Shown here piece by piece: positions 1 to 64,000 of a stretch of DNA of 64,000 nt. The notes below the pieces were generated by a model that was not told the DNA's origin, did no database searches, and saw only the letters and a list, made by a program, of their open reading frames with translations. The DNA lies in the NCBI RefSeq assembly GCF_028368975.1, contig NZ_JAQNDM010000002.1, positions 1,736,001 through 1,800,000 of the forward strand. The letters run 5' to 3'. This stretch comes from Stigmatella ashevillena (GTDB lineage Bacteria > Myxococcota > Myxococcia > Myxococcales > Myxococcaceae). Numbering within the stretch: the first letter of the stretch is position 1; each line of letters opens with the position of its first letter. The translations under genes and the position numbers were made by a program.

Positions 1-1682
1 CTGATGACGGCCTCGGCGTGGGGGCGCGCTTGCACCTGCTTCTGAAAGAGTGAGTACAGGGTCTCGGTGGAGACCGGTGCGTCCGTGGCGTTGAGCTCCG
101 CGAGCAGCCGCACCGTCTCAGCCGACAGCGCCACGCGCCGCGGACGGACCTCCGTCCAGGCCGTCTCATCCATCGCGAGCTGCTCGAGCAGGAGCCGGTA
201 GCTCTCGAACATCTGGTCCAGCATGCCGGAGGGGAACAGCTCCTCCACCGAGTCCCAGGACGCGGCGAGCCCCCCGTCCTCCTGCTGGACCTGGTTGTCG
301 ATCCACAGCTGTGGCGTCTGTGTCAGCGTGAAGACCGGCTCGGAGATCTGCTTCCACGCGGACGCCCAGTCGGCGTAGCCCTCGGAGCGCAAGCTGAGCA
401 GGCTCGCGAAGACGATGGGCAGCGACGCATTGGACGTCTTCTGGACGCGCGCCAGCTCCCGCAGCGCCTGCACCCCGCTGATGTGCTGCGTGTGCTCGAT
501 GTCCTGCCACAGCTGGGCCTGGGTCCGCTGGACGCGCGACTCGAAGCTCTCCGGGACGGAGAGGTCCAGTCCCAGGAGGATCATCGAGGTGAAGTCACCC
601 AGCAGCTCGTTGACCTGAGGGTGCATGGGCATGCGGCTGAAGAGCGGGATGTTGAGCGTGAAGCGCGGGCTCTTGCTCCAGGCCGCGAGCACCTCGGCGT
701 AGACCGAGATGAGAACCGACGAGAGCGTCAGTCCGCGCGCCTTCGCCCTCGCCTGCAGCTGCGCCCAGCGCGTCGCATCCAACCGTGCCACCCGGCGCTT
801 GAACCGGCTCGTCTTGAGCGAAGAAGGCGCGCGGGCCAGCGGGAGCTCCGGAGCGGGCGGCAGCTCGCGCACGCGCGAGCGCCAGTACGCCAGGGACTGC
901 TGCGCCGTCTGGCTGTCGTGCAGCTTGCGCTCCGCAAGGACGTAGTCCCGGTACGAGATGTCCAGAGCCGACAGCTCCGCGTCCGGGTCCTGATACGCCC
1001 GGGCGACGTCGTACGCGAGCAGCGCGAGGCTGCCGCCGTCGAGTTGGACCAGGTCGACGCTCTGGTGGAGCCGGGTGGCGCCGCCGGGCAGGAGCGTCGC
1101 GCGAACCTCGACCTGCGGCGCCCGGTCGAGCGGGAGGACCTGGTGCGAGAGCTCATCGCGCACCTGCGCGAGCCCGACCTCGACCTCCGCGGGCGAGGCC
1201 TGACTCAGGTCGAGCACGCCGATGCGCAGCGGCGGGACTTCGCGAAGAATCTGCTGACGCCCGTCCGGGAGGATGACCGCCCGGAGCATGTCGTGCCGGG
1301 CGATGACCTTCTGCCAAGCGCGCTCCATCCGGGGCACGTCCAGGGGGCGGAAGTCGTGCTCCCAGTACACGTGGATGGACACCTCGCCCATCTCCACGGC
1401 GCCGCCCCGCCCCAGCCAGTACGCCTGCTGGATGTCGGTGAGCGGGAACGGCTCGTAGCGGTTCGCGGGGTCGGCAACGAGCGGAGGGACTTCGGGCTCG
1501 ACCGGCTGCGCCTTGCGCGCCCGGAGCAACGCGAGGAGCTGCGGCTTGTGCTCGGTGAGCCGCTGGCGGATCTCCGTGGTGAGCGCCCCCTTCGGAGCGT
1601 TCACGGACAGCTGGTCGCCCTCGCCGAGCGAGATATAAATCCCCTGCTGCGCGAGTCCGGAGAGAAGTTCGGTGACGCTCAT
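1..1682 (-). CDS. Hybrid-line NRPS, N-terminal part (docking + heterocyclization domain), runs off the window
   Basis: This is a nonribosomal peptide synthetase, open at the left window edge, with about 560 residues visible. Residues 1-53 (MSVTELLSGLAQQGIYISLG...) resemble the TubC N-terminal beta-hairpin docking domain. A condensation-fold domain follows. It starts near residue 75 (PLTDIQQAYWLGR) and has DLVQLDGGS, the DxxxxDxxS motif of heterocyclization (Cy) domains, where ordinary C domains have HHxxxDG. NIPLFSRMPMHPQVNELLGDF is also Cy-like. About 25 residues of an adenylation domain (TLYSLFQKQVQARPHAEAV) come just before the edge. By family knowledge Cy domains form thiazoline or oxazoline rings from Cys, Ser or Thr. 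The start is the ATG at 1682, which overlaps the PKS stop as ATGA. The Cy call is strong; the amino-acid substrate cannot be seen. Confidence 0.93.
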   Translation of the reverse strand, partial: MSVTELLSGLAQQGIYISLGEGDQLSVNAPKGALTTEIRQRLTEHKPQLLALLRARKAQPVEPEVPPLVADPANRYEPFPLTDIQQAYWLGRGGAVEMGEVSIHVYWEHDFRPLDVPRMERAWQKVIARHDMLRAVILPDGRQQILREVPPLRIGVLDLSQASPAEVEVGLAQVRDELSHQVLPLDRAPQVEVRATLLPGGATRLHQSVDLVQLDGGSLALLAYDVARAYQDPDAELSALDISYRDYVLAERKLHDSQTAQQSLAYWRSRVRELPPAPELPLARAPSSLKTSRFKRRVARLDATRWAQLQARAKARGLTLSSVLISVYAEVLAAWSKSPRFTLNIPLFSRMPMHPQVNELLGDFTSMILLGLDLSVPESFESRVQRTQAQLWQDIEHTQHISGVQALRELARVQKTSNASLPIVFASLLSLRSEGYADWASAWKQISEPVFTLTQTPQLWIDNQVQQEDGGLAASWDSVEELFPSGMLDQMFESYRLLLEQLAMDETAWTEVRPRRVALSAETVRLLAELNATDAPVSTETLYSLFQKQVQARPHAEAVI

Positions 1683-4369
1683 AGCTGGATGACCTCGCGC
1701 TCCTCGGCGTCTGGGCCGTGAGCGGGGGGCGGCGGTGGATCGGCCAGGGCACTGGACGCCGCCAGGTGGTGCTCGATGTCCTGCGCGAGGTCCGCGATGC
1801 ACGCGCCCGCGATCAGGCGCGCCACCGCGAGGTTGAACCCGAACTCGGACTTCAGCCTGCGTCGCAGCTCCACCGTCATCAGCGAGTCGAGCCCCAGGAG
1901 AACGAGCGACTTGTGCACGCTGAGCTCGCCGACGGCAACGCGCAGCGCCTTCGCGAGGTGGGCCGTCAGATGTGCCTGAAGGAGCGCGCGACGCTCCGGA
2001 GCCGACGCTGCATGAACACGCGCCACCGTGTCATCGGCGCGCGTGGATTCGACGGGCTCCAAGCCGTCCGTCGGCCGGTGCAGCCAGAACCGCCGACGCT
2101 GCCATGTGTACCCAGGGAACGTCACGACGCGTCGCCCATCAGGCCGGTCGAAGCTCCGCCAGTCGATCTCGACGCCACGCTCATAAAGTCGCGCCACGCA
2201 CTCGGCCAGCGCATCCCAATCACCCCACCCTGCCCGGAGCGAAGGCAGAAAGCCGGGCACGCCGAAGTGGCCGGGCTCGCCCTGCGCCATGCCGAGCAGG
2301 ACGGTGATCTTCTGACCCTCAAGCGCCCGAGCGGGATCCGCCCATCGAAACGGTGGGAGCGCCTCGAGCACCGGGTACCCTACACCGTCCTCCCGCAGGG
2401 GCCGCGCTGCGAGCGTGCGCACGGCCGTCTCGAGCTCGATGGCCCCTGCCACACACGCGGCCGTCACCTCGCCGACGCCCTTGCCGAGCACCACCGCCGG
2501 ACGCACGCCCCACGCCTTCCACAGCTCGGCGAGCGCGAAACCGAGGGAAAACTGGGCTTGTTCTGCGGCGGGCACCTCCCGCTGCGCCCCCGAGGCCGCG
2601 AAGGCGGCGGTGCAGCGGTCGAGTGCGTCCCGGAACACCGGCTGAGTCGCGTACAGTTCCTGCCCGGGCGCGCCCTGCAGCATGAGCTGCTCCTGGAAGA
2701 GGAACCCCACCACCTGCTGCTCGCGGCGCGCAGCCGACTCTCCCCCTCGCCAAGCACGGAGCCGGTCGCTCAGCTGCGCGGGAGTCTGACCGGTAACCGC
2801 GAGGCGGTGTGAGAAGTGGGCGCGTGCGGCGTTCGCGGTGAAGCAGAAGTCCCCAAGCGACTGCTCGGGGGTCGCGTCGAGCAGCGGCGCCACGCGCTCC
2901 ACCTGCGCGGCGAGCGCTTCGGCCGAGCTCGCGGACAGCGTGAGCACGTGAACGGACCGCCGCGCCGTCACGTCCGCGACGCTCCGGAGCGGTGGCTCCT
3001 CGAGGAGCACGTGCGCGAGGGCGCCGCTCAGGCCGAAGCCGGTGACCCCTGCGATGCGCCGCCGGGCCCCCCGCGGCCACGGCTGCGTTTGCGTGGGGAT
3101 GACGAGCGGCGTGCCCGTCAGAGGGACGCGCGGGTGCGGCGTCGAATAGTTCAGGTTTGGAGGGATGGCCTCGTTCTGGAAGGCGAGGATGGCCTTGATG
3201 ACGCCCGCGGCGCCGCCGGCGTATTCCAGCTGCCCGAGATTCGTCTTCACCGCGCCGAGCACGCACTTCGTCCCGTCGAGCCGTGGCGCGCCGAAGACGT
3301 CCTTGAGGGCCTGCAGCTCGATGGCGTCCCCAGCCCAGGTGCCCGAGCCGTGCGTCTCGACGTAGTCCACGTCCGCGGGGGTGAGCCCCGCGCTCGCGAG
3401 TGCGTCGCTCATCACGCGCCGCATCGCCGACACACTGGGCGCCGTGAGGCTCGCGCCACGGCCCGTGCTGGTGGATGCCCCTCCGCGCAGCAGCGCGAGC
3501 ACCGGGTTACCGTCGGCAAGCGCCTGCGAGTAGCGCTTGAGCACCAGCAAGGCACAGCCCTCCCCCCGGACCGCGCCGTCCGCCTTCGCGTCGAACGCCT
3601 TGACGCGGCCGTCTCGGGACATGAGCTCAAGCTTGCAGAAATGGAATGAAATCTCTGGCTGCAGCAGCAGCGTCACGCCGCCGGCAATCGCGAGGTCCGA
3701 CTCCCCTCGCCGCAGGCTCTCGGCGGCCAGGTGCAGCGCCACCAGCGACGAGGCGCACGCGGCCTCGATGGACAACGTCGGCCCGTGGAACCCGAACACG
3801 TGGGACAGGCGGCCGCTGGCGACGCTGGTGAGGTGGTCCGTCACGCTGAAGCCATCCAGGTGCCCGGGCTCGCGAACGCGGTTGTATCCCTGGTCCGCGA
3901 GCCCCACGAAGACGCCTGTGCGGCTGCCGACGAGCCCCGTCGGAGACTCGCCCGCGCTCTCTAGCGCCTCCCAGCAGACTTCCAGCAGCAGGCGCTGCTG
4001 CGGGTCCATCCGCGCCGCTTCCTCATCGGAGATGCCAAACGGCTGCGGGTCGAACTGCTCCGCGTCCTCCAGGAAGCCACCCCAGCGGCCGTACATCTTC
4101 CCGCGAGCGTCCGGGTCCGGATGAAAGAGCGCGTCGATGTCCCAGCGGCTCTTGGGGACCTCGGTGATGCCGCTCCTGCCTTCGTGCAACAGACGCCACA
4201 AGGCCTCAGGAGAGTTGGCGCCGCCCGGGAAGCGGCCCGCCATGCCGACCACGGCCACTGGGTCGTCCTCCTGCTCCTCGCTTCGTAGCAGCGCGAGGAG
4301 GGTGGACCGCTCTTCCGCAGTGAGACCGGAGAGCAGGCTCTCCATGGCACCGCGTACCTCGTCCTTCAT
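1679..4369 (-). CDS. PKS module: KS (second catalytic His changed) - degenerate AT - ACP
   Basis: This is a single polyketide synthase module of 896 residues from the ATG at 4369, which has GGAGGAG just upstream; an upstream GTG at 4384 is less likely. The ketosynthase covers about residues 35-455, with active Cys205 (EAACASSL) and His340 (ETHGSGT). The third catalytic position, normally KxNxGH, reads KTNLGQLEY, so His is replaced by Gln380. The acyltransferase region keeps only its first half. The GHSxG motif reads GKGVGEV, so the nucleophile Ser is missing, and the C-terminal half is lost before the post-AT linker FPGYTWQRRRFW. An ACP with LGLDSLMTVELR carries the phosphopantetheine Ser near residue 835. 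The tail is proline-rich and ends EEREVIQL, which fits a short acidic docking motif for the TubC-like domain of the next protein. The module may need an AT in trans or may not elongate; that part is inference. Confidence 0.92.
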   Translation of the reverse strand: MKDEVRGAMESLLSGLTAEERSTLLALLRSEEQEDDPVAVVGMAGRFPGGANSPEALWRLLHEGRSGITEVPKSRWDIDALFHPDPDARGKMYGRWGGFLEDAEQFDPQPFGISDEEAARMDPQQRLLLEVCWEALESAGESPTGLVGSRTGVFVGLADQGYNRVREPGHLDGFSVTDHLTSVASGRLSHVFGFHGPTLSIEAACASSLVALHLAAESLRRGESDLAIAGGVTLLLQPEISFHFCKLELMSRDGRVKAFDAKADGAVRGEGCALLVLKRYSQALADGNPVLALLRGGASTSTGRGASLTAPSVSAMRRVMSDALASAGLTPADVDYVETHGSGTWAGDAIELQALKDVFGAPRLDGTKCVLGAVKTNLGQLEYAGGAAGVIKAILAFQNEAIPPNLNYSTPHPRVPLTGTPLVIPTQTQPWPRGARRRIAGVTGFGLSGALAHVLLEEPPLRSVADVTARRSVHVLTLSASSAEALAAQVERVAPLLDATPEQSLGDFCFTANAARAHFSHRLAVTGQTPAQLSDRLRAWRGGESAARREQQVVGFLFQEQLMLQGAPGQELYATQPVFRDALDRCTAAFAASGAQREVPAAEQAQFSLGFALAELWKAWGVRPAVVLGKGVGEVTAACVAGAIELETAVRTLAARPLREDGVGYPVLEALPPFRWADPARALEGQKITVLLGMAQGEPGHFGVPGFLPSLRAGWGDWDALAECVARLYERGVEIDWRSFDRPDGRRVVTFPGYTWQRRRFWLHRPTDGLEPVESTRADDTVARVHAASAPERRALLQAHLTAHLAKALRVAVGELSVHKSLVLLGLDSLMTVELRRRLKSEFGFNLAVARLIAGACIADLAQDIEHHLAASSALADPPPPPAHGPDAEEREVIQL

Positions 4370-4671
4370 CACCCACTCCTCCACCCGAGGTGCGCGACCA
4401 CTCGCAGGGCGCCGAAGGAAGTCCCGAAAAGGAGGCCGCCCCGCCGAGTGCAGCGAACGTTGCCTTGTTTACAATTCCAGATGAAGAACTCGACAGGTCT
4501 GGTCTCTCGCGATGCCGCGCAAGACGCTCCACCTCACGAGCGAGATGGGCGTACGCCAGGAGGTGGCGAGTTGTGCGCGCTCGAGCCGGAGGACTCGGTC
4601 TGAGCCTGCTCCGATTGAGTGGCTCTCCCGCACTTTGTGTGAAGTCAGCCTGAGGAACCGGCCCCGGCAGC
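4370..4671. other. Region upstream of the PKS gene
   Basis: About 300 bases lie between the PKS start and the IS21 remnant. No reading frame in it has recognisable protein similarity. It is less GC-rich than the neighbouring genes (for example around 4458-4500) and is the only place for the promoter of the PKS/NRPS operon, but I cannot identify a convincing promoter box. Confidence 0.4.
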
Positions 4672-4683
4672 AGGCTGCCGGGG

Positions 4684-5424
4684 GTGGCGCGCAACACGGT
4701 AAGGCGCTCCCTGCGCTCCAGAGGCAAGGTGGAGAAGCAGGAGAGGCCCCAAGCGCGGCGGTTGAGACAGGCCGAGCAGAAGCGCGCGGAGGAGTTGTGG
4801 GAGGGGCAGGCAGAGGGCAACGCGGTGGTGGTCCAAGCGCTGCTGGCGGAGCAGGGCGTTGAGGCCAGCGTGCGTACGGTGCAGCGGGCCGTGAGGGAGC
4901 GGCGGCAGCAGGTGAGAGCCGCCGAGGTAGCCACGGTGCGCTTCGAGACGGCGCCCGGACAACAGATGCAGGTGGACTTCGACATGGTGCGCTACAGCGT
5001 GCCGCACCGGCCGGTGCGCCAGAGCGTCGAAGTCGCGGTGGAGGACGAGCAGGTGCGTATCTTCCACGCCGGACAGCTCGTCGCCACCCACGCCAGAAGC
5101 CGCCAGCCTCACGAGCGTGTTGTGAACCCTGCGCACTGGGAGGGCCTGTGGCGGCCGCACGCCGCGCAGTCCTCCGAGAGCAGTGCACCGCTCAAGCGCA
5201 TCAGCATGGGAATCACCATCGCCCACTTCCCGGGGGTCAAGACGCTGGAGGACTTCGACTTCGTGGATGCTCGATCTGAGTTGCTGGGGCGAATCGACCT
5301 GTTGCTAGTGCCCGCATGGAATAAAGACATCACCAGCTTTGAACACTTGGTTCATTACCCAGTGAGAATGAAGGAACTCCTCCGTCAACGCCGAGTCGAA
5401 AAACTGGATGAAGCCCTGATCTGA
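4684..5424 (+). pseudogene. Scrambled IS21-family remnant (istA pieces fused to an istB piece)
   Basis: The first 100 or so residues are the helix-turn-helix region of an IstA transposase (ARNTVRRSL; VRTVQRAVRERRQQ; ATVRFETAPGQQMQVDF). The next segment (SVEVAVEDEQVRIFHAGQLV, then ERVVNPAHWEGLW) belongs to the C-terminal part of IstA, so the catalytic DDE core is deleted between them. After that, ITIAHFPGVKTLEDFDF resembles the middle of IstB. From about 5265 the frame continues as RIDLLLVPAWNKDITSFEHLV, which is neither IstA nor IstB and faintly resembles a carbon-nitrogen hydrolase fragment. The 5' end of istA is also missing. I see no intact transposase, so this is a non-functional fusion of fragments at the border of the PKS cluster. 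Confidence 0.75.
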
Positions 5425-5545
5425 GTACCGAGACAGGCCGCGCCCTACCTCGCTCGCCCTAGCCAGTAACGAGGGTAACAGCGCATCCTGCTTAGGGTTT
5501 CTATCGCTCTGCCCGCTTGTTCAAGTCCCGTGCTGCCAGCGACTG

Positions 5546-6319
5546 CTAGACCGGTTCCCCGGCGACGAGCACATAGTGACATGTGAAGTACGCGCGCGGA
5601 GGTGCGTACGAGCTTTCGCTCATCGACACCTTGATGAAGCGCGTGGGAGAAGCCCAGCCGGGCAAGACGTCTGTCCCGCGCTCAGGGGAGAGACCGGGCA
5701 TCGTGCTCTGGTCGAGTCCTGTGGCGCTCCATGTGATTCCGTCGATGGACGACATGACGTCGTATTTCATCGCGCGCGCGCCGACGTGGCCATCTTTGGC
5801 CTTCCACCGAATCGTGAGCATTCGGACGATCGACGTCTGCTCAAGCTTGATCCAAAACCACGGGGAAGGGTCGCTCCCGTCGAGCGAGCTGTTCCAAAAC
5901 GTTCCCCCCGCATTCGGTCCCTCGATGAGGCGATCGGCGGTCTGGGGTTTTCTATTGTACAGCGCCGGGAGCTCCGAGGATGCGCGCGCCTCCACGAGTT
6001 TGAGCAGCGGAGGGCCACCGAGCGCGGCGTCGACGGCGTCTCGCGCCGCGCGAGCGTCGATGCCTGTGGCGATGAGCGCATCCGCCATTTCGCCTCGGCT
6101 GAACCCGGGATAAAGACTCGGCGCGTACAACACCTGCGCGAGCTCGCTCGCTGAGAGCCCTCCGTAAACGCCAGGTGAGTGCAGCGCGCTCGCGATCTCG
6201 CCACTCGTGTATGCCGGCGTACCGGCGTCCGTCGTGACACTTTTGAGCGCGGTCGCGAGCAATGTCGGCCCGGCCTTCAGAAATGGAATGCTGGTCGTTG
6301 AACTCATCATCTCTCCCAT
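5546..6319 (-). CDS. Small protein with helical repeats and a C-terminal discoidin (F5/8 type C-like) domain
   Basis: The protein has 257 residues (MGEMMSSTTSIPFL...; the ATG at residue 5 is an equally good start). Residues 15-105 form short helical repeats of the pattern YTSGEIASAL / GLSASELAQVLY / GFSRGEMADALIATG. Residues 110-257 resemble a discoidin or F5/8 type C carbohydrate-binding fold, with ARASSELPALYN, TFWNSSLDGSDPSPWFWIKL, a strand with MLTIRWKAKDG, and YDVMSSIDGITWS. There is no signal peptide. It is the last gene of the HNH/giant-protein operon, 28 bases after the giant gene. Its repeats look like the helical C-terminus of that protein, so the two may bind each other or a common partner. 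This is inference; no function is known. Confidence 0.72.
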   Translation of the reverse strand: MGEMMSSTTSIPFLKAGPTLLATALKSVTTDAGTPAYTSGEIASALHSPGVYGGLSASELAQVLYAPSLYPGFSRGEMADALIATGIDARAARDAVDAALGGPPLLKLVEARASSELPALYNRKPQTADRLIEGPNAGGTFWNSSLDGSDPSPWFWIKLEQTSIVRMLTIRWKAKDGHVGARAMKYDVMSSIDGITWSATGLDQSTMPGLSPERGTDVLPGWASPTRFIKVSMSESSYAPPRAYFTCHYVLVAGEPV

Positions 6320-6347
6320 TCGTGTCGCCGTCTCACAGGATCGTGGC

Positions 6348-9300
6348 TCATCTCGCGAACGCCCGCGCGAAGAGTTCTACGAAGAAGTCGTGGTCCGCGT
6401 CTTCGATGCCCGGGACAAGTATCATCACTGCGTCTTCGACGGCTTCCCTGCCAAAACCCGCGCTCTTGAGGCTCGTCACGTAGTACTTCGTGGGGATGCG
6501 CGCGGCCCCTCCTGCTCGTCCGAGTTCGTCGTAATGCGTCTCGGCGGGAAACATGATGTACAGGACAACTGCCACTTGTGTCGCGTCGAGATCGGGATGG
6601 CGCGTGTGGAGGTTTCTCGTCGCGAGCGTGATCTCTTCGCCGGCCGTGACAAGCTCGCTCGCCGTCGCGAGGACATCAGGCGATGGGTAGGCAGTCTTCA
6701 ACGCACGCGCGAGCACCGGTGCCGTGGGTTTGAAGGATGCGTACAGAGCATTCGCCGCCGACTCGATAGAAAAGCGCGTGCGCTGCAGTGCGATCGCAAG
6801 CTTCATGAGCGTCGCCTTCGGAAAGACACCGCGAATCTCTTTGCAGAGCTCCTCCGCCGAGCGCTCGGGAAACATGGTGCGAAAGAGATGGGCTGCGCCG
6901 TAGAGGTCAAGACCCTTCACGAGCGCGCCGAAGTCATTCGGCGCTTCCGTGACCGTGATGAAACGCGTGTCGCTCCAAGCGCTCTGTGCCGAGAGCGCAA
7001 GCGATCGCACCCGGACCTGCAGCGGTACACCCGAGGCGATCCCTTGACCCGAGATGCGCGCGAAAGCTGCTGAGTACTCGATCTTGGGCGGTGACGAGAG
7101 GCCGAGCACCTCGACCTCGTGAGACGTCGCGCGTGGCTCAACAGCCCACGTCGCGATGATCGCTCCGTTTTCTTCGCGCAAGTCGAGTGGCGGGGGCCTA
7201 CCGAGCTCGACGACCCGAAGCACGACGGCGGGCGAAAACGTTCCAAACGACAACGGCGCGGACGCTTTCACGCGAACAGAAATCGTCGCCCCGTGCACGA
7301 TCCGTGGACCCGTGATCGCATCCACGCACCCCACCACCGGGGCGCGGAGCGTGCCGTCGACCTCGACCTCGAACGTTCCCGCAGCATCTCCTTGCCAGGT
7401 TGCGTGTACGTGGCCTGCGTCTGTGAAAAGCGAAAGCCCGCTTGGTGAAGGGAGCACCTTCAAGTCAAAGCGCACCCCGGCGCTCTTCGGGCTCACCGCG
7501 TCCTTTGCGGTCGCACGCACCGAGGCGACGAACTTTCCTCCTCGCTCGAGGCCCGCGCCCGTCATCGCCGCCGTCGTGCGGGTCATCGTCGGGTGCAGAG
7601 CGGGGACAATCGGCGCTCCGTTTTCTTCGATAAGCACGGTGTGCCCCGAGACCTCGTTCGGCGGCGCATCCCAAGCAATCGTCAGGACGGGCTCGGCAAA
7701 GCTCGCGGAAATTCCCGTCGGCGAGGCCGGCACATACAGGCGTGCGGCCATTCCCGCGCTCTTTTCGCCGGTCGCGTTCGCAGCGATGATCTGCACGCTG
7801 TAGGTCCGACCAAGGACGAGCGACGTCGTGGGCACGACAACGCGCGGGCCTGGGACTGCGTGAAACGGCATTGTCGTCTGCTTGCCAGACTCGGTGACGA
7901 GTACGTCGTAACTCGTCGCCCCTACGTCGCTCCAGGCGATCGCAAGGCCGCCCTCGTCAAAGCTGAGCGAAGGCGCTCCTGGAGCTTTCGGCGGCTGTCG
8001 ATGCTCGGATGGTGGCGCGTCGGGACCGAGGCCGCCGAGGACACCCGCAAGCGCAAGCACCGCGGCGGCGACGATCCCTCCCACTCCAAACACGAGCGCC
8101 TCACCCACCGCAGCACCGACGACCGCGATGGCGTAGCTCGTAAGCTCACTGATGAGCCCCCGGCACAAAAGCGCTGCGCCCACCTCCGCAGCCTTGGGCC
8201 CAAGCGCGCACGCGAGCAGGAGCGTGAGAGTCCACGGGTCATCGAGCAAATCACTGACGAAGTCCTTCGTGCCGTTCGCGAGTCCAACCGCGAGGAGCGA
8301 TGGCACATCGTCAAACCGCGTCGTAGCGGATACGTCGACCGCCAGACCTTTGAGGCTCACGGTCCGAACGTGATAGCCAACGACGTCGATTGCGACGTCG
8401 ACGCCGAGCGAGAAACGCAGCGCTCCGCCGACAACAGAGACCGCGGGCTTGACCTGGTACTGGGTATTGAGCGCCCTGTCGGCGGCGACGCGCGTAAATG
8501 CCGCGCAATCCCCAGCGGGTGCTGATTCAATCAAATCTTGAATCCCCTCGACGATGTCGACGAGATTCTTCGCCCACTCAAACGCGGGCCAGTCGACGAT
8601 CGAGAGATCTCCGCTCCCGTCGCCTTTGCGCGTGTAGCGAAACGAAACGGCTCCTTGAAACGGCACGACGGGCTGCGCGAGTTCGAGCTTCCCCGTGATG
8701 TGCGTGAGCGAGCCCTCTTTGCGGACCGCGACCGAGGTCTCCAGAAATCCCTTGCCCAAAAAGTTGAGTCCGCTGACGAAGAAAAGTCCCTGATTCGCCT
8801 TCACGGTGCTGAGGCCAAGCCGAGGCCCGCCCGTGTACACGCCATGCGCGAGCGTCGAGCCTGCGAGCTCGATGAAGGGAAGCGCGATGGGCTCTTTCAA
8901 AACCGCCGCGCCGGTCACACCGGCATCAGACACGTTCAGCTCCAGCGCGACCTGGATGGATTGAACCAGTGTCAGCCGAACGTTCGCTGCGACACTGAGC
9001 CCCGTCGGGTAGCCCGGCCTCTTGGGCTGCGCGCAGTACGAGATGCGGCTGCCCTTTTCAAACGCGATGTCGATGAAAGTCTTGGGCCAAGACGCGGTAT
9101 CTCCCGTCGCGCAGTGAGCGAGGAACATGCCGACGTCGAGAGCTTTATCCTCGACCATCGCCTCGAACAACACGGGAGAGCCGTCCTCGACGACGAGCCG
9201 CGCGCCGACGACGATGCGCGCATCCGTCTCCCCCGCGCCCGTTGGTGCGACGCCAAAACGGACCTTGCCCAAAACGACAACATCGGTGCCCTTGTTCGGT

Positions 9301-12272
9301 TCAGTGAAACGCCGCGCGAGTGAGAGATTGAGTGTGTCGATCTCGATCCCGGGCATGGAAAATGGGTGCGTGACCTTCTTCGTGGGGCTTTGAGACCCGA
9401 GCGCGAGCGTCCCCGTGCATGCCGCATCGTTCAAGGAGAGCGCACCCTGAAACGTGAACGGTTGCTTGCCGAGATCGACTGTGACGTCCCCTCGCACCTG
9501 CACCGTGCGATCCTTACCGGAAACAGCGACGACGACGTTTTCGAACACGAAGGCAGAGAAGACTCGAAATTTCGGCACGGATACGACGAAGCTGCTGCTC
9601 GCCGGCTCGTCTCTGTCGATGAGCGCAGCCGCGTGAAGCGTCGAGTCACCGGGAACGCCGATGTCGATGATGCGGCGAAGCGCGGTGGGCGAGCTCAAGT
9701 CGACGGCACCGAACACGACCACGCCCCGCGTCGGCCACGAAGAGAAGCCGAGCTCTGCCGGCAGTTCCCACCCTGCGGCCTTCGGCAGTCTTGCCTCGGG
9801 AAGAGCTTCCTGCATGCGTGCGATCGGGCTCGTCGTCGCATCGTTCACAGCGCCCGCGTTCACCGCATACACCGCGAAGCGCACGTCTTTCACGCGCACC
9901 AAGGCATCGAGAGCCGCGAGAGAGCTGAGGACGTCCGCAGGCTTGGAATCGCTCCCGATTCCAGCCGCGAACAGATACTCGGCAAAAACATCGTCCTTGC
10001 CCTGCCGGTGGATGAAGTAGGCCCACGTCGTGTCGCCGTGGAACGCACCGCTCGCGGCAAAGATCCCTTCCGTCATGTCGATCGTGAGCGCGCCACGAGC
10101 GATCGAAGTCTCGAGACCCGTTGGCACAACCGTCGCCCACGCGGCCTGCCCACCGAGCGTGTCAGCGAGCGCGCCCACGTCGATCGGTGCACTCACCGAG
10201 ACCGAGACGATGGTGTTCTTCTCCTCGCTTGTCCCGAGCGTGACGCTCGCATCTCCAGACAGCCGCGTGCCGAGCTTGAACGAGCCGGTCGCAGAGACCG
10301 AGTACGGCCGTTGGGCTGTGGGTGGGGTCGTCGTGTCCGGATTCGCACCGAGGGCACCCACCTCCACGGTCGTTTCGAGGTCGCTTAGCTCGAAGGTCGT
10401 CTTTGAAAATGGAAGCTTCCAGCTCACATTCGAGGTGAGGGTGCCCTTGAGCGTGCCGGACGCGGGCGCAACGAGCAGCCCCGCTCCGGTACATACGATC
10501 TCGGGAAATGTGTCGGGCAGCTTGAAATCCGAGGGAAGAAGCTTCGACGAAAGCGACTCGAGCACCGATGTGAGCGAGAGCGCTTCTCCCTGCTTCATGC
10601 TCAAGTCGAGATACCACTCGTCGAACAATTCATAGTTGTTCGCCTCAAGGTCGAACGCCACTCCAAAAACAATCACGTCCGCGCCGAGCGAGACGAAGAT
10701 CTCATTCCATGGCTCGGCAGCAGCGACACGGTTCACCTCGACGGCAACGTCGAGGTGCTCGATCGCCAGGACGCCCTCGAGAATCGTCCACACTTCGCTC
10801 GTCGCGACCGCGAAGCGCGCCCCGCGAAGCCCGTCCTCGTAGCTCACCGACAGCTCGACGAGCGCGAGGTCGCTCAGCAAGGAGAGGCTCGGCGGCAGCT
10901 CAGCCTTGAACTCCGACGCCGACACGCCCACCAGCGCGAGCAGGTCCACAAGCGTGACGTTGAGCCCGGTGGCGGAGGCGTTGACGGACCACGCCGCGCT
11001 CTCGGTCAGGCGCTGCATCTCGACCGGAACCCGCACCGAACCGAGCGCCCATGTTCCTCGAACGACACCCGTGACCGCCGAGTCGCCGAGAGGGTCCTTC
11101 ACGGTCAGCGCCACGCGCAGCGCTTCGAGCGAGAGGCTCTCGATGCCCGGCATCTGCCACGTGTTCGCGGAGTCGAGCTCGAATGCAACGCTGGTCAGCT
11201 TTTGTTGCGTCAGGTCAAACACCATCGCGACCCTGCGAATGACGACGCCGCCGAGATCGGAAAAGCCTGCGGGCAAGCCCGCGCTGAGGTCCTTCGCACC
11301 GACCCACGAGGCCATCTCGGTTGCGAGCTGCCCAATGCCTGGGATCTCGATGTTCGGCAGCGCTTCGAGCGACCATGCATCGCGATCGAACGGCAGAGGC
11401 AGCTCGACCCTCACCGGGACACCCAACAAGTCGATCTCGGCGAAGACCACGCCTGAGACCGTCGGCTGGCGCCCCGCCGTCTCGACGAAGAGGCGCACCT
11501 CCACCCCGTCGACAGCCAGCGCCGAGCGCCCCGCGGAGGCAGAGATGAGCGTGAGGCGCGGAGTGCGAAGGCGGACCGAGGCGCCGGCGATTTTATCGCC
11601 ACTGAATTGCAGCGACAGGTCGGCGATGCCGAGAGCCGAAAGCTCGGCCGGCAGCACGGAATCAAGCTGCAGTCCACCCGCGAGCGCCGGAAGCGTCGAG
11701 AGCGGAAGGGTACCGCTGACAGCATCCGAGGTCGTCTCGAGCAGCCAACCCGACGTCATGCGAGGAAGCGCGAGTCGCGCGGCGCACGCTCCTCCGCCGA
11801 CGGCGAGCAACGCGTCGATGCGCGCGATGTGATGCATCGCGGAACCAAACTCAGGTGAGCGCAGCTTCAAAAGGATCTTTGCATTCTTTGCTGAGACAGC
11901 GGCGGCGTTCAAAAGCGGGAAGCTCGCCGTGGACTCACCGCTCTGCACCGTGAGCGTTCGCAGCGCGCGGTCAGCAACGACGTTCACCGCCGGAAAGACG
12001 ATCGCAGGCAGCGGGCCCGTCGAGCGAGAACGGGCAGGCAAGAGCCCGAGCTTGTCGAGCTCTTCGAGCGACAGCGATTCGAAGTCGAGGCCGTGCCCGA
12101 CGACGCTTCCGCCCTCGGAGACAAACGTCACGTGGAGCGCGTGCTCGCGTCCAAGCACCGACGCCTTGAATCGGATGACGAGCTTGCCGTTTTCGAGCGA
12201 CGTGGTCGCTCCGTCCAGTGGAAGCTTCGCCGGATCGAGCCCTAGCAAATCGGACGCACTGTTGATGTTCAT
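6348..12272 (-). CDS. Giant (1974 aa) beta-rich protein with FnIII-like domains and helical C-terminus
   Basis: Residues 1 to about 1370 are repeated long amphipathic beta units with recurring phrases such as LPPSLSLLSDLALVELSVSY, W(T/Q)(I/M)PG(I/V) and LxLExLxVAVxV. This reminds me of the poorly characterised DUF6603-type proteins, a resemblance I cannot test. Residues about 1375-1415 contain hydrophobic segments (AIAVVGAAVGEALVFGVGG, then IVAAAVLALAGVLGGLG) that could cross or insert into a membrane. Residues about 1430-1770 look like four fibronectin type III-like domains (APGAPSLSFDEGGLAIAWSD; SPTGISASFAEPVLTIAWD). Residues 1775-1974 are helical repeats (FSIESAANALYASFK; HPDLDATQVAVVLYIMFP). 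There is no N-terminal signal. The start ATG at 12272 lies 12 bases after the upstream HNH gene. The gene is intact and strongly codon-biased. A scaffold, lipid-handling or effector role are all possible; none is shown. Confidence 0.85.
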   Translation of the reverse strand: MNINSASDLLGLDPAKLPLDGATTSLENGKLVIRFKASVLGREHALHVTFVSEGGSVVGHGLDFESLSLEELDKLGLLPARSRSTGPLPAIVFPAVNVVADRALRTLTVQSGESTASFPLLNAAAVSAKNAKILLKLRSPEFGSAMHHIARIDALLAVGGGACAARLALPRMTSGWLLETTSDAVSGTLPLSTLPALAGGLQLDSVLPAELSALGIADLSLQFSGDKIAGASVRLRTPRLTLISASAGRSALAVDGVEVRLFVETAGRQPTVSGVVFAEIDLLGVPVRVELPLPFDRDAWSLEALPNIEIPGIGQLATEMASWVGAKDLSAGLPAGFSDLGGVVIRRVAMVFDLTQQKLTSVAFELDSANTWQMPGIESLSLEALRVALTVKDPLGDSAVTGVVRGTWALGSVRVPVEMQRLTESAAWSVNASATGLNVTLVDLLALVGVSASEFKAELPPSLSLLSDLALVELSVSYEDGLRGARFAVATSEVWTILEGVLAIEHLDVAVEVNRVAAAEPWNEIFVSLGADVIVFGVAFDLEANNYELFDEWYLDLSMKQGEALSLTSVLESLSSKLLPSDFKLPDTFPEIVCTGAGLLVAPASGTLKGTLTSNVSWKLPFSKTTFELSDLETTVEVGALGANPDTTTPPTAQRPYSVSATGSFKLGTRLSGDASVTLGTSEEKNTIVSVSVSAPIDVGALADTLGGQAAWATVVPTGLETSIARGALTIDMTEGIFAASGAFHGDTTWAYFIHRQGKDDVFAEYLFAAGIGSDSKPADVLSSLAALDALVRVKDVRFAVYAVNAGAVNDATTSPIARMQEALPEARLPKAAGWELPAELGFSSWPTRGVVVFGAVDLSSPTALRRIIDIGVPGDSTLHAAALIDRDEPASSSFVVSVPKFRVFSAFVFENVVVAVSGKDRTVQVRGDVTVDLGKQPFTFQGALSLNDAACTGTLALGSQSPTKKVTHPFSMPGIEIDTLNLSLARRFTEPNKGTDVVVLGKVRFGVAPTGAGETDARIVVGARLVVEDGSPVLFEAMVEDKALDVGMFLAHCATGDTASWPKTFIDIAFEKGSRISYCAQPKRPGYPTGLSVAANVRLTLVQSIQVALELNVSDAGVTGAAVLKEPIALPFIELAGSTLAHGVYTGGPRLGLSTVKANQGLFFVSGLNFLGKGFLETSVAVRKEGSLTHITGKLELAQPVVPFQGAVSFRYTRKGDGSGDLSIVDWPAFEWAKNLVDIVEGIQDLIESAPAGDCAAFTRVAADRALNTQYQVKPAVSVVGGALRFSLGVDVAIDVVGYHVRTVSLKGLAVDVSATTRFDDVPSLLAVGLANGTKDFVSDLLDDPWTLTLLLACALGPKAAEVGAALLCRGLISELTSYAIAVVGAAVGEALVFGVGGIVAAAVLALAGVLGGLGPDAPPSEHRQPPKAPGAPSLSFDEGGLAIAWSDVGATSYDVLVTESGKQTTMPFHAVPGPRVVVPTTSLVLGRTYSVQIIAANATGEKSAGMAARLYVPASPTGISASFAEPVLTIAWDAPPNEVSGHTVLIEENGAPIVPALHPTMTRTTAAMTGAGLERGGKFVASVRATAKDAVSPKSAGVRFDLKVLPSPSGLSLFTDAGHVHATWQGDAAGTFEVEVDGTLRAPVVGCVDAITGPRIVHGATISVRVKASAPLSFGTFSPAVVLRVVELGRPPPLDLREENGAIIATWAVEPRATSHEVEVLGLSSPPKIEYSAAFARISGQGIASGVPLQVRVRSLALSAQSAWSDTRFITVTEAPNDFGALVKGLDLYGAAHLFRTMFPERSAEELCKEIRGVFPKATLMKLAIALQRTRFSIESAANALYASFKPTAPVLARALKTAYPSPDVLATASELVTAGEEITLATRNLHTRHPDLDATQVAVVLYIMFPAETHYDELGRAGGAARIPTKYYVTSLKSAGFGREAVEDAVMILVPGIEDADHDFFVELFARAFAR

Positions 12273-12284
12273 GTTCGCGGTGCC

Positions 12285-13088
12285 CTAGAACGTGTGTTGC
12301 GTACCGGGGAAGGCGCCCGCGCCAAAGAGGCTCGTCATCCACGCGGCCTTCTCAGGACTCGCCGGCAGGGTGTTCTGAAAGACGGTCACCCACACCGACC
12401 AAAACCCCGTCGCGATAGCAGCCTCTCGAATCTGGTTTCTCAGCGGATCAAAGAACCACGAAGGCGGTAGATGGGCAGAAAGAAGACCCGCGAGTCTCGT
12501 GGCGCGCTCCCAGGCTGCGGTCCGATTGAGCACCCTCCTGTCGCTCATCTTCGGATCTTTCTCCTCCGTGGCGCTGATGTTGAGCCCCATCAGCGTGATC
12601 GTCTGGAGAAGCTTTACTTTGTTCTCCGCGCTCACCACGTTCGGCTTTATCCAAACACAGTCGAACGACTCGTTGTCATTTGCCGCAGGCTTTTTTGCGA
12701 GAAGACCATCAGCGAAGAGCTGCTTTCGAGTCTTGACCTCTCGCGCGTAGCTGACCATTGAAAATTTGTAGCTGCCTGTATCGGGAAAGAACATGCGGCG
12801 GAGAATTTCTCCGCTTTGTGCGCCGAAGTCTAACTTGTGTGAATTGCAATTTGTGCACGCAAGCAGGAGGTTGCCCCAGTCGTCCGGGTCGACGGAGGGA
12901 TTGCTCTTGGGATTCTTGTGCTCGACGGCGAGGTTGACGCCCAGTGGCACCTCACAATACGAGCAATATTCACCGAGTCGCTGAACGAGCGAAGGGCGCC
13001 AGTACCCATAGCCTTCGACTTGAATCTGCCCCTCGGTGTTTCGGTTGCCCGTACGCGTGGGCTTGGTTCCTCGATTCACGGGTCTCAT
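12285..13088 (-). CDS. HNH endonuclease domain protein (second of a pair)
   Basis: The protein has 267 residues and opens with MRPVNRG, nearly the same as its neighbour's MRPIDRG. A four-Cys HNH finger spans residues 42-85: CSYCEVP, then AVEHKNPKS with the metal/catalytic His57, then WGNLLLACTNCNSHK. The C-terminal region has DRRVLNRTAAWE and IATGFWSVWVTVF, which correspond to DRRMIKRTRAF and LATGFWTVWWWTY in the upstream gene, so the two are full-length relatives rather than just sharing a finger. Its ATG overlaps the upstream stop (ATGA at 13085-13088). HNH proteins of this kind cut DNA or RNA; the target is unknown. The pairing with the giant beta protein suggests a conflict or toxin role (inference). 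Confidence 0.85.
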   Translation of the reverse strand: MRPVNRGTKPTRTGNRNTEGQIQVEGYGYWRPSLVQRLGEYCSYCEVPLGVNLAVEHKNPKSNPSVDPDDWGNLLLACTNCNSHKLDFGAQSGEILRRMFFPDTGSYKFSMVSYAREVKTRKQLFADGLLAKKPAANDNESFDCVWIKPNVVSAENKVKLLQTITLMGLNISATEEKDPKMSDRRVLNRTAAWERATRLAGLLSAHLPPSWFFDPLRNQIREAAIATGFWSVWVTVFQNTLPASPEKAAWMTSLFGAGAFPGTQHTF

Positions 13089-14872
13089 ACCGCCCCCACG
13101 GGTGATTGGGTGCCGACAAACCGGAGTGTGTCGAGGAGGTCAGCCTGCAAAGGTTCGCGGTCTGGCGGCACAGCGATGAATCTCGAGTACGTCCACCACC
13201 AGACAGTCCAAAAGCCTGTGGCGAGGACCGTCTCCGCGATGGCGGCTCTCATTGCATCCTCCTGAGCCTTGTTGCCCACGGCAAGCCCCCAACGGCTGAT
13301 CGTCTCCAACGCGGTGACGAACGCCCGCGTTCGCTTGATCATGCGCCTATCCGTCAGCTTATTGCCGTACTTCGCAGCCTCGACGATGTTGAGCTTGAGG
13401 TCGTCGATGAGCGCCTTCTTGACGAGACGGTGAGAGCCCACGGGAACGATGCGGAGTTCCACGTCGAATTGCTGTCCGCGCCTGAGCGAAAAGATGCTCT
13501 GGTCAAGGTCCAAGAGGAGGTGAAAGCGCTTCTTGACCGTGATGATTGTCTCTTTCCTGTCGGCTTCAACCTGGATGAAGTCAGCGCCCGCCTGAACCGC
13601 GTACTGAGGCTCGGCGAGCTTCTGAAGCACCTCATCGGGCACGTTTCCCGACAGGATTTGCATGCGTACGCGGCGGGCACTCTCGCGAATCTCCTTGGAG
13701 CTAAAGAGTGGCTTGTCTTTGCTGAATTCGGCGAGAACACGCCTACCCTCTTGGAGAGAATAGAGATAGTTGTTATCCCTCAATTTGCTCAGATCGAGTG
13801 TGAACACGCGCTTCTCGATGATTTCGATCAACCTCGGGCTCTTCACTGCGAACGTGATGTCAGGAGAGTTGATATCGAGCGTCAATCTATACTTCTGCAA
13901 AATCGCGTGCAGCGCTGGCGTGAGGATGGTCGTGTTTGCGCCGCCGCAATCGGCCGCAAGAACCTCTTCGAGTTCTTCGTTGACCGACACGGTCACACCC
14001 GTGCCAGAATCCTCGATGAACTTGATGGCGCCGGAGAAAATCCAAGACGCAATGGCGGAGTTGTCGATCGGCTCCGCGCGTACGAGCGTCCCATCGTCGT
14101 TATAGGCGACCTTTTGCAAGGTATACTGAAACTCATCCAGAAAATTATTATAGTTTTCTTCGCTCGGCCAAAAGTAAGCATCAAGAACTTTTTCCACGAT
14201 CTTGCTTTCGGGAGCCCCTTCCATGATGAGCTGGCTCGCTAATAAGCGAGGCGGCTTGTCGCTCTTGAAGCTGTTGCACATCGCGCAGGACAGGAGAAAG
14301 TTCGACCACGCGAGCGAGCGCAAGGGAAAATCGCTCTTCGGCAACATGTGCTCGACGGCGAGACTGGTCGCTATCGGGAGTTCGCAATACGAACAATATT
14401 GGCCGAGCCTGGTGACGAGATCCCGCCGCGATTTGCCGTAGCTCGAGTCCTTTAGACTCTTGACGGTCTCTTTGACCTTCGCCACAAAATTTTGGAGTCT
14501 CGTCCGCAACGCCACGCAGTCATCATCGAGATTCGCGGGTCCTGCCTGTTCGATCCGGATGTATTCATTGTTCAATGCCACGAACTCCGCGTGGAGTTGG
14601 TCGATCGCTCCCCAGGGCGTGACGGTGATCTTTGCCTTCTTGTTCGGTGTCGTGGCCGCCACGGATCTCCGGCGCTTCCGCGTGCCCCCGACGACAGCCG
14701 GAGCACTCGCCGCGAGTTGGCTTGTGAGCTTGCTGATCGCGTATTGGGCCCGCGCGATGTACCCGCGGATAACAACCCCATGGTGAAACGTGAGGTGGTC
14801 CCGCTGCTTTTGGGTGAGCGCGGCCCAATTCGACGGGTAGGTCTGCGGGATGCCTCGATCGATGGGTCGCAT
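13085..14872 (-). CDS. HNH endonuclease domain protein (first gene of the operon)
   Basis: The chosen start is the ATG at 14872 (MRPIDRG), because GAGGGTGG lies upstream and the sister gene starts with the same motif; the frame is open to 14959. This gives 595 residues. The N-terminal 150 residues contain a coiled or helical stretch and a basic patch (GGTRKRRR, NKKAKITV). The HNH finger is at residues 160-203: CSYCELP, AVEHMLPKSD with His175, and WSNFLLSCAMCNSFK. About 200 extra residues separate the finger from the C-terminal domain shared with the next gene (LATGFWTVWWWTY). It is the promoter-proximal gene of the four-gene operon. The middle part has more A/T-ending codons than the giant gene, consistent with acquisition by transfer. 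Confidence 0.85.
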   Translation of the reverse strand: MRPIDRGIPQTYPSNWAALTQKQRDHLTFHHGVVIRGYIARAQYAISKLTSQLAASAPAVVGGTRKRRRSVAATTPNKKAKITVTPWGAIDQLHAEFVALNNEYIRIEQAGPANLDDDCVALRTRLQNFVAKVKETVKSLKDSSYGKSRRDLVTRLGQYCSYCELPIATSLAVEHMLPKSDFPLRSLAWSNFLLSCAMCNSFKSDKPPRLLASQLIMEGAPESKIVEKVLDAYFWPSEENYNNFLDEFQYTLQKVAYNDDGTLVRAEPIDNSAIASWIFSGAIKFIEDSGTGVTVSVNEELEEVLAADCGGANTTILTPALHAILQKYRLTLDINSPDITFAVKSPRLIEIIEKRVFTLDLSKLRDNNYLYSLQEGRRVLAEFSKDKPLFSSKEIRESARRVRMQILSGNVPDEVLQKLAEPQYAVQAGADFIQVEADRKETIITVKKRFHLLLDLDQSIFSLRRGQQFDVELRIVPVGSHRLVKKALIDDLKLNIVEAAKYGNKLTDRRMIKRTRAFVTALETISRWGLAVGNKAQEDAMRAAIAETVLATGFWTVWWWTYSRFIAVPPDREPLQADLLDTLRFVGTQSPVGAV

Positions 14873-14957
14873 TCGTCCACCCTCTTTGAAACCGTCCAAG
14901 CCAAAGCGCGCGCGAACGATACAGAGGAGAACGCCTGTCCCACAGCAGGGTGAAGGC

Positions 14958-14987
14958 AAGGGCGCATCCGGGACACGTGAAGCCTGA
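14958..14987 (+). pseudogene. Last ten codons of a lost tyrosine integrase
   Basis: Read on the plus strand this encodes KGASGTREA-stop, matching the last codons of the island integrase (RGTYGTHEA-stop, ending at 59060). The similarity continues past the stop through a hairpin and up to the 27-bp attachment repeat. No integrase sequence is left further upstream, where the HNH operon starts. I read it as the right end of an older, related element in the same tRNA site. Confidence 0.7.
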
Positions 14988-14994
14988 AATGCCA

Positions 14995-15026
14995 GCGGCC
15001 GGAACCCTTGGGAGAGTTCCGGCCGC
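14995..15026. terminator. Perfect 11-bp hairpin downstream of the integrase remnant
   Basis: GCGGCCGGAAC pairs with GTTCCGGCCGC around a 10-base loop. The island integrase has the equivalent hairpin after its stop codon (59068-59102), so the structure belongs to the integrase-att module. It has no T run, so it may be a bidirectional transcription block or a recombination-related structure. Confidence 0.55.
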
Positions 15027-15038
15027 CGGACTTCATTC

Positions 15039-15065
15039 TGGAGCGGGAAAAGGGATTTGAACCCT
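15039..15065. other. Left attachment site (27-bp core)
   Basis: This core is identical over 27 bases to 59118-59144, which is the 3' end of the tRNA-Gly gene including CCA on the minus strand. After 15065 the sequence departs from the tRNA, so only the T-arm and acceptor part is duplicated, as expected for a tRNA-targeting tyrosine integrase. Confidence 0.9.
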
Positions 15066-15652
15066 GCCCGAGGGGATGGAAAAACCTGAAGCAGGACGCG
15101 CCGTTACCCACCATCCCCTTGATTTTCCTCGGATTCTTCATCCCTTCCCGTCCCACCCTGTCCCACCTGGTTCCGCCTGATTCCGCGCCGGAGGGGCACA
15201 TACGGGGCACATGGGCGAGGCCCCATGGCACAGAGTCACTGCTCCTCGACTCGCCCAGCATACGAGCCAGCGCCTCCCGATGTCGGGGAAGAAATCCCTG
15301 CGGCCCCCTACTCGACAACGCCTGCTGACCGGGGAGTTAGTTGCCCGGAGTACCGGGAGAGCACCTCACCTGATGCAGGCGGGGTGCACATCGGAGCGAA
15401 CGAGTTGCCGCGGCGGAGAGCCCACAAAGCCACGTTGTTGACGGCCTTGGAGTGGCACCCAGACATCCTACCTGCACGGCGCCGGGGGGATGTGCCATGT
15501 TGGATCGCCTGGGGCTGCTTCCTGCGTCGGGGAGATTAGCCCCCAGCAAGGGTTCACCCAGCAGGCATGGTGGTGAGCCCCAAGCAGGAGCTGCCCATCG
15601 GTGGCCGAAATCTGGGGCTTCGCCGACCTGATATTCTCCCGCGCCCCAAGCC
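15066..15652. other. Left arm of the island, no gene seen
   Basis: These 587 bases have no convincing coding frame. They contain repeated short motifs of the type expected for integrase arm sites: two copies of GTCCCACC at about 15150-15170, and GGGGCACATACGGGGCACAT at about 15195. The second is close to the end of the integrase gene near the other attachment site (GGGGCACATACGGGACACAT). The promoter of the GHKL/DUF3883 gene must also lie here. Confidence 0.5.
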
Positions 15653-18600
15653 ATGGCGAACAAGAAGACAAGGGGTGACACTTCTCAGCCCCAGGATCCC
15701 GTTGAGAGCATCCGAGAGAAGACCATCGGCGAGATCCGCACCTTTATCGCCGAGTTGGGAAACGGGACCGCGCAATACCGCACCGTCCACAGTCTCACCC
15801 AGCAGATTGAGCATCAGTACCACTCCCGCTTCATCATCGAGTTGCTGCAGAACGCACATGATGCGCTGCTTGCGGATCCCTCCGTCGGAAAAGGGCGCAT
15901 CGAGGTGGCCTTGGTCACGGAGTCCTCAGGCGCTTCATCGATCTACGTCGCCAATGACGGACGGCCGTTTCAGCCCGAGAACTTTCTAGCGATCGCTCGC
16001 CTCGGACAGAGCAACAAAGATCCCACCCAATCCGTAGGGCACAAGGGGCTCGGATTTCGCAGCGTGCTCGAGGTCTGCGATGCACCGGAGATCTACTCGC
16101 GAGCACCAACGGCGCCGGATCTCGGATCTGGAGTGGCATGCTTCGACGGCTACTGTTTCCGCTTCGCGCCAAGCATCGTCGCAGCCATCGGCGAGGCGGC
16201 TCTCGAGCTGCTAGAGGGCGGCACCGAAGCGCGCGTCAGGCTGGACGGTATCGAGCTGGCAACCGGACCGGTGGACGCGGAACGTTACCGGGCCCGGATT
16301 CATGCGAGCGGTACGGATCCCATGAAGGAAGCGCAGTTGCTGTCGGCGTACCTGCTGCCATTGCCGGTAACTGCGCAGCCGCCTCACGTCGCTGACTACG
16401 CAGCCCGCGGCTTCAGCACGGTGGTGCGGCTCTCCCTCCGCGACGAGGCAGCCCGCCGAAACGCACTCGAGCGTCTCGCAGAGATCGACGAGGAGACCTT
16501 CCTCTTTCTGCACGCGCTCTCGCATCTTGATCTGCGTGTCCCAGGTGAGGCATCGCGCTCCTATCGCAAGTTCACAGTGGCCCCACCGCCCGAAGGCTTC
16601 GAGCGCCAGATCCGCATCGTAAGGGACGGCGTCGAGGGTGAAGCCGTGTTCCGACTCTGGGAACGGACTGTAGGCGGTGAGAATGCAGAGGAGGCCGCCG
16701 AGCTTCAGGTAGCCGTGAAGGGGCTCTCGGAGAGTTGGAAGAAACTGACCGAGGTGTCGCTCGCGGTCGCTGTGCGCCTCGACCAGCCAACGGAAGGCCT
16801 GTTCTTCATCCATCTTCCGACGAAGCTGCCCACCGGAGTCGCCGCTCATCTGCATGCGCCCTTCTATGGAGATCTCAGCCGTAAGAACATCGATTGGACG
16901 AATCCGCTCAACGCGCTGCTGCTCCGCTACGTGATCAAGTGGATCGATCAACTCGTGCGCCAGCATCTGGCCGGAGGAGGGCTTCAAGATGCGCTCGCGA
17001 TCATCGACCTGCTGGCACCGCTGCAAGGGAGCACCAACGCCATACAGAGCATCATCCCTGGCCTGAAAGACACCGCTCTGCTGCTCACCGACAAGGGCTG
17101 GAAGACGCCAGCCCAAGCCAGGCTCATCCCCCAACCCGCTAACAGGAGGCTGCTCGATGCGAGTCGGCTACGGCGCCATGCGGCTTTCGCCGCGCTCCCC
17201 CAGGACCTGGAGTCACGCCGCCCTGCCCTGACCCTCTTGTTCCGCCAGCTACAGCTCGACGACAAGCCCACCTATCAAGAGTTGGCAGAAACCCTTCAAG
17301 GTGTGGCGCGCGACCTGCACGCTCGCCTGCGGAAAGCGCCCGAAGAGGGGGCCTCCGAGTGGGTAACCTTCTGGCAGGAAACCGAGCAGCTCATTCCTCG
17401 GGACCATGCGCGATTTCTCCGCGATCAGAGCCTCCTGCTCTCACATGACGGCGAACTGCTGACAAGCTCGTCGTCCAGGCATGGACCAAAGATCTTCTTC
17501 CAGCCGTCGAGAGGCGAAGAGGACGAGCCCCTTGAGGCAGGGGGGTTAAGCCGTATCCAAGTGCCTCCCACGCTTTCCGCAAGCATCGCGTTCCTCTCGG
17601 ACAGCATCCCGCTCCTCCAAACCGTTACAGCTGGCCGCCGCGAAAAGACGGCGGTCCGTCGTTATCTCGAGGGGACACTGGTCGATGAATACGGCGCCTT
17701 GCCCATCTTGCGCGACGTCGTCATCCCCTCATTGCCGAGAGGCCGGGTCATCGAGGGTTCACCGGAGGCGGATCGCTGCCGGGAGGCACTCGACTTCGGA
17801 CTGCGCATCATCCGAGGCGCGTCCGGGCAGACTTCGCTGCTCCCATTGCTCAGCCAACTACGGGTGCCGTGCAAGGGCGGCTGGTTCGTCGCCTCTGACA
17901 CGGCGTTCGGGCCCGGGTGGGAACACCGTGGAGGTGAGGCGCTTCTTGCGCTGCTCGACGAGACCCATACGGAGCATGCTGGCTTCGAGCGGGATCGGCT
18001 GTTGCTGCCGCCGGACCACCCGAACTGGTCAGGGCATGGGCCAGGACTGGCGAAATGGCTGGACCAGGCGGGCACCACCCGTGGGCTGCGGTTGCGCCCA
18101 TTCAAGGAGGACTGGTCGTCCCTGTGCCGGTCCGCATACTGCCGGTTTCAGACGCTCCCGGAACATCCCCCACCGGGTGTGGCTGCCGCACAGTGGCAAG
18201 CGTACCGCCATGCCATCCGGGAGACAACCTCCACTCATTACTCGGGGTGGTTTACGTACGAATGGAAGGATCAGCGGCGTATCGCCGCGCTCGACCGCTT
18301 CGATTCGCTCTCACGCGCGGGACGAAGCGCACTGATGCAGGTCCTTCTACACTCGCTCTCATGCTGGCCTCCTGAGTGGAGCAGCGCCTCCCTGCACAAG
18401 CTTGAAGGGAACCCTCATCGCATCACGACCCCCTCCTTCCTGCGTCACACTCTCGCCGAGCTGGAATGGATATGGCTCGACGAAGAGTCCAAGGGGGCGC
18501 GCCCCCGGAGTCGGTGGTTCGTACCCCAGGTCATCGATCGCCGTCAGGCGCGGCAGTTCGAGCACCTGCGGCCAGCACCGGCCTCCGTCGTGAAAGCCAC

Positions 18601-21193
18601 CGCCGAAATGCTCCAGTCTCCTCTGGACCAGCTCATCCTCCTAGGCATGCCGCGGCTCGATTTCGACCAGAAGTCGCCCAGCCCCCGGCTTCTCGATGAC
18701 CTTGCCGACGGGGCCGCCGAGCAGCGCTTCGACCCTGTACACCGTCCCATGTTTCTCGCACAGGCGCGCGACGCGTGGGGTGCCTTCGAGCCGGGGAATC
18801 CACCGCAGTTCCCGCGCCGCTTCATCGTCATGCGCGGCAGTCATGGGCCGCTGGCCATGGAGCCAACGCCAGAAGATCCCCTGTACATCCCCGATGGCAC
18901 GCAGCGCGGGATCGAACGAACTCTGCCCGCGGGAATCCCGATCCTGTTGATCGCCCCTAAGGATGCGTCCCGCCTGCTGTCGACGCTGCAGCGAGTGCTC
19001 GGGGATCGTGTGCGCACACTCTCGGCTCTGAAGCTTGAGCCCTTCCGAGGTGACATCGCGTGGCAAGCCTCGCCGACCGTCGAAAGGTTGGACCAGAGCG
19101 CGCTGCGCTGGCTGGCGCCGTTTGCGCTCACGGTGTCCGCCTTTGCCGGCGGGCAGTACGGCACCCAGACGAAGACTTTCGCTCAAGCCCAGGCACTGCT
19201 GCGTGCCGTGCGGATCGAGCCGGTCGAGCAGCTCGCGGTGCGCGTGGCCAAGCTCGGCGATGGAAGCGCGGTGCCCACGAAGGCGTTATGGCATGCCGAG
19301 TCGACGACGCTCCTCTACGATCCCACGTCGGATGAGTGGCTCGAGGCGCTGGCCGGCCCTCTTCAGCAGATCCTCGACAGGCATGATCTGGAAGCTCACC
19401 TACGCCTCACGTTGGGCCGTCTGGGGAACGCTCGCGAGCCTGACATGGCAGCCCAGCACCGTGCGCTGGCGACGATCAATATTACGAGAACGCAATATGA
19501 GGAGGTCCGGCAGCGCTGGTTCAACAACCTTCAGTGGCTCGTCGAGAGGCTGCGGCCCGTGATGGCGCTGCTCCGTCCCGACTTCAATGTCGGTCTTCTG
19601 GCCTCCCTTGGCTCGGTTGAAGCAGCGCAGGACTGCATTGGTCCGTGGGTGGGGCAGAATCCCGCCGCCGCCTGGCTCATCGAGCAGGCATCCGAGGGAG
19701 ACGACCGCGCCATGGGCCGCGCACTCTGGGAGCGGCTCGGAACTCGGGCGGAGTTGCAGGCCTGGAACGCAGCGCTACGCGCTTCAGGGCCGGAGTATCG
19801 TGAACTTGAGAATTCCGAATGGCTTGCCCAGCTGCGCTCGCACCGTGCGGCCGCCATGATTCCGCTGCTGTCGATTGCACGTTGGATCGCCGCGCGGGAG
19901 AAACAGCCGAGCGACTATGTGCGAATCTCCGAAGCGCTCCAGAAGGATCCCGAAGCAGCACACCTTGCACGCTCCTACTGGGAAGTTCCCTTCCATGCAA
20001 CGCTCCGGGAACTCCGCGGCGCGTTCGTTGGGATCCAGGGCGCCGATGCTGCCCTGGCAGTCATTGATGCGGCGACCGACATCGACATGCTCTGCAGCTC
20101 CATCGAGCGCGACCTGGAAGGCGCTGAGCCGCGCGTCGACCCATCAGGCCTGTTACGCGACAACCTGGACCGCTGTGGGCAACTGCTCGGGCAACTCCAG
20201 ATGAGCGCTGTCGCGTGGAGGGGGAAGATGAAGCAGCCTGTCGGCCCCTGGGCGCAGGCCGCTGACTCGCTGCTGGAGCATGTGCGAGTGAAGCTACGGC
20301 GTGGCGACGGCTACCTTTCCCGCTTCGATGATGCCGAGGCTCTGCGTCGACTGCGCGAGTCCCTCGAGAACGTTGTGCCTGACCCTTCATTCTGGTCGCT
20401 CATCGAAGGCTGCTCAAGCAGCGTGGACGTGCGCGCGCGCCTTGGCGTAACCGCCGAAGACGAAGCGAGGGCCCTGGTGCCGATCGCGTCCGCTCAGCAG
20501 GACGCGCAACGCAGGGCCCGCTTGGCACGTGTGTGTGGCGGCGAATACGACCCTGATGCTCCCTCGCTGGGCTCGCAGCTCTGGACAGACCTCTCGAAGA
20601 AGTTCACTCAGGACGAGCTCGGCGCACTGGCCACCTCTCTCGTTGGTGCGAATCTGGAGGTGCTCCAGCGTGCCGGAAGAAAGCGGGAGACGAAGGGCAA
20701 TGGAGGAGGCAGCGGGGGATCTCGCAAGGGCCTGCAGATGAGCGATGGCCTGAAGCGTGTTGTGGGCCTCATCGGCGAGATCCTCGCGTTTCGCATCTTG
20801 GAGAAACGCTTCGGAGAGACCGCCGTCGGCAGGAACGCGTGGTGCTCGAAGAATAGCTCCCTCGTCTTCAGCGATAACGAGGGAGACGACAGCCTCGGCT
20901 ACGACTTCCAGGTGGTGAGCGATCGCTATACATGGCACATTGAGGTCAAGGCTTCTCTGGACACCAGCGAACAGTTTGAGCTGGGCTCATCCGAGGTGCG
21001 CAAAGCCCTGGAGTTGGCCAACAAGCGTCGCCAGCGATACCGCATCCTGCACATTTGCAACCTCAACGGTGAACCAGAAGTACGGTTCCTCCCGAACCCA
21101 TACGATCAGAACCAGCGGGATCGGTTCATCATCGACGAAGCTGGGATGCGGGTGCGGTACCGGGAAGTGAGGGACGAGGAGAATAGCGATTGA
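15653..21193 (+). CDS. Very large GHKL (sacsin/Hsp90-like) ATPase with C-terminal DUF3883 nuclease-like domain
   Basis: The protein has 1846 residues. The N-terminus is a histidine-kinase/Hsp90-type ATP-binding fold like that of sacsin. It has an N box (ELLQNAHDA, Glu63 and Asn67), NDGRPF with Asp102, and a G2 box GHKGLGFRS (129-137). A long middle of about 1500 residues has no motif I recognise. The C-terminus is a DUF3883 (NO VEIN-type) domain with a PD-(D/E)XK-like core: GYDFQVV with Asp1751, then WHIEVKAS with Glu1764 and Lys1766. Proteins with this layout occur in phage-defence islands, where ATPase-driven sensing could control a nuclease; here that is inference. It stands alone as the first gene inside the left attachment site, starting at ATG 15653 in its own promoter region. 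Confidence 0.88.
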   Translation: MANKKTRGDTSQPQDPVESIREKTIGEIRTFIAELGNGTAQYRTVHSLTQQIEHQYHSRFIIELLQNAHDALLADPSVGKGRIEVALVTESSGASSIYVANDGRPFQPENFLAIARLGQSNKDPTQSVGHKGLGFRSVLEVCDAPEIYSRAPTAPDLGSGVACFDGYCFRFAPSIVAAIGEAALELLEGGTEARVRLDGIELATGPVDAERYRARIHASGTDPMKEAQLLSAYLLPLPVTAQPPHVADYAARGFSTVVRLSLRDEAARRNALERLAEIDEETFLFLHALSHLDLRVPGEASRSYRKFTVAPPPEGFERQIRIVRDGVEGEAVFRLWERTVGGENAEEAAELQVAVKGLSESWKKLTEVSLAVAVRLDQPTEGLFFIHLPTKLPTGVAAHLHAPFYGDLSRKNIDWTNPLNALLLRYVIKWIDQLVRQHLAGGGLQDALAIIDLLAPLQGSTNAIQSIIPGLKDTALLLTDKGWKTPAQARLIPQPANRRLLDASRLRRHAAFAALPQDLESRRPALTLLFRQLQLDDKPTYQELAETLQGVARDLHARLRKAPEEGASEWVTFWQETEQLIPRDHARFLRDQSLLLSHDGELLTSSSSRHGPKIFFQPSRGEEDEPLEAGGLSRIQVPPTLSASIAFLSDSIPLLQTVTAGRREKTAVRRYLEGTLVDEYGALPILRDVVIPSLPRGRVIEGSPEADRCREALDFGLRIIRGASGQTSLLPLLSQLRVPCKGGWFVASDTAFGPGWEHRGGEALLALLDETHTEHAGFERDRLLLPPDHPNWSGHGPGLAKWLDQAGTTRGLRLRPFKEDWSSLCRSAYCRFQTLPEHPPPGVAAAQWQAYRHAIRETTSTHYSGWFTYEWKDQRRIAALDRFDSLSRAGRSALMQVLLHSLSCWPPEWSSASLHKLEGNPHRITTPSFLRHTLAELEWIWLDEESKGARPRSRWFVPQVIDRRQARQFEHLRPAPASVVKATAEMLQSPLDQLILLGMPRLDFDQKSPSPRLLDDLADGAAEQRFDPVHRPMFLAQARDAWGAFEPGNPPQFPRRFIVMRGSHGPLAMEPTPEDPLYIPDGTQRGIERTLPAGIPILLIAPKDASRLLSTLQRVLGDRVRTLSALKLEPFRGDIAWQASPTVERLDQSALRWLAPFALTVSAFAGGQYGTQTKTFAQAQALLRAVRIEPVEQLAVRVAKLGDGSAVPTKALWHAESTTLLYDPTSDEWLEALAGPLQQILDRHDLEAHLRLTLGRLGNAREPDMAAQHRALATINITRTQYEEVRQRWFNNLQWLVERLRPVMALLRPDFNVGLLASLGSVEAAQDCIGPWVGQNPAAAWLIEQASEGDDRAMGRALWERLGTRAELQAWNAALRASGPEYRELENSEWLAQLRSHRAAAMIPLLSIARWIAAREKQPSDYVRISEALQKDPEAAHLARSYWEVPFHATLRELRGAFVGIQGADAALAVIDAATDIDMLCSSIERDLEGAEPRVDPSGLLRDNLDRCGQLLGQLQMSAVAWRGKMKQPVGPWAQAADSLLEHVRVKLRRGDGYLSRFDDAEALRRLRESLENVVPDPSFWSLIEGCSSSVDVRARLGVTAEDEARALVPIASAQQDAQRRARLARVCGGEYDPDAPSLGSQLWTDLSKKFTQDELGALATSLVGANLEVLQRAGRKRETKGNGGGSGGSRKGLQMSDGLKRVVGLIGEILAFRILEKRFGETAVGRNAWCSKNSSLVFSDNEGDDSLGYDFQVVSDRYTWHIEVKASLDTSEQFELGSSEVRKALELANKRRQRYRILHICNLNGEPEVRFLPNPYDQNQRDRFIIDEAGMRVRYREVRDEENSD

Positions 21194-21476
21194 GCTTGGA
21201 TCTCCAAAAATGTGAAGGCAGGAGGCGGAGGCTGACGTGCCCGAGGGCACTATCGTTGGCCTCTCCCCTACCTTCCCACGATCCAGCCCTTCGCCCTGGG
21301 TATAAGCCCTTGGCGGAGTTCCTCCGCTGACGTCCGGGTGACAGCAACCGCAACGCGCTGAACCTGCCCGTCGCTCTACATCGAAGCACCTATCCAATCA
21401 CCCCTGCGCCCTCGCTGGCGCGCATTACGCGCGCTACGCAGGCTCCATGCCCTTCGTGCGTGCGCATGGAGGACAC

Positions 21477-21830
21477 GTGAAGAAGATCATCCACAACATC
21501 CGGAGCTGTCGCTTGTTCCGGCCAATGACGTTCGAGGAGGCCAAGCGCCTTTGCACGGGCCTCAGCAAGTCCATGATGCGCGAGCACGAAGGAACCATGA
21601 ATGCGCCCCTGGACCGCAACGATGACCGCGCCGTTGCCCTGCACCTAGTGCAGATGACCAAACGCACCAGGCGGCTCCGCCTGAGCCGATCCAGTCTGCT
21701 CCTGCACTTCCGTCTGCTGGTGGGCAACAAGCAGGAGCAGGAGGACATCATCGCGGGCTGTTTCGATGCGAACTTCGAGCTGATGTTCAAGCCCCAGCAG
21801 GACGATGGGCAACTCCCGCCCGCGGATTGA
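21477..21830 (+). CDS. Small hypothetical protein (117 aa)
   Basis: The likely start is the GTG at 21477 just after GGAGGA; the frame is open to 21447. The product (MKKIIHNIRSCRLFRPMTFE...) has strong G/C third-position bias on the plus strand. It is basic and mostly helical, with a run of Arg/Lys (TKRTRRLRLSRSS) and NKQEQEDIIAGCFDANFELMF near the end. I recognise no family. It is followed after 83 bases by a coiled-coil gene in the same direction, probably as one transcript. Confidence 0.62.
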   Translation: MKKIIHNIRSCRLFRPMTFEEAKRLCTGLSKSMMREHEGTMNAPLDRNDDRAVALHLVQMTKRTRRLRLSRSSLLLHFRLLVGNKQEQEDIIAGCFDANFELMFKPQQDDGQLPPAD

Positions 21831-21913
21831 CGCTGCATCCGAAATCCAGGACTGCCGGTGGGTATCAGCACATGAGCTCGGGAATTCCTCCTGGGCGCCA
21901 CCAGGAGTCCCAT

Positions 21914-22477
21914 ATGCCCTTTCTGCCCATCATCACCAACAACCTCGGCAAGATCGCTGCGACCTTGGCCGCGGGCACTGTCGGCTACGCCAGCCGCAAG
22001 ACCATTGGCCGCTGGCTCGCGTGCGAAGACGAGCAGCAGGAGACGCAGGAGTGTCTGCACCGGCAGGCGCAGGAAGTCCGACAGCTCCAGGGTCAGATGA
22101 CGCTGACCGAGCTCGACCGGAAGCACTCCGAACTGCTCGAGAAGCTCAACCAGGCCAACACCGCCGCGCTGGGCGAGATGCTCTCGCTGACGAAGGAAGT
22201 GAAGACGGAGGTGGCCGACCTGCGCAATGGGCTTCAGGGCCAGCTCGACACTCAGCGCGCCGAGACAATGCGGCTGGGCAAGGAGCTGCGCGAGATGAAG
22301 GAGCGGCAGGAGAAGATGGAGGCGAGCCTCCGCGGTACCGCCCCCGGAACCAGTGAGCCGCAGCCGACTCGAAGGAAGACCGGCAACGGAGCCACCGGGC
22401 CCATGAAGCCGAGCATGGGTGACGAGACCAAGACCAGCTCGAGCAGGGCCTCGGCTCGTACTTCGCGCACCATGTGA
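21914..22477 (+). CDS. Coiled-coil protein (187 aa), unknown function
   Basis: The start is the ATG at 21914, with AGGAG six bases upstream; the open frame reaches back to 21827. The product begins MPFLPIITNNLGKIAATLAAGTVGYASRK, a weakly hydrophobic stretch that could be membrane-associated. Residues about 40-130 are a long heptad-rich coiled coil (QAQEVRQLQGQMTLTELDRK; MKERQEKMEAS), and the tail is Ser/Thr/Pro-rich. It ends just before a strong terminator. No family is recognised. Confidence 0.68.
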   Translation: MPFLPIITNNLGKIAATLAAGTVGYASRKTIGRWLACEDEQQETQECLHRQAQEVRQLQGQMTLTELDRKHSELLEKLNQANTAALGEMLSLTKEVKTEVADLRNGLQGQLDTQRAETMRLGKELREMKERQEKMEASLRGTAPGTSEPQPTRRKTGNGATGPMKPSMGDETKTSSSRASARTSRTM

Positions 22478-22482
22478 CTCGT

Positions 22483-22533
22483 GCCCGGGTGACGAGGGGG
22501 AGAGGATCTCCTCGTCACCTGGGCTCTTTTTTT
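22483..22533 (+). terminator. Rho-independent terminator
   Basis: A 15-bp stem (GCCCGGGTGACGAGG with CCTCGTCACCTGGGC, one G-T pair) is followed at once by a T7 run, directly after the stop codon of the coiled-coil gene. Confidence 0.88.
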
Positions 22534-22877
22534 GGCTCCATTGGAGCCGCCTACCAGTTCTGCTCCCACTGCCTCCCAGGGCACTGTCCCCTTGGGAACT
22601 TCCAGCATCAGCACCACAGCCACCAGTCCCTTGGAGCGGTAGCCGATCACAGCCACCACTACAAACGGGTTTGCTGGACGACGAGTGACGCGATCCATGA
22701 GGTCTCGGGAGACAGCTCTATCCGCACCGTGTCGGTCCAGACCAAGCTGGAGCCACAGGGGTTATGGGGGCTGCGCGGCCCATCCATCGGCCGGATGCAC
22801 AACTCGGGCGGTCCCCTCAGTGGCCCGCCTCGCCCCCTTCGCTCCAGCCCTCGCCTTCAACCAGCCTCCCATCTTTC
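22534..22877. other. Intergenic, nothing recognised
   Basis: This stretch lies between the terminator and the end of the CHAT gene on the other strand. A minus-strand frame starts at 22698 but runs through the terminator and has no recognisable protein. I see no RNA gene or repeat here. Confidence 0.4.
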
Positions 22878-24873
22878 TTATGCTTTTTTGATGCATGTGG
22901 CCGTGTCCCAATCCTCCAGCCTGCGAACAATGAGGCGCCACCCGCTCCAGCACAGCGGGTTCTGGAAAGGCTGCAGGTACTCGGCGATCTGCGCATCGGC
23001 TCGTTGCACGGAGCTGTCATACGTTGGTACGGAGAGTTCCGTTGACCTGGGCGGGACGTAACGGACGAGGCGCCCCATCGCCTGCATGAGGCTTGAGCTG
23101 TTCCAGTTCTCACGCTTCTGGGCACCCCAACTCTCCCTGAGCTGCAGTACGGCCTCCATGAAGGCTTTCTCGAGAGAGGCGTGGAGCCCCGGCCCCAGGG
23201 TGGCCACGCTGCCGCGCAGGTGCCGCTCGATGATTCCTCCCGATCTGAACGCGGCCCGGCACTCCTCGCGTGCGCTCCTCAGGGCAGCGGCCTCTCCCCA
23301 TCCCTGCCCCACCAGCAAGGCGAAGCGCTCCATCATCAGCGCGCTGGTGAGCGCGGGTACCTGCCAGCGCGAGGCAACCACCCTGCGGGCGCCCGCCTGC
23401 AGGAAAGCCGCCGAGACATCTTCGGGCTCCTCCGCCGGCCCATGCTCCGCGAGCGAGCGCCCATGCGCTGCCCCCTCGCACGCCCAGAGTTCCACGCACT
23501 CAACCCCCGCGAGCGGCAGACAGCGCAGCTCGCTCGCCTTCAGGTCGACACGGGCCGTCTGCTCCTCCGCATCCACCAGCGTGATGCGATCCTGCTCGGG
23601 GTTGAGTCGATCATGGTGAGCATGTAGGAAGAGCCGGACGCGGCGACAGGAGCGCAGCTCTGCGTGAAGGCGGCGGGCATCACATGCCTCTTCGCCCGAG
23701 AGTGGCGGCAGGCCATGCCCCTGGGCGGCCAGCGCCAGCTGACACTCGCGCGCGACCTTCATCTGCTCGCGGAACTTCCCTCCTCCATGAAGCTGAACCG
23801 TGCCTTGTCGCTGCGGCATCCACGCGGGCGCCACCATCCCCAGATCAGCGAGCGTGTGCACGTAGCCAATGAGGTAGCGCTCGCCCAGGCGGGGACCACC
23901 AGGCCCCGTATGCAGTTCCTCCCAGGGCAAGTAGACATGATCCGTGCCCCGGAGCATGAAGAGCACCTGGGTAATGCCGTGCCGCTCCAGGTACTCGTTG
24001 AGCTGGCGGGCCCATTCTTCGTGAGCGGCACAGAGCTGCTGGAGCGCCTCGCCGAGCTTGCGCCAACCCTCTCCTCCCGGAATGTGATCGTCATCGACGA
24101 AAGCGGAGAACATCCCCTGCATCGCGAGCAACTCCGGCTCATTGCCTGCAGCGAGCTGAGGCTCACCGAGCTGATAGCGCCGCACGGATCCTTCCGCGTG
24201 CAGGAAGACGCTGACCGGCGCAATGCCCTTCAGATGGAAGCCTGGCACGACGATGGCCAGCCGTGGATGCGCGGCCAGGAAGGCATCGACGCGCTCGGGC
24301 GTCGTGACGGGCGCGGGTACCCCGTCCGGGACGAGTCTCAGCGCGGCCAGCTTGAAGAACGACGCCAACACTCCCTGCCGCCCACGATCCACCAGATCGT
24401 TGATCTCCTCCGGCTTCATCTCTGCCATGGGCTGATCCACCAGGATGGCGCCATTGCGCCGCAGCCACCGCTCCCGCGGTACTCCGGTGATCTGCTCGAT
24501 GGACTCCTCGGGTACATCGTCCGCGAACGCGGAGATGTAGCGACCCGAGCCTTCGAGCAGGGGGGCGAAGGTCTCCTGTACGAGCGGATCCACCCGCCCG
24601 GCCTCGCGCGCCATCTTCAAGCGCCCCCAGTAATCGAGCTGGCTCTGGAAGTAGTGGAGATGCCGGAAAAACCGCTCCGCTGTCCCTACGGCGGTGTCCT
24701 GATACTCGCCTTCCTTCAGCAGCACCGCAGCCATGTCGTCATGACGAGCGCTCGTATACACGTGAGCAGGCTCCGCCTCTCCATGGCCGAAGATGAAGGC
24801 CGCGGCCCGGAAGGCCGAGGCTCCTCCCGCGTCGATCAGTGCCAGCGCACGCGCAGGCTCTAGTGAGGAGAGG
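22878..24873 (-). pseudogene. CHAT-domain (caspase-like) protease gene, 5' end lost at an IS3 copy
   Basis: About 665 native residues remain, from ARALALIDAGGASAF at the IS edge to the stop at 22878. The C-terminal third is a CHAT peptidase: RLFLHAHHDRL with the candidate catalytic His, LVDAEEQTARVDLKASEL, VECVELWACEG with the candidate catalytic Cys, then DVSAAFLQAGARRVVASRW. The N-terminal part is unassigned. The frame continues into the IS for about 67 residues to a possible start at 25076, so a fusion protein could be made, but the native start is gone. CHAT proteases act as proteolytic effectors in several bacterial immune systems (for example the gRAMP/Craspase TPR-CHAT). The upstream divergent DUF932 gene lost its 5' end at the same place. 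Confidence 0.78.
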
Positions 24874-24932
24874 TGAGCTTGCCCCGATTTAGTGGACACC
24901 CCCGATAAGTCGAAGCACAACGAGGAGTGTCC

Positions 24933-25232
24933 ATGGAGCGAAGGAAGAGGCGGAAGTTCAGCGAGGAGTTCAAGGCCGAAGCAGTGAGGCTCGCCAGAGA
25001 AGGAGGCAAGTCGCTGTCGCAGGTGGCCAAGGACCTGGACTTGACGGAGTCGGCGTTGCGCCAGTGGGTGCAGCATGCCGAGCGGAGCGAGGCCCCTACC
25101 GGGCCCGAGCCGCTGAGTCCATCTGAGCGGGAGGAACTGCTCCAGCTGAGGAAGGAGAACCGGCAGTTGCTCATGGAGCGGGACTTCCTAAAAAAAGCAG
25201 CGGCCTTCTTCGCGAAGGAGGGCTCGAAGTGA
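24933..25232 (+). CDS. IS3 transposase OrfA (HTH protein)
   Basis: The product has 99 residues from the ATG at 24933, which has GAGGAG upstream. It carries the IS3 OrfA helix-turn-helix (RRKFSEEFKAEAVRLAREGG; LSQVAKDLDLTESALRQWV) and a leucine zipper (LLQLRKENRQLLMERDFLKK). At 25190-25196 the mRNA has A AAA AAA G in register. Slipping back one base there joins OrfA to the OrfB frame, the usual way IS3 elements make the active OrfAB transposase. The OrfA stop overlaps the OrfB GTG (GTGA). Confidence 0.95.
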   Translation: MERRKRRKFSEEFKAEAVRLAREGGKSLSQVAKDLDLTESALRQWVQHAERSEAPTGPEPLSPSEREELLQLRKENRQLLMERDFLKKAAAFFAKEGSK

Positions 25233-26104
25233 AGTTCGAGTTCATCGACGCGCAGAAGGCCTTCTTCCCGGTGGAGTTCCTGTGTGAGCAGTTGGGCGTG
25301 TCGCGCTCGGGCTACTACGCCTGGAGGGAGCGTCCGGAGTCAGCGCGCCAGCAACAGGACAAACAGCTGGCCGAGGAGGTGGCCAAGGTGCATCAGGAGA
25401 GCCGTGGCACCTACGGCAGCCCCCGGGTGCATGCGGAGATGCGAGCCCGAGGGCGCAAGGTGAGCCGCAAGCGAGTGGCCCGCCTCATGGAAGAGCAGAA
25501 GTTGCAGGCACGAAAGAAGCGCCGAGCGGTGCGCACCACAGACTCCAAGCATCCCAACCCCGTGGCCCCCAATGTCCTGGAGCGAGACTTCTCTCCCGAC
25601 AAGCCCAACAGCACCTGGTCCACGGACATCACCTACATCTGGACGGGAGAGGGGTGGCTGTACCTGGCGGTGGTGCTGGACTTGTTCTCACGCATGGTTG
25701 TCGGTTGGTCCATGAGTGAGCACATCGACACCCCTCTGGTGCTCGGGGCCCTGGAGATGGCTCTGGAGGGACGACAGCCCCCCAAGGGGCTCATCCACCA
25801 TTCGGATCGAGGCAGCCAGTACGCCAGCGCCGAGTACCAGCAAGCCCTCGCCTCCCGCGGCATCCAGTGCAGCATGTCCAGGAAGGGCAACTGTTGGGAC
25901 AACGCCGTCGTGGAGAGCTTCTTCAGCAGCCTGAAGATGGAGCTGGTCTACCAGACCCAGTTCGACACGCGTCACCAGGCACGCTCGGCCCTCTTTGAGT
26001 ACATCGAGGTCTTCTACAACCGCACCCGGCGGCACTCGACTATGGGCTACATGACCCCATTGGAGTTTGAACGAGCCGCACTACCTGTTAAGTTGGCAGC
26101 TTAA
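25229..26104 (+). CDS. IS3 transposase OrfB (DDE catalytic part)
   Basis: The product has 291 residues. The HTH_21-type region (GTYGSPRVHAEMRARGRKVS) is followed by the rve integrase core with the DDE triad: WSTDITYI (Asp), HHSDRGSQYAS (Asp) and NCWDNAVVESFFSSLK (Glu), with RHSTMGYMTPLEFE at the end. All catalytic residues are present, so the copy looks active. It is normally expressed as an OrfAB fusion through the A7 slip site. Confidence 0.96.
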   Translation: MKFEFIDAQKAFFPVEFLCEQLGVSRSGYYAWRERPESARQQQDKQLAEEVAKVHQESRGTYGSPRVHAEMRARGRKVSRKRVARLMEEQKLQARKKRRAVRTTDSKHPNPVAPNVLERDFSPDKPNSTWSTDITYIWTGEGWLYLAVVLDLFSRMVVGWSMSEHIDTPLVLGALEMALEGRQPPKGLIHHSDRGSQYASAEYQQALASRGIQCSMSRKGNCWDNAVVESFFSSLKMELVYQTQFDTRHQARSALFEYIEVFYNRTRRHSTMGYMTPLEFERAALPVKLAA

Positions 26105-26135
26105 ACCCACTGTCCACCAAATCGGGGCAAGCCCA

Positions 26136-27008
26136 GGGTTCTACCGGGCCATCGAGCAGGAGATCTCCTCGCCTCCCATGGAGGGCCCCATCCCGGACAA
26201 GAAGGCTTTGTTCAGGGATGATACGGGCGCGTTCTTGGCGGTCGTGAACAAGACCTACGAGGTCATCCAGTTCGAGGAGGTGGCTCGAACGCTCGTGGAA
26301 GCGGCTGGCGGCGTGCGGTGCATCGTCCACACCGCAGGCACGCTCGGCCCCAACGGCGTGCGTGGGTGGCTCTTGGGAGAACTGCCCGAGCCGATGCGTG
26401 TCCGTGGCGACAAGAGCATCATCAAGCGCTACATCCTCGGCTACTGCGGGCACGACGGCCTCACGCCAATCGTCCTGAAAAATGTGGCCACCCGTGTGGT
26501 CTGCCAGAACACGCTGGGGGTCGCCCTCGGAGAGAAGGACGGGGCCGAGCTCCACATCGTCCACACAGCCAGCGCGAAGGTGCGACTGGAAGAGGCAGGC
26601 CGGGCTTTCCGCCGTCTACTCCAGGGCTACGAGTACTTCGAAGCACTGGCGAACCACCTCGCCATGACGCGCTTCAGCGAGCACCAGCTCCGGAACGTAA
26701 TCAACCTCGTGCTCCCGCTTCCTGAGGACGACGCTCAGCACCCGCGGCTGCTCAAGGCACGAAGCAAGGTGATCGAGCTGTTCCACGCCGGCACCGGCAT
26801 CGAAGGGACCATCCGCGGTACCGCGTGGGGAGCGCTCCAGGCGTTCAGCGAGTACGCCGACCACCACAGGAGCATCCGGGCCACGAAAGGAAAGAGCGCT
26901 GGCGCTGCCCGCCTTGAGTCCATCTGGATGGGCAGCGCAGCCAGCATGAAGCAGCAGGCGCTCACTGCCATTGCAGACCAAGCTCAGGTGCAGCTGGCAG
27001 CGGCTTAG
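26136..27008 (+). pseudogene. DUF932 (phage/plasmid-like TIGR03299-type) protein, N-terminus lost at the IS3 copy
   Basis: About 290 residues remain, beginning GFYRAIEQEISSPPMEGP at the IS edge. The DUF932 pattern is clear: LFRDDTGAFLAVVNKTYEVIQ, SIIKRYILGYCGHDGLTPI, TRVVCQNTLGVALGE, then a C-terminal AWGALQAFSEYADHH. Family members usually have some 50 more residues at the front (established knowledge). The frame is open into the IS (an ATG at 26067), so a chimeric product is possible. DUF932 proteins are typical of mobile elements and have no settled function. Confidence 0.78.
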
Positions 27009-27020
27009 GGGGACTTCACC

Positions 27021-27131
27021 ATGGACTGGCTCCTGAAGACCCTACGTTCGCGCGCCATCCAGGAGGCCATGACCGCCTTCCTTGCGGCGCTGGCTGAAGC
27101 CCTGGGGCGACGTGAGCGCCACGTGCGCTGA
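27021..27131 (+). CDS. Possible 36-aa protein after DUF932
   Basis: A short frame starts 12 bases after the DUF932 stop, with GGGGGA upstream of the ATG. It encodes an amphipathic helical peptide (MDWLLKTLRSRAIQEAMTAF...) rich in Ala, Arg and Leu. It ends directly before a strong terminator, which supports it being the last gene of that transcript. No homologue is known to me. Confidence 0.42.
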   Translation: MDWLLKTLRSRAIQEAMTAFLAALAEALGRRERHVR

Positions 27132-27136
27132 TCTCC

Positions 27137-27171
27137 AGCGGGCGTCGCTACATGCGGCGTCCGCTTTTTTT
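27137..27171 (+). terminator. Rho-independent terminator
   Basis: A 12-bp stem (AGCGGGCGTCGC with GCGGCGTCCGCT, two G-T pairs) with a five-base loop runs into seven T residues. It closes the DUF932 transcript. Confidence 0.87.
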
Positions 27172-27731
27172 GAACGGTGCTGTCCTGAAGTCTTTCAGAG
27201 CGGGCTCCTCCCACATGTATGGGTACCATCAGATCAAAGATTCGAGTCGCGAGTCCCGAGCGGACTAGCCCTGTACGCGAGCATGCAGTCCCCTGGCTTT
27301 CAACAGCGGCCATGAGGAGCAATCCTCGGGGCAGCTGGCTTTTTGCCAAAGAGTTCCGAGGGTTTCGCTCTCCCCCCCCGTAAGACGTGCAGGGCACCCA
27401 GGCGCGGAGATTGCGTCCTGCTGGCGACGCGCGCCCGTGGGTGGCCTTCGCGCTCTCTTTCCCGGCTGCTGGGGAGAGAAAAACCGAGAGCGTTCAACAA
27501 CCGCTCTCGAAAGCGCGAAGGGCATTTAACAGCCGACCCTTTTTCTCCGGGACGGTGACCGGGCGATCAACTGTCCACGCGGGGGTGGGACTGTTGATCA
27601 TCGGGGCCGCCTCCCGCGGGGCCCCAAATGGGCGCCCACATTGGCGCGTGCTGCGCCAAACGCACTGGCCCCGTACCTCGGTGCGGTCGCGAATGGAACG
27701 CGAGCCGACCCCTCCTTCTTCGCCTCGGTGC
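27172..27731. other. Intergenic region between the DUF932 unit and the end of the BREX operon
   Basis: These 560 bases lie between two convergent transcripts. I find no protein family, tRNA or array in them. A GC-rich palindromic part lies at about 27560-27625, which may help end transcription of the BREX operon. Confidence 0.4.
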
Positions 27732-29870
27732 TCATCGTTCCTCGGTGCCCACCGCGCCCCGCTTCCACTCCTTGAGCGTCGAGTTGGCGTCGTCGACGTT
27801 CATCGTCTCACGGGCGATGAGGCCGTGCTCGATGTCGGGCGGGAGGCAGGGCTGGAACTTCGAGACGCGCGAGCGCTGATTCGAATCGACGAGGCGCGCG
27901 GCGTCGTCCCAGGTGAGCGCGCGGGCAGCGAGCGCGTCGATGGCCTGCCGGATCGCGACGGCGCTTTCGGCGGCGCCGTTGGAGAACGTGATGAAGGTGT
28001 TCCCGGGAGAGACGCGCTCGCCGAGTTCCAGTTCGAGGAGGCCCGCGAGGACGCGATTGCCGACGCCACCACCGAAGGTCCACCAGCGGCAGCGGCCGTC
28101 GGGATCTTCTTCGAGAGGCAGCGGGCTATCGTCGAGGAAGGCGTGGGACTCGCGCTGCAGTTCGAGCTGCCTGACGGCGCGCTTGGACCACGAGGGATCG
28201 GTGTTCTTGCTCGTGAGGACGCGCCGCATGGCCTGGCAGAGCGAGCGCTCGAGGCTCACGGGCAGGCCGAACCAGCGAGGGTAGCCGCCTGCCTCGGCGG
28301 GCTCGACGGAACACGTTCCGCCCTTCCAGTCCACGCCGACGATGCGCCAGGGGCGGCCAGCGAGGACGAAGTTCGGGACCTTCTGCTCCTTGTCCTGGAG
28401 GAACGAGGCGTCGACGACGCCAACCTCCGACTGGCCGTGCATCACCCGCAGGACGCGGGACGTCGAGAACACAGCATAGAGCTCAAGGAAGTTCCGCGCA
28501 CCATAGAGCCGCTCGCCTCTTGCGCCAAGTGCGAGCCGCGCGTCAGCCTCGACGAGGATGTCGTTATCGACCATGTGGCGCACGATGCTCTCGCGATCGG
28601 GCGCGGAGACGTCGCGGTAAGCGGCGCAGCCTTCGAGCCAGCTCCACCAGCCGTGCGCCGCCGAGCCCTGCTCCTGCATCGAGAGCGCGATAGCTTGGTG
28701 CGCGAGGACGTGAGGCGTCCACGTCGACGGCCTCGTGGGCTCGATGTACCCGCGCCGGAACAGGTCGATGATGGCGGCGGCGCGCAGCAGTGCGTCGTCG
28801 TCGGTCGCAAGAAAGGTGCAGTTGGCCGTCGAGCCTGCACGTCGGCCCGTGCGGCCCATGCGCTGGAGGAACGACGACACGCTGCTGGGCGCGTCTATCT
28901 GCATCACGTGGTCGAGGTCGCCAACGTCAATGCCGAGTTCGAGGGCGCTCGTGGCGACGATGACGCAGTTGGTGCCCTCCTCGAACGCCTTCTCGGCAGC
29001 CGTTCGTTCCGAAAGCGCAAGGGACGAGTGCGAGAGGTAGACGTCGACGCCGCGCTGCGAGAGCCGGTGGCCGAGCTCCTCGACGCGCCTGCGGCTGTCC
29101 ACGAACACCAGCCTCCGCGTGCCCGGGTACAAGCGGTCGATGAGGAGCGCCGCGTTGTCGAGGGTGCCAACGAAGTCGAGGTGAAGCTCCGGGGGCTTCC
29201 GCGCACCGCCTGGGTCGACGACGCGCTGAGGCCGCATGCTGCTGCCGCTCAGCCACCCGACGATGACCTCGGGATCGCCGACGGTCGCAGAGAGGCCGAT
29301 GCGTTGGATGTCGGTCTCCGCGATGCGCGCGATGCGCTCGAGGAGCGAGACGAGGTGCGCGCCGCGATCGTCGCCTGCGAAGGCGTGTACCTCATCGATG
29401 ACGACGGCGCGCACGTGCGCGAGGAAGCGACGCGCGGGCGTGCGCGTCGAAAGTAGCATCGCTTCGAGCGACTCCGGCGTGATCGCGAGGACATCGGGCG
29501 GGTCGTCAATGAGGCGCTTGCGTGCGGGCTCCTTCACGTCGCCGTGCCACTTGCCGGCGCGCCGCCCGATGAGGCCCGTGAGCTTCGTGAGTCGCGCTTC
29601 CTGATTATTGAGGAGCGCGCGGATGGGCGCGACATAGAGCACCGAGACGCCGCGCCAGTCCTCGACGTCCATCTTCGACAAGAGCGGGAGGAACGCGGCC
29701 TCGGTCTTGCCGCCTGCGGTGGGAGCGAGCACAACGCAGTTGGCGCCGTCGAGGATGGCTTCGGTCGAGAGGGCCTGCACCGGACGCAGACCGCTCCAGC
29801 CCAGACCGTTCGCGATCTGGTAGCGAACGGCGGGGCTCAGTCGGTCGATGGCATCCGGGCGTGTCGTCAC
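27732..29870 (-). CDS. brxHI: BREX type 2 helicase BrxHI (Lhr-like DEAD/DEAH box)
   Basis: This is a 712-residue superfamily 2 helicase. Walker A is LAPTAGGKT (residues 49-57), the DEVH box is in AVVIDEVHAFAGDDRG, motif III is SATVGDPE, and motif VI is QRMGRTGRRAGS. The C-terminal half is a dedicated extension as in Lhr-type helicases. In BREX type 2 loci a helicase of this sort is the last core gene (family knowledge), as here. It starts at GTG 29870, overlapping the brxD stop as GTGA. All motifs are intact. Confidence 0.92.
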   Translation of the reverse strand: MTTRPDAIDRLSPAVRYQIANGLGWSGLRPVQALSTEAILDGANCVVLAPTAGGKTEAAFLPLLSKMDVEDWRGVSVLYVAPIRALLNNQEARLTKLTGLIGRRAGKWHGDVKEPARKRLIDDPPDVLAITPESLEAMLLSTRTPARRFLAHVRAVVIDEVHAFAGDDRGAHLVSLLERIARIAETDIQRIGLSATVGDPEVIVGWLSGSSMRPQRVVDPGGARKPPELHLDFVGTLDNAALLIDRLYPGTRRLVFVDSRRRVEELGHRLSQRGVDVYLSHSSLALSERTAAEKAFEEGTNCVIVATSALELGIDVGDLDHVMQIDAPSSVSSFLQRMGRTGRRAGSTANCTFLATDDDALLRAAAIIDLFRRGYIEPTRPSTWTPHVLAHQAIALSMQEQGSAAHGWWSWLEGCAAYRDVSAPDRESIVRHMVDNDILVEADARLALGARGERLYGARNFLELYAVFSTSRVLRVMHGQSEVGVVDASFLQDKEQKVPNFVLAGRPWRIVGVDWKGGTCSVEPAEAGGYPRWFGLPVSLERSLCQAMRRVLTSKNTDPSWSKRAVRQLELQRESHAFLDDSPLPLEEDPDGRCRWWTFGGGVGNRVLAGLLELELGERVSPGNTFITFSNGAAESAVAIRQAIDALAARALTWDDAARLVDSNQRSRVSKFQPCLPPDIEHGLIARETMNVDDANSTLKEWKRGAVGTEER

Positions 29871-31189
29871 AGGTTGATCTCGATGTCGTCGGGCTTCTTG
29901 CCGACGGCCGCCGCCTGCTCTTCGAGCGTGAGTTCCTTCGCATCGATGCGGATATCGAGGTCTTTGGCCGGGTCGAAGTCGGGGAACAGGTCAACGCGGT
30001 CGAGGATCGTCGCCACGAGCTTCCGCAGGAAGATCCGCGGGGCCACGCCGACCTTGCCGCCGAGCTTCCCTGCGACCTCGTTCGCGAGGCCCGTCAGCAC
30101 CGCGTCGGTGACGCGCGCCTTCATGCGTTCGGGATGCTCTGTCGGGTACAGGTCACGCACGCGGCGGCCGACCTCGATGAGCCGCTCTTGGTCGAACGGG
30201 AACAGGCGCACCTGGACGTCGCGCGGGTTGTCCCACTTCGCGTCGCCCGAGAAGTCGACGTGCAGACGCTGAGCGAGGGGTGGCAGGCGCTTCACACCGT
30301 TCGGGCCGTCGAAGAACGCGGGCGTGCCTGTGATGAGGATGTAGAGCCCAGCGAAGCGCCCGCCGTAGAGGTCATCGATAAGCTTGCGAATGGCTTCGAG
30401 GCTCTTGTCGCGGCTGTCAGAGCGGACGCGCTGGATGGTCTCGACCTCGTCGAGCACGAGCAGGAGGCCCGGCCGCCCGCACTGCTGCAGCACGGCGAGC
30501 AGCCCGCGCAGGAAACCAAGTGCGCCCGTGTGGTCGATCTCACCCTTGATGCCGGCGCGCTTCTTGATGTCCGCGCTGACGTTGGGCTGGCCCATCAGCC
30601 ACGCGATGAGCCCCTCGGCGAGCGCGTGGTCTTCGGCGACTTCGGCGGCATGGTACGCGCGCAGCACCGCCGCGTACTGCGGCTGCACCGCGCTCACGTC
30701 CTTCAGCCGTGCCTCAAGCAGGTTGCCGACGCCCTCGGCCAACGCCTTCAAGTCGTCGGGATGGCGGAGCGTGCGCGAGACCTCTTCTTCGAGGCCCATC
30801 AGCCACTGCGAGATGATCGCGCGGAACGCGCCCGTGTCCCACTCTGCTGTGCGCAGAGCTTCGGTCGCGCGGCGGTACACCGTCTCGAGCCGGTGCAGCG
30901 GGGTGTCGTTCTCGGAGATCTGCACCTCGGCGACGGCGAACCCGTGCGCGAGCGCCTGCTGCTGATACCAGCGCGCGGTGAAGCTCTTGCCGCAGCCGAA
31001 GTCGCCGCGCAGGGCCTTGAACACTGCGCCGCCTGTTGCGCAGCGTTCCAGCTCCTCTTTCAGCGAACCGGAGAAGCGGTCGGTGCCGACCGCAAACAGG
31101 TCGAGACCTCGACGCGGCACCGTTCCCCGGCGCAGCGCCTCGATGACGTCTTTGCGGAGGAGGACGCTCGGTCCGCTCGTCTCGCTCAT
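29867..31189 (-). CDS. brxD: BREX type 2 ATPase BrxD
   Basis: The product has 440 residues. A P-loop ATPase has Walker A GDFGCGKS (residues 62-69) and Walker B GLLLVLDEVETIQR. The opening (LRKDVIEALRRGTVPRRGLDLFAVG) and the phrase ALRGDFGCGKSFTARWYQQQA match the BrxD/DUF2791-type ATPases. It sits between pglZ and the helicase gene, the expected BREX type 2 order. The ATG at 31189 overlaps the pglZ stop (ATGA). Confidence 0.93.
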   Translation of the reverse strand: MSETSGPSVLLRKDVIEALRRGTVPRRGLDLFAVGTDRFSGSLKEELERCATGGAVFKALRGDFGCGKSFTARWYQQQALAHGFAVAEVQISENDTPLHRLETVYRRATEALRTAEWDTGAFRAIISQWLMGLEEEVSRTLRHPDDLKALAEGVGNLLEARLKDVSAVQPQYAAVLRAYHAAEVAEDHALAEGLIAWLMGQPNVSADIKKRAGIKGEIDHTGALGFLRGLLAVLQQCGRPGLLLVLDEVETIQRVRSDSRDKSLEAIRKLIDDLYGGRFAGLYILITGTPAFFDGPNGVKRLPPLAQRLHVDFSGDAKWDNPRDVQVRLFPFDQERLIEVGRRVRDLYPTEHPERMKARVTDAVLTGLANEVAGKLGGKVGVAPRIFLRKLVATILDRVDLFPDFDPAKDLDIRIDAKELTLEEQAAAVGKKPDDIEINL

Positions 31190-33960
31190 TCGGTCACTCC
31201 AAACTGCGAGAGCAGCCTAGCCTTGTGCAGAACGACTCGGCGGCCTGCGATGTCGTGCTCGACGATGGCGAAGCCGTCAGCGTTCAGAACACCCATGCGC
31301 GCCACGACGCCGCCCACCTGGTGGGGGCGCACACCGCAGAGCCGCGCGAAGTCGACAGCGGCCAGGCTGCCGCCCGCCTCGACGAGCACGGCGAGCCACG
31401 TGAGCACGCGCTCGACGTCGGGCTTCGGCACGCCCGCGACCTGCTGCGTGAAGAGCTTGGACGTGCGCAGACTCGCGACGAGCGTCGGCGCGGGGGGCGC
31501 AGGCGGCGGCGAGGGGGGCGTCTTCGCGGGCTCCACAGGGATGAGCTGGAGCTGTGCCTTCGGCTTCTTCGGCTCCTCCACCGGGGCGACGGGTGTGACA
31601 GCCGGACGAGCGATCTTGAGCGCCCACCAATCGGGCTCGGGCAGCACACGGCACGAGAGCTCGACGTCGTCGCCCGCGACGCGATCGAGCCACTCCGGGC
31701 CGATCAGAAACGCGGGCGCGACTGTCTCGGCGAGAGAGAGTCCCCCGTGCTCGCCGGAGTGGGGCGCGCGGTTCGCGAGCGCCGTGTCCCACAGCGCGGC
31801 GATGCCGGCCGCTCCGCGCGGCTTCCACGAGGTCCGAGGCAGTAACACTTCGCCGTCCTGCGGCTGCTCCCCCTCGGCCAGAGCGCGCCAGCGGGCGCCG
31901 CCCTCACGCCCAACCGGGAGACGCCCGCCCGCGACGCGCATCGCGTCGCCCGCGACGTGCCCGTGGTCCGCCACGAGCAGCACTGCGCGCTCGGCGCCGT
32001 CGGCGGCGGAGAGCAGCGTCTCTAGCGGAAGGATGGGCGTCTTGCTGTAGTCGACAGCGACCTGCAGGCTGCCCTTGAGTTCCTCGTCGATGGCGTTCAC
32101 GACAACTGCCACGACGCGCTGGTCGCCCGCCACCGCCTGCTTCACCTCGTCGATGAGCTCGTGCCCAGCATGGATTTCGCGCCGGAAGAACACCTTGAGG
32201 GGCTCCTCGCCGACAAGCTCGCGTAGGTGCGGGTTCGATGCCCAGCGCGCGTCGTCCTTGTCGGTGCCCTGGTCGCCGAAGCGCGGATCGGCCACGCCCG
32301 CAAAGAGCGCAGCGCGGCTGACCTCGGTGAGCGTTGGCGCCGCTGCCAGCACGGGCGGAATCGGGAGCTGCCCGTTCCAGCCCGGCGTGCGCCAGGCGAT
32401 GGGGCTCCACCGCCGCTGCTCGCGCAAGCGTTGAAGGACCTGCACAGCCGCCGCGTAGCTCATTCCGTCCATCAAGACGAGGAGCAGGCGCCGATGCTCG
32501 CCGCCCTTGAGGAACTGCGCGACGACGCGTTTGGTGACATGCTCGATCGGCAGCACCTCGTTCGAGGGCTTCCCGGCCTCGACCCACGACACGTACGCCT
32601 TGGCGAAGCGCTGGTCGTCGGCACGGGCCACCGCGTCGACGGCCCCATACAGCCGGCGGACGGCGGCCATCAGTTCGTCGCCCGCAGCGCGCATGCCGCG
32701 CAGGCTCTGGCGCGCCCAGTCGAGAAAGCCGCCCTCCTCGGTGTAGCGGCGCGCGAGCTCGACCGCGGGCTGCCACGGCGTGCCATGCTCAGCGAGCTGC
32801 GGGCGCACCTGACGCGCCAGCAGCCAGGCAGAGAGGCGCGCCGCCATCTTCCGAGCCTCGACATGTTCCGAGCGGCGAATGGCGCGGTCGAGACGGTGCG
32901 CGCTCAGGCGGTCGAACGCCGCGAGCACGGCTTCCAGGGCCTCGGCGCTGGGCGCGTCGACGAACCTGGTCAGCGCAGCGGCAACAGCAGCTTCGCGCGC
33001 AGCGTGGCCGGCGGGCAGCCAGTCGCTCGCCGTGGCGAGGGCCGAAGCCCCACCGCTCATCGCATGCTGCTGGGCACCTTCGAGGAGCCGCCGGTCGGCT
33101 TCGTCCTCCACCGACAGCACCGCTTCGAGCAGTGTGTGCGCGGTCCCGCCTGCGTGCGCGCCGCGCACTTCGCTCGCGAGCCCGGGCACGATGCTCGCGA
33201 TCTGTCCGTTCACGAGCCCGCGCAGGTACGCGTCCTCGCTTTGCTCGACCGCCACGAGCAGCAGGAGCGCCTGGATCGCGCGGTCGACGAGGCCGAGCTC
33301 CCACGCGCGGAAGCCGAGCACGCCGACGGAGCCGAGCCGCTGCTCGAGCCAGGCGAGCAGCTCGCGCCGCACCGCCCGCAAGAGGTCGTCGCCCTCACAC
33401 GCGCGCGCGAAGGCAGGGCCCGCATCGGAGCTTCGCACCCAGAGGAGCCACGTGGTCCCTGACTCGAGCGCGCTCTCAGGGATGCCGAAGCGCGCTTCGA
33501 GCACGCGCTTCCAGAGATCGTTGGTCGTGAGGCGAAGCCCCGTGATCTTCCGGAGCCCATCGACGCCGCCTGAGAGCACGAGCCTTGCGAGCGCGGTCGA
33601 CGCCAGCCCTTGGTCGACCTGCCGCGCGCCGAAGAGCGCGGCGAGCCGTGCGTCGCGCGCGACGTGATAGATGCGCCCGCCCGCAAGGCGGCACGAGACG
33701 TCGAGCGGCAACGAGTCCTCGGCCCAGTCGATCAGGTACACACTGCCCGACGTCGAGGGCTCGCCGGGCGCGGGCAGTTTCGAGCGCAGTTCCAGCTCAC
33801 ACGCCGTCGGGAGGATCTCCCACTTCAGGCCGTCGTGCTCGAAGCGCCCGGGCTGCCCTCGACCGAAGAGCGCGAGCAGCTTGGAGCGGTGGCCGCGCCG
33901 GAACAGGCGCTCCACCTCCAGGCGAACGTCGGCCTCCGAGAGCAGTGGCGTCTCGGTCAT
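31186..33960 (-). CDS. pglZ: BREX phosphatase-like protein PglZ
   Basis: The product has 924 residues from the ATG at 33960, which overlaps the pglY stop (ATGA); an ATG at 33978 is less likely. The alkaline-phosphatase superfamily core is in the second half: LLVLMDGMSYAAAV (metal Asp), APTLTEVSRAALF (likely nucleophile region), VAVVVNAIDEELKG and VLLVADHGHV (metal Asp and His). The C-terminal 90 residues form a winged-helix-like tail after a Pro/Ala/Lys-rich linker. PglZ is the defining gene of BREX systems and is needed for phage exclusion (family knowledge). Confidence 0.95.
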   Translation of the reverse strand: MTETPLLSEADVRLEVERLFRRGHRSKLLALFGRGQPGRFEHDGLKWEILPTACELELRSKLPAPGEPSTSGSVYLIDWAEDSLPLDVSCRLAGGRIYHVARDARLAALFGARQVDQGLASTALARLVLSGGVDGLRKITGLRLTTNDLWKRVLEARFGIPESALESGTTWLLWVRSSDAGPAFARACEGDDLLRAVRRELLAWLEQRLGSVGVLGFRAWELGLVDRAIQALLLLVAVEQSEDAYLRGLVNGQIASIVPGLASEVRGAHAGGTAHTLLEAVLSVEDEADRRLLEGAQQHAMSGGASALATASDWLPAGHAAREAAVAAALTRFVDAPSAEALEAVLAAFDRLSAHRLDRAIRRSEHVEARKMAARLSAWLLARQVRPQLAEHGTPWQPAVELARRYTEEGGFLDWARQSLRGMRAAGDELMAAVRRLYGAVDAVARADDQRFAKAYVSWVEAGKPSNEVLPIEHVTKRVVAQFLKGGEHRRLLLVLMDGMSYAAAVQVLQRLREQRRWSPIAWRTPGWNGQLPIPPVLAAAPTLTEVSRAALFAGVADPRFGDQGTDKDDARWASNPHLRELVGEEPLKVFFRREIHAGHELIDEVKQAVAGDQRVVAVVVNAIDEELKGSLQVAVDYSKTPILPLETLLSAADGAERAVLLVADHGHVAGDAMRVAGGRLPVGREGGARWRALAEGEQPQDGEVLLPRTSWKPRGAAGIAALWDTALANRAPHSGEHGGLSLAETVAPAFLIGPEWLDRVAGDDVELSCRVLPEPDWWALKIARPAVTPVAPVEEPKKPKAQLQLIPVEPAKTPPSPPPAPPAPTLVASLRTSKLFTQQVAGVPKPDVERVLTWLAVLVEAGGSLAAVDFARLCGVRPHQVGGVVARMGVLNADGFAIVEHDIAGRRVVLHKARLLSQFGVTE

Positions 33961-36900
33961 TCCGGCCTCCGCTTCCACGCCGTGATGCGAATCGTGATGC
34001 GTGAGGCGTCCTTGCCCTCGGCTTCGAGGCGCTCGGCCAGCTCACGCAGCGTCTTCGCGGCCGCCTTTGCGTCGGCGAGATCGTTCGATGCCTCGAGCAC
34101 GACCTCTTCGCCCGCGGACGGCTTCGGCGGTTGCGGCTTGCCGATCGGCACACGTAGCAGCTCGTCGGCGCGTCGGGTCAGAGCGCTGAGCCCGTCGGCG
34201 AGCATCTTGTTCACCTCGTCGGCGGTGAGCAGCGCGGCGAGGTCCTGGAGGAGCAGCTTCGCGCGCTCGCCCCGCTCGGCCTCGCCGAGGAGTCCCTTCA
34301 CCTGTCGCAGCACGATCCAGCGCGCGTCTTCCTGGAGCAAGCGCTTGCTCGCGGCGGCCGTCGTGAAGTTGCGGCCCATCGCCGTGATGGAGGTCTTCGG
34401 CGTGAAGCTCGCAAGGTCACGCACGATGGATGCGCCGTCACCGCGAGAGAGCTGCTGGAGCAGCGCCGCCGAGGCGCGCGCCGTCGCCAGGCGGGGCGCG
34501 TCCTCAAGCTCGGCCCAGTCGCGGATCTTCGGCTCGAGCGCAGCGGGCAGCTCGGCGGCATCGCCTACCTCCCTCAGCTTCTCCTTCACCTTGTCGGCGA
34601 AGGCCGAGAGGTTGCGCGCGCCGAGCGAGCGACCACCGATGGCAACGCCGAACAGCTCGCCAGCGCGGTTCAGCGCCTCGGCCCACTCGGCCTGCGTGGG
34701 CAGTTCGGGGCGCAGCAATTCGACGTCGTCGGGGAGCTGCCCCGGACGCGGCAGCGTGTAGCTCTTGCCGTCGCGGCGGAAGGTGCGCCCGCTCCACGAA
34801 ACGTAGAGCGAGATGAGCACGTCCTGCACTTCGGCGGGAAGGCCGCGCGTGCGCTGCGGATCGAGCCAGCCACGCACATTGCCCACGGTCGGCGTGTCGA
34901 TGCCGGCCTGTTGGCGCTGCTGCTCGAGCTCTTTGAAGGGCCGCTCATTCAGCAGCACCGCGACGTCGCCCGTCTCGGTGATGCCGAGCGGGTCGGCGTA
35001 CGCGCGCAAGTCGTTGCGCTCGCCCTTCTCGACGTTCATGCGGCGGTCACGTTCGTCGAGGAGCTTATCGACCAGCGCGCCGACCTTCTCCATGCGCGAC
35101 GCCGACACCGTCCCATCGAAGCGCGGGTGGTGCGGGTACTTCTTCGACAGCATCGTGTCGACGACCTGGCGGAAGCCGTCCTTCATCGTGCCCGCGAGCA
35201 CCGCGCGGATGTCGAGGTCGCCGAGCAGCGGGATGAAGTGCTCGTCCACCGTGCGCGACTGGTCGAGGAACGCGCTGTCGTTCGCCATCGCGAGCCCGTA
35301 GGCCTGCGCCAGCGTGCGCTTCACCAGCGCCTCCTTCTGGGCGCGGAGGCTCGCGAGGTCGGCCCGCGTCGTCGACTGGTCCTCGACGCGCAGGTGCCCA
35401 AGGTACTTGCGCGCGTCGCCGTCGAGGATGTGCTCGAGAATGACCAGCTCGCCAAGCTCGCGCTCCAGCGAGTGCGAGAAGAACGTCGGCAGCCAGACCA
35501 CCGTGGGGTTCGGCGGCGCGTCGGCGGGGCGGCTGTCGCGGTAGCGCTCCACCGTCCTCAAGTCCTCGTCGGGGCCGTGACCGCGCTCGTCGAAGGGGTA
35601 GTCGACGAGGAGCTGCCACTCGAAATCGCGCGGGCACGTGAGCGTGGTGTCGTCCATCTCGCGCACGTTGCCGTAGCGGACGCGGCCCTTGCGGCGCGTG
35701 CCGTGGAAGGGCAGCTCGGTCTCGACCACCGTGCCCTCGCTGTCGAGCTCGAGGGCCTGGAACAGCAGGCGCCGCATCGCGTTCTTGCGCGCGCCGGGCG
35801 TGTCGGCCTCGGCGGCCTGCGCGAGGATCGGCTGGAGGTCGACGCCCGAGAGGTGGATGTTCACCTCGGGATCGGCCTGCTCGCCGAGCCGGAGCGCGCC
35901 GACCTGGCTCGCCCAGTCACGCAGGCGCTGCGCCACCACCTGCATCTCGGCCCCCGGGATGGGCGACGCGATGGTGCCGTGGTTCAGGTGTGCGAGCCGC
36001 TTCACCGTCAGCCCCTTGAAGGGCCTAGCCTCGGGCACGAGCGCCGCCATCAAGAGCGTCTTCGCGAGGCGGTTGTCGTTGCGGCACATCTTCTCCTGGC
36101 AGCCGCTGCAGCCAAGACGCCGGTCGTGGTCCTCGCGCAGGCGCTGACACTTCGCCTGTGTGTCGGTGTTGTGCTGCCGCCGGATGATGGGCAGGAAGCT
36201 CTCGCGGTAGAGATCGCGGGCCCGGTCGAAGCGCGCCTTCATCACCGGATCGTCGATGGGATCCTCGCTCTCGGCGAGAGCGTCGAAGGCGTCGCCCACG
36301 GGCACCACGCGGCCCGTCTCGAGGTCCGGCAGGTGCGTGACGAGCAGCTCCATCAGGATGCGAATCGCGGTGCGCTCGCGCTGAAGGCACTCCGAGAGCG
36401 CGACGAGCGCTTCGACGAGCGCGGGCGAGAACGGGTAGACCTTCTTGAAGTCGGCCTCGTCGCCCTCGCTGCCGATGAGGACGCTCTGCGCCTGTCCCGC
36501 CGCGCGCCAGGTCTTGGCGAAGTCGTCGGCGAGCTTCTGCGCCGACGAGCCGTCCTTCGGCCGCACGACGCGGTGGGCGACGATGGCCGGGAGGTTGGAG
36601 TCGGCCAGCTCGACGACCTCGAAGCGCCCCTCGTGGTGCGACATGTTCCGCTGCGTCTCGGCGCGCAGCGAGCCCGAGGCGTGCTCGCCGAGGAACTGGC
36701 TGATGTCGCGCTGCCGCGCCATGAAGCTCACGATGGGGATGGCGCGGTCGGCGTCCTGCGCCTCCTTGAGCTTCACCATCTTCTGGGTCTCCCGGCCGAC
36801 GAAGCCAGGGACGCCCGCGTTGCCCGCGAGCCAGAGCACCAGCTCGTCGAGGTAGAGCACGATGGCGTCGAAGCCGAGCGACCTGGCATGGCGGCTCATG

Positions 36901-37661
36901 ACGCCCAGCCCCGTGTCCAAGTCAACAAAGCGCCCCTGCTGCGCCGTCCACGACTTGAAGAACGTGCGAACCAGATCACTGAACAGCTTGGCGCGCGGGC
37001 TCTGGGCGTCTCTGTCGGCCTCGCCGACGTACTGCGCTCCGGCGGCGGCCTCGAACGTGGCGGCGTCCCACTTGCGCGCCTCGGCGAGCTTGCCCCAGCC
37101 GCTCGCCGCCTGCTTCACACCGCCGTTCAGCTCCTCGAAGAACTTGTCGTCGCCCATCCGGCGGCGCAGCTCGCGCGCGTCGTCGAAGAGGCCCTGGTCG
37201 GCGTAGACGGCGGGCGTCGGCGCGTCGGGGTGGTTCTTGGCGACCCAGGCGACGTACGAGCCGAGGATCTTTGACTCCATGTCCTGCGCGCCGAGCATGT
37301 GGATCGGGAGCTGGAGGAGCTTCTTCTTGCCGATCCACTCGTTCTTGCCGCGCAGCGCGTGCAGCTCACCGCGGCTCCACGGGGCCGGGTGGTCGGCGAG
37401 CATCAGGTCGAGCAGCGCCATGAAGTGGCTCTTGCCGGCGCCGAACGAGCCGTGGAGGTACGCCGCCTGGCTGCGTCCGTCGCGCAGCGCGCTGCCGATG
37501 ATGGACAGCGCGTGCTCGAACGTCTGCACGATCTTCGGCGTGATTGCGTAGTCCCGCACGGTGCGCTCGGGATTGCCGATGCCGCCGGTGAGGTCTTGAA
37601 CGAAGTCGCCCTTGCGAACGGCCTCCGGCAGGTCGAGCAGGTCGTGGATGCGTGTCGTCAT
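33957..37661 (-). CDS. pglY: BREX type 2 large ATPase PglY (BrxC-like)
   Basis: The product has 1234 residues. The P-loop is HGSFGAGKSHF (residues 70-80) and Walker B is IVLYLDELVLWLAG. A Cys cluster (CQRLREDHDRRLGCSGCQEKMC) in the middle could bind zinc. PglY/BrxC proteins are the large AAA-like ATPases of BREX and are thought to drive the complex on DNA (family knowledge). Its ATG overlaps the pglX stop and its stop overlaps the pglZ ATG, so translation is coupled on both sides. The frame is intact. Confidence 0.95.
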   Translation of the reverse strand: MTTRIHDLLDLPEAVRKGDFVQDLTGGIGNPERTVRDYAITPKIVQTFEHALSIIGSALRDGRSQAAYLHGSFGAGKSHFMALLDLMLADHPAPWSRGELHALRGKNEWIGKKKLLQLPIHMLGAQDMESKILGSYVAWVAKNHPDAPTPAVYADQGLFDDARELRRRMGDDKFFEELNGGVKQAASGWGKLAEARKWDAATFEAAAGAQYVGEADRDAQSPRAKLFSDLVRTFFKSWTAQQGRFVDLDTGLGVMSRHARSLGFDAIVLYLDELVLWLAGNAGVPGFVGRETQKMVKLKEAQDADRAIPIVSFMARQRDISQFLGEHASGSLRAETQRNMSHHEGRFEVVELADSNLPAIVAHRVVRPKDGSSAQKLADDFAKTWRAAGQAQSVLIGSEGDEADFKKVYPFSPALVEALVALSECLQRERTAIRILMELLVTHLPDLETGRVVPVGDAFDALAESEDPIDDPVMKARFDRARDLYRESFLPIIRRQHNTDTQAKCQRLREDHDRRLGCSGCQEKMCRNDNRLAKTLLMAALVPEARPFKGLTVKRLAHLNHGTIASPIPGAEMQVVAQRLRDWASQVGALRLGEQADPEVNIHLSGVDLQPILAQAAEADTPGARKNAMRRLLFQALELDSEGTVVETELPFHGTRRKGRVRYGNVREMDDTTLTCPRDFEWQLLVDYPFDERGHGPDEDLRTVERYRDSRPADAPPNPTVVWLPTFFSHSLERELGELVILEHILDGDARKYLGHLRVEDQSTTRADLASLRAQKEALVKRTLAQAYGLAMANDSAFLDQSRTVDEHFIPLLGDLDIRAVLAGTMKDGFRQVVDTMLSKKYPHHPRFDGTVSASRMEKVGALVDKLLDERDRRMNVEKGERNDLRAYADPLGITETGDVAVLLNERPFKELEQQRQQAGIDTPTVGNVRGWLDPQRTRGLPAEVQDVLISLYVSWSGRTFRRDGKSYTLPRPGQLPDDVELLRPELPTQAEWAEALNRAGELFGVAIGGRSLGARNLSAFADKVKEKLREVGDAAELPAALEPKIRDWAELEDAPRLATARASAALLQQLSRGDGASIVRDLASFTPKTSITAMGRNFTTAAASKRLLQEDARWIVLRQVKGLLGEAERGERAKLLLQDLAALLTADEVNKMLADGLSALTRRADELLRVPIGKPQPPKPSAGEEVVLEASNDLADAKAAAKTLRELAERLEAEGKDASRITIRITAWKRRPE

Positions 37662-40600
37662 GCTTGGTCCCCAGTGGCCACGTACCGAGCAGGGCGCCCG
37701 GAGAGCTTCTCAACGAGCCCGTCGGCGATGAGCTTCTTCAGCGCCTTGGCGACGAGCGCCTTGGTGACGCCCACGGCGCTGGCGAGCTCGACGTCGGTCG
37801 GCCCCTCGGGCGGTTCGGCGTCCTCGCCGTCGTCTTCCTCGTCCTCTTCGACCTCGGGCTTCCAGGCCGAGAGCGCGGCGAGCACCTCGGCCGGGTCGAC
37901 CGTCATGCGCTTCGGCGCTGCAGGCGGCGTCCACTTGCGCAGATCGCCCACGGCCACGCCGAGCGCGTGCGCCTCGCCCGCCACGAAGTCGCGGAAGAAC
38001 TCGCCAAGCTTCATGCCCCCGAAGTCAGCCGACGGTTCGTTGTGCCACTGGAGGAGCCAGGGCACGCGCTCGTCGAGGCCGGCGAGCAGCGGCACGAGGC
38101 GGTCCTTCTGCCAGCCGTCCTCCGTCTTGCGGCGCTGGTACAGGCCGGAGAGCGCCTGCGCGACCTGCAGGGGGTTCCAGCCCGCCCAGCCGACGAGCGG
38201 CGTCGTGTCCTCGTCGGTGTTGCCGCCGGGTACGGTGACGAAGCGCTCCTTCGGCACGTCGAGCTTTCCGCGCAGACCCCAGTAGTGCCGGAGGAAGTCC
38301 TTGGGACCGTACTTGTCAGGCACCGGGATGCTCTTGAGGTTCAGTCGCTTCAGCTCCTCTTGGAGCTTCTTCGGATCCTCGTCCTCAATACGCTGCAGCC
38401 GCCAGGTCTCCTCCCAGCTCGCGCGCTTCTCCAGGCCGGCCTCGGCGTAGCGGTAGCCCGCGAGGAAAGGCACGCCCTCGCTATCGATGAGATCGGAGAG
38501 GAGCTTCACGAGATCGAGGCCGCTCTCCTCGGTGAGCAGCTCGTGCGCAGCGGCGACCGCCGGATCGCGCCCGAGTTCCAGGGCGAGCTGACGCGCGGTG
38601 CGCAGCTCGGGCTGCGCTTGGTCACGAAATGACTTCTCAATGCGCGCGAGCAGCCATCTGCGCACGGCGTCGGAGAATGCCTTCTTGTCGTCGGGCGGCG
38701 ACCAGCGGCGCTTAGTTTCGGGCGTCTCGAGCAGGCGAAGTTGCCTGCCGTGCTCGGGCTGGTCGAGGAGGCGCAAACGCTGGCGGTAGAGCTCGGCGAG
38801 CGGACCGCCGACGTCCTTCGGGGCCTCGCGCTTGTGGACGCGGAACCAGTCCGACGCCGAAATGTCGGTCGCGACCTCGCGCGCCAACCGCACCTCGAAG
38901 GGGCGGTGGTTCGGCTCGACGGGCACGCGCACGGCATCGACCGAGGGCGCTTCGAACGTCGGCAGACCGAAAAGGCCGTAGACGCGCCAATCCATCTCCT
39001 CTTGCAGCGAGACGAGGATGCCTCGCAGGCGCGCCCGCTCGGCGAGGCTCTTGGCGCGCGCATCGCGAAGCACGGCGAGCTTGGGCGTCGACGAGAGCGT
39101 CGCTGTAACAACCTTCTCAGGTGCCTGCTCGGCCATATGCTTCACGGTCTCCTCGGCCGCGACGACGAGGTCGAGCAGCTTGGTGCGCAGGCCCTCGATC
39201 TTCGGGACCGGGAGCTGCTGGAGTAGGTTGCCGGCGTACTCAAGATGGCGATTCCATTGCGTCGCAGACAGTCGAGCGCCATCTCCAACCTGATCACCAC
39301 CCTTCGGGAACATTACGAGGCGACACCAGAACGCGACGGTGGAGGAGTTCAGGTAGCCGATGAACGCGAGGTGGTCGGACTCATCACGGTGCGATGGCAG
39401 TTTGATGACGGGTGCGCTCTGCTTGAAAATCCTGCCGCCATGATCCAGTGCGAAGTGGTTGTGCGTCGCGACAAACGCAAGCGCGATCGACAACGGCGTG
39501 CTGTGCTTCGACCGCGACAATCGACGGAGATCGAACCACTTCTTCCCGGCCGTCTTCATCGAAGTGGAGCCGGACACGACGCGCTCTTCAAGGATGCGTC
39601 GCGCAAACCACAGAGTTCGAATCACTCGTTGATCCTCAACCACATCGAGCGTCTTAGGATCGAAGGGGCGGATAGCGACATCGACCGAGCTGATCGCCCA
39701 GTCTCGAATGACGTCACCGACCCCCACTGGAATGGTCGGCAAATCCCTCGCGACATGAGCAGGTCGAACGAAGGCCTCGTCTTGGCCGATGATCACCGAG
39801 TAGCCAATGTCGTCGATGACCGTGCTAAGAGTGTCCGGGGCGGTCGCCTTCATCGCTTGCAGGAAACCGCGCGCACCACCACCCGTCAGCACCCACGGAT
39901 GACGGGCGGATTCACTGCGGGTGATCTCTTCGACCGAGATGTGAGATCCGTCGAAGCCCGGCTCGGCGTGGTGAGCGATAATCTCCTTCCACACAGGAGC
40001 AGCCGCCGGATTAGTGGGCACGTCCCGCTCGCCACGTTTGCCGAGAACCGCGACTACGTTGGCGCCTGCGGGCTCTCTGTTGCGCCCGAACATGAGGAGC
40101 GTCGGAGTCCCGTGACCAGGCAGGTAGCAGCCAGAGGTGTCAACGATCTTCGCCAGATCGAAGCGCGGGAGAACCTTCTGGATCAGCGGCGCCCCAAAGT
40201 CTCGCTTGGTGAAGGAGTTGGCGTTGATGAGCCCAACGAAGCCACCCTGAAGTGCGAGTTCGAAGAAGCGCTCGGTGAAAGGCGCAGCCAGGGCAAATTG
40301 TCCGGCTGCGCTTCGATACATCTCGATGAACTTCTTGCGCTTAACTCCATCCTTCTCGGTGATGTACGGCGGGTTACCGACGACGGCATGGAATCGCTTG
40401 CTGAGTACGCTCTCGACGTCGCCGCGATTCTCAAGCTGGAACAGGCGCTCACCCCAGTGCAGATCGTCGCCCAATGACATCTGCCCCTTCGAGTCCGCAC
40501 GCTGGTCGAAGCGATGAAGGAGGCTATCGGCGACGACGACGTGGGGACGGATGTCGGGGGCCTTCTCGAGACGCTTGATGCCCACTGCATCGAGCAGGGC

Positions 40601-41461
40601 GAGCACCAGGCGGAAGCGGGCGATGGCGACCGCGTAGGGGTTGATGTCGACGCCGTAGACCTGGTCGAGCGCGCGGCGCGCGAGGTCCGCGATGTGCTCC
40701 GTCGGCGCCTCCTTCTGCCAGCGCCCGAGGAGCCGCCGGAACCCACCGAGCAGGAAGTGGCCCGAGCCGCAGGTCGGGTCGATGAGGCTCACGTCCTTGA
40801 GTCCGAACTCCGAGATAGCCGGGTCGAGCGTCTGGTCGAGGATGAACTCCTCGACGAACTCCGGCGTCTGGAGCAACGCGTAGCGCTTGCGGACTGCCTC
40901 GGAGAGGTCCTGGTACAGATCGCCCAGGAAGCGCGTGTCCTCGCGCGTGAAGACCAGCGCGGGCGCACCGCTCGCATCGCGCTTGCGGAAGAAGTCGAGC
41001 ATTGCCTTGGCGCCCTCGCTCGACGGCGAGAGCACCCAGATCGGGTTGTGCTTGGTGTCGAAGACATCGCGCGCGCCGGGGAGCTTCGAAAGCTCGCGGA
41101 ACACCGCGAGGAGGTACTCGCGCGGCCCGAGGAACGGCGCGACCTGAAGGTACAGAGCCTCGCGGTCTTCAGCGGCGCGCAGCGCATCCCCCGAGGCGCC
41201 GGCCACGCGCGGGGCGATGTAGCCGCGGTCTTCGAGCGTGCGCACGAAGACGACCGACAAGATCCACGCGACGGCGAGCTGGGTGACGCGCTCACGACGC
41301 CACGGGTCGAAGCCGAGCCCCGTCTGTCCGGACTTCTGCTCGTCCTCCCACGCCTTCTTCAGGCCGGCCTCGACGCTATCCGTCTTCGCGCGCGCGAAGA
41401 GGTCCTTCTCGATCGCCTTGAGTGCGGGCTGCAGCAGCTTCGGCAAGTTCGCGATGCTCAT
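37658..41461 (-). CDS. pglX: BREX adenine-specific DNA methyltransferase PglX
   Basis: The product has 1267 residues from the ATG at 41461 (MSIANLPKLLQ), two bases after the pglW stop; the upstream ATG at 41503 would overlap pglW. SAM motif I is DPTCGSGHF (residues 228-236) and the catalytic motif is NPPY (363-366), typical of N6-adenine methyltransferases. Residues about 400-750 (DNA about 39240-40460) should hold the target-recognition region. This part uses noticeably more A/T-ending codons than both flanks. The C-terminus ends in a winged-helix-like region (LASAVGVTKALVAKALKKL). PglX marks host DNA so that BREX spares it. Confidence 0.95.
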   Translation of the reverse strand: MSIANLPKLLQPALKAIEKDLFARAKTDSVEAGLKKAWEDEQKSGQTGLGFDPWRRERVTQLAVAWILSVVFVRTLEDRGYIAPRVAGASGDALRAAEDREALYLQVAPFLGPREYLLAVFRELSKLPGARDVFDTKHNPIWVLSPSSEGAKAMLDFFRKRDASGAPALVFTREDTRFLGDLYQDLSEAVRKRYALLQTPEFVEEFILDQTLDPAISEFGLKDVSLIDPTCGSGHFLLGGFRRLLGRWQKEAPTEHIADLARRALDQVYGVDINPYAVAIARFRLVLALLDAVGIKRLEKAPDIRPHVVVADSLLHRFDQRADSKGQMSLGDDLHWGERLFQLENRGDVESVLSKRFHAVVGNPPYITEKDGVKRKKFIEMYRSAAGQFALAAPFTERFFELALQGGFVGLINANSFTKRDFGAPLIQKVLPRFDLAKIVDTSGCYLPGHGTPTLLMFGRNREPAGANVVAVLGKRGERDVPTNPAAAPVWKEIIAHHAEPGFDGSHISVEEITRSESARHPWVLTGGGARGFLQAMKATAPDTLSTVIDDIGYSVIIGQDEAFVRPAHVARDLPTIPVGVGDVIRDWAISSVDVAIRPFDPKTLDVVEDQRVIRTLWFARRILEERVVSGSTSMKTAGKKWFDLRRLSRSKHSTPLSIALAFVATHNHFALDHGGRIFKQSAPVIKLPSHRDESDHLAFIGYLNSSTVAFWCRLVMFPKGGDQVGDGARLSATQWNRHLEYAGNLLQQLPVPKIEGLRTKLLDLVVAAEETVKHMAEQAPEKVVTATLSSTPKLAVLRDARAKSLAERARLRGILVSLQEEMDWRVYGLFGLPTFEAPSVDAVRVPVEPNHRPFEVRLAREVATDISASDWFRVHKREAPKDVGGPLAELYRQRLRLLDQPEHGRQLRLLETPETKRRWSPPDDKKAFSDAVRRWLLARIEKSFRDQAQPELRTARQLALELGRDPAVAAAHELLTEESGLDLVKLLSDLIDSEGVPFLAGYRYAEAGLEKRASWEETWRLQRIEDEDPKKLQEELKRLNLKSIPVPDKYGPKDFLRHYWGLRGKLDVPKERFVTVPGGNTDEDTTPLVGWAGWNPLQVAQALSGLYQRRKTEDGWQKDRLVPLLAGLDERVPWLLQWHNEPSADFGGMKLGEFFRDFVAGEAHALGVAVGDLRKWTPPAAPKRMTVDPAEVLAALSAWKPEVEEDEEDDGEDAEPPEGPTDVELASAVGVTKALVAKALKKLIADGLVEKLSGRPARYVATGDQA

Positions 41462-41463
41462 CG

Positions 41464-44400
41464 TCAGGGCGTCTCCGCGGCTTTGTGGGCGTTCGCCAGC
41501 CACGCATCGGGCATGACGAGCCGCTGGCTCGGTAGCGGCGCGGGAACAGGCAGCCGGCCATTGATGGAGGGGGCGGTGCCGTCGGCGTGCGACGGAACCA
41601 CGAGCAGGATGGCGGGCGCGTCACCGCGCTCCGCTTCGTCGACGATGTGCGAGAGCGCACCGGAGAGGCCGTAGCGCGCAAGCGCTCCGGGCCACGCAAG
41701 GATGAGCGTCTGCTCGCGGCGCTTCAAGAGGTCGTCGACGACGCCGTCGGTCGCCTGGCGCACCAGCTCGAGGAGCAGCGGCCAGTCAGGGCCATCGGGG
41801 CCCGCGCGGTCGGCGGCCTCGATGTTCGCCCAGTCGACATCGAGCTTTGCTGCGGTCTTTCGAACGGCGGCGAAGAGCTCGTGGTCCAGCGACACGGCCT
41901 TCGTCTTGAGCGCCGAGGCGAGCGCGTCGGTCGCGTGGCTCGCGATGTCGGCTCGTACCTGCACGACGCGGAAGCGGCCCGCCGCGACACCGCGATCGAG
42001 CTGGTCCTGGAAGGCTGCCGCCCGCTGCGCATCGGGGCTGCGCCGCTGCGGGAGGCCAGGGGCCGTGGGCTTCCGCGCGGGCAGTGCCACGGTCATCGAC
42101 GTGTGCGCGTGCACGCCCGGGCGCACATACTCGCCCGAGCCGACGTCAGGCATGAACACGAGCCCATGCGGGGCGAGCAGCGCATCGAGAGCTGGACGCT
42201 CGGGGAGCGGCGCGGCCTCGGGGTAGCGCGCGGCGACGCGCTTCTTCACGGCGTCGGGCGTGAGGCCCTCGCCCGAGAGCGCCGCGAGGCTCAGGGCCAG
42301 GGCGCGCGTCGCGTCCATGCCGCGCGGGTAGAGCTCGAGGCGGGCCGAGGCCGCGGCGTTCGTGCTGGCGCGCGCGGCGAGCGTGAGGCGCTGGTCCGCC
42401 GGCAGCGTCGCGAGCGGCGTGCCCTCGGCGACCTCGGCGAGCTTGCTGCGCACCACCTCGGAGGAGAGAAGCGGCTCGGCCACGGCGAGGCTGTCGGCCG
42501 TCTCGGCCAGCGCAGCGAGCGCGTCGAGGACTTCGGGATCGCGCGCGACCCACGGCGTGCCGCCGACACGGCGCCAGGTGGCCGGCGGGTTTGGACGGAG
42601 CTCGAGGGCCACGCGCACGAGCGCCGCGGCGGTCCGCACGTCGTCGTCGCTCGGTGTTCCGTCGGTGCGCGCCTTCGCCAGCGCCTTCGCCAGGTCGACG
42701 AGCGGCGCGGCGGGCGCCAGCGCGTCGAGGGCCGAGGACAGCGCCTCGGTCAGCGAGGCCGCGGCCGCGCTGTCCCCCCACCGCTTGTTGCGCAGGAACT
42801 GGAGGCTCGCGTAAATCTGCGCCGGATCGAGGCCGAACGCGCCGGCCACCTCAGACACGGTGCGCGCCGCCGGAAGGCCCGTGTCGGGGCGCTCGTCGGG
42901 CAGCGAATCGAGGCCGACGAGCACGCGCAGGCGCTTGTTGGCCTCGTTCTGGCTGGCACGGCCGATCAGCTCGCGGGCCCAGTCGCCGAGCGAGCCGGGC
43001 GTCGGTTCTGCTGCCGCAAGCGCCACGAGCCGTTCACGCAGCGCCTCCGCGCGCGGCCTGCCGAGCAGCTTCTCGATGCGCGCGGCATGCGCGAGTGCAG
43101 CATCAACGGTGGTCTTGAGGCCCGCCGCGACGAGACGATCGACCGTGCTCGCGTCGATTCCGGCCTCGGGCTCCTCGAGAATCAGGCGCGGGCGCGCGAA
43201 GCCGGGCACGAGCACCGGGCGGTTCTCCACCTCGAAGCGGGCGCGAAGCTCGTCGGCAACCTTGACGATGTCGCGAGCGACCTGGGTGCCGACGCCGCGC
43301 ACGACCGAGAGCTGGTTGCGCGGCAGGAGCAGGAGCTCCGCGACCGTCGACACGCCCGCGCGGTCCAGCGCGTTGCGCGCGCGCGCCGAGAGCGGCAGCG
43401 CGTCGACCGGCGTCTCGGGGCGCACCTGGTCGAGCGCGATGGCGGAAGCGCCGTCGTCGGTCTCGGCCTCGACGGAGAGCGCGTGGACCCAGGCCTGGCG
43501 CATCGCCTCCGCGCTCGCGAAGCGCGCCTTCGCTTCGCGCGCGAAGGCTTTGCGGAAGAACGCGGTGAGGCGGTCGCGCACGGCCGCGTCGAAGCGCTCG
43601 GCCTCGACGACGATCTCGGAGGTCGCGTCGCCCTGCGGGAGCGTCGGACGGGCGGCCGTCAGCGCGTGGTAGAGCACGGCGGCGGCGGCGTAGCGGTCGG
43701 CCTCGGCGTCCCAGGCGCCGCGCAGGTAGAGCCATGGATCACGCCACTCGGCGGTGCCCGCGGTGATGGCGGTCGGGGCCGCCGACGAGAGCGAGAAGTC
43801 GAGCAAGAGCAGGTGGCTCTGCTTCTTCGAGAGGCTGGTGAAGCCGACGTTGGTCGGCTTGATGTCGCGGTGGGTGACCCCGGCCTCCTCGAGGTACTGG
43901 ACCGCCGACAGCAGGTCGTCGCCGTAGCGGCGCGCGAGCTCGAGCGGCAGCGTGCCCTGTTCGCGCAGCACATCACCGAGGCTGCGCTCTCCCGCGAACT
44001 CGAGGAGCAGGCACGGGAGCCCGCCCAGGGTGACGACGTCGCGCAGCGCGACGATGTGCTCGTGGCGCAGCTCGCGCAGCGTCTTCGCTTCGGAGAGCAG
44101 GCGCTCACCACAGCCGGCGTCGTGCGGGACCTTGAGCGCCAGGTCGCGCCCCTCGCGGCGCACGTGGAGCACGAGCGCCGTTCCGCCCGAGCCGAGGCGT
44201 CGCTCGACGCGCAGTCCCCCTTGCAGCGTGTCGCCCTTCTGCGCGTCACGCGGATCGGCGCCGGCGCCCACGTCGGCGGTGGGGCGCGTGAGCGCTTCGA
44301 GCACGAACGCGTTGAACCACTCGGCGATGTCGTCGGCACGCGCGTGGAGGTTCGGCTGCGTCGCGAAGGCGATGGCATCATCGAGGATGGCGAGGTCCGC

Positions 44401-45726
44401 GCGCACCGCTGACGGGCGCAGGCCCCCTTCGCCGTCCTTCACGCCCTTGATGCGCTGCTCGCGCTCCGGGACCGTGGCGGCCGGGTGCTGCCCGGTGAGC
44501 ACGAGCCACGCGAGACAGCCCACCGAGAACACGTCGCTCTCGTAGGTGGCCTTCGCGGGATCGGCGAGCACTTCGGGCGCCTGATACAGGCGGTCGACGT
44601 CCTGCGAGAGCTGGTGAAAGTGCCTCGTGCCGACGCTCGAGTGCTCGATCCACGCGGCGGTATGGAAGCGATGAAGGCGCACGTGGATGCGCCCGTCGCT
44701 GCCCCGCCGCACGAGCACCGACGCGGGCGAGAGGTTGCGGTGCAGGACACCCGAGCGGTGGCAGTGGGCGACCGCCTCGACGATCTGCTGCAGGAGCCCC
44801 AGGCGCTCGTCGAAGGTGAGGTTCGGCTCCTGGCGAACGAAGGCATGGAGCGGGAGCGATCCGGCGAAGGCCTCGAAGAGCACCGCCGGGCCCAGCGGGG
44901 CGTCATCGACGAAGGACCGGTACGCGAGGATGCCCGGGTGCTGGCCGATCTGCGCGAGCGTCTGCGCCTCGCGCTTGGCGGCGCGGTGGAGCTGCGAGCG
45001 TCGTTCGGCCGACGTCGCGGCGGGCACGAGGTAGCTGCGGACGCGCGCCTGGTCGGTCTCGACGACCGTGTTCTTCGCGAGGTGCTCCTGATAGCCCTCG
45101 CCGTCGTCGAGCAACAAGCCGAGCTGGTAGCCGCTCACCACGCGCGCCGTGGTGCTCGGGCGCAGCCCGATCTTGTGCGCAGCCTGGAGGAGCTGCTTCA
45201 TCATCGGCCGGTTGACGATGCGGCGCGCGTCGCGACCATCGAGCCCGTTGACGAGCTTGCTGCCGACGTCATCGGGGAGCAGGAGCCATGGCGGTCGACC
45301 GCTGTCGAGCCGGACTTCGGTCACGTTGGAGAGAAAGACCGCAGCATGAACGTAGGGGCGATCCGTCCCAAGGTGTCGTTCGAGCAGGTCTCCGAGCACC
45401 TTCGCCTTGAGGTTCGCGCCGGGGTACGGGCACTCGATCGTGCGGCGCCGCCCGTTCTCGGTGATCGTCCAGTCGACAATGTCACCCGTGAGCACGCCGG
45501 GGTGGCTCTTGATCTCGACGAGGAACAGACCCTGCCGCGAGAGGAAGAGAAGGTCGATCTCGTAGAGACGGCCCGACGACGGGTCATAGAGCTCGTGCAG
45601 CTCCCACGCCTGATGCGGATCGGTGTCCGAGAGCGACGCGTGCTTGTAGACGAGATCGAGCGCCTGCCGCTCCCAGGGAAACGGAGTCGGTCGACCGCGA
45701 TGGATGCGCGTCTCGGGAAGAGCCAC
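41464..45726 (-). CDS. pglW: BREX type 2 protein kinase PglW with NERD domain
   Basis: The product has 1420 residues. The N-terminal NERD nuclease-related domain is at residues 20-150 (YEIDLLFLSRQGLFLVEIKS, with the D...ExK pattern). A first kinase-like domain (about 230-470) has VLHRNLSPASVLV, so the HRD Asp is replaced and it is probably a pseudokinase. A second kinase domain (about 495-760) keeps GSGGTA, ALKVPHD and THRDIKPTNVGF, but has DFSLS where DFG is usual. A helix-hairpin-helix region (LSVVRGVGTQVARDIVKVA, about 800) follows, then a long C-terminus. PglW is the hallmark of type 2 BREX. Its GTG start shares one base with the upstream stop codon. Confidence 0.94.
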   Translation of the reverse strand: MALPETRIHRGRPTPFPWERQALDLVYKHASLSDTDPHQAWELHELYDPSSGRLYEIDLLFLSRQGLFLVEIKSHPGVLTGDIVDWTITENGRRRTIECPYPGANLKAKVLGDLLERHLGTDRPYVHAAVFLSNVTEVRLDSGRPPWLLLPDDVGSKLVNGLDGRDARRIVNRPMMKQLLQAAHKIGLRPSTTARVVSGYQLGLLLDDGEGYQEHLAKNTVVETDQARVRSYLVPAATSAERRSQLHRAAKREAQTLAQIGQHPGILAYRSFVDDAPLGPAVLFEAFAGSLPLHAFVRQEPNLTFDERLGLLQQIVEAVAHCHRSGVLHRNLSPASVLVRRGSDGRIHVRLHRFHTAAWIEHSSVGTRHFHQLSQDVDRLYQAPEVLADPAKATYESDVFSVGCLAWLVLTGQHPAATVPEREQRIKGVKDGEGGLRPSAVRADLAILDDAIAFATQPNLHARADDIAEWFNAFVLEALTRPTADVGAGADPRDAQKGDTLQGGLRVERRLGSGGTALVLHVRREGRDLALKVPHDAGCGERLLSEAKTLRELRHEHIVALRDVVTLGGLPCLLLEFAGERSLGDVLREQGTLPLELARRYGDDLLSAVQYLEEAGVTHRDIKPTNVGFTSLSKKQSHLLLLDFSLSSAAPTAITAGTAEWRDPWLYLRGAWDAEADRYAAAAVLYHALTAARPTLPQGDATSEIVVEAERFDAAVRDRLTAFFRKAFAREAKARFASAEAMRQAWVHALSVEAETDDGASAIALDQVRPETPVDALPLSARARNALDRAGVSTVAELLLLPRNQLSVVRGVGTQVARDIVKVADELRARFEVENRPVLVPGFARPRLILEEPEAGIDASTVDRLVAAGLKTTVDAALAHAARIEKLLGRPRAEALRERLVALAAAEPTPGSLGDWARELIGRASQNEANKRLRVLVGLDSLPDERPDTGLPAARTVSEVAGAFGLDPAQIYASLQFLRNKRWGDSAAAASLTEALSSALDALAPAAPLVDLAKALAKARTDGTPSDDDVRTAAALVRVALELRPNPPATWRRVGGTPWVARDPEVLDALAALAETADSLAVAEPLLSSEVVRSKLAEVAEGTPLATLPADQRLTLAARASTNAAASARLELYPRGMDATRALALSLAALSGEGLTPDAVKKRVAARYPEAAPLPERPALDALLAPHGLVFMPDVGSGEYVRPGVHAHTSMTVALPARKPTAPGLPQRRSPDAQRAAAFQDQLDRGVAAGRFRVVQVRADIASHATDALASALKTKAVSLDHELFAAVRKTAAKLDVDWANIEAADRAGPDGPDWPLLLELVRQATDGVVDDLLKRREQTLILAWPGALARYGLSGALSHIVDEAERGDAPAILLVVPSHADGTAPSINGRLPVPAPLPSQRLVMPDAWLANAHKAAETP

Positions 45727-46430
45727 TACTTGCCCCCCACCTTCCGCGCGAGCTCGGCGGCTTCAGGCTCGGCGTCGGGCGAAACCACCGCCGCGTCGAG
45801 GTGAGCAAAGCCCGCCGCGCGCAGCGCGCTGTCGGCGCCTTCGGCCGGGCGGACGAGAGCCGTGCGACCGCGCGCGCCGAGCAGCACCGCGGCGAGCCCC
45901 GCGAGTTGGCGCCAGGCCGCCTTGTCCGCGACGACGACGACCTGGTCCGTCCACGAGAGCGCCCGATTTTCAGCGAACACCCTGGCGACCGAAACGATCG
46001 CGGTGCCGCCCGCGACGACGAGCCTGGTCGACGGCGTGACGGGTGGGACGGGAACGTTCGCTGCCTTCACACCGAGCCCGTAGGCAATGTGCTCGAGCGT
46101 TGCCGGCGCGTCGGGCTCGGCGAGCAGGCGCTTCGCGGCGAGATCATCGATGCCGCCCCAGTCGGGACCAAAGGGCTCGTCGGCGACCAGGCCGAAGAAG
46201 CCGAAGCACTCCGACGGCGAGAACGCGGCGCCCCACGTTCCGGCGGCGTCGCGGAGGAGGATGTCGATACGGTCGCCAGCGCCGAGCGCGCCCGCGAACT
46301 GCGTCCAGCGCGCCTCGGCGTCGGCGCCGAAGCGGCGGGGCGTGGACTCGCGGGCGTCGAGCGCGCGGAGGCCGAGCACGGCAGCGCCGTAGAAGGCCGA
46401 GCGCTCCTGCGGGGTCAGCGGGGTCGTCAC
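45726..46430 (-). CDS. Unassigned 234-aa protein in the BREX operon
   Basis: The start chosen is the GTG at 46430 (TTPLTPQERSAFYGAAVLGL), which overlaps the stop of the HTH gene (GTGA); the open frame extends to 46679. The first half is helical with LRDAAGTWGAAFSPSECFGF. The second half looks like alternating strands and helices (TRLVVAGGTAIVSVARVF; VVVVADKAAWRQLAGLAAVLLG), perhaps a Rossmann-like fold. I recognise no family. Lying between the HTH gene and pglW with overlaps on both sides, it is almost certainly translated with the BREX genes and may be an accessory subunit (inference). Confidence 0.8.
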   Translation of the reverse strand: MTTPLTPQERSAFYGAAVLGLRALDARESTPRRFGADAEARWTQFAGALGAGDRIDILLRDAAGTWGAAFSPSECFGFFGLVADEPFGPDWGGIDDLAAKRLLAEPDAPATLEHIAYGLGVKAANVPVPPVTPSTRLVVAGGTAIVSVARVFAENRALSWTDQVVVVADKAAWRQLAGLAAVLLGARGRTALVRPAEGADSALRAAGFAHLDAAVVSPDAEPEAAELARKVGGK

Positions 46431-46624
46431 TTCAACTCCTCCTCGCCGGCAGCGCGGCGGGTCTTCGCGTCGATCCAGGTGTCCAAGTCCGTGCGGCGGA
46501 AGCGCCACTGCCCTCCCACCTTGAACGCTGGCAACTCCGCCTTCTGCGCCATCGTGTAGACGGTTTTCTCTGCAACTTTGAGGAGTTGCGCGACCTCGGG
46601 AAGCGTGAGGATCTCGTCCGACAT
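46427..46624 (-). CDS. Small helix-turn-helix protein (excisionase/AlpA-like), first gene of the BREX operon
   Basis: The product has 65 residues from the ATG at 46624, with GGAG about ten bases upstream. It is a MerR-like HTH_17 domain: LTLPEVAQLLKVAEKTVYTM, then FKVGGQWRFRRTDLDTWI. This fold is found in excisionases and small DNA-binding regulators. As promoter-proximal gene of the BREX operon, facing a divergent gene, it is a good candidate for an autoregulator of the system (inference). Confidence 0.87.
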   Translation of the reverse strand: MSDEILTLPEVAQLLKVAEKTVYTMAQKAELPAFKVGGQWRFRRTDLDTWIDAKTRRAAGEEELK

Positions 46625-46856
46625 GGGGCGAAGCTCCGGCAACAGTTGGCAGAGTTTGCCAGCGGTCGCCAAAGTACACCTACGGTCGGGGCCTCAACAA
46701 GAGGTGCTGCGCTCAAGCCCCGACTCGCTGGTCGGCGGCGATGGCTGAACCCCGCTGGTCCGCCCGGAAACTCGGCCTTCTCGACGGCTTCATGTAGGTT
46801 GGCGAGGCGGACTGCTCGCTCGACATACACTGAACTTACGAGCAGCATATACCCAC
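46625..46856. promoter_or_regulatory. Divergent promoter region between the BREX operon and the TcmP pair
   Basis: This 232-base gap lies between divergently transcribed units and must contain both promoters. The part next to the TcmP gene is clearly richer in A/T (46825-46855, including CATATACCCACATG), which fits a -10 region. I cannot define a specific operator. Confidence 0.5.
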
Positions 46857-47807
46857 ATGGCAATGCGCTCGCGAGCAACGGCAAAGGGCAAGGCCCACAG
46901 CTTCGGAGGGGACTGGACCTCCACGAAGCTGGACGTGCTCGCGAAGTACCTCGCGAAGTACCTCGACGCGCTCAAGAACCAACCGTTCAAGACGGCCTAC
47001 ATCGACGCGTTCGCGGGCACTGGGTACCGCACGATGCGCCGCGAGCGGGAAGAGGAGCCGACCGGCAACCTGCTGTTCCCAGATCTCGCGACTGACGAAC
47101 CGCAGCAGCTCCTCGACGGTTCCGCCCGCCTTGCGCTCAAGGCGCGGGGCTCAGGAGCCCCGGAGGATGCTCCTCGCTTCCATCGCTTCATCTTCATCGA
47201 GCGCGACGCGAAGCGCTGCGCGGAGCTCGTGGCGCTGAAGTCCGAGCCCGAGTTCGCCGCCCTCGCGGCTGACATCCGCGTCGAGCAGGGAGACGCGAAC
47301 GCCGAGATCCAGAAGATCTGCGCGAAGAACTGGAGTGGGCACCGCGCCGTGCTCTTCCTCGACCCCTACGGCATGCAGGTCGAGTGGCAGACCATCGAGG
47401 CCATCGCGAAGACGAAGGCGATCGACCTCTGGCTGCTCTTCCCGCTCGGCATCGGCGTCAGCCGCCTGCTCACACGCTCGGGCGAGATCCCCAAGGGCTG
47501 GCGGACGCGGCTCGATAAGCTGCTCGGGACCACGAACTGGTACGACGAGTTCTACAAGGTCGAGCACAAAGCCGATCTGTTCGGCAACGACGAGGAGCGC
47601 GTCGTCAAGGCGACGAACGAGACGATCGCGCGCTACTTCAACGACCGCCTCAAGACGATCTTCCCCGCCAACGGCGTCGCCGAACCGGGCATATTGCGGA
47701 ACTCGTCGAACAACCCTCTCTACCTGCTGTGCTTCGCTGCGGGGAACGATAGAGGCGCGCCCATCGCGGTGAAGATCGCCAACCACATTCTCAAGGAGAC
47801 GCGCTGA
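46857..47807 (+). CDS. tcmP: Three-Cys-motif partner protein TcmP
   Basis: The product has 316 residues and matches the TcmP family pattern: [20 protein letters not shown] near the start, [51 protein letters not shown]. The DAFAGTG and DPYG motifs give it the look of a methyltransferase-like Rossmann fold. TcmP genes are paired with three-Cys-motif proteins, as here, where the next gene overlaps by one base (TGATG). Their biochemical role is not established; they occur in mobile and defence regions. Confidence 0.9.
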
Positions 47808-48574
47808 TGGCGCTCGGCTCCGGCATCGAGTGGACCGAGTCCACCTGGAACCCCATCACGGGGTGCAACAAGATCAGCCCCGGCTGCAAGTACTGCTACG
47901 CCGAGCGCATGGCGGAACGGCTGCAGGCGATGGGGCAGCCGAACTACCGGAACGGCTTCGAGCTTACGTTGCAGCCGCATATGCTGGAGCTTCCGCTTCA
48001 GTGGAAGAAGCCGCAGACGATCTTCGTGAACTCGATGAGCGACCTGTTCCACAAGGACGTGCCGCTCACGTACATCCAGCGCGTCTTCGACGTCATGCGC
48101 CGAGCACACTGGCATCGCTTCCAGGTGCTCACGAAGCGCGCGGACCGGCTCGCCGAGCTGAGCCCCGAGATCGAGTGGCCCGAGAACGTATGGATGGGTG
48201 TGAGCGTCGAGAACGCGGACTACGGCGACCGCATCGACGACCTGCGGACGACGGGCGCGCGCGTGAAGTTCCTCTCGCTCGAGCCACTCCTTGGCCCCCT
48301 GAAGAAGCTGAAGCTGAAGAACATCGACTGGGTGATCGTCGGCGGTGAGTCCGGCCACCGCGCGCGCCCGATGAACCCAGCGTGGGTCACCGACATCCGC
48401 GACCAGTGCGCGCGTGCAGGCGTCGCGTTCTTCTTCAAGCAGTGGGGCGGTAAGAACAAGAAGAAGGCAGGTCGACTGCTCGACGGGCGAACCTGGGACG
48501 AGATGCCGACCGCACCGGGATCGACTCGCTTGGCGCGCTCTACGCGGACGCGCGCCCTGCCGATCGTGGCCTGA
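47807..48574 (+). CDS. Phage Gp37/Gp68-like three-Cys protein (DUF5131), radical-SAM-like
   Basis: The product has 255 residues. It opens [20 protein letters not shown], with the Cys motif [14 protein letters not shown] (CX6CX2C, radical-SAM-like cluster site) characteristic of the phage Gp37/Gp68 family. Further conserved parts are [55 protein letters not shown] and FFFKQWGG. It is translationally coupled to tcmP. By family it binds an iron-sulfur cluster; the reaction is unknown. Its last 35 bases overlap a convergent reading frame. Confidence 0.92.
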
Positions 48575-48851
48575 GGGCAGCCCTCGCCGCCCGCTGCTCG
48601 GCCCACGTGCCCGCGTGGGCCACTGCCCGGAGGGTCCGCTCGGCCATGGGCGCGGAACCGTCGACGGCTTCGAGCGCCAGCACGGCGTCTTGGAGATCGG
48701 GCGCCAGGAGCAAGAGGTCGAGGAGCTGGGTCACCCGCGCCCGCGTGAGCCCAAGCTTCCGCGCCACGTCGGCCCGGTCGACGACGGCGCCCCGGTCGAT
48801 GGCGGCCTGCAGGTGGTGCACGAGGGCGAACATCCAGGCCACATGCGCCAA
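48540..48851 (-). pseudogene. HTH protein fragment of a recombinase-associated family
   Basis: The frame has AHVAWMFALVHHLQAAIDRG, then a clear helix-turn-helix (RADVARKLGLTRARVTQLLD) and LLLLAPDLQDAVLALE. This pattern is found in small proteins encoded beside serine recombinases. The coding similarity (NFEPVRRLAHVAW) begins before the first ATG at 48851, where only TTG or GTG starts are available before an in-frame stop, and no recombinase gene is nearby. I think it is a decayed or 5'-truncated gene, convergent with the DUF5131 gene and overlapping its end. Confidence 0.5.
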
Positions 48852-48975
48852 CCGGCGGACAGGCTCGAAGTTGACTGGAGAAGTCTCGCGGAAGCTCTCG
48901 CTGCGACGCCGACCCTATCTTCACCTACGCAAGCCGCAGTCCGCCCTCCCCATCAGGGGCTATGCTCAGGCTTGG

Positions 48976-49398
48976 TCACCTTCGCGGCCGATTCGAGTAC
49001 CGATGGTTCAGTTCGTTGGAGACGTCCTTCTCGTACCTTCCATCAAACCTACCGCTCGTGTCCAAGTCCGTAACGAACTCGTAGAACGAACGTCGCGACT
49101 CGGTCCCGCGCAGCACTGCGGCCAGGTGGTCATGGAACAGCGCCTCCAGCTCGAGTTCCGCACCCTCCATCCGCTCGGAGAACGTGAAGCCATGCCTGAG
49201 CAGTACAGCTCCTTTCTCCATCATCCTTTTTCGATCTTCACGTGGAACAGGCGCCCACCCAGCATCACAGGCCTGAAGATACCGCTTGTGGTAACGACGA
49301 TGCTGGCATGCTTCGGTGGGCTGATCTTTCGAGTAATGAAAATCGCAGATCCGACAGCGTCCGTACCAGCTCGTGATCTCAATGAAATTGCTACGCAT
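48976..49398 (-). CDS. Small zinc-finger-like protein (140 aa)
   Basis: The start chosen is the ATG at 49398 (MRSNFIEITSWYG), with GGAGG eight bases upstream; it overlaps the stop of the preceding gene. Residues 14-40 hold a Cys/His cluster, CRICDFHYS ... ACQHRRYHKRYL, a likely zinc finger. The rest is helical and charged (MEGAELELEALFHDHLAAVL). No family is known to me. It is third in a minus-strand run of small genes (50192 to 48976). Confidence 0.65.
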   Translation of the reverse strand: MRSNFIEITSWYGRCRICDFHYSKDQPTEACQHRRYHKRYLQACDAGWAPVPREDRKRMMEKGAVLLRHGFTFSERMEGAELELEALFHDHLAAVLRGTESRRSFYEFVTDLDTSGRFDGRYEKDVSNELNHRYSNRPRR

Positions 49399-49726
49399 GA
49401 GCATGGCCTCCGTTGATGACCGGCGCCAGCTCAATCCATCGCCGATTCCGTCCCCTCCATCGCGTGCACCGCGTGCAGCCCCAGCCGATCCACATCGCGC
49501 AGCCCACCACGTTTACAAGAGCACCGCAGCCAGGCCGCGGGCAGACGAAGAAGACACGTTCTCCGCCATGGCAGGTAGAGCTGGGCACTCGCTCAAGCCT
49601 CACGTCCACCACGAAGCCGAACTTCTCAAGACGTACTGAATGAGCCTGCCGGAAGCCTGCTGGCTTCATCCACGCTCGAACCATGGGCAAGGTGATTCGG
49701 GTGACCTGATCTCGGTAGATCGCCAT
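49391..49726 (-). CDS. Small Cys-rich zinc-ribbon-like protein (111 aa)
   Basis: The start is the ATG at 49726 (MAIYRDQVTRITLPMVRAWM), with GAGGGG upstream and seven bases after the previous stop; an ATG at 49747 would overlap that gene. A zinc-ribbon-like segment lies in the second half: FVCPRPGCGALVNVVG, then WGCTRCTRWRGR. Function unknown. Together with the flanking small genes it forms an operon of DNA-binding-looking proteins, typical of the accessory part of mobile elements. Confidence 0.68.
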   Translation of the reverse strand: MAIYRDQVTRITLPMVRAWMKPAGFRQAHSVRLEKFGFVVDVRLERVPSSTCHGGERVFFVCPRPGCGALVNVVGCAMWIGWGCTRCTRWRGRNRRWIELAPVINGGHAHA

Positions 49727-49733
49727 CGTCCCC

Positions 49734-50192
49734 TCACCTGCTCCCAACCTTCACAGTGTTGGCGTGGGCCACAAACATCTGTACGGGCCTGTCGCGGCCC
49801 AGCTCGATGCGGTGCTCTTCTAGGAGCATACGAAGCCGTCGGGTCATACTGTCCGCGAGCTTGGTAAGCACCTTCACAGCCTCGAAGTCCCCTCGGCCCA
49901 TCGCGGCACCGATAGCGGCATCAAGGAGATCCATCTGGCTGCGAGTGATGGCCAAGGAACGTGCGATGGTACGCAGACGGGTGGCGTCTCCATCTGGCCC
50001 TGCCAGCGCCTCAGCCAAGCCGCGGGCATGCTCTACGATCTGCTCCGAGTCGCCGATGACGAAGCTCGTGAGTGCAAGCTGGTCAATCGCCGGCAGACCC
50101 AGCCGAGGCTCTACGCGCGCGAGAGGTGGCGCCTCGGGAGCGAGTTCACATGGAATAAGCGAGAGATGTTGCAGAGTCGCGGATGTCGTCAC
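49734..50192 (-). CDS. Hypothetical helical protein (152 aa), first gene of the small-gene operon
   Basis: It starts with GTG at 50192. The N-terminus is Pro-rich (CELAPEAPPLARVEPRLGLP) and the remainder is helical (DSEQIVEHARGLAEALAG; ARSLAITRSQMDLLDAAIGA; EAVKVLTKLADSMTRRLRML). No family is recognised. It heads the minus-strand run 50192-48976. A CTAG box lies ten bases upstream of its start at 50202, related to the boxes at 50.6-50.9 kb, so it may share a regulator with them (inference). Confidence 0.65.
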   Translation of the reverse strand: MTTSATLQHLSLIPCELAPEAPPLARVEPRLGLPAIDQLALTSFVIGDSEQIVEHARGLAEALAGPDGDATRLRTIARSLAITRSQMDLLDAAIGAAMGRGDFEAVKVLTKLADSMTRRLRMLLEEHRIELGRDRPVQMFVAHANTVKVGSR

Positions 50193-50345
50193 CTGCTAAT
50201 TCTAGGACACCCATCGCGCCAACCCAACACAGGCACATGCGAATATTGCGAGCAATTCCGGACACACGAATGGATTACTGCCCTGATGCGAGTATCTCAC
50301 TGGCGCTCAATCAGTCACAACGGTACGGGACTCAAGCCCGCAGCT

Positions 50346-50501
50346 CTATTCGCCCAAGTCTTCCAAGCCGATATCGCCATTCTGGAGGCCAGCAAGAACG
50401 AACTCAAACTCGGCATGGACACGCTGAAGCCGGTCGAGCTGCTGGTCGATGGCGACTTCTCGGGGATGGCGGCGAAGGAGGGCCAGGAATCGGTGGAGCA
50501 T
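50346..50501 (-). CDS. Possible 51-aa protein
   Basis: A short frame on the minus strand reads MLHRFLALLRRHPREVAIDQ..., helical with charged faces and acceptable codon bias for the region. There is no good ribosome binding site. The A/T-rich CTATACTTAAGAC just upstream could be a -10 box for a leaderless message. It lies in an otherwise empty 830-base interval, so I list it as tentative. Confidence 0.3.
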   Translation of the reverse strand: MLHRFLALLRRHPREVAIDQQLDRLQRVHAEFEFVLAGLQNGDIGLEDLGE

Positions 50502-51025
50502 GTCTTAAGTATAGGCGACCGCAGCCCACCCCACTTTACTCCTCGAATGCAACAGGACCACGAACGAGTACACCCTACAACGCGGGACTGGATGCATGCT
50601 CCCGCAGCAGGATGCAGCCTGTTACTTCACAAGCGTCTAGGCCTTAAGTCGTTGAATAGACAAGGATTTTACCCCTTTCTAGGCACTAGACAGAGAAAAC
50701 CTAATCTGCCAGTCAAAAGAAGAACCCCTAGAGTAGAAGGAGTACGAGTTCTGCGGGGCACAGGAGATGGTAGTAACTGTCCTTCCAGCGTCTAGCGTCT
50801 AGCGCGAGGGGCCCAACTCCGAAAACCCCAGGACTCCCGGACGCTTACGTGCACCGTCTCAGCTAGACACTAGCGGCCAACCCGGAGCAAGCGCCTCAAG
50901 GCCCGTGGAGGTGCTGGTTCCATGAGCCGGCAGCCGGCTGCTTCAACCTATCCCCCTGACCTCAAAGGGGCCTGCCTCGGCTCTTCTGGCATGTCCCGCT
51001 TCGAGGCATCGGGGGAACAGTTCCC
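50502..51025. other. Non-coding, A/T-richer interval with CTAG boxes; candidate origin or operator region
   Basis: No gene is visible between the small minus-strand frame and the end of the primase-helicase gene. The part 50630-50760 is much richer in A/T than the island average. The CTAG repeat cluster described separately is in this interval. An island origin of replication next to its primase would be an expected arrangement, but this is inference. Confidence 0.45.
50637..50873. repeat. Cluster of CTAG boxes, three as CTAG-N3-CTAG pairs
   Basis: CTAG occurs at 50637, 50679, 50686, 50728, 50792, 50799, 50863 and 50870. Three pairs have exactly the same 7-base step: CTAGgcaCTAG, CTAGcgtCTAG and CTAGacaCTAG. 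Related boxes occur ahead of other island genes (50202; GCGTCTAGG at 56444; the palindrome ACGCTAGCGT at 57697). Heptad-spaced repeats suit ribbon-helix-helix regulators, and one such gene lies at 55050. Confidence 0.6.
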
Positions 51026-53425
51026 TCAGTTGGAGAAGTCCTCCGCAGTCCCCAGGAGCACGTTCTCCTCATGCTTCACCTCAACACTGGGAACGGCGTA
51101 GGGCGCCTTCTCCCCTGAGAGACGCGTCACTTTCCCATCGGAGTCCATGTCCAGTGGCAGCCCCAGCCACACCCGCTCCTGGCCGCGTCCCTTGAGGGAC
51201 GCACGATCCGCTTTGGCCTCTGGGAAAGCAGCCTTCATCGCGTTGCGGAGTGGGACATCAATGTTGTCCGGGATGGACAAGCCCTGCCTACGTGCCCAGT
51301 ATTTGATGACGCTGACGAGTTCCCCTGAGGGGATGTGCTCACATCCGTCCGCGCTACCAATCGCAATGGCAACGCGCACTTCGTTGTGCCGTATGTCGTC
51401 CGCCTTCTCCCAAGCCGAAGCCAGCGAGCGGTAGCCGACCACACGAAGCTCATCTACGGCTTTCTCGACAGTGCTGAGCGAGGCGTTCTGCATCAAGCGC
51501 CAGGCGGCAGTCTCGAACTGGGTGTTGACGTCAATCTGTACCTGCCGATGGAGCAGGTGGTGGAAAAAGGCTGCCACCTGTGTACGCAAGCCGTTCATGT
51601 CCGCACGCAGGGTCTTGATGAGCGGTTGAGGCAGTTTCGTGCGGCTGTGGAAAACAATGAAGCGACGATCTCCACGTTCGATGCGCACCGGGCGGTCATC
51701 GTTGGAGCAGAAGAGCAGCGTCATCTTGTTCTTCGCGTTGGGCTGCGCCTTCTCGCCCTTCTCCTCAACCACTACGGTGGGATCGGTGATGAGCCGCTTC
51801 AGCTTATTGGCGAGAGCCTTCTCCTTCGTTGTGCCTGAGTTCACCTCGTTGGCCACCAACAGCAGGGTGTCCGCGTTCCACGAACTGAACCGCTCCTCAA
51901 GCCGCTCCTGGTCCACGGTGATGACGCTCCCCTCCGGGTAGAGCATTTGGAGCACCTCCACCAACGTCCCCTTACCCGATCCTTGTTCTCCGTGGAGGAC
52001 CACTGCGGTCAGCATCTTCTGCGGTGCCTTCTGGACGTAGATGCGCTGCACCACGAGTGCGAGCCAGTCGAGGAAAAATTCGAACGCCTCCTCGCGCTGG
52101 TCTTCGCCCACGAGGTTCATTACGAGCGCCCGGATGTCCGACCAGTCGCCCTCACGCGGCACGATGCGCGTAGGGACAAACGTGTTGAACGTCATGAGCC
52201 CGTTGTGCTTCACCAGCCGCTCAGTGCTCTCGTAGACAGGAGCACGCTTCTTGTAATTGGGAATCTGCGTCTTCATGAAACGCTCGATAGCCTTCCGATC
52301 CCCAATAGTGGGGGCGAGCATGGTAGCGAGCGCGTCGGGCAGGATGTCCGGAAGGTAGCTGCCATCGGCCTGGAGAATCTCGTAGCGATTGGCGCTGACG
52401 TTGAAGAGGTACTTGCTGGGGTTGGCATCCCCCTTTGCTGCTTCGGCCTGGGCATCGGCCACCGGGGTGAGCTCGCGCCCGTACGGAGGAGGAAGCCCGT
52501 GTCCGCTCAGGTCCAGCCAGGTCATCGGCTCCTCCTTTGCCGCGGCAGCCAAGTTCCTCGCTGCCTCCTCTATTCCCGTGTCAGGGCAGAGTTCCGCGAA
52601 GGCAGTGACGCATGCATCGAGCGCGTCATGATCCTCGTTGAGGATGGCGGCAAGGTTGCTGGCGATGCCATGACGGAGCTGGAGGGAGAGCGTCTTCGCG
52701 TTTGCCTTGGCCCACCGCCATATCTTCCCGTTGAGGAGGGCTGCCAGGATGGTGGAGTGGTGCGCCGTCGGCACCTCCGGCTCAAGGAAGACTGGCTCCC
52801 GGAAGTCGGACGGGACCATGTCCACGCCGAGCTTCGGTCCCTTCAGTTCCACCAGCCAGGCGGCCCCTGCAGTGGCCTCAGCATGGGTACACTGAGGAGC
52901 CTCGACCAGCCTGTGAGGAGCAAGGGGCGTCACGCCCGGCGAAGGGAAGAGCTGCATCACCCATGCCGTCAGCCGATGGAGTTCCCGGAGGGTGTGCATT
53001 CGATCCAGCAGCAGGATGACGCGCATGCGGTCGCACACGGGCCCTGTGGTGTCAGTCGAGTACATCACCCCACTGAAGCCGAGGAGCTCACGCACCTGCT
53101 CTGGGCCGTAGGGGTATTCCACGTCCCAACTGAGCCGGGTGGTATTATGAATGTCGAGAACGAGCGCGCAGCCCCCTTCGATGTCCCGCTGCTCAAGAGG
53201 ACGGCTGCGAGGAAGGAAGTACGCCTTGGGCTTGGCGAAGATGTAGCCATGCTTCGCGGGCCCAATCTGCGGCTGGGCAGTGAGCAACTTGAAGAGCAAC
53301 TGCGTCTCCTCGAGTTCAATCACCTGGTAGTCCCAGCCGCTCAAGGCATCCGTGCGCGAGGCGCTGGTGAGCTCGAACCGCAGAAGCCGAGCATTGACCG
53401 AGACGAGGGGATTAGGCGCGGACAT
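51026..53425 (-). CDS. Primase-helicase (DUF5906/D5-like) of the mobile element
   Basis: The product has 799 residues from the ATG at 53425, with GGGAGG six bases upstream. The N-terminal 300 residues look like a primase/polymerase-type region (YIFAKPKAYFLPRS; RMRVILLLDRMHTLRELH) but I cannot assign catalytic residues. The second half is a superfamily 3-type helicase of phage and plasmid elements: VVLHGEQGSGKGTLVEVL (Walker A, near residue 475), DTLLLVANEVN (Walker B), then TLLFCSNDDRPVRIERGDRRF. It probably unwinds or primes DNA for replication of the island after excision. It is next to the CTAG-rich non-coding interval. Confidence 0.85.
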   Translation of the reverse strand: MSAPNPLVSVNARLLRFELTSASRTDALSGWDYQVIELEETQLLFKLLTAQPQIGPAKHGYIFAKPKAYFLPRSRPLEQRDIEGGCALVLDIHNTTRLSWDVEYPYGPEQVRELLGFSGVMYSTDTTGPVCDRMRVILLLDRMHTLRELHRLTAWVMQLFPSPGVTPLAPHRLVEAPQCTHAEATAGAAWLVELKGPKLGVDMVPSDFREPVFLEPEVPTAHHSTILAALLNGKIWRWAKANAKTLSLQLRHGIASNLAAILNEDHDALDACVTAFAELCPDTGIEEAARNLAAAAKEEPMTWLDLSGHGLPPPYGRELTPVADAQAEAAKGDANPSKYLFNVSANRYEILQADGSYLPDILPDALATMLAPTIGDRKAIERFMKTQIPNYKKRAPVYESTERLVKHNGLMTFNTFVPTRIVPREGDWSDIRALVMNLVGEDQREEAFEFFLDWLALVVQRIYVQKAPQKMLTAVVLHGEQGSGKGTLVEVLQMLYPEGSVITVDQERLEERFSSWNADTLLLVANEVNSGTTKEKALANKLKRLITDPTVVVEEKGEKAQPNAKNKMTLLFCSNDDRPVRIERGDRRFIVFHSRTKLPQPLIKTLRADMNGLRTQVAAFFHHLLHRQVQIDVNTQFETAAWRLMQNASLSTVEKAVDELRVVGYRSLASAWEKADDIRHNEVRVAIAIGSADGCEHIPSGELVSVIKYWARRQGLSIPDNIDVPLRNAMKAAFPEAKADRASLKGRGQERVWLGLPLDMDSDGKVTRLSGEKAPYAVPSVEVKHEENVLLGTAEDFSN

Positions 53426-53738
53426 AGCGCACCTCCCGTCGGCTCAAGCCAGTTCCTGACCATCTTTCAGCACCGGGGGCAAGGCTCGGACCGCCGCCTC
53501 CATCCTCGGAGTACTCGCGTGACACACAGGTGAAGAGCCGTAGCCCCACCGAGATCTCTATGCTACCATCTAATGACATCTGTTTCTCCGCATCATTCGG
53601 CCCTGGAGCGCGTTAGCGGCGCTTCGGGGCTTTTGTATTTAGGGCGATTCCTACCGCTTCTCCTCGCTCAACTCGTGCGCTAGTGGAGTGTCTTACAAGT
53701 TCGTGGACATAGTCGCGGGGGATGAATAGCTCTGGTGG

Positions 53739-54098
53739 ATGAGGAGACGTCCCCCGCGACTCATCCACCTGTCGCCCGAAGAGACCGAGTATCTTGAGGA
53801 CTTGGTGCGAGATGGGCGCACCGAGCAGCGTGTCGCTCGTCGTGCGCGTATCCTGCTGGCGATGGCCGACCCGGACACCATCGTCTCGGAGTTGGCCGAC
53901 CACCTCGAGCAAAATCGCAGGACCCTCTGGACCCTGTGTCGTCGCTTCGAGGCCCAAGGGGTGGAGGCTGTAGAAGATGCTCCCCGTTCCGGTCGGCCGC
54001 GGGAGCTTTCCCCCCCTGCAACGAGTGGAGGTGGAGCGCCTGGCATGCTGCGAACCGGCCGGCGTCGGGCTGCACATGACCCACTGGTCCACTCGTAG
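53739..54098 (+). CDS. IS630 transposase, N-terminal frame
   Basis: This frame holds the HTH part of the IS630 transposase: IHLSPEETEYLEDLVRDGRT, RRARILLAMADPDTIVSELA, and RTLWTLCRRFEAQGVEAVED with PRSGRPREL. After RPRELS the homology passes to the next frame. The junction is a C7 tract (54009-54017), where a +1 shift joins the two parts. It is either programmed frameshifting or a one-base mutation; the sequence alone cannot decide. Confidence 0.85.
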   Translation: MRRRPPRLIHLSPEETEYLEDLVRDGRTEQRVARRARILLAMADPDTIVSELADHLEQNRRTLWTLCRRFEAQGVEAVEDAPRSGRPRELSPPATSGGGAPGMLRTGRRRAAHDPLVHS

Positions 54099-54858
54099 TC
54101 TGGCGCGTGCTGCCCAGCTCCGGGGGATTGCCTCCACCATCTCCCACTCCACCGTCGCGCTCATCCTTCGCGATGCCGAACTGCAACCCCACCGCTGGCG
54201 CTACTGGAAGACACCGACTCCAGACGACACCTTTCGCGCCAAGGCCGCCAAGGTCCTCTGGTGCTACGAGAATGCTCACTCCCTCGCAGAGCGAGGCGAG
54301 GTGGTGTTGTGCGTGGACGAGAAGCCCAACATCCAAGCTCTGGAGCGGCGCTGCCCCTCGCGCTCGATGAAGCCGGGCCTCATCCAGCACCAAGAGTTCG
54401 AGTATGTGCGCCACGGCACGGTGAACTTCTTGGCCAAGCTGGTGGTGCATACCGGCAAGATGCGCGGCTGGTGTCTGGAGCACAACGACAGCGCCAGCCT
54501 GCGGGCGGTCCTGCCCCAACTGTTGTGGGAGCATCGCCAGGCCCGTCGCATTCACCTCATCTGGGATGCGGGCTCCAGCCACATGGCCCACCCGACGCGT
54601 TCGTTCCTCAGCAGCTACTACCCTCAGGTTCGAGTGCTCTTCACTCCGGCCCATGCCTCCTGGCTCGATCAAGCCGAGTTGCTGCTGCGCGCCTTCGGGG
54701 CGCGCTACCTTCAGCGGGGCGACTGGGCCAGCCGCTCCGAACTCATCGAGCACCTCAACGCAAGCTGGCCCGAGTACAACCGTCTCTATGCCCACCCGTT
54801 CACTTGGTCCTGGACTCGGACCCAGATGCACCGGTGGGTGGATCGTTACCAGTCCTGA
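53977..54858 (+). CDS. IS630 transposase, catalytic frame
   Basis: Genuine homology starts at about FPPLQRVEVERLACCEPAGV, after the C7 tract, and runs to the end. The DDE-type triad is visible as VVLCVDEKPNIQAL (Asp), IHLIWDAGSSHMA (Asp) and HASWLDQAELLLRAF (Glu). GLHMTHWSTRSLA is the family's second HTH/linker segment. It has no good start of its own and is expected to be made as a fusion with the N-terminal frame. Confidence 0.88.
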   Translation: MLPVPVGRGSFPPLQRVEVERLACCEPAGVGLHMTHWSTRSLARAAQLRGIASTISHSTVALILRDAELQPHRWRYWKTPTPDDTFRAKAAKVLWCYENAHSLAERGEVVLCVDEKPNIQALERRCPSRSMKPGLIQHQEFEYVRHGTVNFLAKLVVHTGKMRGWCLEHNDSASLRAVLPQLLWEHRQARRIHLIWDAGSSHMAHPTRSFLSSYYPQVRVLFTPAHASWLDQAELLLRAFGARYLQRGDWASRSELIEHLNASWPEYNRLYAHPFTWSWTRTQMHRWVDRYQS

Positions 54859-55050
54859 CTATGTCCAAAAACTTGTAAGACACTCCACTAGCAGGTGCTC
54901 CAGTCCCTCAAGGATGAGAGTGCGCAGGGGCGGCGGAGGACCACCCTCCCGCTCGGCACGAGCCATGCGCAAGGCATCCAGCCGCGAGCGCAGGTCCAGG
55001 GGCAGCGCGAAACTTGTTATGTATGTAAGTGCAGATCCAGGCATTCGCAT

Positions 55051-55471
55051 CGGAAATCCTCCGGAAATTCGGTTTTAATTACTTAAATAAGCATAGGCGA
55101 CCGACTCCGAGGCACCCAAATCAACCAAGGCCTCGTGTGACTGGTTTATGTGAGGACTTTCTCGTCTGCCCATCTTTAGCCATTAGAGCGCACTCACCTG
55201 CATCCGTCCCTCAGAGCCGACGAGCCACATCCATCAAATGCCGCCGCCTTCGCTACGGACTGGATTCCTGGGCTTCCATCACGCCTCAGCAACGCATCTT
55301 CCCAGTAGAGCCCTGCTCCCCGTGGCAGCAGGTGTCACGCAAGCCTCATGAGGAAAGAGCAGGCGGTACAGGGATGCCCCCGTACCGCCCGCCCCGATGC
55401 TCAGGTGTTCGTCCTCAAGAGGCGCGCTCGCAGCCGCCTCACCACTGGATGACCATGCCCTTGGCTACGAG
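55051..55471. other. Intergenic, nothing recognised
   Basis: These 420 bases lie upstream of the interrupted ribbon-helix-helix gene and downstream of the 299-aa gene (both on the minus strand). The first 60 bases are A/T-rich (for example TTTTAATTACTTAAATAAGC) and probably hold the promoter of the small gene. No coding frame is convincing. Confidence 0.45.
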
Positions 55472-56371
55472 TCAGCCCTCCTGCATCGCCTGGGGCTGAG
55501 GGGACGATGAGGCGGGGGAGATTCCGGAAACGTTTCCGGAATTCGCCTCGCCCCCAGCAGCATCCGCGCCATCCCCGGATGCCTCGCCCCGCGGCTGCTG
55601 CAGCGAGCTGGGGACGCGCCCGGACGCGGCATCCAGTCGCCCAGCATCCGCCAAGAGCAGCTGGCCAAGCGCCCGCAGTTCCTCAGCTGCCTTGTTCAGG
55701 AGCGCCGCAGCCTCGGGCGTAGCGACCTCATCCTCCAGCCCGGCGAGCGCCTTCTCCGCTTCTGTCCATTCGCCGCGCATCCGCTTCGCCTGCGCCAGCA
55801 GCTCGGCGAGCTTCTGTGCGACAGGATCCTCAGCAGCGCTCACCCCTCCCTGGTCTTCCTCCTCCCGTGCTTCAGAAGGCGTCTCGGCGGTGGGAGTCAG
55901 CAGCTTCTTGACGCGGCTGCGCACGGCTTTGACGGTGAGGGACTTCTCCAGCGCTTCCTTGATGATCTGCTCCCGGGCCGTTGGATCCTCTACGGATGCA
56001 ATCGCGACAAGGACGTAGAACCGCAGAGGCAAGCCCTTGGGGTTCGTCCTGGCGAGAAGCGCCTTGTACTGCTCCGGGCTCCACGCCCTCGCCACGGTGG
56101 CACGGTGGTCGAGGCTCCTCTCGTCCCATCCCAGCTCGACTGCCAGCCGCTTGATGCTTCCGTCTCCGTATTTCCTCGGAGCATCCATCACGTCGCGCAC
56201 CACGCAGCCGATGCGGTACTGCGCTTCGGCATCCGCGGTGTCACTCTCAGCTACCAGCTTGCTCAGTTCCTTCAGCGCATCCTGCAGCTCGGGGTTCATC
56301 TCTCCCGTGAACTTCCCCTTCTTGCCCCCCTTGGACGCACCAGGGAGCGAGCCCTTCTTCGATTTAGACAT
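55472..56371 (-). CDS. Hypothetical protein with DUF1016-N-like region (299 aa)
   Basis: The start is the ATG at 56371 (MSKSKKGSLPGASKGGKKGK), with AGGA upstream; the open frame reaches 56413. Residues 20-160 (YRIGCVVRDVMDAPRKYGDG; SIKRLAVELGWDERSLDHRA; VARAWSPEQYKALLA) resemble the N-terminal part of DUF1016/YhcG proteins, which has an HTH-like fold. The C-terminal half is Ala/Glu-rich coiled coil and a low-complexity tail. There is no nuclease domain. It could be a DNA-binding or partition-like protein of the island. Two CTAG boxes lie upstream at 56432 and 56448. Confidence 0.68.
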   Translation of the reverse strand: MSKSKKGSLPGASKGGKKGKFTGEMNPELQDALKELSKLVAESDTADAEAQYRIGCVVRDVMDAPRKYGDGSIKRLAVELGWDERSLDHRATVARAWSPEQYKALLARTNPKGLPLRFYVLVAIASVEDPTAREQIIKEALEKSLTVKAVRSRVKKLLTPTAETPSEAREEEDQGGVSAAEDPVAQKLAELLAQAKRMRGEWTEAEKALAGLEDEVATPEAAALLNKAAEELRALGQLLLADAGRLDAASGRVPSSLQQPRGEASGDGADAAGGEANSGNVSGISPASSSPQPQAMQEG

Positions 56372-56887
56372 AAATAGCCGTCCTGCTCCGCCTTGCGGCA
56401 GAGCACCCATCAATGCGACGCAGGAACGCCACTAGGGCGACTTGCGTCTAGGTATTGAGGCCGTCACAGGCGCCGAAGCACCTGCGAGCGGCCAGATCTG
56501 CTCGGTGCAATGCACGAGCGGTGGTTTGCATTGGCGTGTGCGGCCAGTTCGCACGAACGGCTCGCCGACAAGCGGCGAACAAAAGGCTGGCTACTGCTTT
56601 GCGTGATACATGCGACAGCGTCCCCCTGATACACCATGCCCCATGCGGAGTTCAACCCCCTGCTACCGGAGCGCCGACAGCACTCGCGATGCCCCCTGGA
56701 GCTTCGAGGATCTTTGAGCCCAGCAGCGCGTCCGAAATCGTGCCTCGGCCTCGGTATAAGCGAGAAGGGTGCGCTCCCTCTTTCCGTGCCCATCCGCACG
56801 AGGGCGCTCCCCAAGGGCTGCATCGGCCTAACGCCGGCTTGCCCGCCCCCACCATCACCCCACAGACGCTGGGAAGGAGATCCCTGC
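56372..56887. other. Intergenic, divergent promoter region
   Basis: These 515 bases separate two divergent genes. I see the two CTAG boxes near the minus-strand gene (GCGTCTAGG matches the copy at 50634) and an open plus-strand frame from 56636 that runs into the next gene without a ribosome binding site. No RNA gene is recognised. Confidence 0.45.
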
Positions 56888-57361
56888 ATGGCGACGAAGC
56901 CACGCAAGTCGAAGGCACGTACCGAAGCTCCCCCTACCCCACCACCCACGCCGTCGAACGCAGAGACCAAATCCCCCATTGAAGACAAGAACGAGAAGGC
57001 TGAGCAATACGTGAGCATCGCCGCAGAAATGGGATTCATCGGCCGGGCTGTCGACGGCGCTGTGCTCCTTACCGATGCCCTTGCGGAAGATGCTGCCTTC
57101 TCTTCCGATGCGACCGAGCGAATCCCGCCAGCTGTGATCGCGGTGCTGGGCCTGGTGCATGCACGCCTCGATCAGGTTCAGCGCGTGCTTCGCGGCTCAA
57201 GCGATCCCAAGCGAATCATGGCTCCCCACAACCTCACCGGCGCCCCCGGTCCGGAGGAGGATCCCGACGTGACCTTGTCCGTCTGGAACCATTCTCAGCG
57301 CGTCGTGTATCACTCTCGGGAGTTGCACATGGCCGAGACCGAGAAAGAGATCGCTGCGTAG
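56888..57361 (+). CDS. Hypothetical island protein (157 aa)
   Basis: The start is the ATG at 56888, with AAGGAGA upstream (MATKPRKSKARTEAPPTPPP). The first 35 residues are basic, then Pro-rich and disordered. The core is helical (AEQYVSIAAEMGFIGRAVDG; PPAVIAVLGLVHARLDQVQR), followed by a short charged tail. No family is recognised. A strong terminator follows. Confidence 0.62.
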   Translation: MATKPRKSKARTEAPPTPPPTPSNAETKSPIEDKNEKAEQYVSIAAEMGFIGRAVDGAVLLTDALAEDAAFSSDATERIPPAVIAVLGLVHARLDQVQRVLRGSSDPKRIMAPHNLTGAPGPEEDPDVTLSVWNHSQRVVYHSRELHMAETEKEIAA

Positions 57362-57395
57362 CGAGAAGGCTGATCCACACGAGAAGATGAGGGCC

Positions 57396-57427
57396 GAGAG
57401 GCTAGGCCATGGTCTGGCCTCTCTTTT
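57396..57427 (+). terminator. Hairpin terminator
   Basis: GAGAGGC pairs with GCCTCTC, with further pairing inside (GGCCATGGTC), followed by TTTT. It lies 35 bases after the stop of the 157-aa gene and separates it from the excisionase-integrase unit. Confidence 0.7.
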
Positions 57428-57483
57428 GATTGTATTTGCGGCGCGAATGGCATTGACAGGGAGCCGCCGCACAGTGCATGAAA

Positions 57484-57567
57484 TCACCTGAAGGCCCGTA
57501 ACGGGCCGCGGAATCTCTTGGCGGCAACGGCCTGGACCCGCGAATTCACCAACTCGAGGAAGGTCAT
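57484..57567 (-). CDS. Possible 27-aa basic peptide
   Basis: A short minus-strand frame has an excellent ribosome binding site (GGGAGG five bases before the ATG at 57567). The peptide (MTFLELVNSRVQAVAAKRF...) is helical and basic. It is the only coding candidate in the 300 bases before the excisionase gene. Its family is unknown to me. Confidence 0.35.
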   Translation of the reverse strand: MTFLELVNSRVQAVAAKRFRGPLRAFR

Positions 57568-57729
57568 CAAGCCTCCCTCGGCACTGGCAGTAGAAGTAGA
57601 ACGGGGAGCCACATGCCTGCGTGTGCAGGGTGCCCCGTTGAAGAACCGTCGGTCCTCGCGGCGTAACGCCACGGCGGACGGATCGACACTCGTTGGACGC
57701 TAGCGTGCCCTGGCGCAAAACGTGACGTC

Positions 57730-57960
57730 GTGTCTCAGCAGAACAATGAAGCGGAAGTTCCAGCAGCCCTCTCGGATGTGCTCACCGTGGAGGAGGCAGC
57801 GGCCTTCCTGCGGGTGAACCGGAAAACCCTCTACGAGGCCGTCCGCCTGGGCAGCATCCCGGGGGTTATCCGCATTGGCCGAAGCATCCGCATTAGTCGA
57901 TCCACCTTGTTAGGGTGGGTCCAGGGTAACGGCGGTCCTGCGCTCGGAGAAGAAACGTGA
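57730..57960 (+). CDS. xis: Excisionase-like helix-turn-helix protein
   Basis: The product has 76 residues from the GTG at 57730. It is an HTH_17/excisionase domain: LTVEEAAAFLRVNRKTLYEA, then GVIRIGRSIRISRSTLLGWV. It directly precedes the integrase gene, whose GTG overlaps its stop (GTGA), so both are made together. It likely bends DNA at the attachment sites or regulates the integrase. A palindromic CTAG box (ACGCTAGCGT) lies 25-35 bases upstream of its start. Confidence 0.88.
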   Translation: MSQQNNEAEVPAALSDVLTVEEAAAFLRVNRKTLYEAVRLGSIPGVIRIGRSIRISRSTLLGWVQGNGGPALGEET

Positions 57961-59060
57961 GCGTGCGACTGCGGAAGTGGAAGACGAAGGAGAAGAAGGT
58001 GCAAGAAGCGTGGTGGGTGGACGTGAAGTTCCAGCATCCCGACGGGAGGGTGGAGCGAATCCGCAAGGCATCGCCCATCAACACCCGCAGGGGGGCTGAG
58101 CAATACGAGCGCGAGCTCCGCCAAGCTCTTCTCAACGGCACCTTCGGAAAGGAGAAGAAGGAGGTTCCCACCCTGGAGCAGTTCCAGGAGCGGTTCCTCA
58201 CCTACAGCGAGAACAACAACAAGCCCAGTCAGGTATACGCGAAGCGCGGCATCCTGAATAACCACCTCGTTCCTGTCTTCGGGAAGCTGCGACTCGATGC
58301 GATCGGCCTCGCGGAGGTGGAGGCGTACAAGGCCCAGAAGCTCAAGGAGAAGCTGACCCCGAAGTCGGTGAACAACCACCTCGCGGTGCTGCACAAGCTG
58401 CTCGCGGTGGCCGTCGAGAGCGGCGATCTCGCGCAGCTCCCGCGCATCAAGATGCTCCGGGCCGCCAAGCCGGAGTTCCGCTTCCTCACCTTCGAAGAGG
58501 CGGATCGCTTCCTCGCGGCGGCAACTCCCGAATGGGCCGCCATGCTCACGGTGGCCTTGAAGACGGGCCTGCGCATCGGCGAGTTGCTCGCCCTCAAGTG
58601 GGAGGACATCGATCTGGTGGCAGGCCGTCTCATGGTGCGCCGGACTTTGTGGAGCGGTCAGGAGGGCACTCCGAAGGGCGGGCGCAGCCGAGAGGTCCCA
58701 CTGTCCACGCGGGCAGTCGAGATCCTCAAAGCCCACCGCCACCTCAAGGGGCCCTACGTCTTCTGCGGCCCCGGCGGCGAGCGCCTCACCCACAGCATGG
58801 TGAAGGCGGTGGTCTCCCGGACCTGTACCCGCGCTGGCCTCGCCAAGCGGCTCGGCTGGCACGATCTCCGGCACAGCTTCGCGTCCCATCTCGTCATGCG
58901 CGGAGTGGCGCTCAAGGCCGTCCAGGAGCTGCTCGGCCACGCCACCATCGACATGACGATGCGCTACGCCCACCTGAGCCCGGACGTGAAACGGGACGCC
59001 GTGCACATGCTCGACACGCCGAGCCCCGCCAGGGGCACATACGGGACACATGAAGCCTGA
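57957..59060 (+). CDS. int: Tyrosine-family site-specific integrase of the island
   Basis: The product has 367 residues. The N-terminal arm-binding part has a basic start (SVRLRKWKTKEKKVQEAWWV) and the core-binding SAM-like domain is near 75-165. The catalytic domain has the Arg in TGLRIGELLAL, the Lys near GGRSREVPLS, HDLRHSFASHLV with His and Arg, LGHATIDMTMRYAHL with the second His, and the Tyr nucleophile in MRYAHL. All active-site residues are present. It ends 57 bases before the right attachment core, the usual int-att layout. The tRNA-Gly 3' end is its target. Confidence 0.96.
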   Translation: MSVRLRKWKTKEKKVQEAWWVDVKFQHPDGRVERIRKASPINTRRGAEQYERELRQALLNGTFGKEKKEVPTLEQFQERFLTYSENNNKPSQVYAKRGILNNHLVPVFGKLRLDAIGLAEVEAYKAQKLKEKLTPKSVNNHLAVLHKLLAVAVESGDLAQLPRIKMLRAAKPEFRFLTFEEADRFLAAATPEWAAMLTVALKTGLRIGELLALKWEDIDLVAGRLMVRRTLWSGQEGTPKGGRSREVPLSTRAVEILKAHRHLKGPYVFCGPGGERLTHSMVKAVVSRTCTRAGLAKRLGWHDLRHSFASHLVMRGVALKAVQELLGHATIDMTMRYAHLSPDVKRDAVHMLDTPSPARGTYGTHEA

Positions 59061-59067
59061 AACGCCA

Positions 59068-59102
59068 GCGGCCGGAACCCTTTGTTGAAGGATTCCGGCC
59101 GC
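59068..59102. terminator. 15-bp hairpin between int and the right attachment core
   Basis: GCGGCCGGAACCCTT pairs with AAGGATTCCGGCCGC (one mismatch) around TGTTG. The same structure, shorter but perfect, exists at 14995-15026 in the remnant at the left end. It can stop transcription from both the integrase and the tRNA gene. Confidence 0.65.
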
Positions 59103-59117
59103 TTGGACTTCGAAAAT

Positions 59118-59144
59118 TGGAGCGGGAAAAGGGATTTGAACCCT
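59118..59144. other. Right attachment site (27-bp core within tRNA-Gly)
   Basis: It is identical to 15039-15065 and forms the 3' end of the intact tRNA-Gly gene. Integration therefore restored a working tRNA at this end. Confidence 0.9.
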
Positions 59145-59192
59145 CGACCCTCGCCTTGGCAAGGCGATGCTCTACCGCTGAGCTATTCCCGC
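59118..59192 (-). tRNA. tRNA-Gly (GCC)
   Basis: The 75-nt gene includes the encoded CCA. The acceptor stem is GCGGGAA with TTCCCGC, the D-arm region is TAGCTCAGCGGTAGAGCA, the anticodon stem TCGCC/GGCGA encloses loop TTGCCAA (anticodon GCC), and the T-arm contains GGTTCAAATCC. All arms pair well. Its 3' third is the target of the island integrase. Confidence 0.97.
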
Positions 59193-59266
59193 GTCTGTTG
59201 CTCCCTCACCGCCGCGTCACCGCGCCGTTGAAGTGAGGCGGGGTATACCGACCCGCCTCTGGCCCG

Positions 59267-59944
59267 TCAAGCATTCTGTGTGTCCGGCTTGCCCCGCCGG
59301 GCGAGCATCGCGAGGAACGCCCGGAAGTACACCACCGCGCTCCACACCGAGAACGCGCACGACAGGTACACCAGCGCCTTGCCCACCAGGTTGTAGTCCA
59401 CCGTCACCACCCGGAAGCCCAAGTCCAGGGGGTGAACGTAGTGAACGCAGAGTGAAATGATGCCCACCAGTTGGAGGCTCGTCTTCCACTTGCCCTCCTG
59501 CCCGGCGGCGATGACCATGCCCTCGCTTGCCGCGATGGTGCGCAGCCCGCTGACGATGAGCTCCCGCGCCAGCAGCACGATGACCACCCAGGCGGCGATG
59601 CGCCCCAGCCGCACCATCATCACCAGCGCCGCCATGGCGATCAGCTTGTCCGCCAGCGGGTCCATGAACTTCCCCACCACCGTGATGAGGTTCCACTTGC
59701 GCGCCAGGTACCCGTCCACCACGTCCGTGATGGACGCCACCGCGAACACCACGCCCGCCATCAGCGAATAGAACGGGTCCGCGTCGTAGGTGAACCAGAC
59801 GAACAGCGGGATCAGCATGATCCGGCCCAGCGTCAGCATGTTGGGCAGGTTCCAGAACTCCTGGATGAGGACGCTTTCCTTACGGGCCGCCCGGCGCCTC
59901 GCCCGCTCCTCGCGCTTTCGCTGCTTCCTCGTGGCTCGGTCCAT
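59267..59944 (-). CDS. pgsA: CDP-diacylglycerol-glycerol-3-phosphate 3-phosphatidyltransferase
   Basis: The product has 225 residues. It makes phosphatidylglycerol phosphate from CDP-diacylglycerol and glycerol-3-phosphate in the inner membrane. The full CDP-alcohol phosphotransferase signature is present: D-VV-DG-YL-AR, eight residues, then G-KFM-D-PLA-D. Several hydrophobic segments span the chain (LTLGRIMLIPLFVWF; AAWVVIVLLARELIVSGL). The Arg/Lys-rich N-terminal 25 residues are longer than usual. It is 11 bases after the TPR-AIM24 gene, in one operon with it and the lytic transglycosylase. It is chromosomal, outside the island. Confidence 0.93.
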   Translation of the reverse strand: MDRATRKQRKREERARRRAARKESVLIQEFWNLPNMLTLGRIMLIPLFVWFTYDADPFYSLMAGVVFAVASITDVVDGYLARKWNLITVVGKFMDPLADKLIAMAALVMMVRLGRIAAWVVIVLLARELIVSGLRTIAASEGMVIAAGQEGKWKTSLQLVGIISLCVHYVHPLDLGFRVVTVDYNLVGKALVYLSCAFSVWSAVVYFRAFLAMLARRGKPDTQNA

Positions 59945-59955
59945 GCGGGTGGGTT

Positions 59956-62025
59956 CTATCGGACCGGCAGGCAGATGAGGGCAAATCCTTCGCCGCTCAG
60001 CTCCACCGCCGTCTTGAAGGCCTCACTCCCCACTCCTGGCCACAGGGACACCACGCGGGGCGTCAAGTTGCCCTGCCAGCCCACCAGGTGCGTCAGCTGC
60101 ACCGACACGGGGGTCTGCATTCCCACAGGAACCAGCCGCAGCGGCCCCGGCAGGCTCAGCAGCACCTTCCCACTGCCGCGCAGGTGCACCAGGTCCAGGT
60201 CTGGCGCCGCGTCCGAGGGCACTCGGCCATTCTCGAACGTCACCGGCTCTTCGAAGGCAAAGACGTTCTCGTCCCGGAAGTAGGCGGATTCGTCGCCCAG
60301 ATCCATGGCCACGAACGTGTGGCGCTCCGTTGGCTCGATGAAGAGGGCCCCCTGGCCGCTGGCACGCACCAACTGCCCTGCCCCCTCTCCAAACGACTTG
60401 TCCGTGGCCCGGCCCCGGAACCGCTTCATCTCCGGCTGGAAGGTGAGCTTCCCAGAGAAGGCCACCAGCCCCTCCAGACGGATCAGCAGTTGCCCCTCCA
60501 CCCTCACCGAGCAGCCGGCCGACGACACGGAGAAAGTGCCCACCGTCCCCGCATCCGACAGCGGCAACAGGGGCGCCAGTTCTCCCAGCGTCGGCACGGG
60601 TCCCGCCTGCAGGGGGTAGGATTCCGCCTGCGGCAGGTAGGCTTCCGCCTGCGGTGGAAGCTCGGCGGCAAAGGCGGCCGGGACCGGCTCGGGCGGCAAC
60701 GCTTCCTCGGCAGGAGGCGCCTCGAGGCTGGGCTCCGCCTCCATGAAGACATCCTGCGCCGGTTCCGGGGCCACGGCCGCGACCGCATCCGGCGCGGCGA
60801 ACGGTTCCGCCAAGGCTTCCGGCTCCGGGGGAACCGGCGCGGGAGCCTGCTCGTGCTGAGCCATGGCCGCCAGGTTCTCCGCATCCTCGGGCTCCGCAGT
60901 CAGCACGGGCATCCCGTCTTCGGAGAGCTCCTCCACGGACATCACCGGAACCTGGGGCTCCGCCTCCGATGGGGGGGGCGGAGGTTCCGAGAACGGACTG
61001 GCCGCCCGCTCGTCGCCACTGCCAGGCAGCGTCTCTGCCCAGGAAGACTCCTGCGGCACGCCTCCCGTCCTCGCCGTCTCCACCGAAGCCTCGGGGGCTC
61101 CGGCCTCCGTCACCTCCGGAAAAGGCTCGGGTGGTGAGGCCAGCTCCTCGGTGGACAGCACCGGAAGCTCGAGCGGAGGCTGCTCCGGCGCCAGCGCTTC
61201 GGGTTCGATCTCGGGAAACTCACCCAGGGTCTGGGTCTGCTGCTGCGCGGGGACTTCGTCGAGCCCAAACTGCGCGCCCCAGTCATCCTCCGGAGCCGGA
61301 GGCGGCGGGGGCGCTTGACGCGGGATGAGCGCCGGAGGCCGGGCAGGCGGCGGCGGGGGCGGCGGCGCGGCCACTTGCGGCGTGGGGATCTCTTCGATGA
61401 CGTCGATGTCCAGCTCATCGCTCGAGGCATCCATCGAAGGCGTGCCGCCCTGCCCGCGCCCCGGCTCGGGTCGCTCAAGCTCCGGGAAGCCTCGCTCCGG
61501 GGCCAGCGGCACCGGCGTCTCCCGCACGAACGTCTCCCCGGCGATGGCCCGGGACATCTTCTCGGCCATGGCGTCGCTGCCCGACAGCAAGAAGTGCTCG
61601 CGCGCCCGCCCGTACTCACTCTGCTGGGCCAGCGCCAGCCCCAGGTAGTTGTGCGCCTTCTTGTGGTCCGGCGAGAGATCCACCGCCACCTCGAACTCGC
61701 GCACCGCGCGCTGCAGCGCGTTCGTCTTCAGGTACACGAGCCCCAGGTTGACCCGCAGCGTGGGGTCCACCGGGTTCTCCCGCACCAGCATCTCGTAGAT
61801 TTCCGCCGCGCGGTCGAAGAGGCCCAGCTTGAAATACGTCAGCCCGAGAAGGTTCTGCCCCTTCTCGTTCTTCGGCTGCATCTGGTGGGCCCGCTCGAGG
61901 TAGTCCTTGGCCTCGATCATCTTCCCGGCCGCCAGCAGTTCTCCGCCGCGGTAGAGAAGATTCAGGAACTCGTCGTCAACGGGACTCGTCTCCGGCCCCG
62001 CCGCTCGCGTCGTCGCCATCGGCAT
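59956..62025 (-). CDS. TPR protein with Pro/Glu-rich linker and C-terminal AIM24-like domain
   Basis: The product has 689 residues from the ATG at 62025 (MATTRAAGPETSPVDDEFLN), which overlaps the end of the upstream gene by 50 bases; an ATG at 62031 is also possible. Residues 15-150 are about four TPR repeats (LLYRGGELLAAGKMIEAKDY; GLTYFKLGLFDRAAEIYEML; VNLGLVYLKTNALQRAVREF). A long low-complexity linker (about 180-510) is full of Pro, Glu and Ala. The last 170 residues (LLIRLEGLVAFSGKLTFQPE; GALFIEPTERHTFVAMDLGD; GSGKVLLSLPGPLRLVPV) match AIM24/TIGR00266-type beta domains. It probably works as a scaffold or localisation protein; no reaction is known. Confidence 0.85.
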   Translation of the reverse strand: MPMATTRAAGPETSPVDDEFLNLLYRGGELLAAGKMIEAKDYLERAHQMQPKNEKGQNLLGLTYFKLGLFDRAAEIYEMLVRENPVDPTLRVNLGLVYLKTNALQRAVREFEVAVDLSPDHKKAHNYLGLALAQQSEYGRAREHFLLSGSDAMAEKMSRAIAGETFVRETPVPLAPERGFPELERPEPGRGQGGTPSMDASSDELDIDVIEEIPTPQVAAPPPPPPPARPPALIPRQAPPPPPAPEDDWGAQFGLDEVPAQQQTQTLGEFPEIEPEALAPEQPPLELPVLSTEELASPPEPFPEVTEAGAPEASVETARTGGVPQESSWAETLPGSGDERAASPFSEPPPPPSEAEPQVPVMSVEELSEDGMPVLTAEPEDAENLAAMAQHEQAPAPVPPEPEALAEPFAAPDAVAAVAPEPAQDVFMEAEPSLEAPPAEEALPPEPVPAAFAAELPPQAEAYLPQAESYPLQAGPVPTLGELAPLLPLSDAGTVGTFSVSSAGCSVRVEGQLLIRLEGLVAFSGKLTFQPEMKRFRGRATDKSFGEGAGQLVRASGQGALFIEPTERHTFVAMDLGDESAYFRDENVFAFEEPVTFENGRVPSDAAPDLDLVHLRGSGKVLLSLPGPLRLVPVGMQTPVSVQLTHLVGWQGNLTPRVVSLWPGVGSEAFKTAVELSGEGFALICLPVR

Positions 62026-62659
62026 TCGCTTCGCGGGGCTCGTTGCGTGCGAGCCGCTCGCGCTCTTTGTAGTGGTGGTAGAGCTGCAGGACCTTGCGCA
62101 CGTACTCCTGGGTCTCTGTGTAAGGCGGCACGCTGCCGCCGTACTTGCGGACCGCCTGCGGGCCCGCGTTGTACGCGGCAATCATCTTCACCATGTCGCC
62201 TTCGAACGTGTTGGCGAGCACCCTCAGGTAGCGCACCCCCCCTTCGATGTTCTCCTTCTCGTCGAAGATGTCCTTCACGTACATCTCCGTCGCCGTCTGG
62301 GGCATGAGCTGCATCAGCCCACAGGCGCCCTTGGGGGACACCGCGTTGGAGTCGAAGTTGCTCTCGGCCTGCATGATGGCCCGCACGAGGCTCGCGGGGA
62401 TGCGGTAGCGCCGGGCGGCCGTCGAGATGTGCGGCTCGAGTTCCCCGGGCGCACTGGCGCGCCCCCTCACGGGCGCCGAGGGCTTCTGCGCTTCGGTGAA
62501 GGTCCCCTTGAGCTGGCGGGCCTTCTTGCTGCCCGGGGGAGGAACATTCGTATAGATGATGGTGCCGTCCTTCTCCACGTAGCGGTAGATGCCCTCGGAG
62601 GCAAAGGCCCCCAGGGGAAGCAGCAACCCGCTGAGAAGGAAGACGAGACCTGTGCGCAT
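61976..62659 (-). CDS. Secreted lytic transglycosylase (SLT domain)
   Basis: The product has 227 residues. The signal peptide is MRTGLVFLLSGLLLPLGAFA. A DUF4124-like short region follows (GIYRYVEKDGTIIYTNVPPP). The Slt70-type lysozyme-like domain spans 75-200: MQAESNFDSNAVSPKGACGL with the catalytic Glu, MQLMPQTATEM, then MIAAYNAGPQAVRKYGG. It cleaves peptidoglycan glycan strands in the periplasm with 1,6-anhydro product formation. It is the first gene of the minus-strand operon with the TPR-AIM24 and pgsA genes. Confidence 0.93.
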   Translation of the reverse strand: MRTGLVFLLSGLLLPLGAFASEGIYRYVEKDGTIIYTNVPPPGSKKARQLKGTFTEAQKPSAPVRGRASAPGELEPHISTAARRYRIPASLVRAIMQAESNFDSNAVSPKGACGLMQLMPQTATEMYVKDIFDEKENIEGGVRYLRVLANTFEGDMVKMIAAYNAGPQAVRKYGGSVPPYTETQEYVRKVLQLYHHYKERERLARNEPREANADGDDASGGAGDESR

Positions 62660-62745
62660 GGCGGCCCGGTAACCTTAGACCCCCGCCAGAAACTCCTCAA
62701 GAAAACGCCTTGTTTCCGGCACTTACACCCGTTAAGGGTCGGCCC
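62660..62745. promoter_or_regulatory. Divergent promoter region between the transglycosylase gene and nadB
   Basis: An 86-base gap between divergently read genes must contain both promoters. No clear operator is seen. Confidence 0.4.
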
Positions 62746-64000
62746 ATGCCCCAGCGCTTCGACTTTCTCGTCCTGGGGGGCGGTGTTGCAGGACTCTCGT
62801 TCGCCCTCCAAGCCGCCCGGCATGGCTCCGTCGCCGTGCTCACCAAGCGTGAACGTTACGAGAGCAACACCCAGTACGCCCAAGGGGGCATCGCCAGCGT
62901 GCTGGCGCCCACGGACACCTTCGAGGCGCACGTCCTGGACACCCTGGTGGCCGGGGCGGGCCTCAACCACCGGGACGCGGTGGAAGTCACGGTGCGCGAG
63001 GGGCCCGAGCGCATCCAGGCGCTCGTCGAGTTCGGCGCCGAGTTCAACCGGCACTCCAGCGGTGAATTCGATCTCACCCGGGAGGGCGGCCACTCCGCGC
63101 GGCGCATCATCCACGCAGGCGACATCACCGGCCGGGAAGTCCAACGCGCGCTGCTGGCCGCGTGCGATGCCCAGCCCAACATCACCTTCCTGCAGCACAC
63201 CGCCGCGATCGATCTCATCCTGGACCGGCGCTCCACCCCAGGCCGGGCCGGCCGGTGCCTGGGCGCCTATGTCCTCACCGAGAGCGGCCGCATCGACACG
63301 TTGCTGTGCAAGGTGACGGTGCTGGCCACGGGCGGGGCCGGCAAGGTGTACCTGTACACCTCCAATCCGGATGTGGCGACGGGGGATGGTGTGGCCATGG
63401 CCTACCGGGCGGGGGCGCAGGTGGCCAACATGGAGTTCTATCAATTCCACCCCACGTGCCTGTACCACCCGGAAGCCAAGAGCTTTCTCATCAGCGAGGC
63501 GCTCCGGGGCGAAGGCGGCAAGCTGCGGCTGCGCAATGGGCAGACTTTCATGGAGCGCTATCACCCGCTCGGCGCGCTGGCGCCCCGCGACGTGGTGGCC
63601 CGCGCCATTGACGCGGAGCTCAAGCGCACGGGAGATGACTGCGTCCACCTGGACATGACGCACCTGGGGCGCGCCTTCCTCACCGACCGCTTCCCCAACA
63701 TCTACGCCACCTGCAAGGCCTTCAACATCGACATGGCCGTGCAGCCCATCCCCGTGGTGCCCGCGGCGCACTACATGTGCGGCGGCGTGGTGACGGATCT
63801 GCACGGCCGCACCTCCGTGCCCGGCCTGTATGCCGTGGGGGAGGTGGCCCACACCGGGCTGCATGGCGCCAACCGGCTCGCCTCCAACTCCCTGCTGGAG
63901 GGGCTTGTTTTCGGCCATCGGGCCGCCCTGACCACCGCCGAGGAGATCCGCACCCTCCCCTCTTCCGTCCAGGAGCCTCCCGAGTGGGATGCCGGCAGCG
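62746..64000 (+). CDS. nadB: L-aspartate oxidase (partial, runs off the window)
   Basis: The visible 418 residues start at ATG 62746 (MPQRFDFLVLGGGVAGLSFA). The enzyme oxidises L-aspartate to iminoaspartate with FAD, the first step of NAD synthesis, feeding NadA. The FAD-binding motif LGGGVAGLS is at the start. Family motifs TQYAQGGIA, GREGGHSARR-like DLTREGGHSARRIIHA, VLATGGAGKVY, FYQFHPTCLY, ISEALRGEGG and HYMCGGVVTD follow, and GLHGANRLASNSLLEGLVFG comes near the edge. It is a chromosomal gene, divergent from the transglycosylase operon. Confidence 0.96.
   Translation, partial: MPQRFDFLVLGGGVAGLSFALQAARHGSVAVLTKRERYESNTQYAQGGIASVLAPTDTFEAHVLDTLVAGAGLNHRDAVEVTVREGPERIQALVEFGAEFNRHSSGEFDLTREGGHSARRIIHAGDITGREVQRALLAACDAQPNITFLQHTAAIDLILDRRSTPGRAGRCLGAYVLTESGRIDTLLCKVTVLATGGAGKVYLYTSNPDVATGDGVAMAYRAGAQVANMEFYQFHPTCLYHPEAKSFLISEALRGEGGKLRLRNGQTFMERYHPLGALAPRDVVARAIDAELKRTGDDCVHLDMTHLGRAFLTDRFPNIYATCKAFNIDMAVQPIPVVPAAHYMCGGVVTDLHGRTSVPGLYAVGEVAHTGLHGANRLASNSLLEGLVFGHRAALTTAEEIRTLPSSVQEPPEWDAGS

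Follow-up and report, generated by a model that had tools for sequence, protein, structure and literature searches.

A cluster of short repeats found directly 3' of a primase-helicase gene of Stigmatella ashevillena is a real and conserved iteron array, the layout and gene neighbours of which are likewise directly observed. The repeats are heptads and, judging from sequence comparison, they are very probably the iterons of the replication origin of an integrated island of ~44 kb located at a tRNA-Gly gene. All positions refer to the window, which is the whole stretch of 64,000 nucleotides analysed here, while L and G numbers denote loci and genomes in which relatives were sought.

CTAG words and the repeat unit

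Eight CTAG tetramers were found within positions 50637-50873 (starting at 50637, 50679, 50686, 50728, 50792, 50799, 50863, and 50870), with three CTAG-N3-CTAG pairs of 7-base step beginning at 50679, 50792, and 50863, in agreement with a preliminary description of this DNA. The same description had noted that CTAG is usually under-represented in proteobacterial DNA, and in the window CTAG is indeed depleted, with 31 occurrences compared with a mean of 96 in shuffled sequences. The densest 237 bases hold eight of these 31, with 20,000 random placements of 31 sites reaching a maximum of six, once. For the CTAG-N3-CTAG pair, three were observed in the window against 0.14 expected. A genome-wide count, which had been named as a check, returned four pairs in 10,951,030 bases, three of them in this cluster, and the pattern is thus not frequent elsewhere. 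By our own arithmetic ~2.6 pairs would be expected genome-wide if CTAG occurred independently at the density of the window; outside this cluster there is a single pair, which amounts to no enrichment. A control with the reversed pattern gave 166 occurrences per strand genome-wide, an unfair estimate of chance because the reversed pattern is a GATC word, which is not depleted.

While the clustered repeats are real, their unit is not CTAG, as first described, but the contiguous heptad (C)TAGRCRC, present in five exact and two degenerate copies. The CTAG pair is a by-product of this unit, since the iteron starts with TAG after a C and abutting copies read CTAG-N3-CTAG. Seven of the eight CTAG derive from the heptad; the eighth, at 50728, has no fit to TAGRCRC and its surroundings are not conserved in the closest related locus, L031. 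The window as a whole contains 11 copies of TAGRCRC, five of which are in the cluster.

The iterons are arranged as two facing arms (directions being those of the primase gene). The right arm is a single TAGACGC on the minus strand (50633..50639), corresponding to a TAGACAC at position 5201 of L031. It is separated by a gap (50641..50678) from the tandem TAGGCAC TAGACAG on the plus strand (50680..50693, second copy degenerate), which has the same place and strand in L031. Beyond this are the tandem TAGACGC TAGACGC on the minus strand (50788..50801; TAGGCGT TAGACGC in L031) and the tandem TAGACAC TAGCGGC on the plus strand (50864..50877, second copy degenerate), of which L031 retains one TAGACAC. 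The gap is proposed as the melting site on the basis of its A/T content, as 40-base stretches in or across it are among the most A/T-rich of 50501-51025.

The island and the genes around the array

The proposed initiator is a primase-helicase of 799 amino acids encoded on the minus strand (51026..53425), with matches to DUF5906 (1.5e-20), VapE-like (3.5e-8), and a PHROG DNA primase (2.5e-29). The array starts ~150 bases past its stop codon. The cluster had been described as lying in a non-coding stretch beside this gene; its place directly 3' of the gene stands, with the correction that a conserved 51-codon ORF (50346..50501, minus strand) lies between the cluster and the gene at 49734-50192. 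Relatives of this small ORF occur in L031, L074, L075, and L144. The gene that follows (49734..50192, minus strand) has no Pfam match and is conserved at 14 places in 12 of 147 genomes of the class. Next to it is a small conserved gene (49391..49747, minus strand), also without a Pfam match, whose alignment has Cys pairs and appears zinc-ribbon-like by eye.

At the other end of the primase gene is an element which we take to be IS630-like (53679..54892, plus strand; DDE_3), with 36-base inverted ends (94%). It is inserted at a CTAG within a small ORF (54859..55050, minus strand), the end of which it has altered, and its transposase frame contains a stop. The interrupted ORF is ribbon-helix-helix-like by eye and has relatives in L031, L074, and L075; family searches with it (Pfam, PHROGs) gave no match. 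A gene at 55472-56413 separates it from an excisionase-like HTH gene (57730..57960, plus strand; HTH_17, 1.9e-14), which is followed by a tyrosine integrase gene (57957..59060, plus strand; Phage_integrase, 1.2e-36) adjoining a tRNA-Gly (59118-59192, minus strand).

The 3' end of the tRNA-Gly (59118..59144) forms a 27-base putative attachment repeat which recurs at 15039..15065, placed by repeat comparison at the other island boundary. This second copy sits in a 115-column, 84% repeat that also holds an integrase tail. The second integrase-tail and tRNA-Gly-end repeat extends over 14957-15065, with a further 22-base piece at 15192-15213, and together these suggest that islands are stacked at one tRNA. 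If the tRNA-Gly end repeats are the true ends, the element may be read as a ~44 kb island within a tandem of islands. Its cargo includes six neighbouring genes at 27732-45726 with BREX matches (BrxHI/HII, BrxD, PglZ, BrxC/PglY, PglX, and PglW), a set that would, by a label of our own, be a type 2 BREX. A gene pair at 46857-48574 matches PDC-M41A and PDC-M41B, which are PADLOC candidate defence genes, the second being DUF5131; in L031, an ORF at 415-1419 resembles a member of this pair by eye. A sacsin/NO VEIN-like protein and a CHAT protein are also encoded.

Conservation of the array and its possible functions

Primase matches were found in 25 of the 193 genomes searched, the own genome included, with only one other genome, G033 (locus L031), carrying a primase that is 80% identical. 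The stretch 3' of the primase in L031 aligns with that of the window, and its iterons have the same places and the same strands, the order in the primase direction being >, <<, >>, gap, < in both, except that the first site, paired in the window, has just one copy in L031. The iterons are identical at 44 of 53 bases compared with 198 of 373 in the rest of 50600-51025 (Fisher P 2.5e-5), the iteron positions for this count having been chosen by eye with both sequences in view. The gap is identical at 23 of its 38 bases. Conservation of the CTAG pair in related islands, another point of the preliminary description, was seen in part: the pair is present once in G033 (C59) and is absent from the arrays of G041 and G054, which have another iteron word. 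When 96 genomes were searched with the origin DNA, G033 was the only clear match beyond the window among the matches listed, the others being short with E 0.007 or worse.

This comparison bears on the idea that the CTAG words are by-products of insertion, left by elements which target CTAG and which came and went. The island does contain an IS630-like element at a CTAG, 3 kb from the array, but no insertion remnants were seen in the array. Furthermore, with a primase 80% identical, L031 retains the heptads in the same order and on the same strands, and the iterons are better conserved than their surroundings. The L031 comparison thus largely refutes a by-product of insertion, which is extremely unlikely.

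A search with TAGRCRCTAGRC gave 13 matches in 10 of the 96 family genomes. Two are in the own genome (G000) and one is in G033:C59, all within the two arrays. The remaining 10 matches, at nine loci, were considered as origin copies and rejected, as none of the nine loci encodes relatives of eight island proteins (tblastn, 1e-3). The one in G014 (L066, 5534-9554) sits among 17 CTAG in ~4 kb around a CTAG-N3-CTAG pair, with no island-protein relative detected at the locus.

More distant primases are found in L074 (G041; 33% identity over the matched part) and L075 (G054; 29%). Both loci retain the small 51-codon-type ORF, the 49734-type gene, and the ribbon-helix-helix-like ORF; L074 additionally has the 49391-type gene, and L075 has an integrase 65% identical and an excisionase 80% identical to those of the window. 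The iteron word 3' of the primase is CGTCTTACC with a period of nine in L074 and GTGTCTCG with a period of eight in L075. All 11 GGTAAG of the 17-kb L074 fall within 321 bases, in the array, as do six of the seven CGAGACA of the 16-kb L075 within 239 bases, also in the array. In both, the arms follow the order >, < or <<, >>, gap, < or <<, additional copies lie beyond this set, and the 40-base stretches richest in A/T fall in or across the gap. Judged by eye, the iterons of the window, L031, L074, and L075 all contain GTCT, and in all four a CTTARG/TTTAGG box lies at the right border of the gap. Each locus departs from the scheme in one respect: a 286-codon ORF separates primase and array in L074, and in L075 the array is beside the primase with the small ORF ~6.6 kb beyond it. 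G041 and G054 have three CTAG pairs each, all outside these arrays.

The boxes had also been read as operators of one regulator. In such a case a small island regulator, ribbon-helix-helix-like or HTH, would bind the heptads and control the operon starting with the 50501 ORF. Steps of 7 bases suit ribbon-helix-helix proteins, and this fit favours operators, as do the location of the cluster 132-376 bases upstream of the 50501 ORF and one more TAGACGC ahead of the 55472-56413 gene. Iteron binding can regulate too, so origin and operator could both hold. However, neither the primase nor the small regulator ORF has such boxes ahead of it, and both word and period vary among relatives retaining the regulator-like ORF (8 in L075, 9 in L074). 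The boxes reported near other genes proved weak: that at 56444 is a single TAGACGC copy, and those at 50202 and 57700 are CTAG that do not match TAGRCRC. A regulon of CTAG boxes was rejected on the basis of the iteron words in the window, L031, L074, L075, and L106 and of the CTAG positions in the relatives, with boxes outside the array not being conserved. In L075, for example, the excisionase is conserved yet the four CTAG of the locus lie well away from both xis and the 55472-type gene, and the iteron words of L074 and L075 are concentrated in the arrays. A conserved geometry around an A/T-richer gap is, moreover, origin-like. The claim of one regulator's operators was not upheld on these grounds, and an operator function is considered unlikely.

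Facing arms with an A/T-richer gap were observed in the window, L031, L074, L075, and L108, the order in L108 being >, <, >, gap, <. An array follows on the 3' side of the primase in L031, L074 (where one ORF intervenes), L075, L078, and L108; in L144, L146, and L152 it is flanked by the primase module and the 49734-type gene. The arm order of L144, L146, L147, and L152 is unlike that of the window, L031, L074, and L075. L149 has a weaker array candidate near the 49734-type gene, and L129, L079, L128, L145, L148, L150, and L151 showed no clear array where one was expected. When clustered 8-mers were sought in a blind scan, the array came out on top in the window, L074, L075, L078, L144, L146, and L152 and took second place in L108 and L147; in L031 the array was outside the top three of the locus. 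Random controls were run in one batch only, four per locus with a coarser step, and the window array scored 7.3 against random maxima of 6.3, 7.4, 5.4, and 4.9, so that by blind scan alone it is not significant. An exact 7-mer scan of the window ranked a coding repeat first and not the array. The case for the window array consequently rests on conservation and not on the scans.

A second primase group comprises 17 loci in 15 genomes. In 16 of them a TGACGGA array precedes the helicase match by ~1.4-1.7 kb on the 5' side; the sequence of the 17th extends just 283 bases upstream. The arrays have one word in common and probably a common descent, so they do not count as independent. In L109-L120 and L122-L125 the TGACGGA iterons form facing pairs, several of them around a pyrimidine-rich stretch with TTAGGA or CCTAAG. 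A very strong CCGTAACA array (score 16.6) was noted at 10383-10631 of L127, located ~3 kb 5' of the helicase match. Contig scans with the primase and with an alignment, together with a viral-contig scan, yielded no confirmed relative. Of the 260 matches in phage records, every one was <60% identical and fell short of 80% query coverage.

Plasmid partition sites, too, can contain iteron arrays, and the repeats might accordingly be a centromere-like or oriT-like site serving partition or transfer instead of initiation. Within the subset of island ORFs scanned, none was a relaxase or ParA-like gene, and in six related loci the arrays come after the primase gene; such a role is judged very unlikely. 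The other suggestion of the preliminary description, iterons of an origin, is supported by the conserved order and strand of the heptads in L031 and by other iterons in a similar layout in further islands. As the geometry stays while the word changes, the comparison points to an origin with a co-evolving initiator, with which an operator is hard to square.

The proposed initiator and comparison with known origins

The winged-helix part of the primase C-terminus (51164..51343, minus strand; ~residues 695-754 in a model) is the proposed iteron reader. The C-terminal 175 residues (625-799) were modelled as helices followed by a winged helix with pLDDT 86-92; the best of five models had an overall pLDDT of 75.5 and the other four 41-50, while the full-length model was unusable with a mean pLDDT of 39. 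With the C-terminal model, Foldseek gave nothing significant, its top match being an ORC chain at E 0.13. VIA gave Z values of 6.3 for RFX5, 6.0-6.2 for the C-terminal region of NrS-1 primase, and ~4.0-4.5 for several Orc/Cdc6 chains, a size which, according to the tool's note, can reflect a mere common arrangement. The NrS-1 match (6k9c, 6k9e, 6lrb) extends over 89-92 residues with rmsd 3.4-3.5 and ~10% identity, and is favoured because these chains are also hit by the helicase core in a sequence-profile comparison (E ~2e-29). A weak sequence match of the primase (E 0.0021) was to 7ola/7om0, which we take to be SaPI5 Rep; their absence from the VIA structural listing excludes nothing.

If the heptads are indeed iterons of an origin, the primase-helicase would grip the iteron arms with its C-terminal winged helix and assemble on both sides of the gap at 50641-50678. 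The gap would then be melted by the initiator, which may load itself as helicase and prime, and the island would be copied, presumably after excision at the tRNA-Gly.

We would propose only tentatively that a family of large integrative defence islands in these bacteria has origins of the PICI type, in which the arm arrangement is fixed while repeat word and period switch, presumably together with the DNA-binding end of the initiator. If true, PICI-type origins would not be exclusive to phage satellites, and the specificity of the origin would be switching under selection, through incompatibility or counter-attack at the origin. A BREX-carrying island would, if the reading is right, own a replicon, which bears on the movement and amplification of whole defence systems. 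The natural series of initiators and iterons (TAGACRC, CGAGACAC, GGTAAGACG, and others) would make the code read by the helicase C-terminus directly testable.

PICIs have a size of ~15 kb, and some are without packaging or capsid-diverting genes. Of their features the island has an integrase, an excisionase, and an attachment site; the small size is not shared, with ~44 kb between the tRNA-Gly end repeats if these are the true ends. No packaging genes (terS, morphogenesis) were found with PHROGs and Pfam in the subset of island ORFs scanned. Unlike in the PICIs, the array of a related primase group is 5' of the helicase match. The element itself, being large and with no packaging gene in the ORFs scanned, is therefore not assigned to the PICIs here. 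No report of origins of this kind in myxobacterial islands was found in the literature within reach, which excluded most subscription papers.

By analogy, the array most likely belongs to an already known type of origin, that with the PICI layout. Published accounts describe PICI and SaPI origins as sets of iterons on either side of an A/T-rich stretch, located 3' of rep (PMC6092414, PMC7581432). As in the PICI origins of SaPIs and EcCICFT073, the island array is directly 3' of the initiator gene, and its short iterons form two sets with an A/T-rich stretch between them; the initiator has primase and helicase parts, and integrase and excisionase are present (PMC6092414). The island is unlike the PICIs of the same account in its ~44 kb and in carrying BREX and other defence-like genes. 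The C-terminal domains of SaPI Rep and Cch2 bind repeats downstream of their own genes (PMC7581432). The repeats of the island are, similarly to those of SCCmec Cch2 and SaPI Rep, directly downstream of a helicase gene, and the DNA-binding C-terminal domain of those proteins corresponds to that proposed here (PMC7581432); by this analogy the primase C-terminal domain is presumed to read the iterons. The word differs, being AAGTG in Cch2 in that account. Similarity to the NrS-1 phage primase lies in the helicase core, by profile, and in a C-terminal domain in the corresponding place.

In the PLE satellites of Vibrio cholerae, as described in PMC8263062, matched types of initiator and origin swap between elements. 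The islands resemble PLE/RepA in that initiator and iteron types are matched and differ between related elements, and the type swapping provides a precedent for the change of word between these islands (PMC8263062). PLE RepA differs in binding through its N-terminal domain, to iterons which are three semi-palindromes of ~30 bases (PMC8263062).
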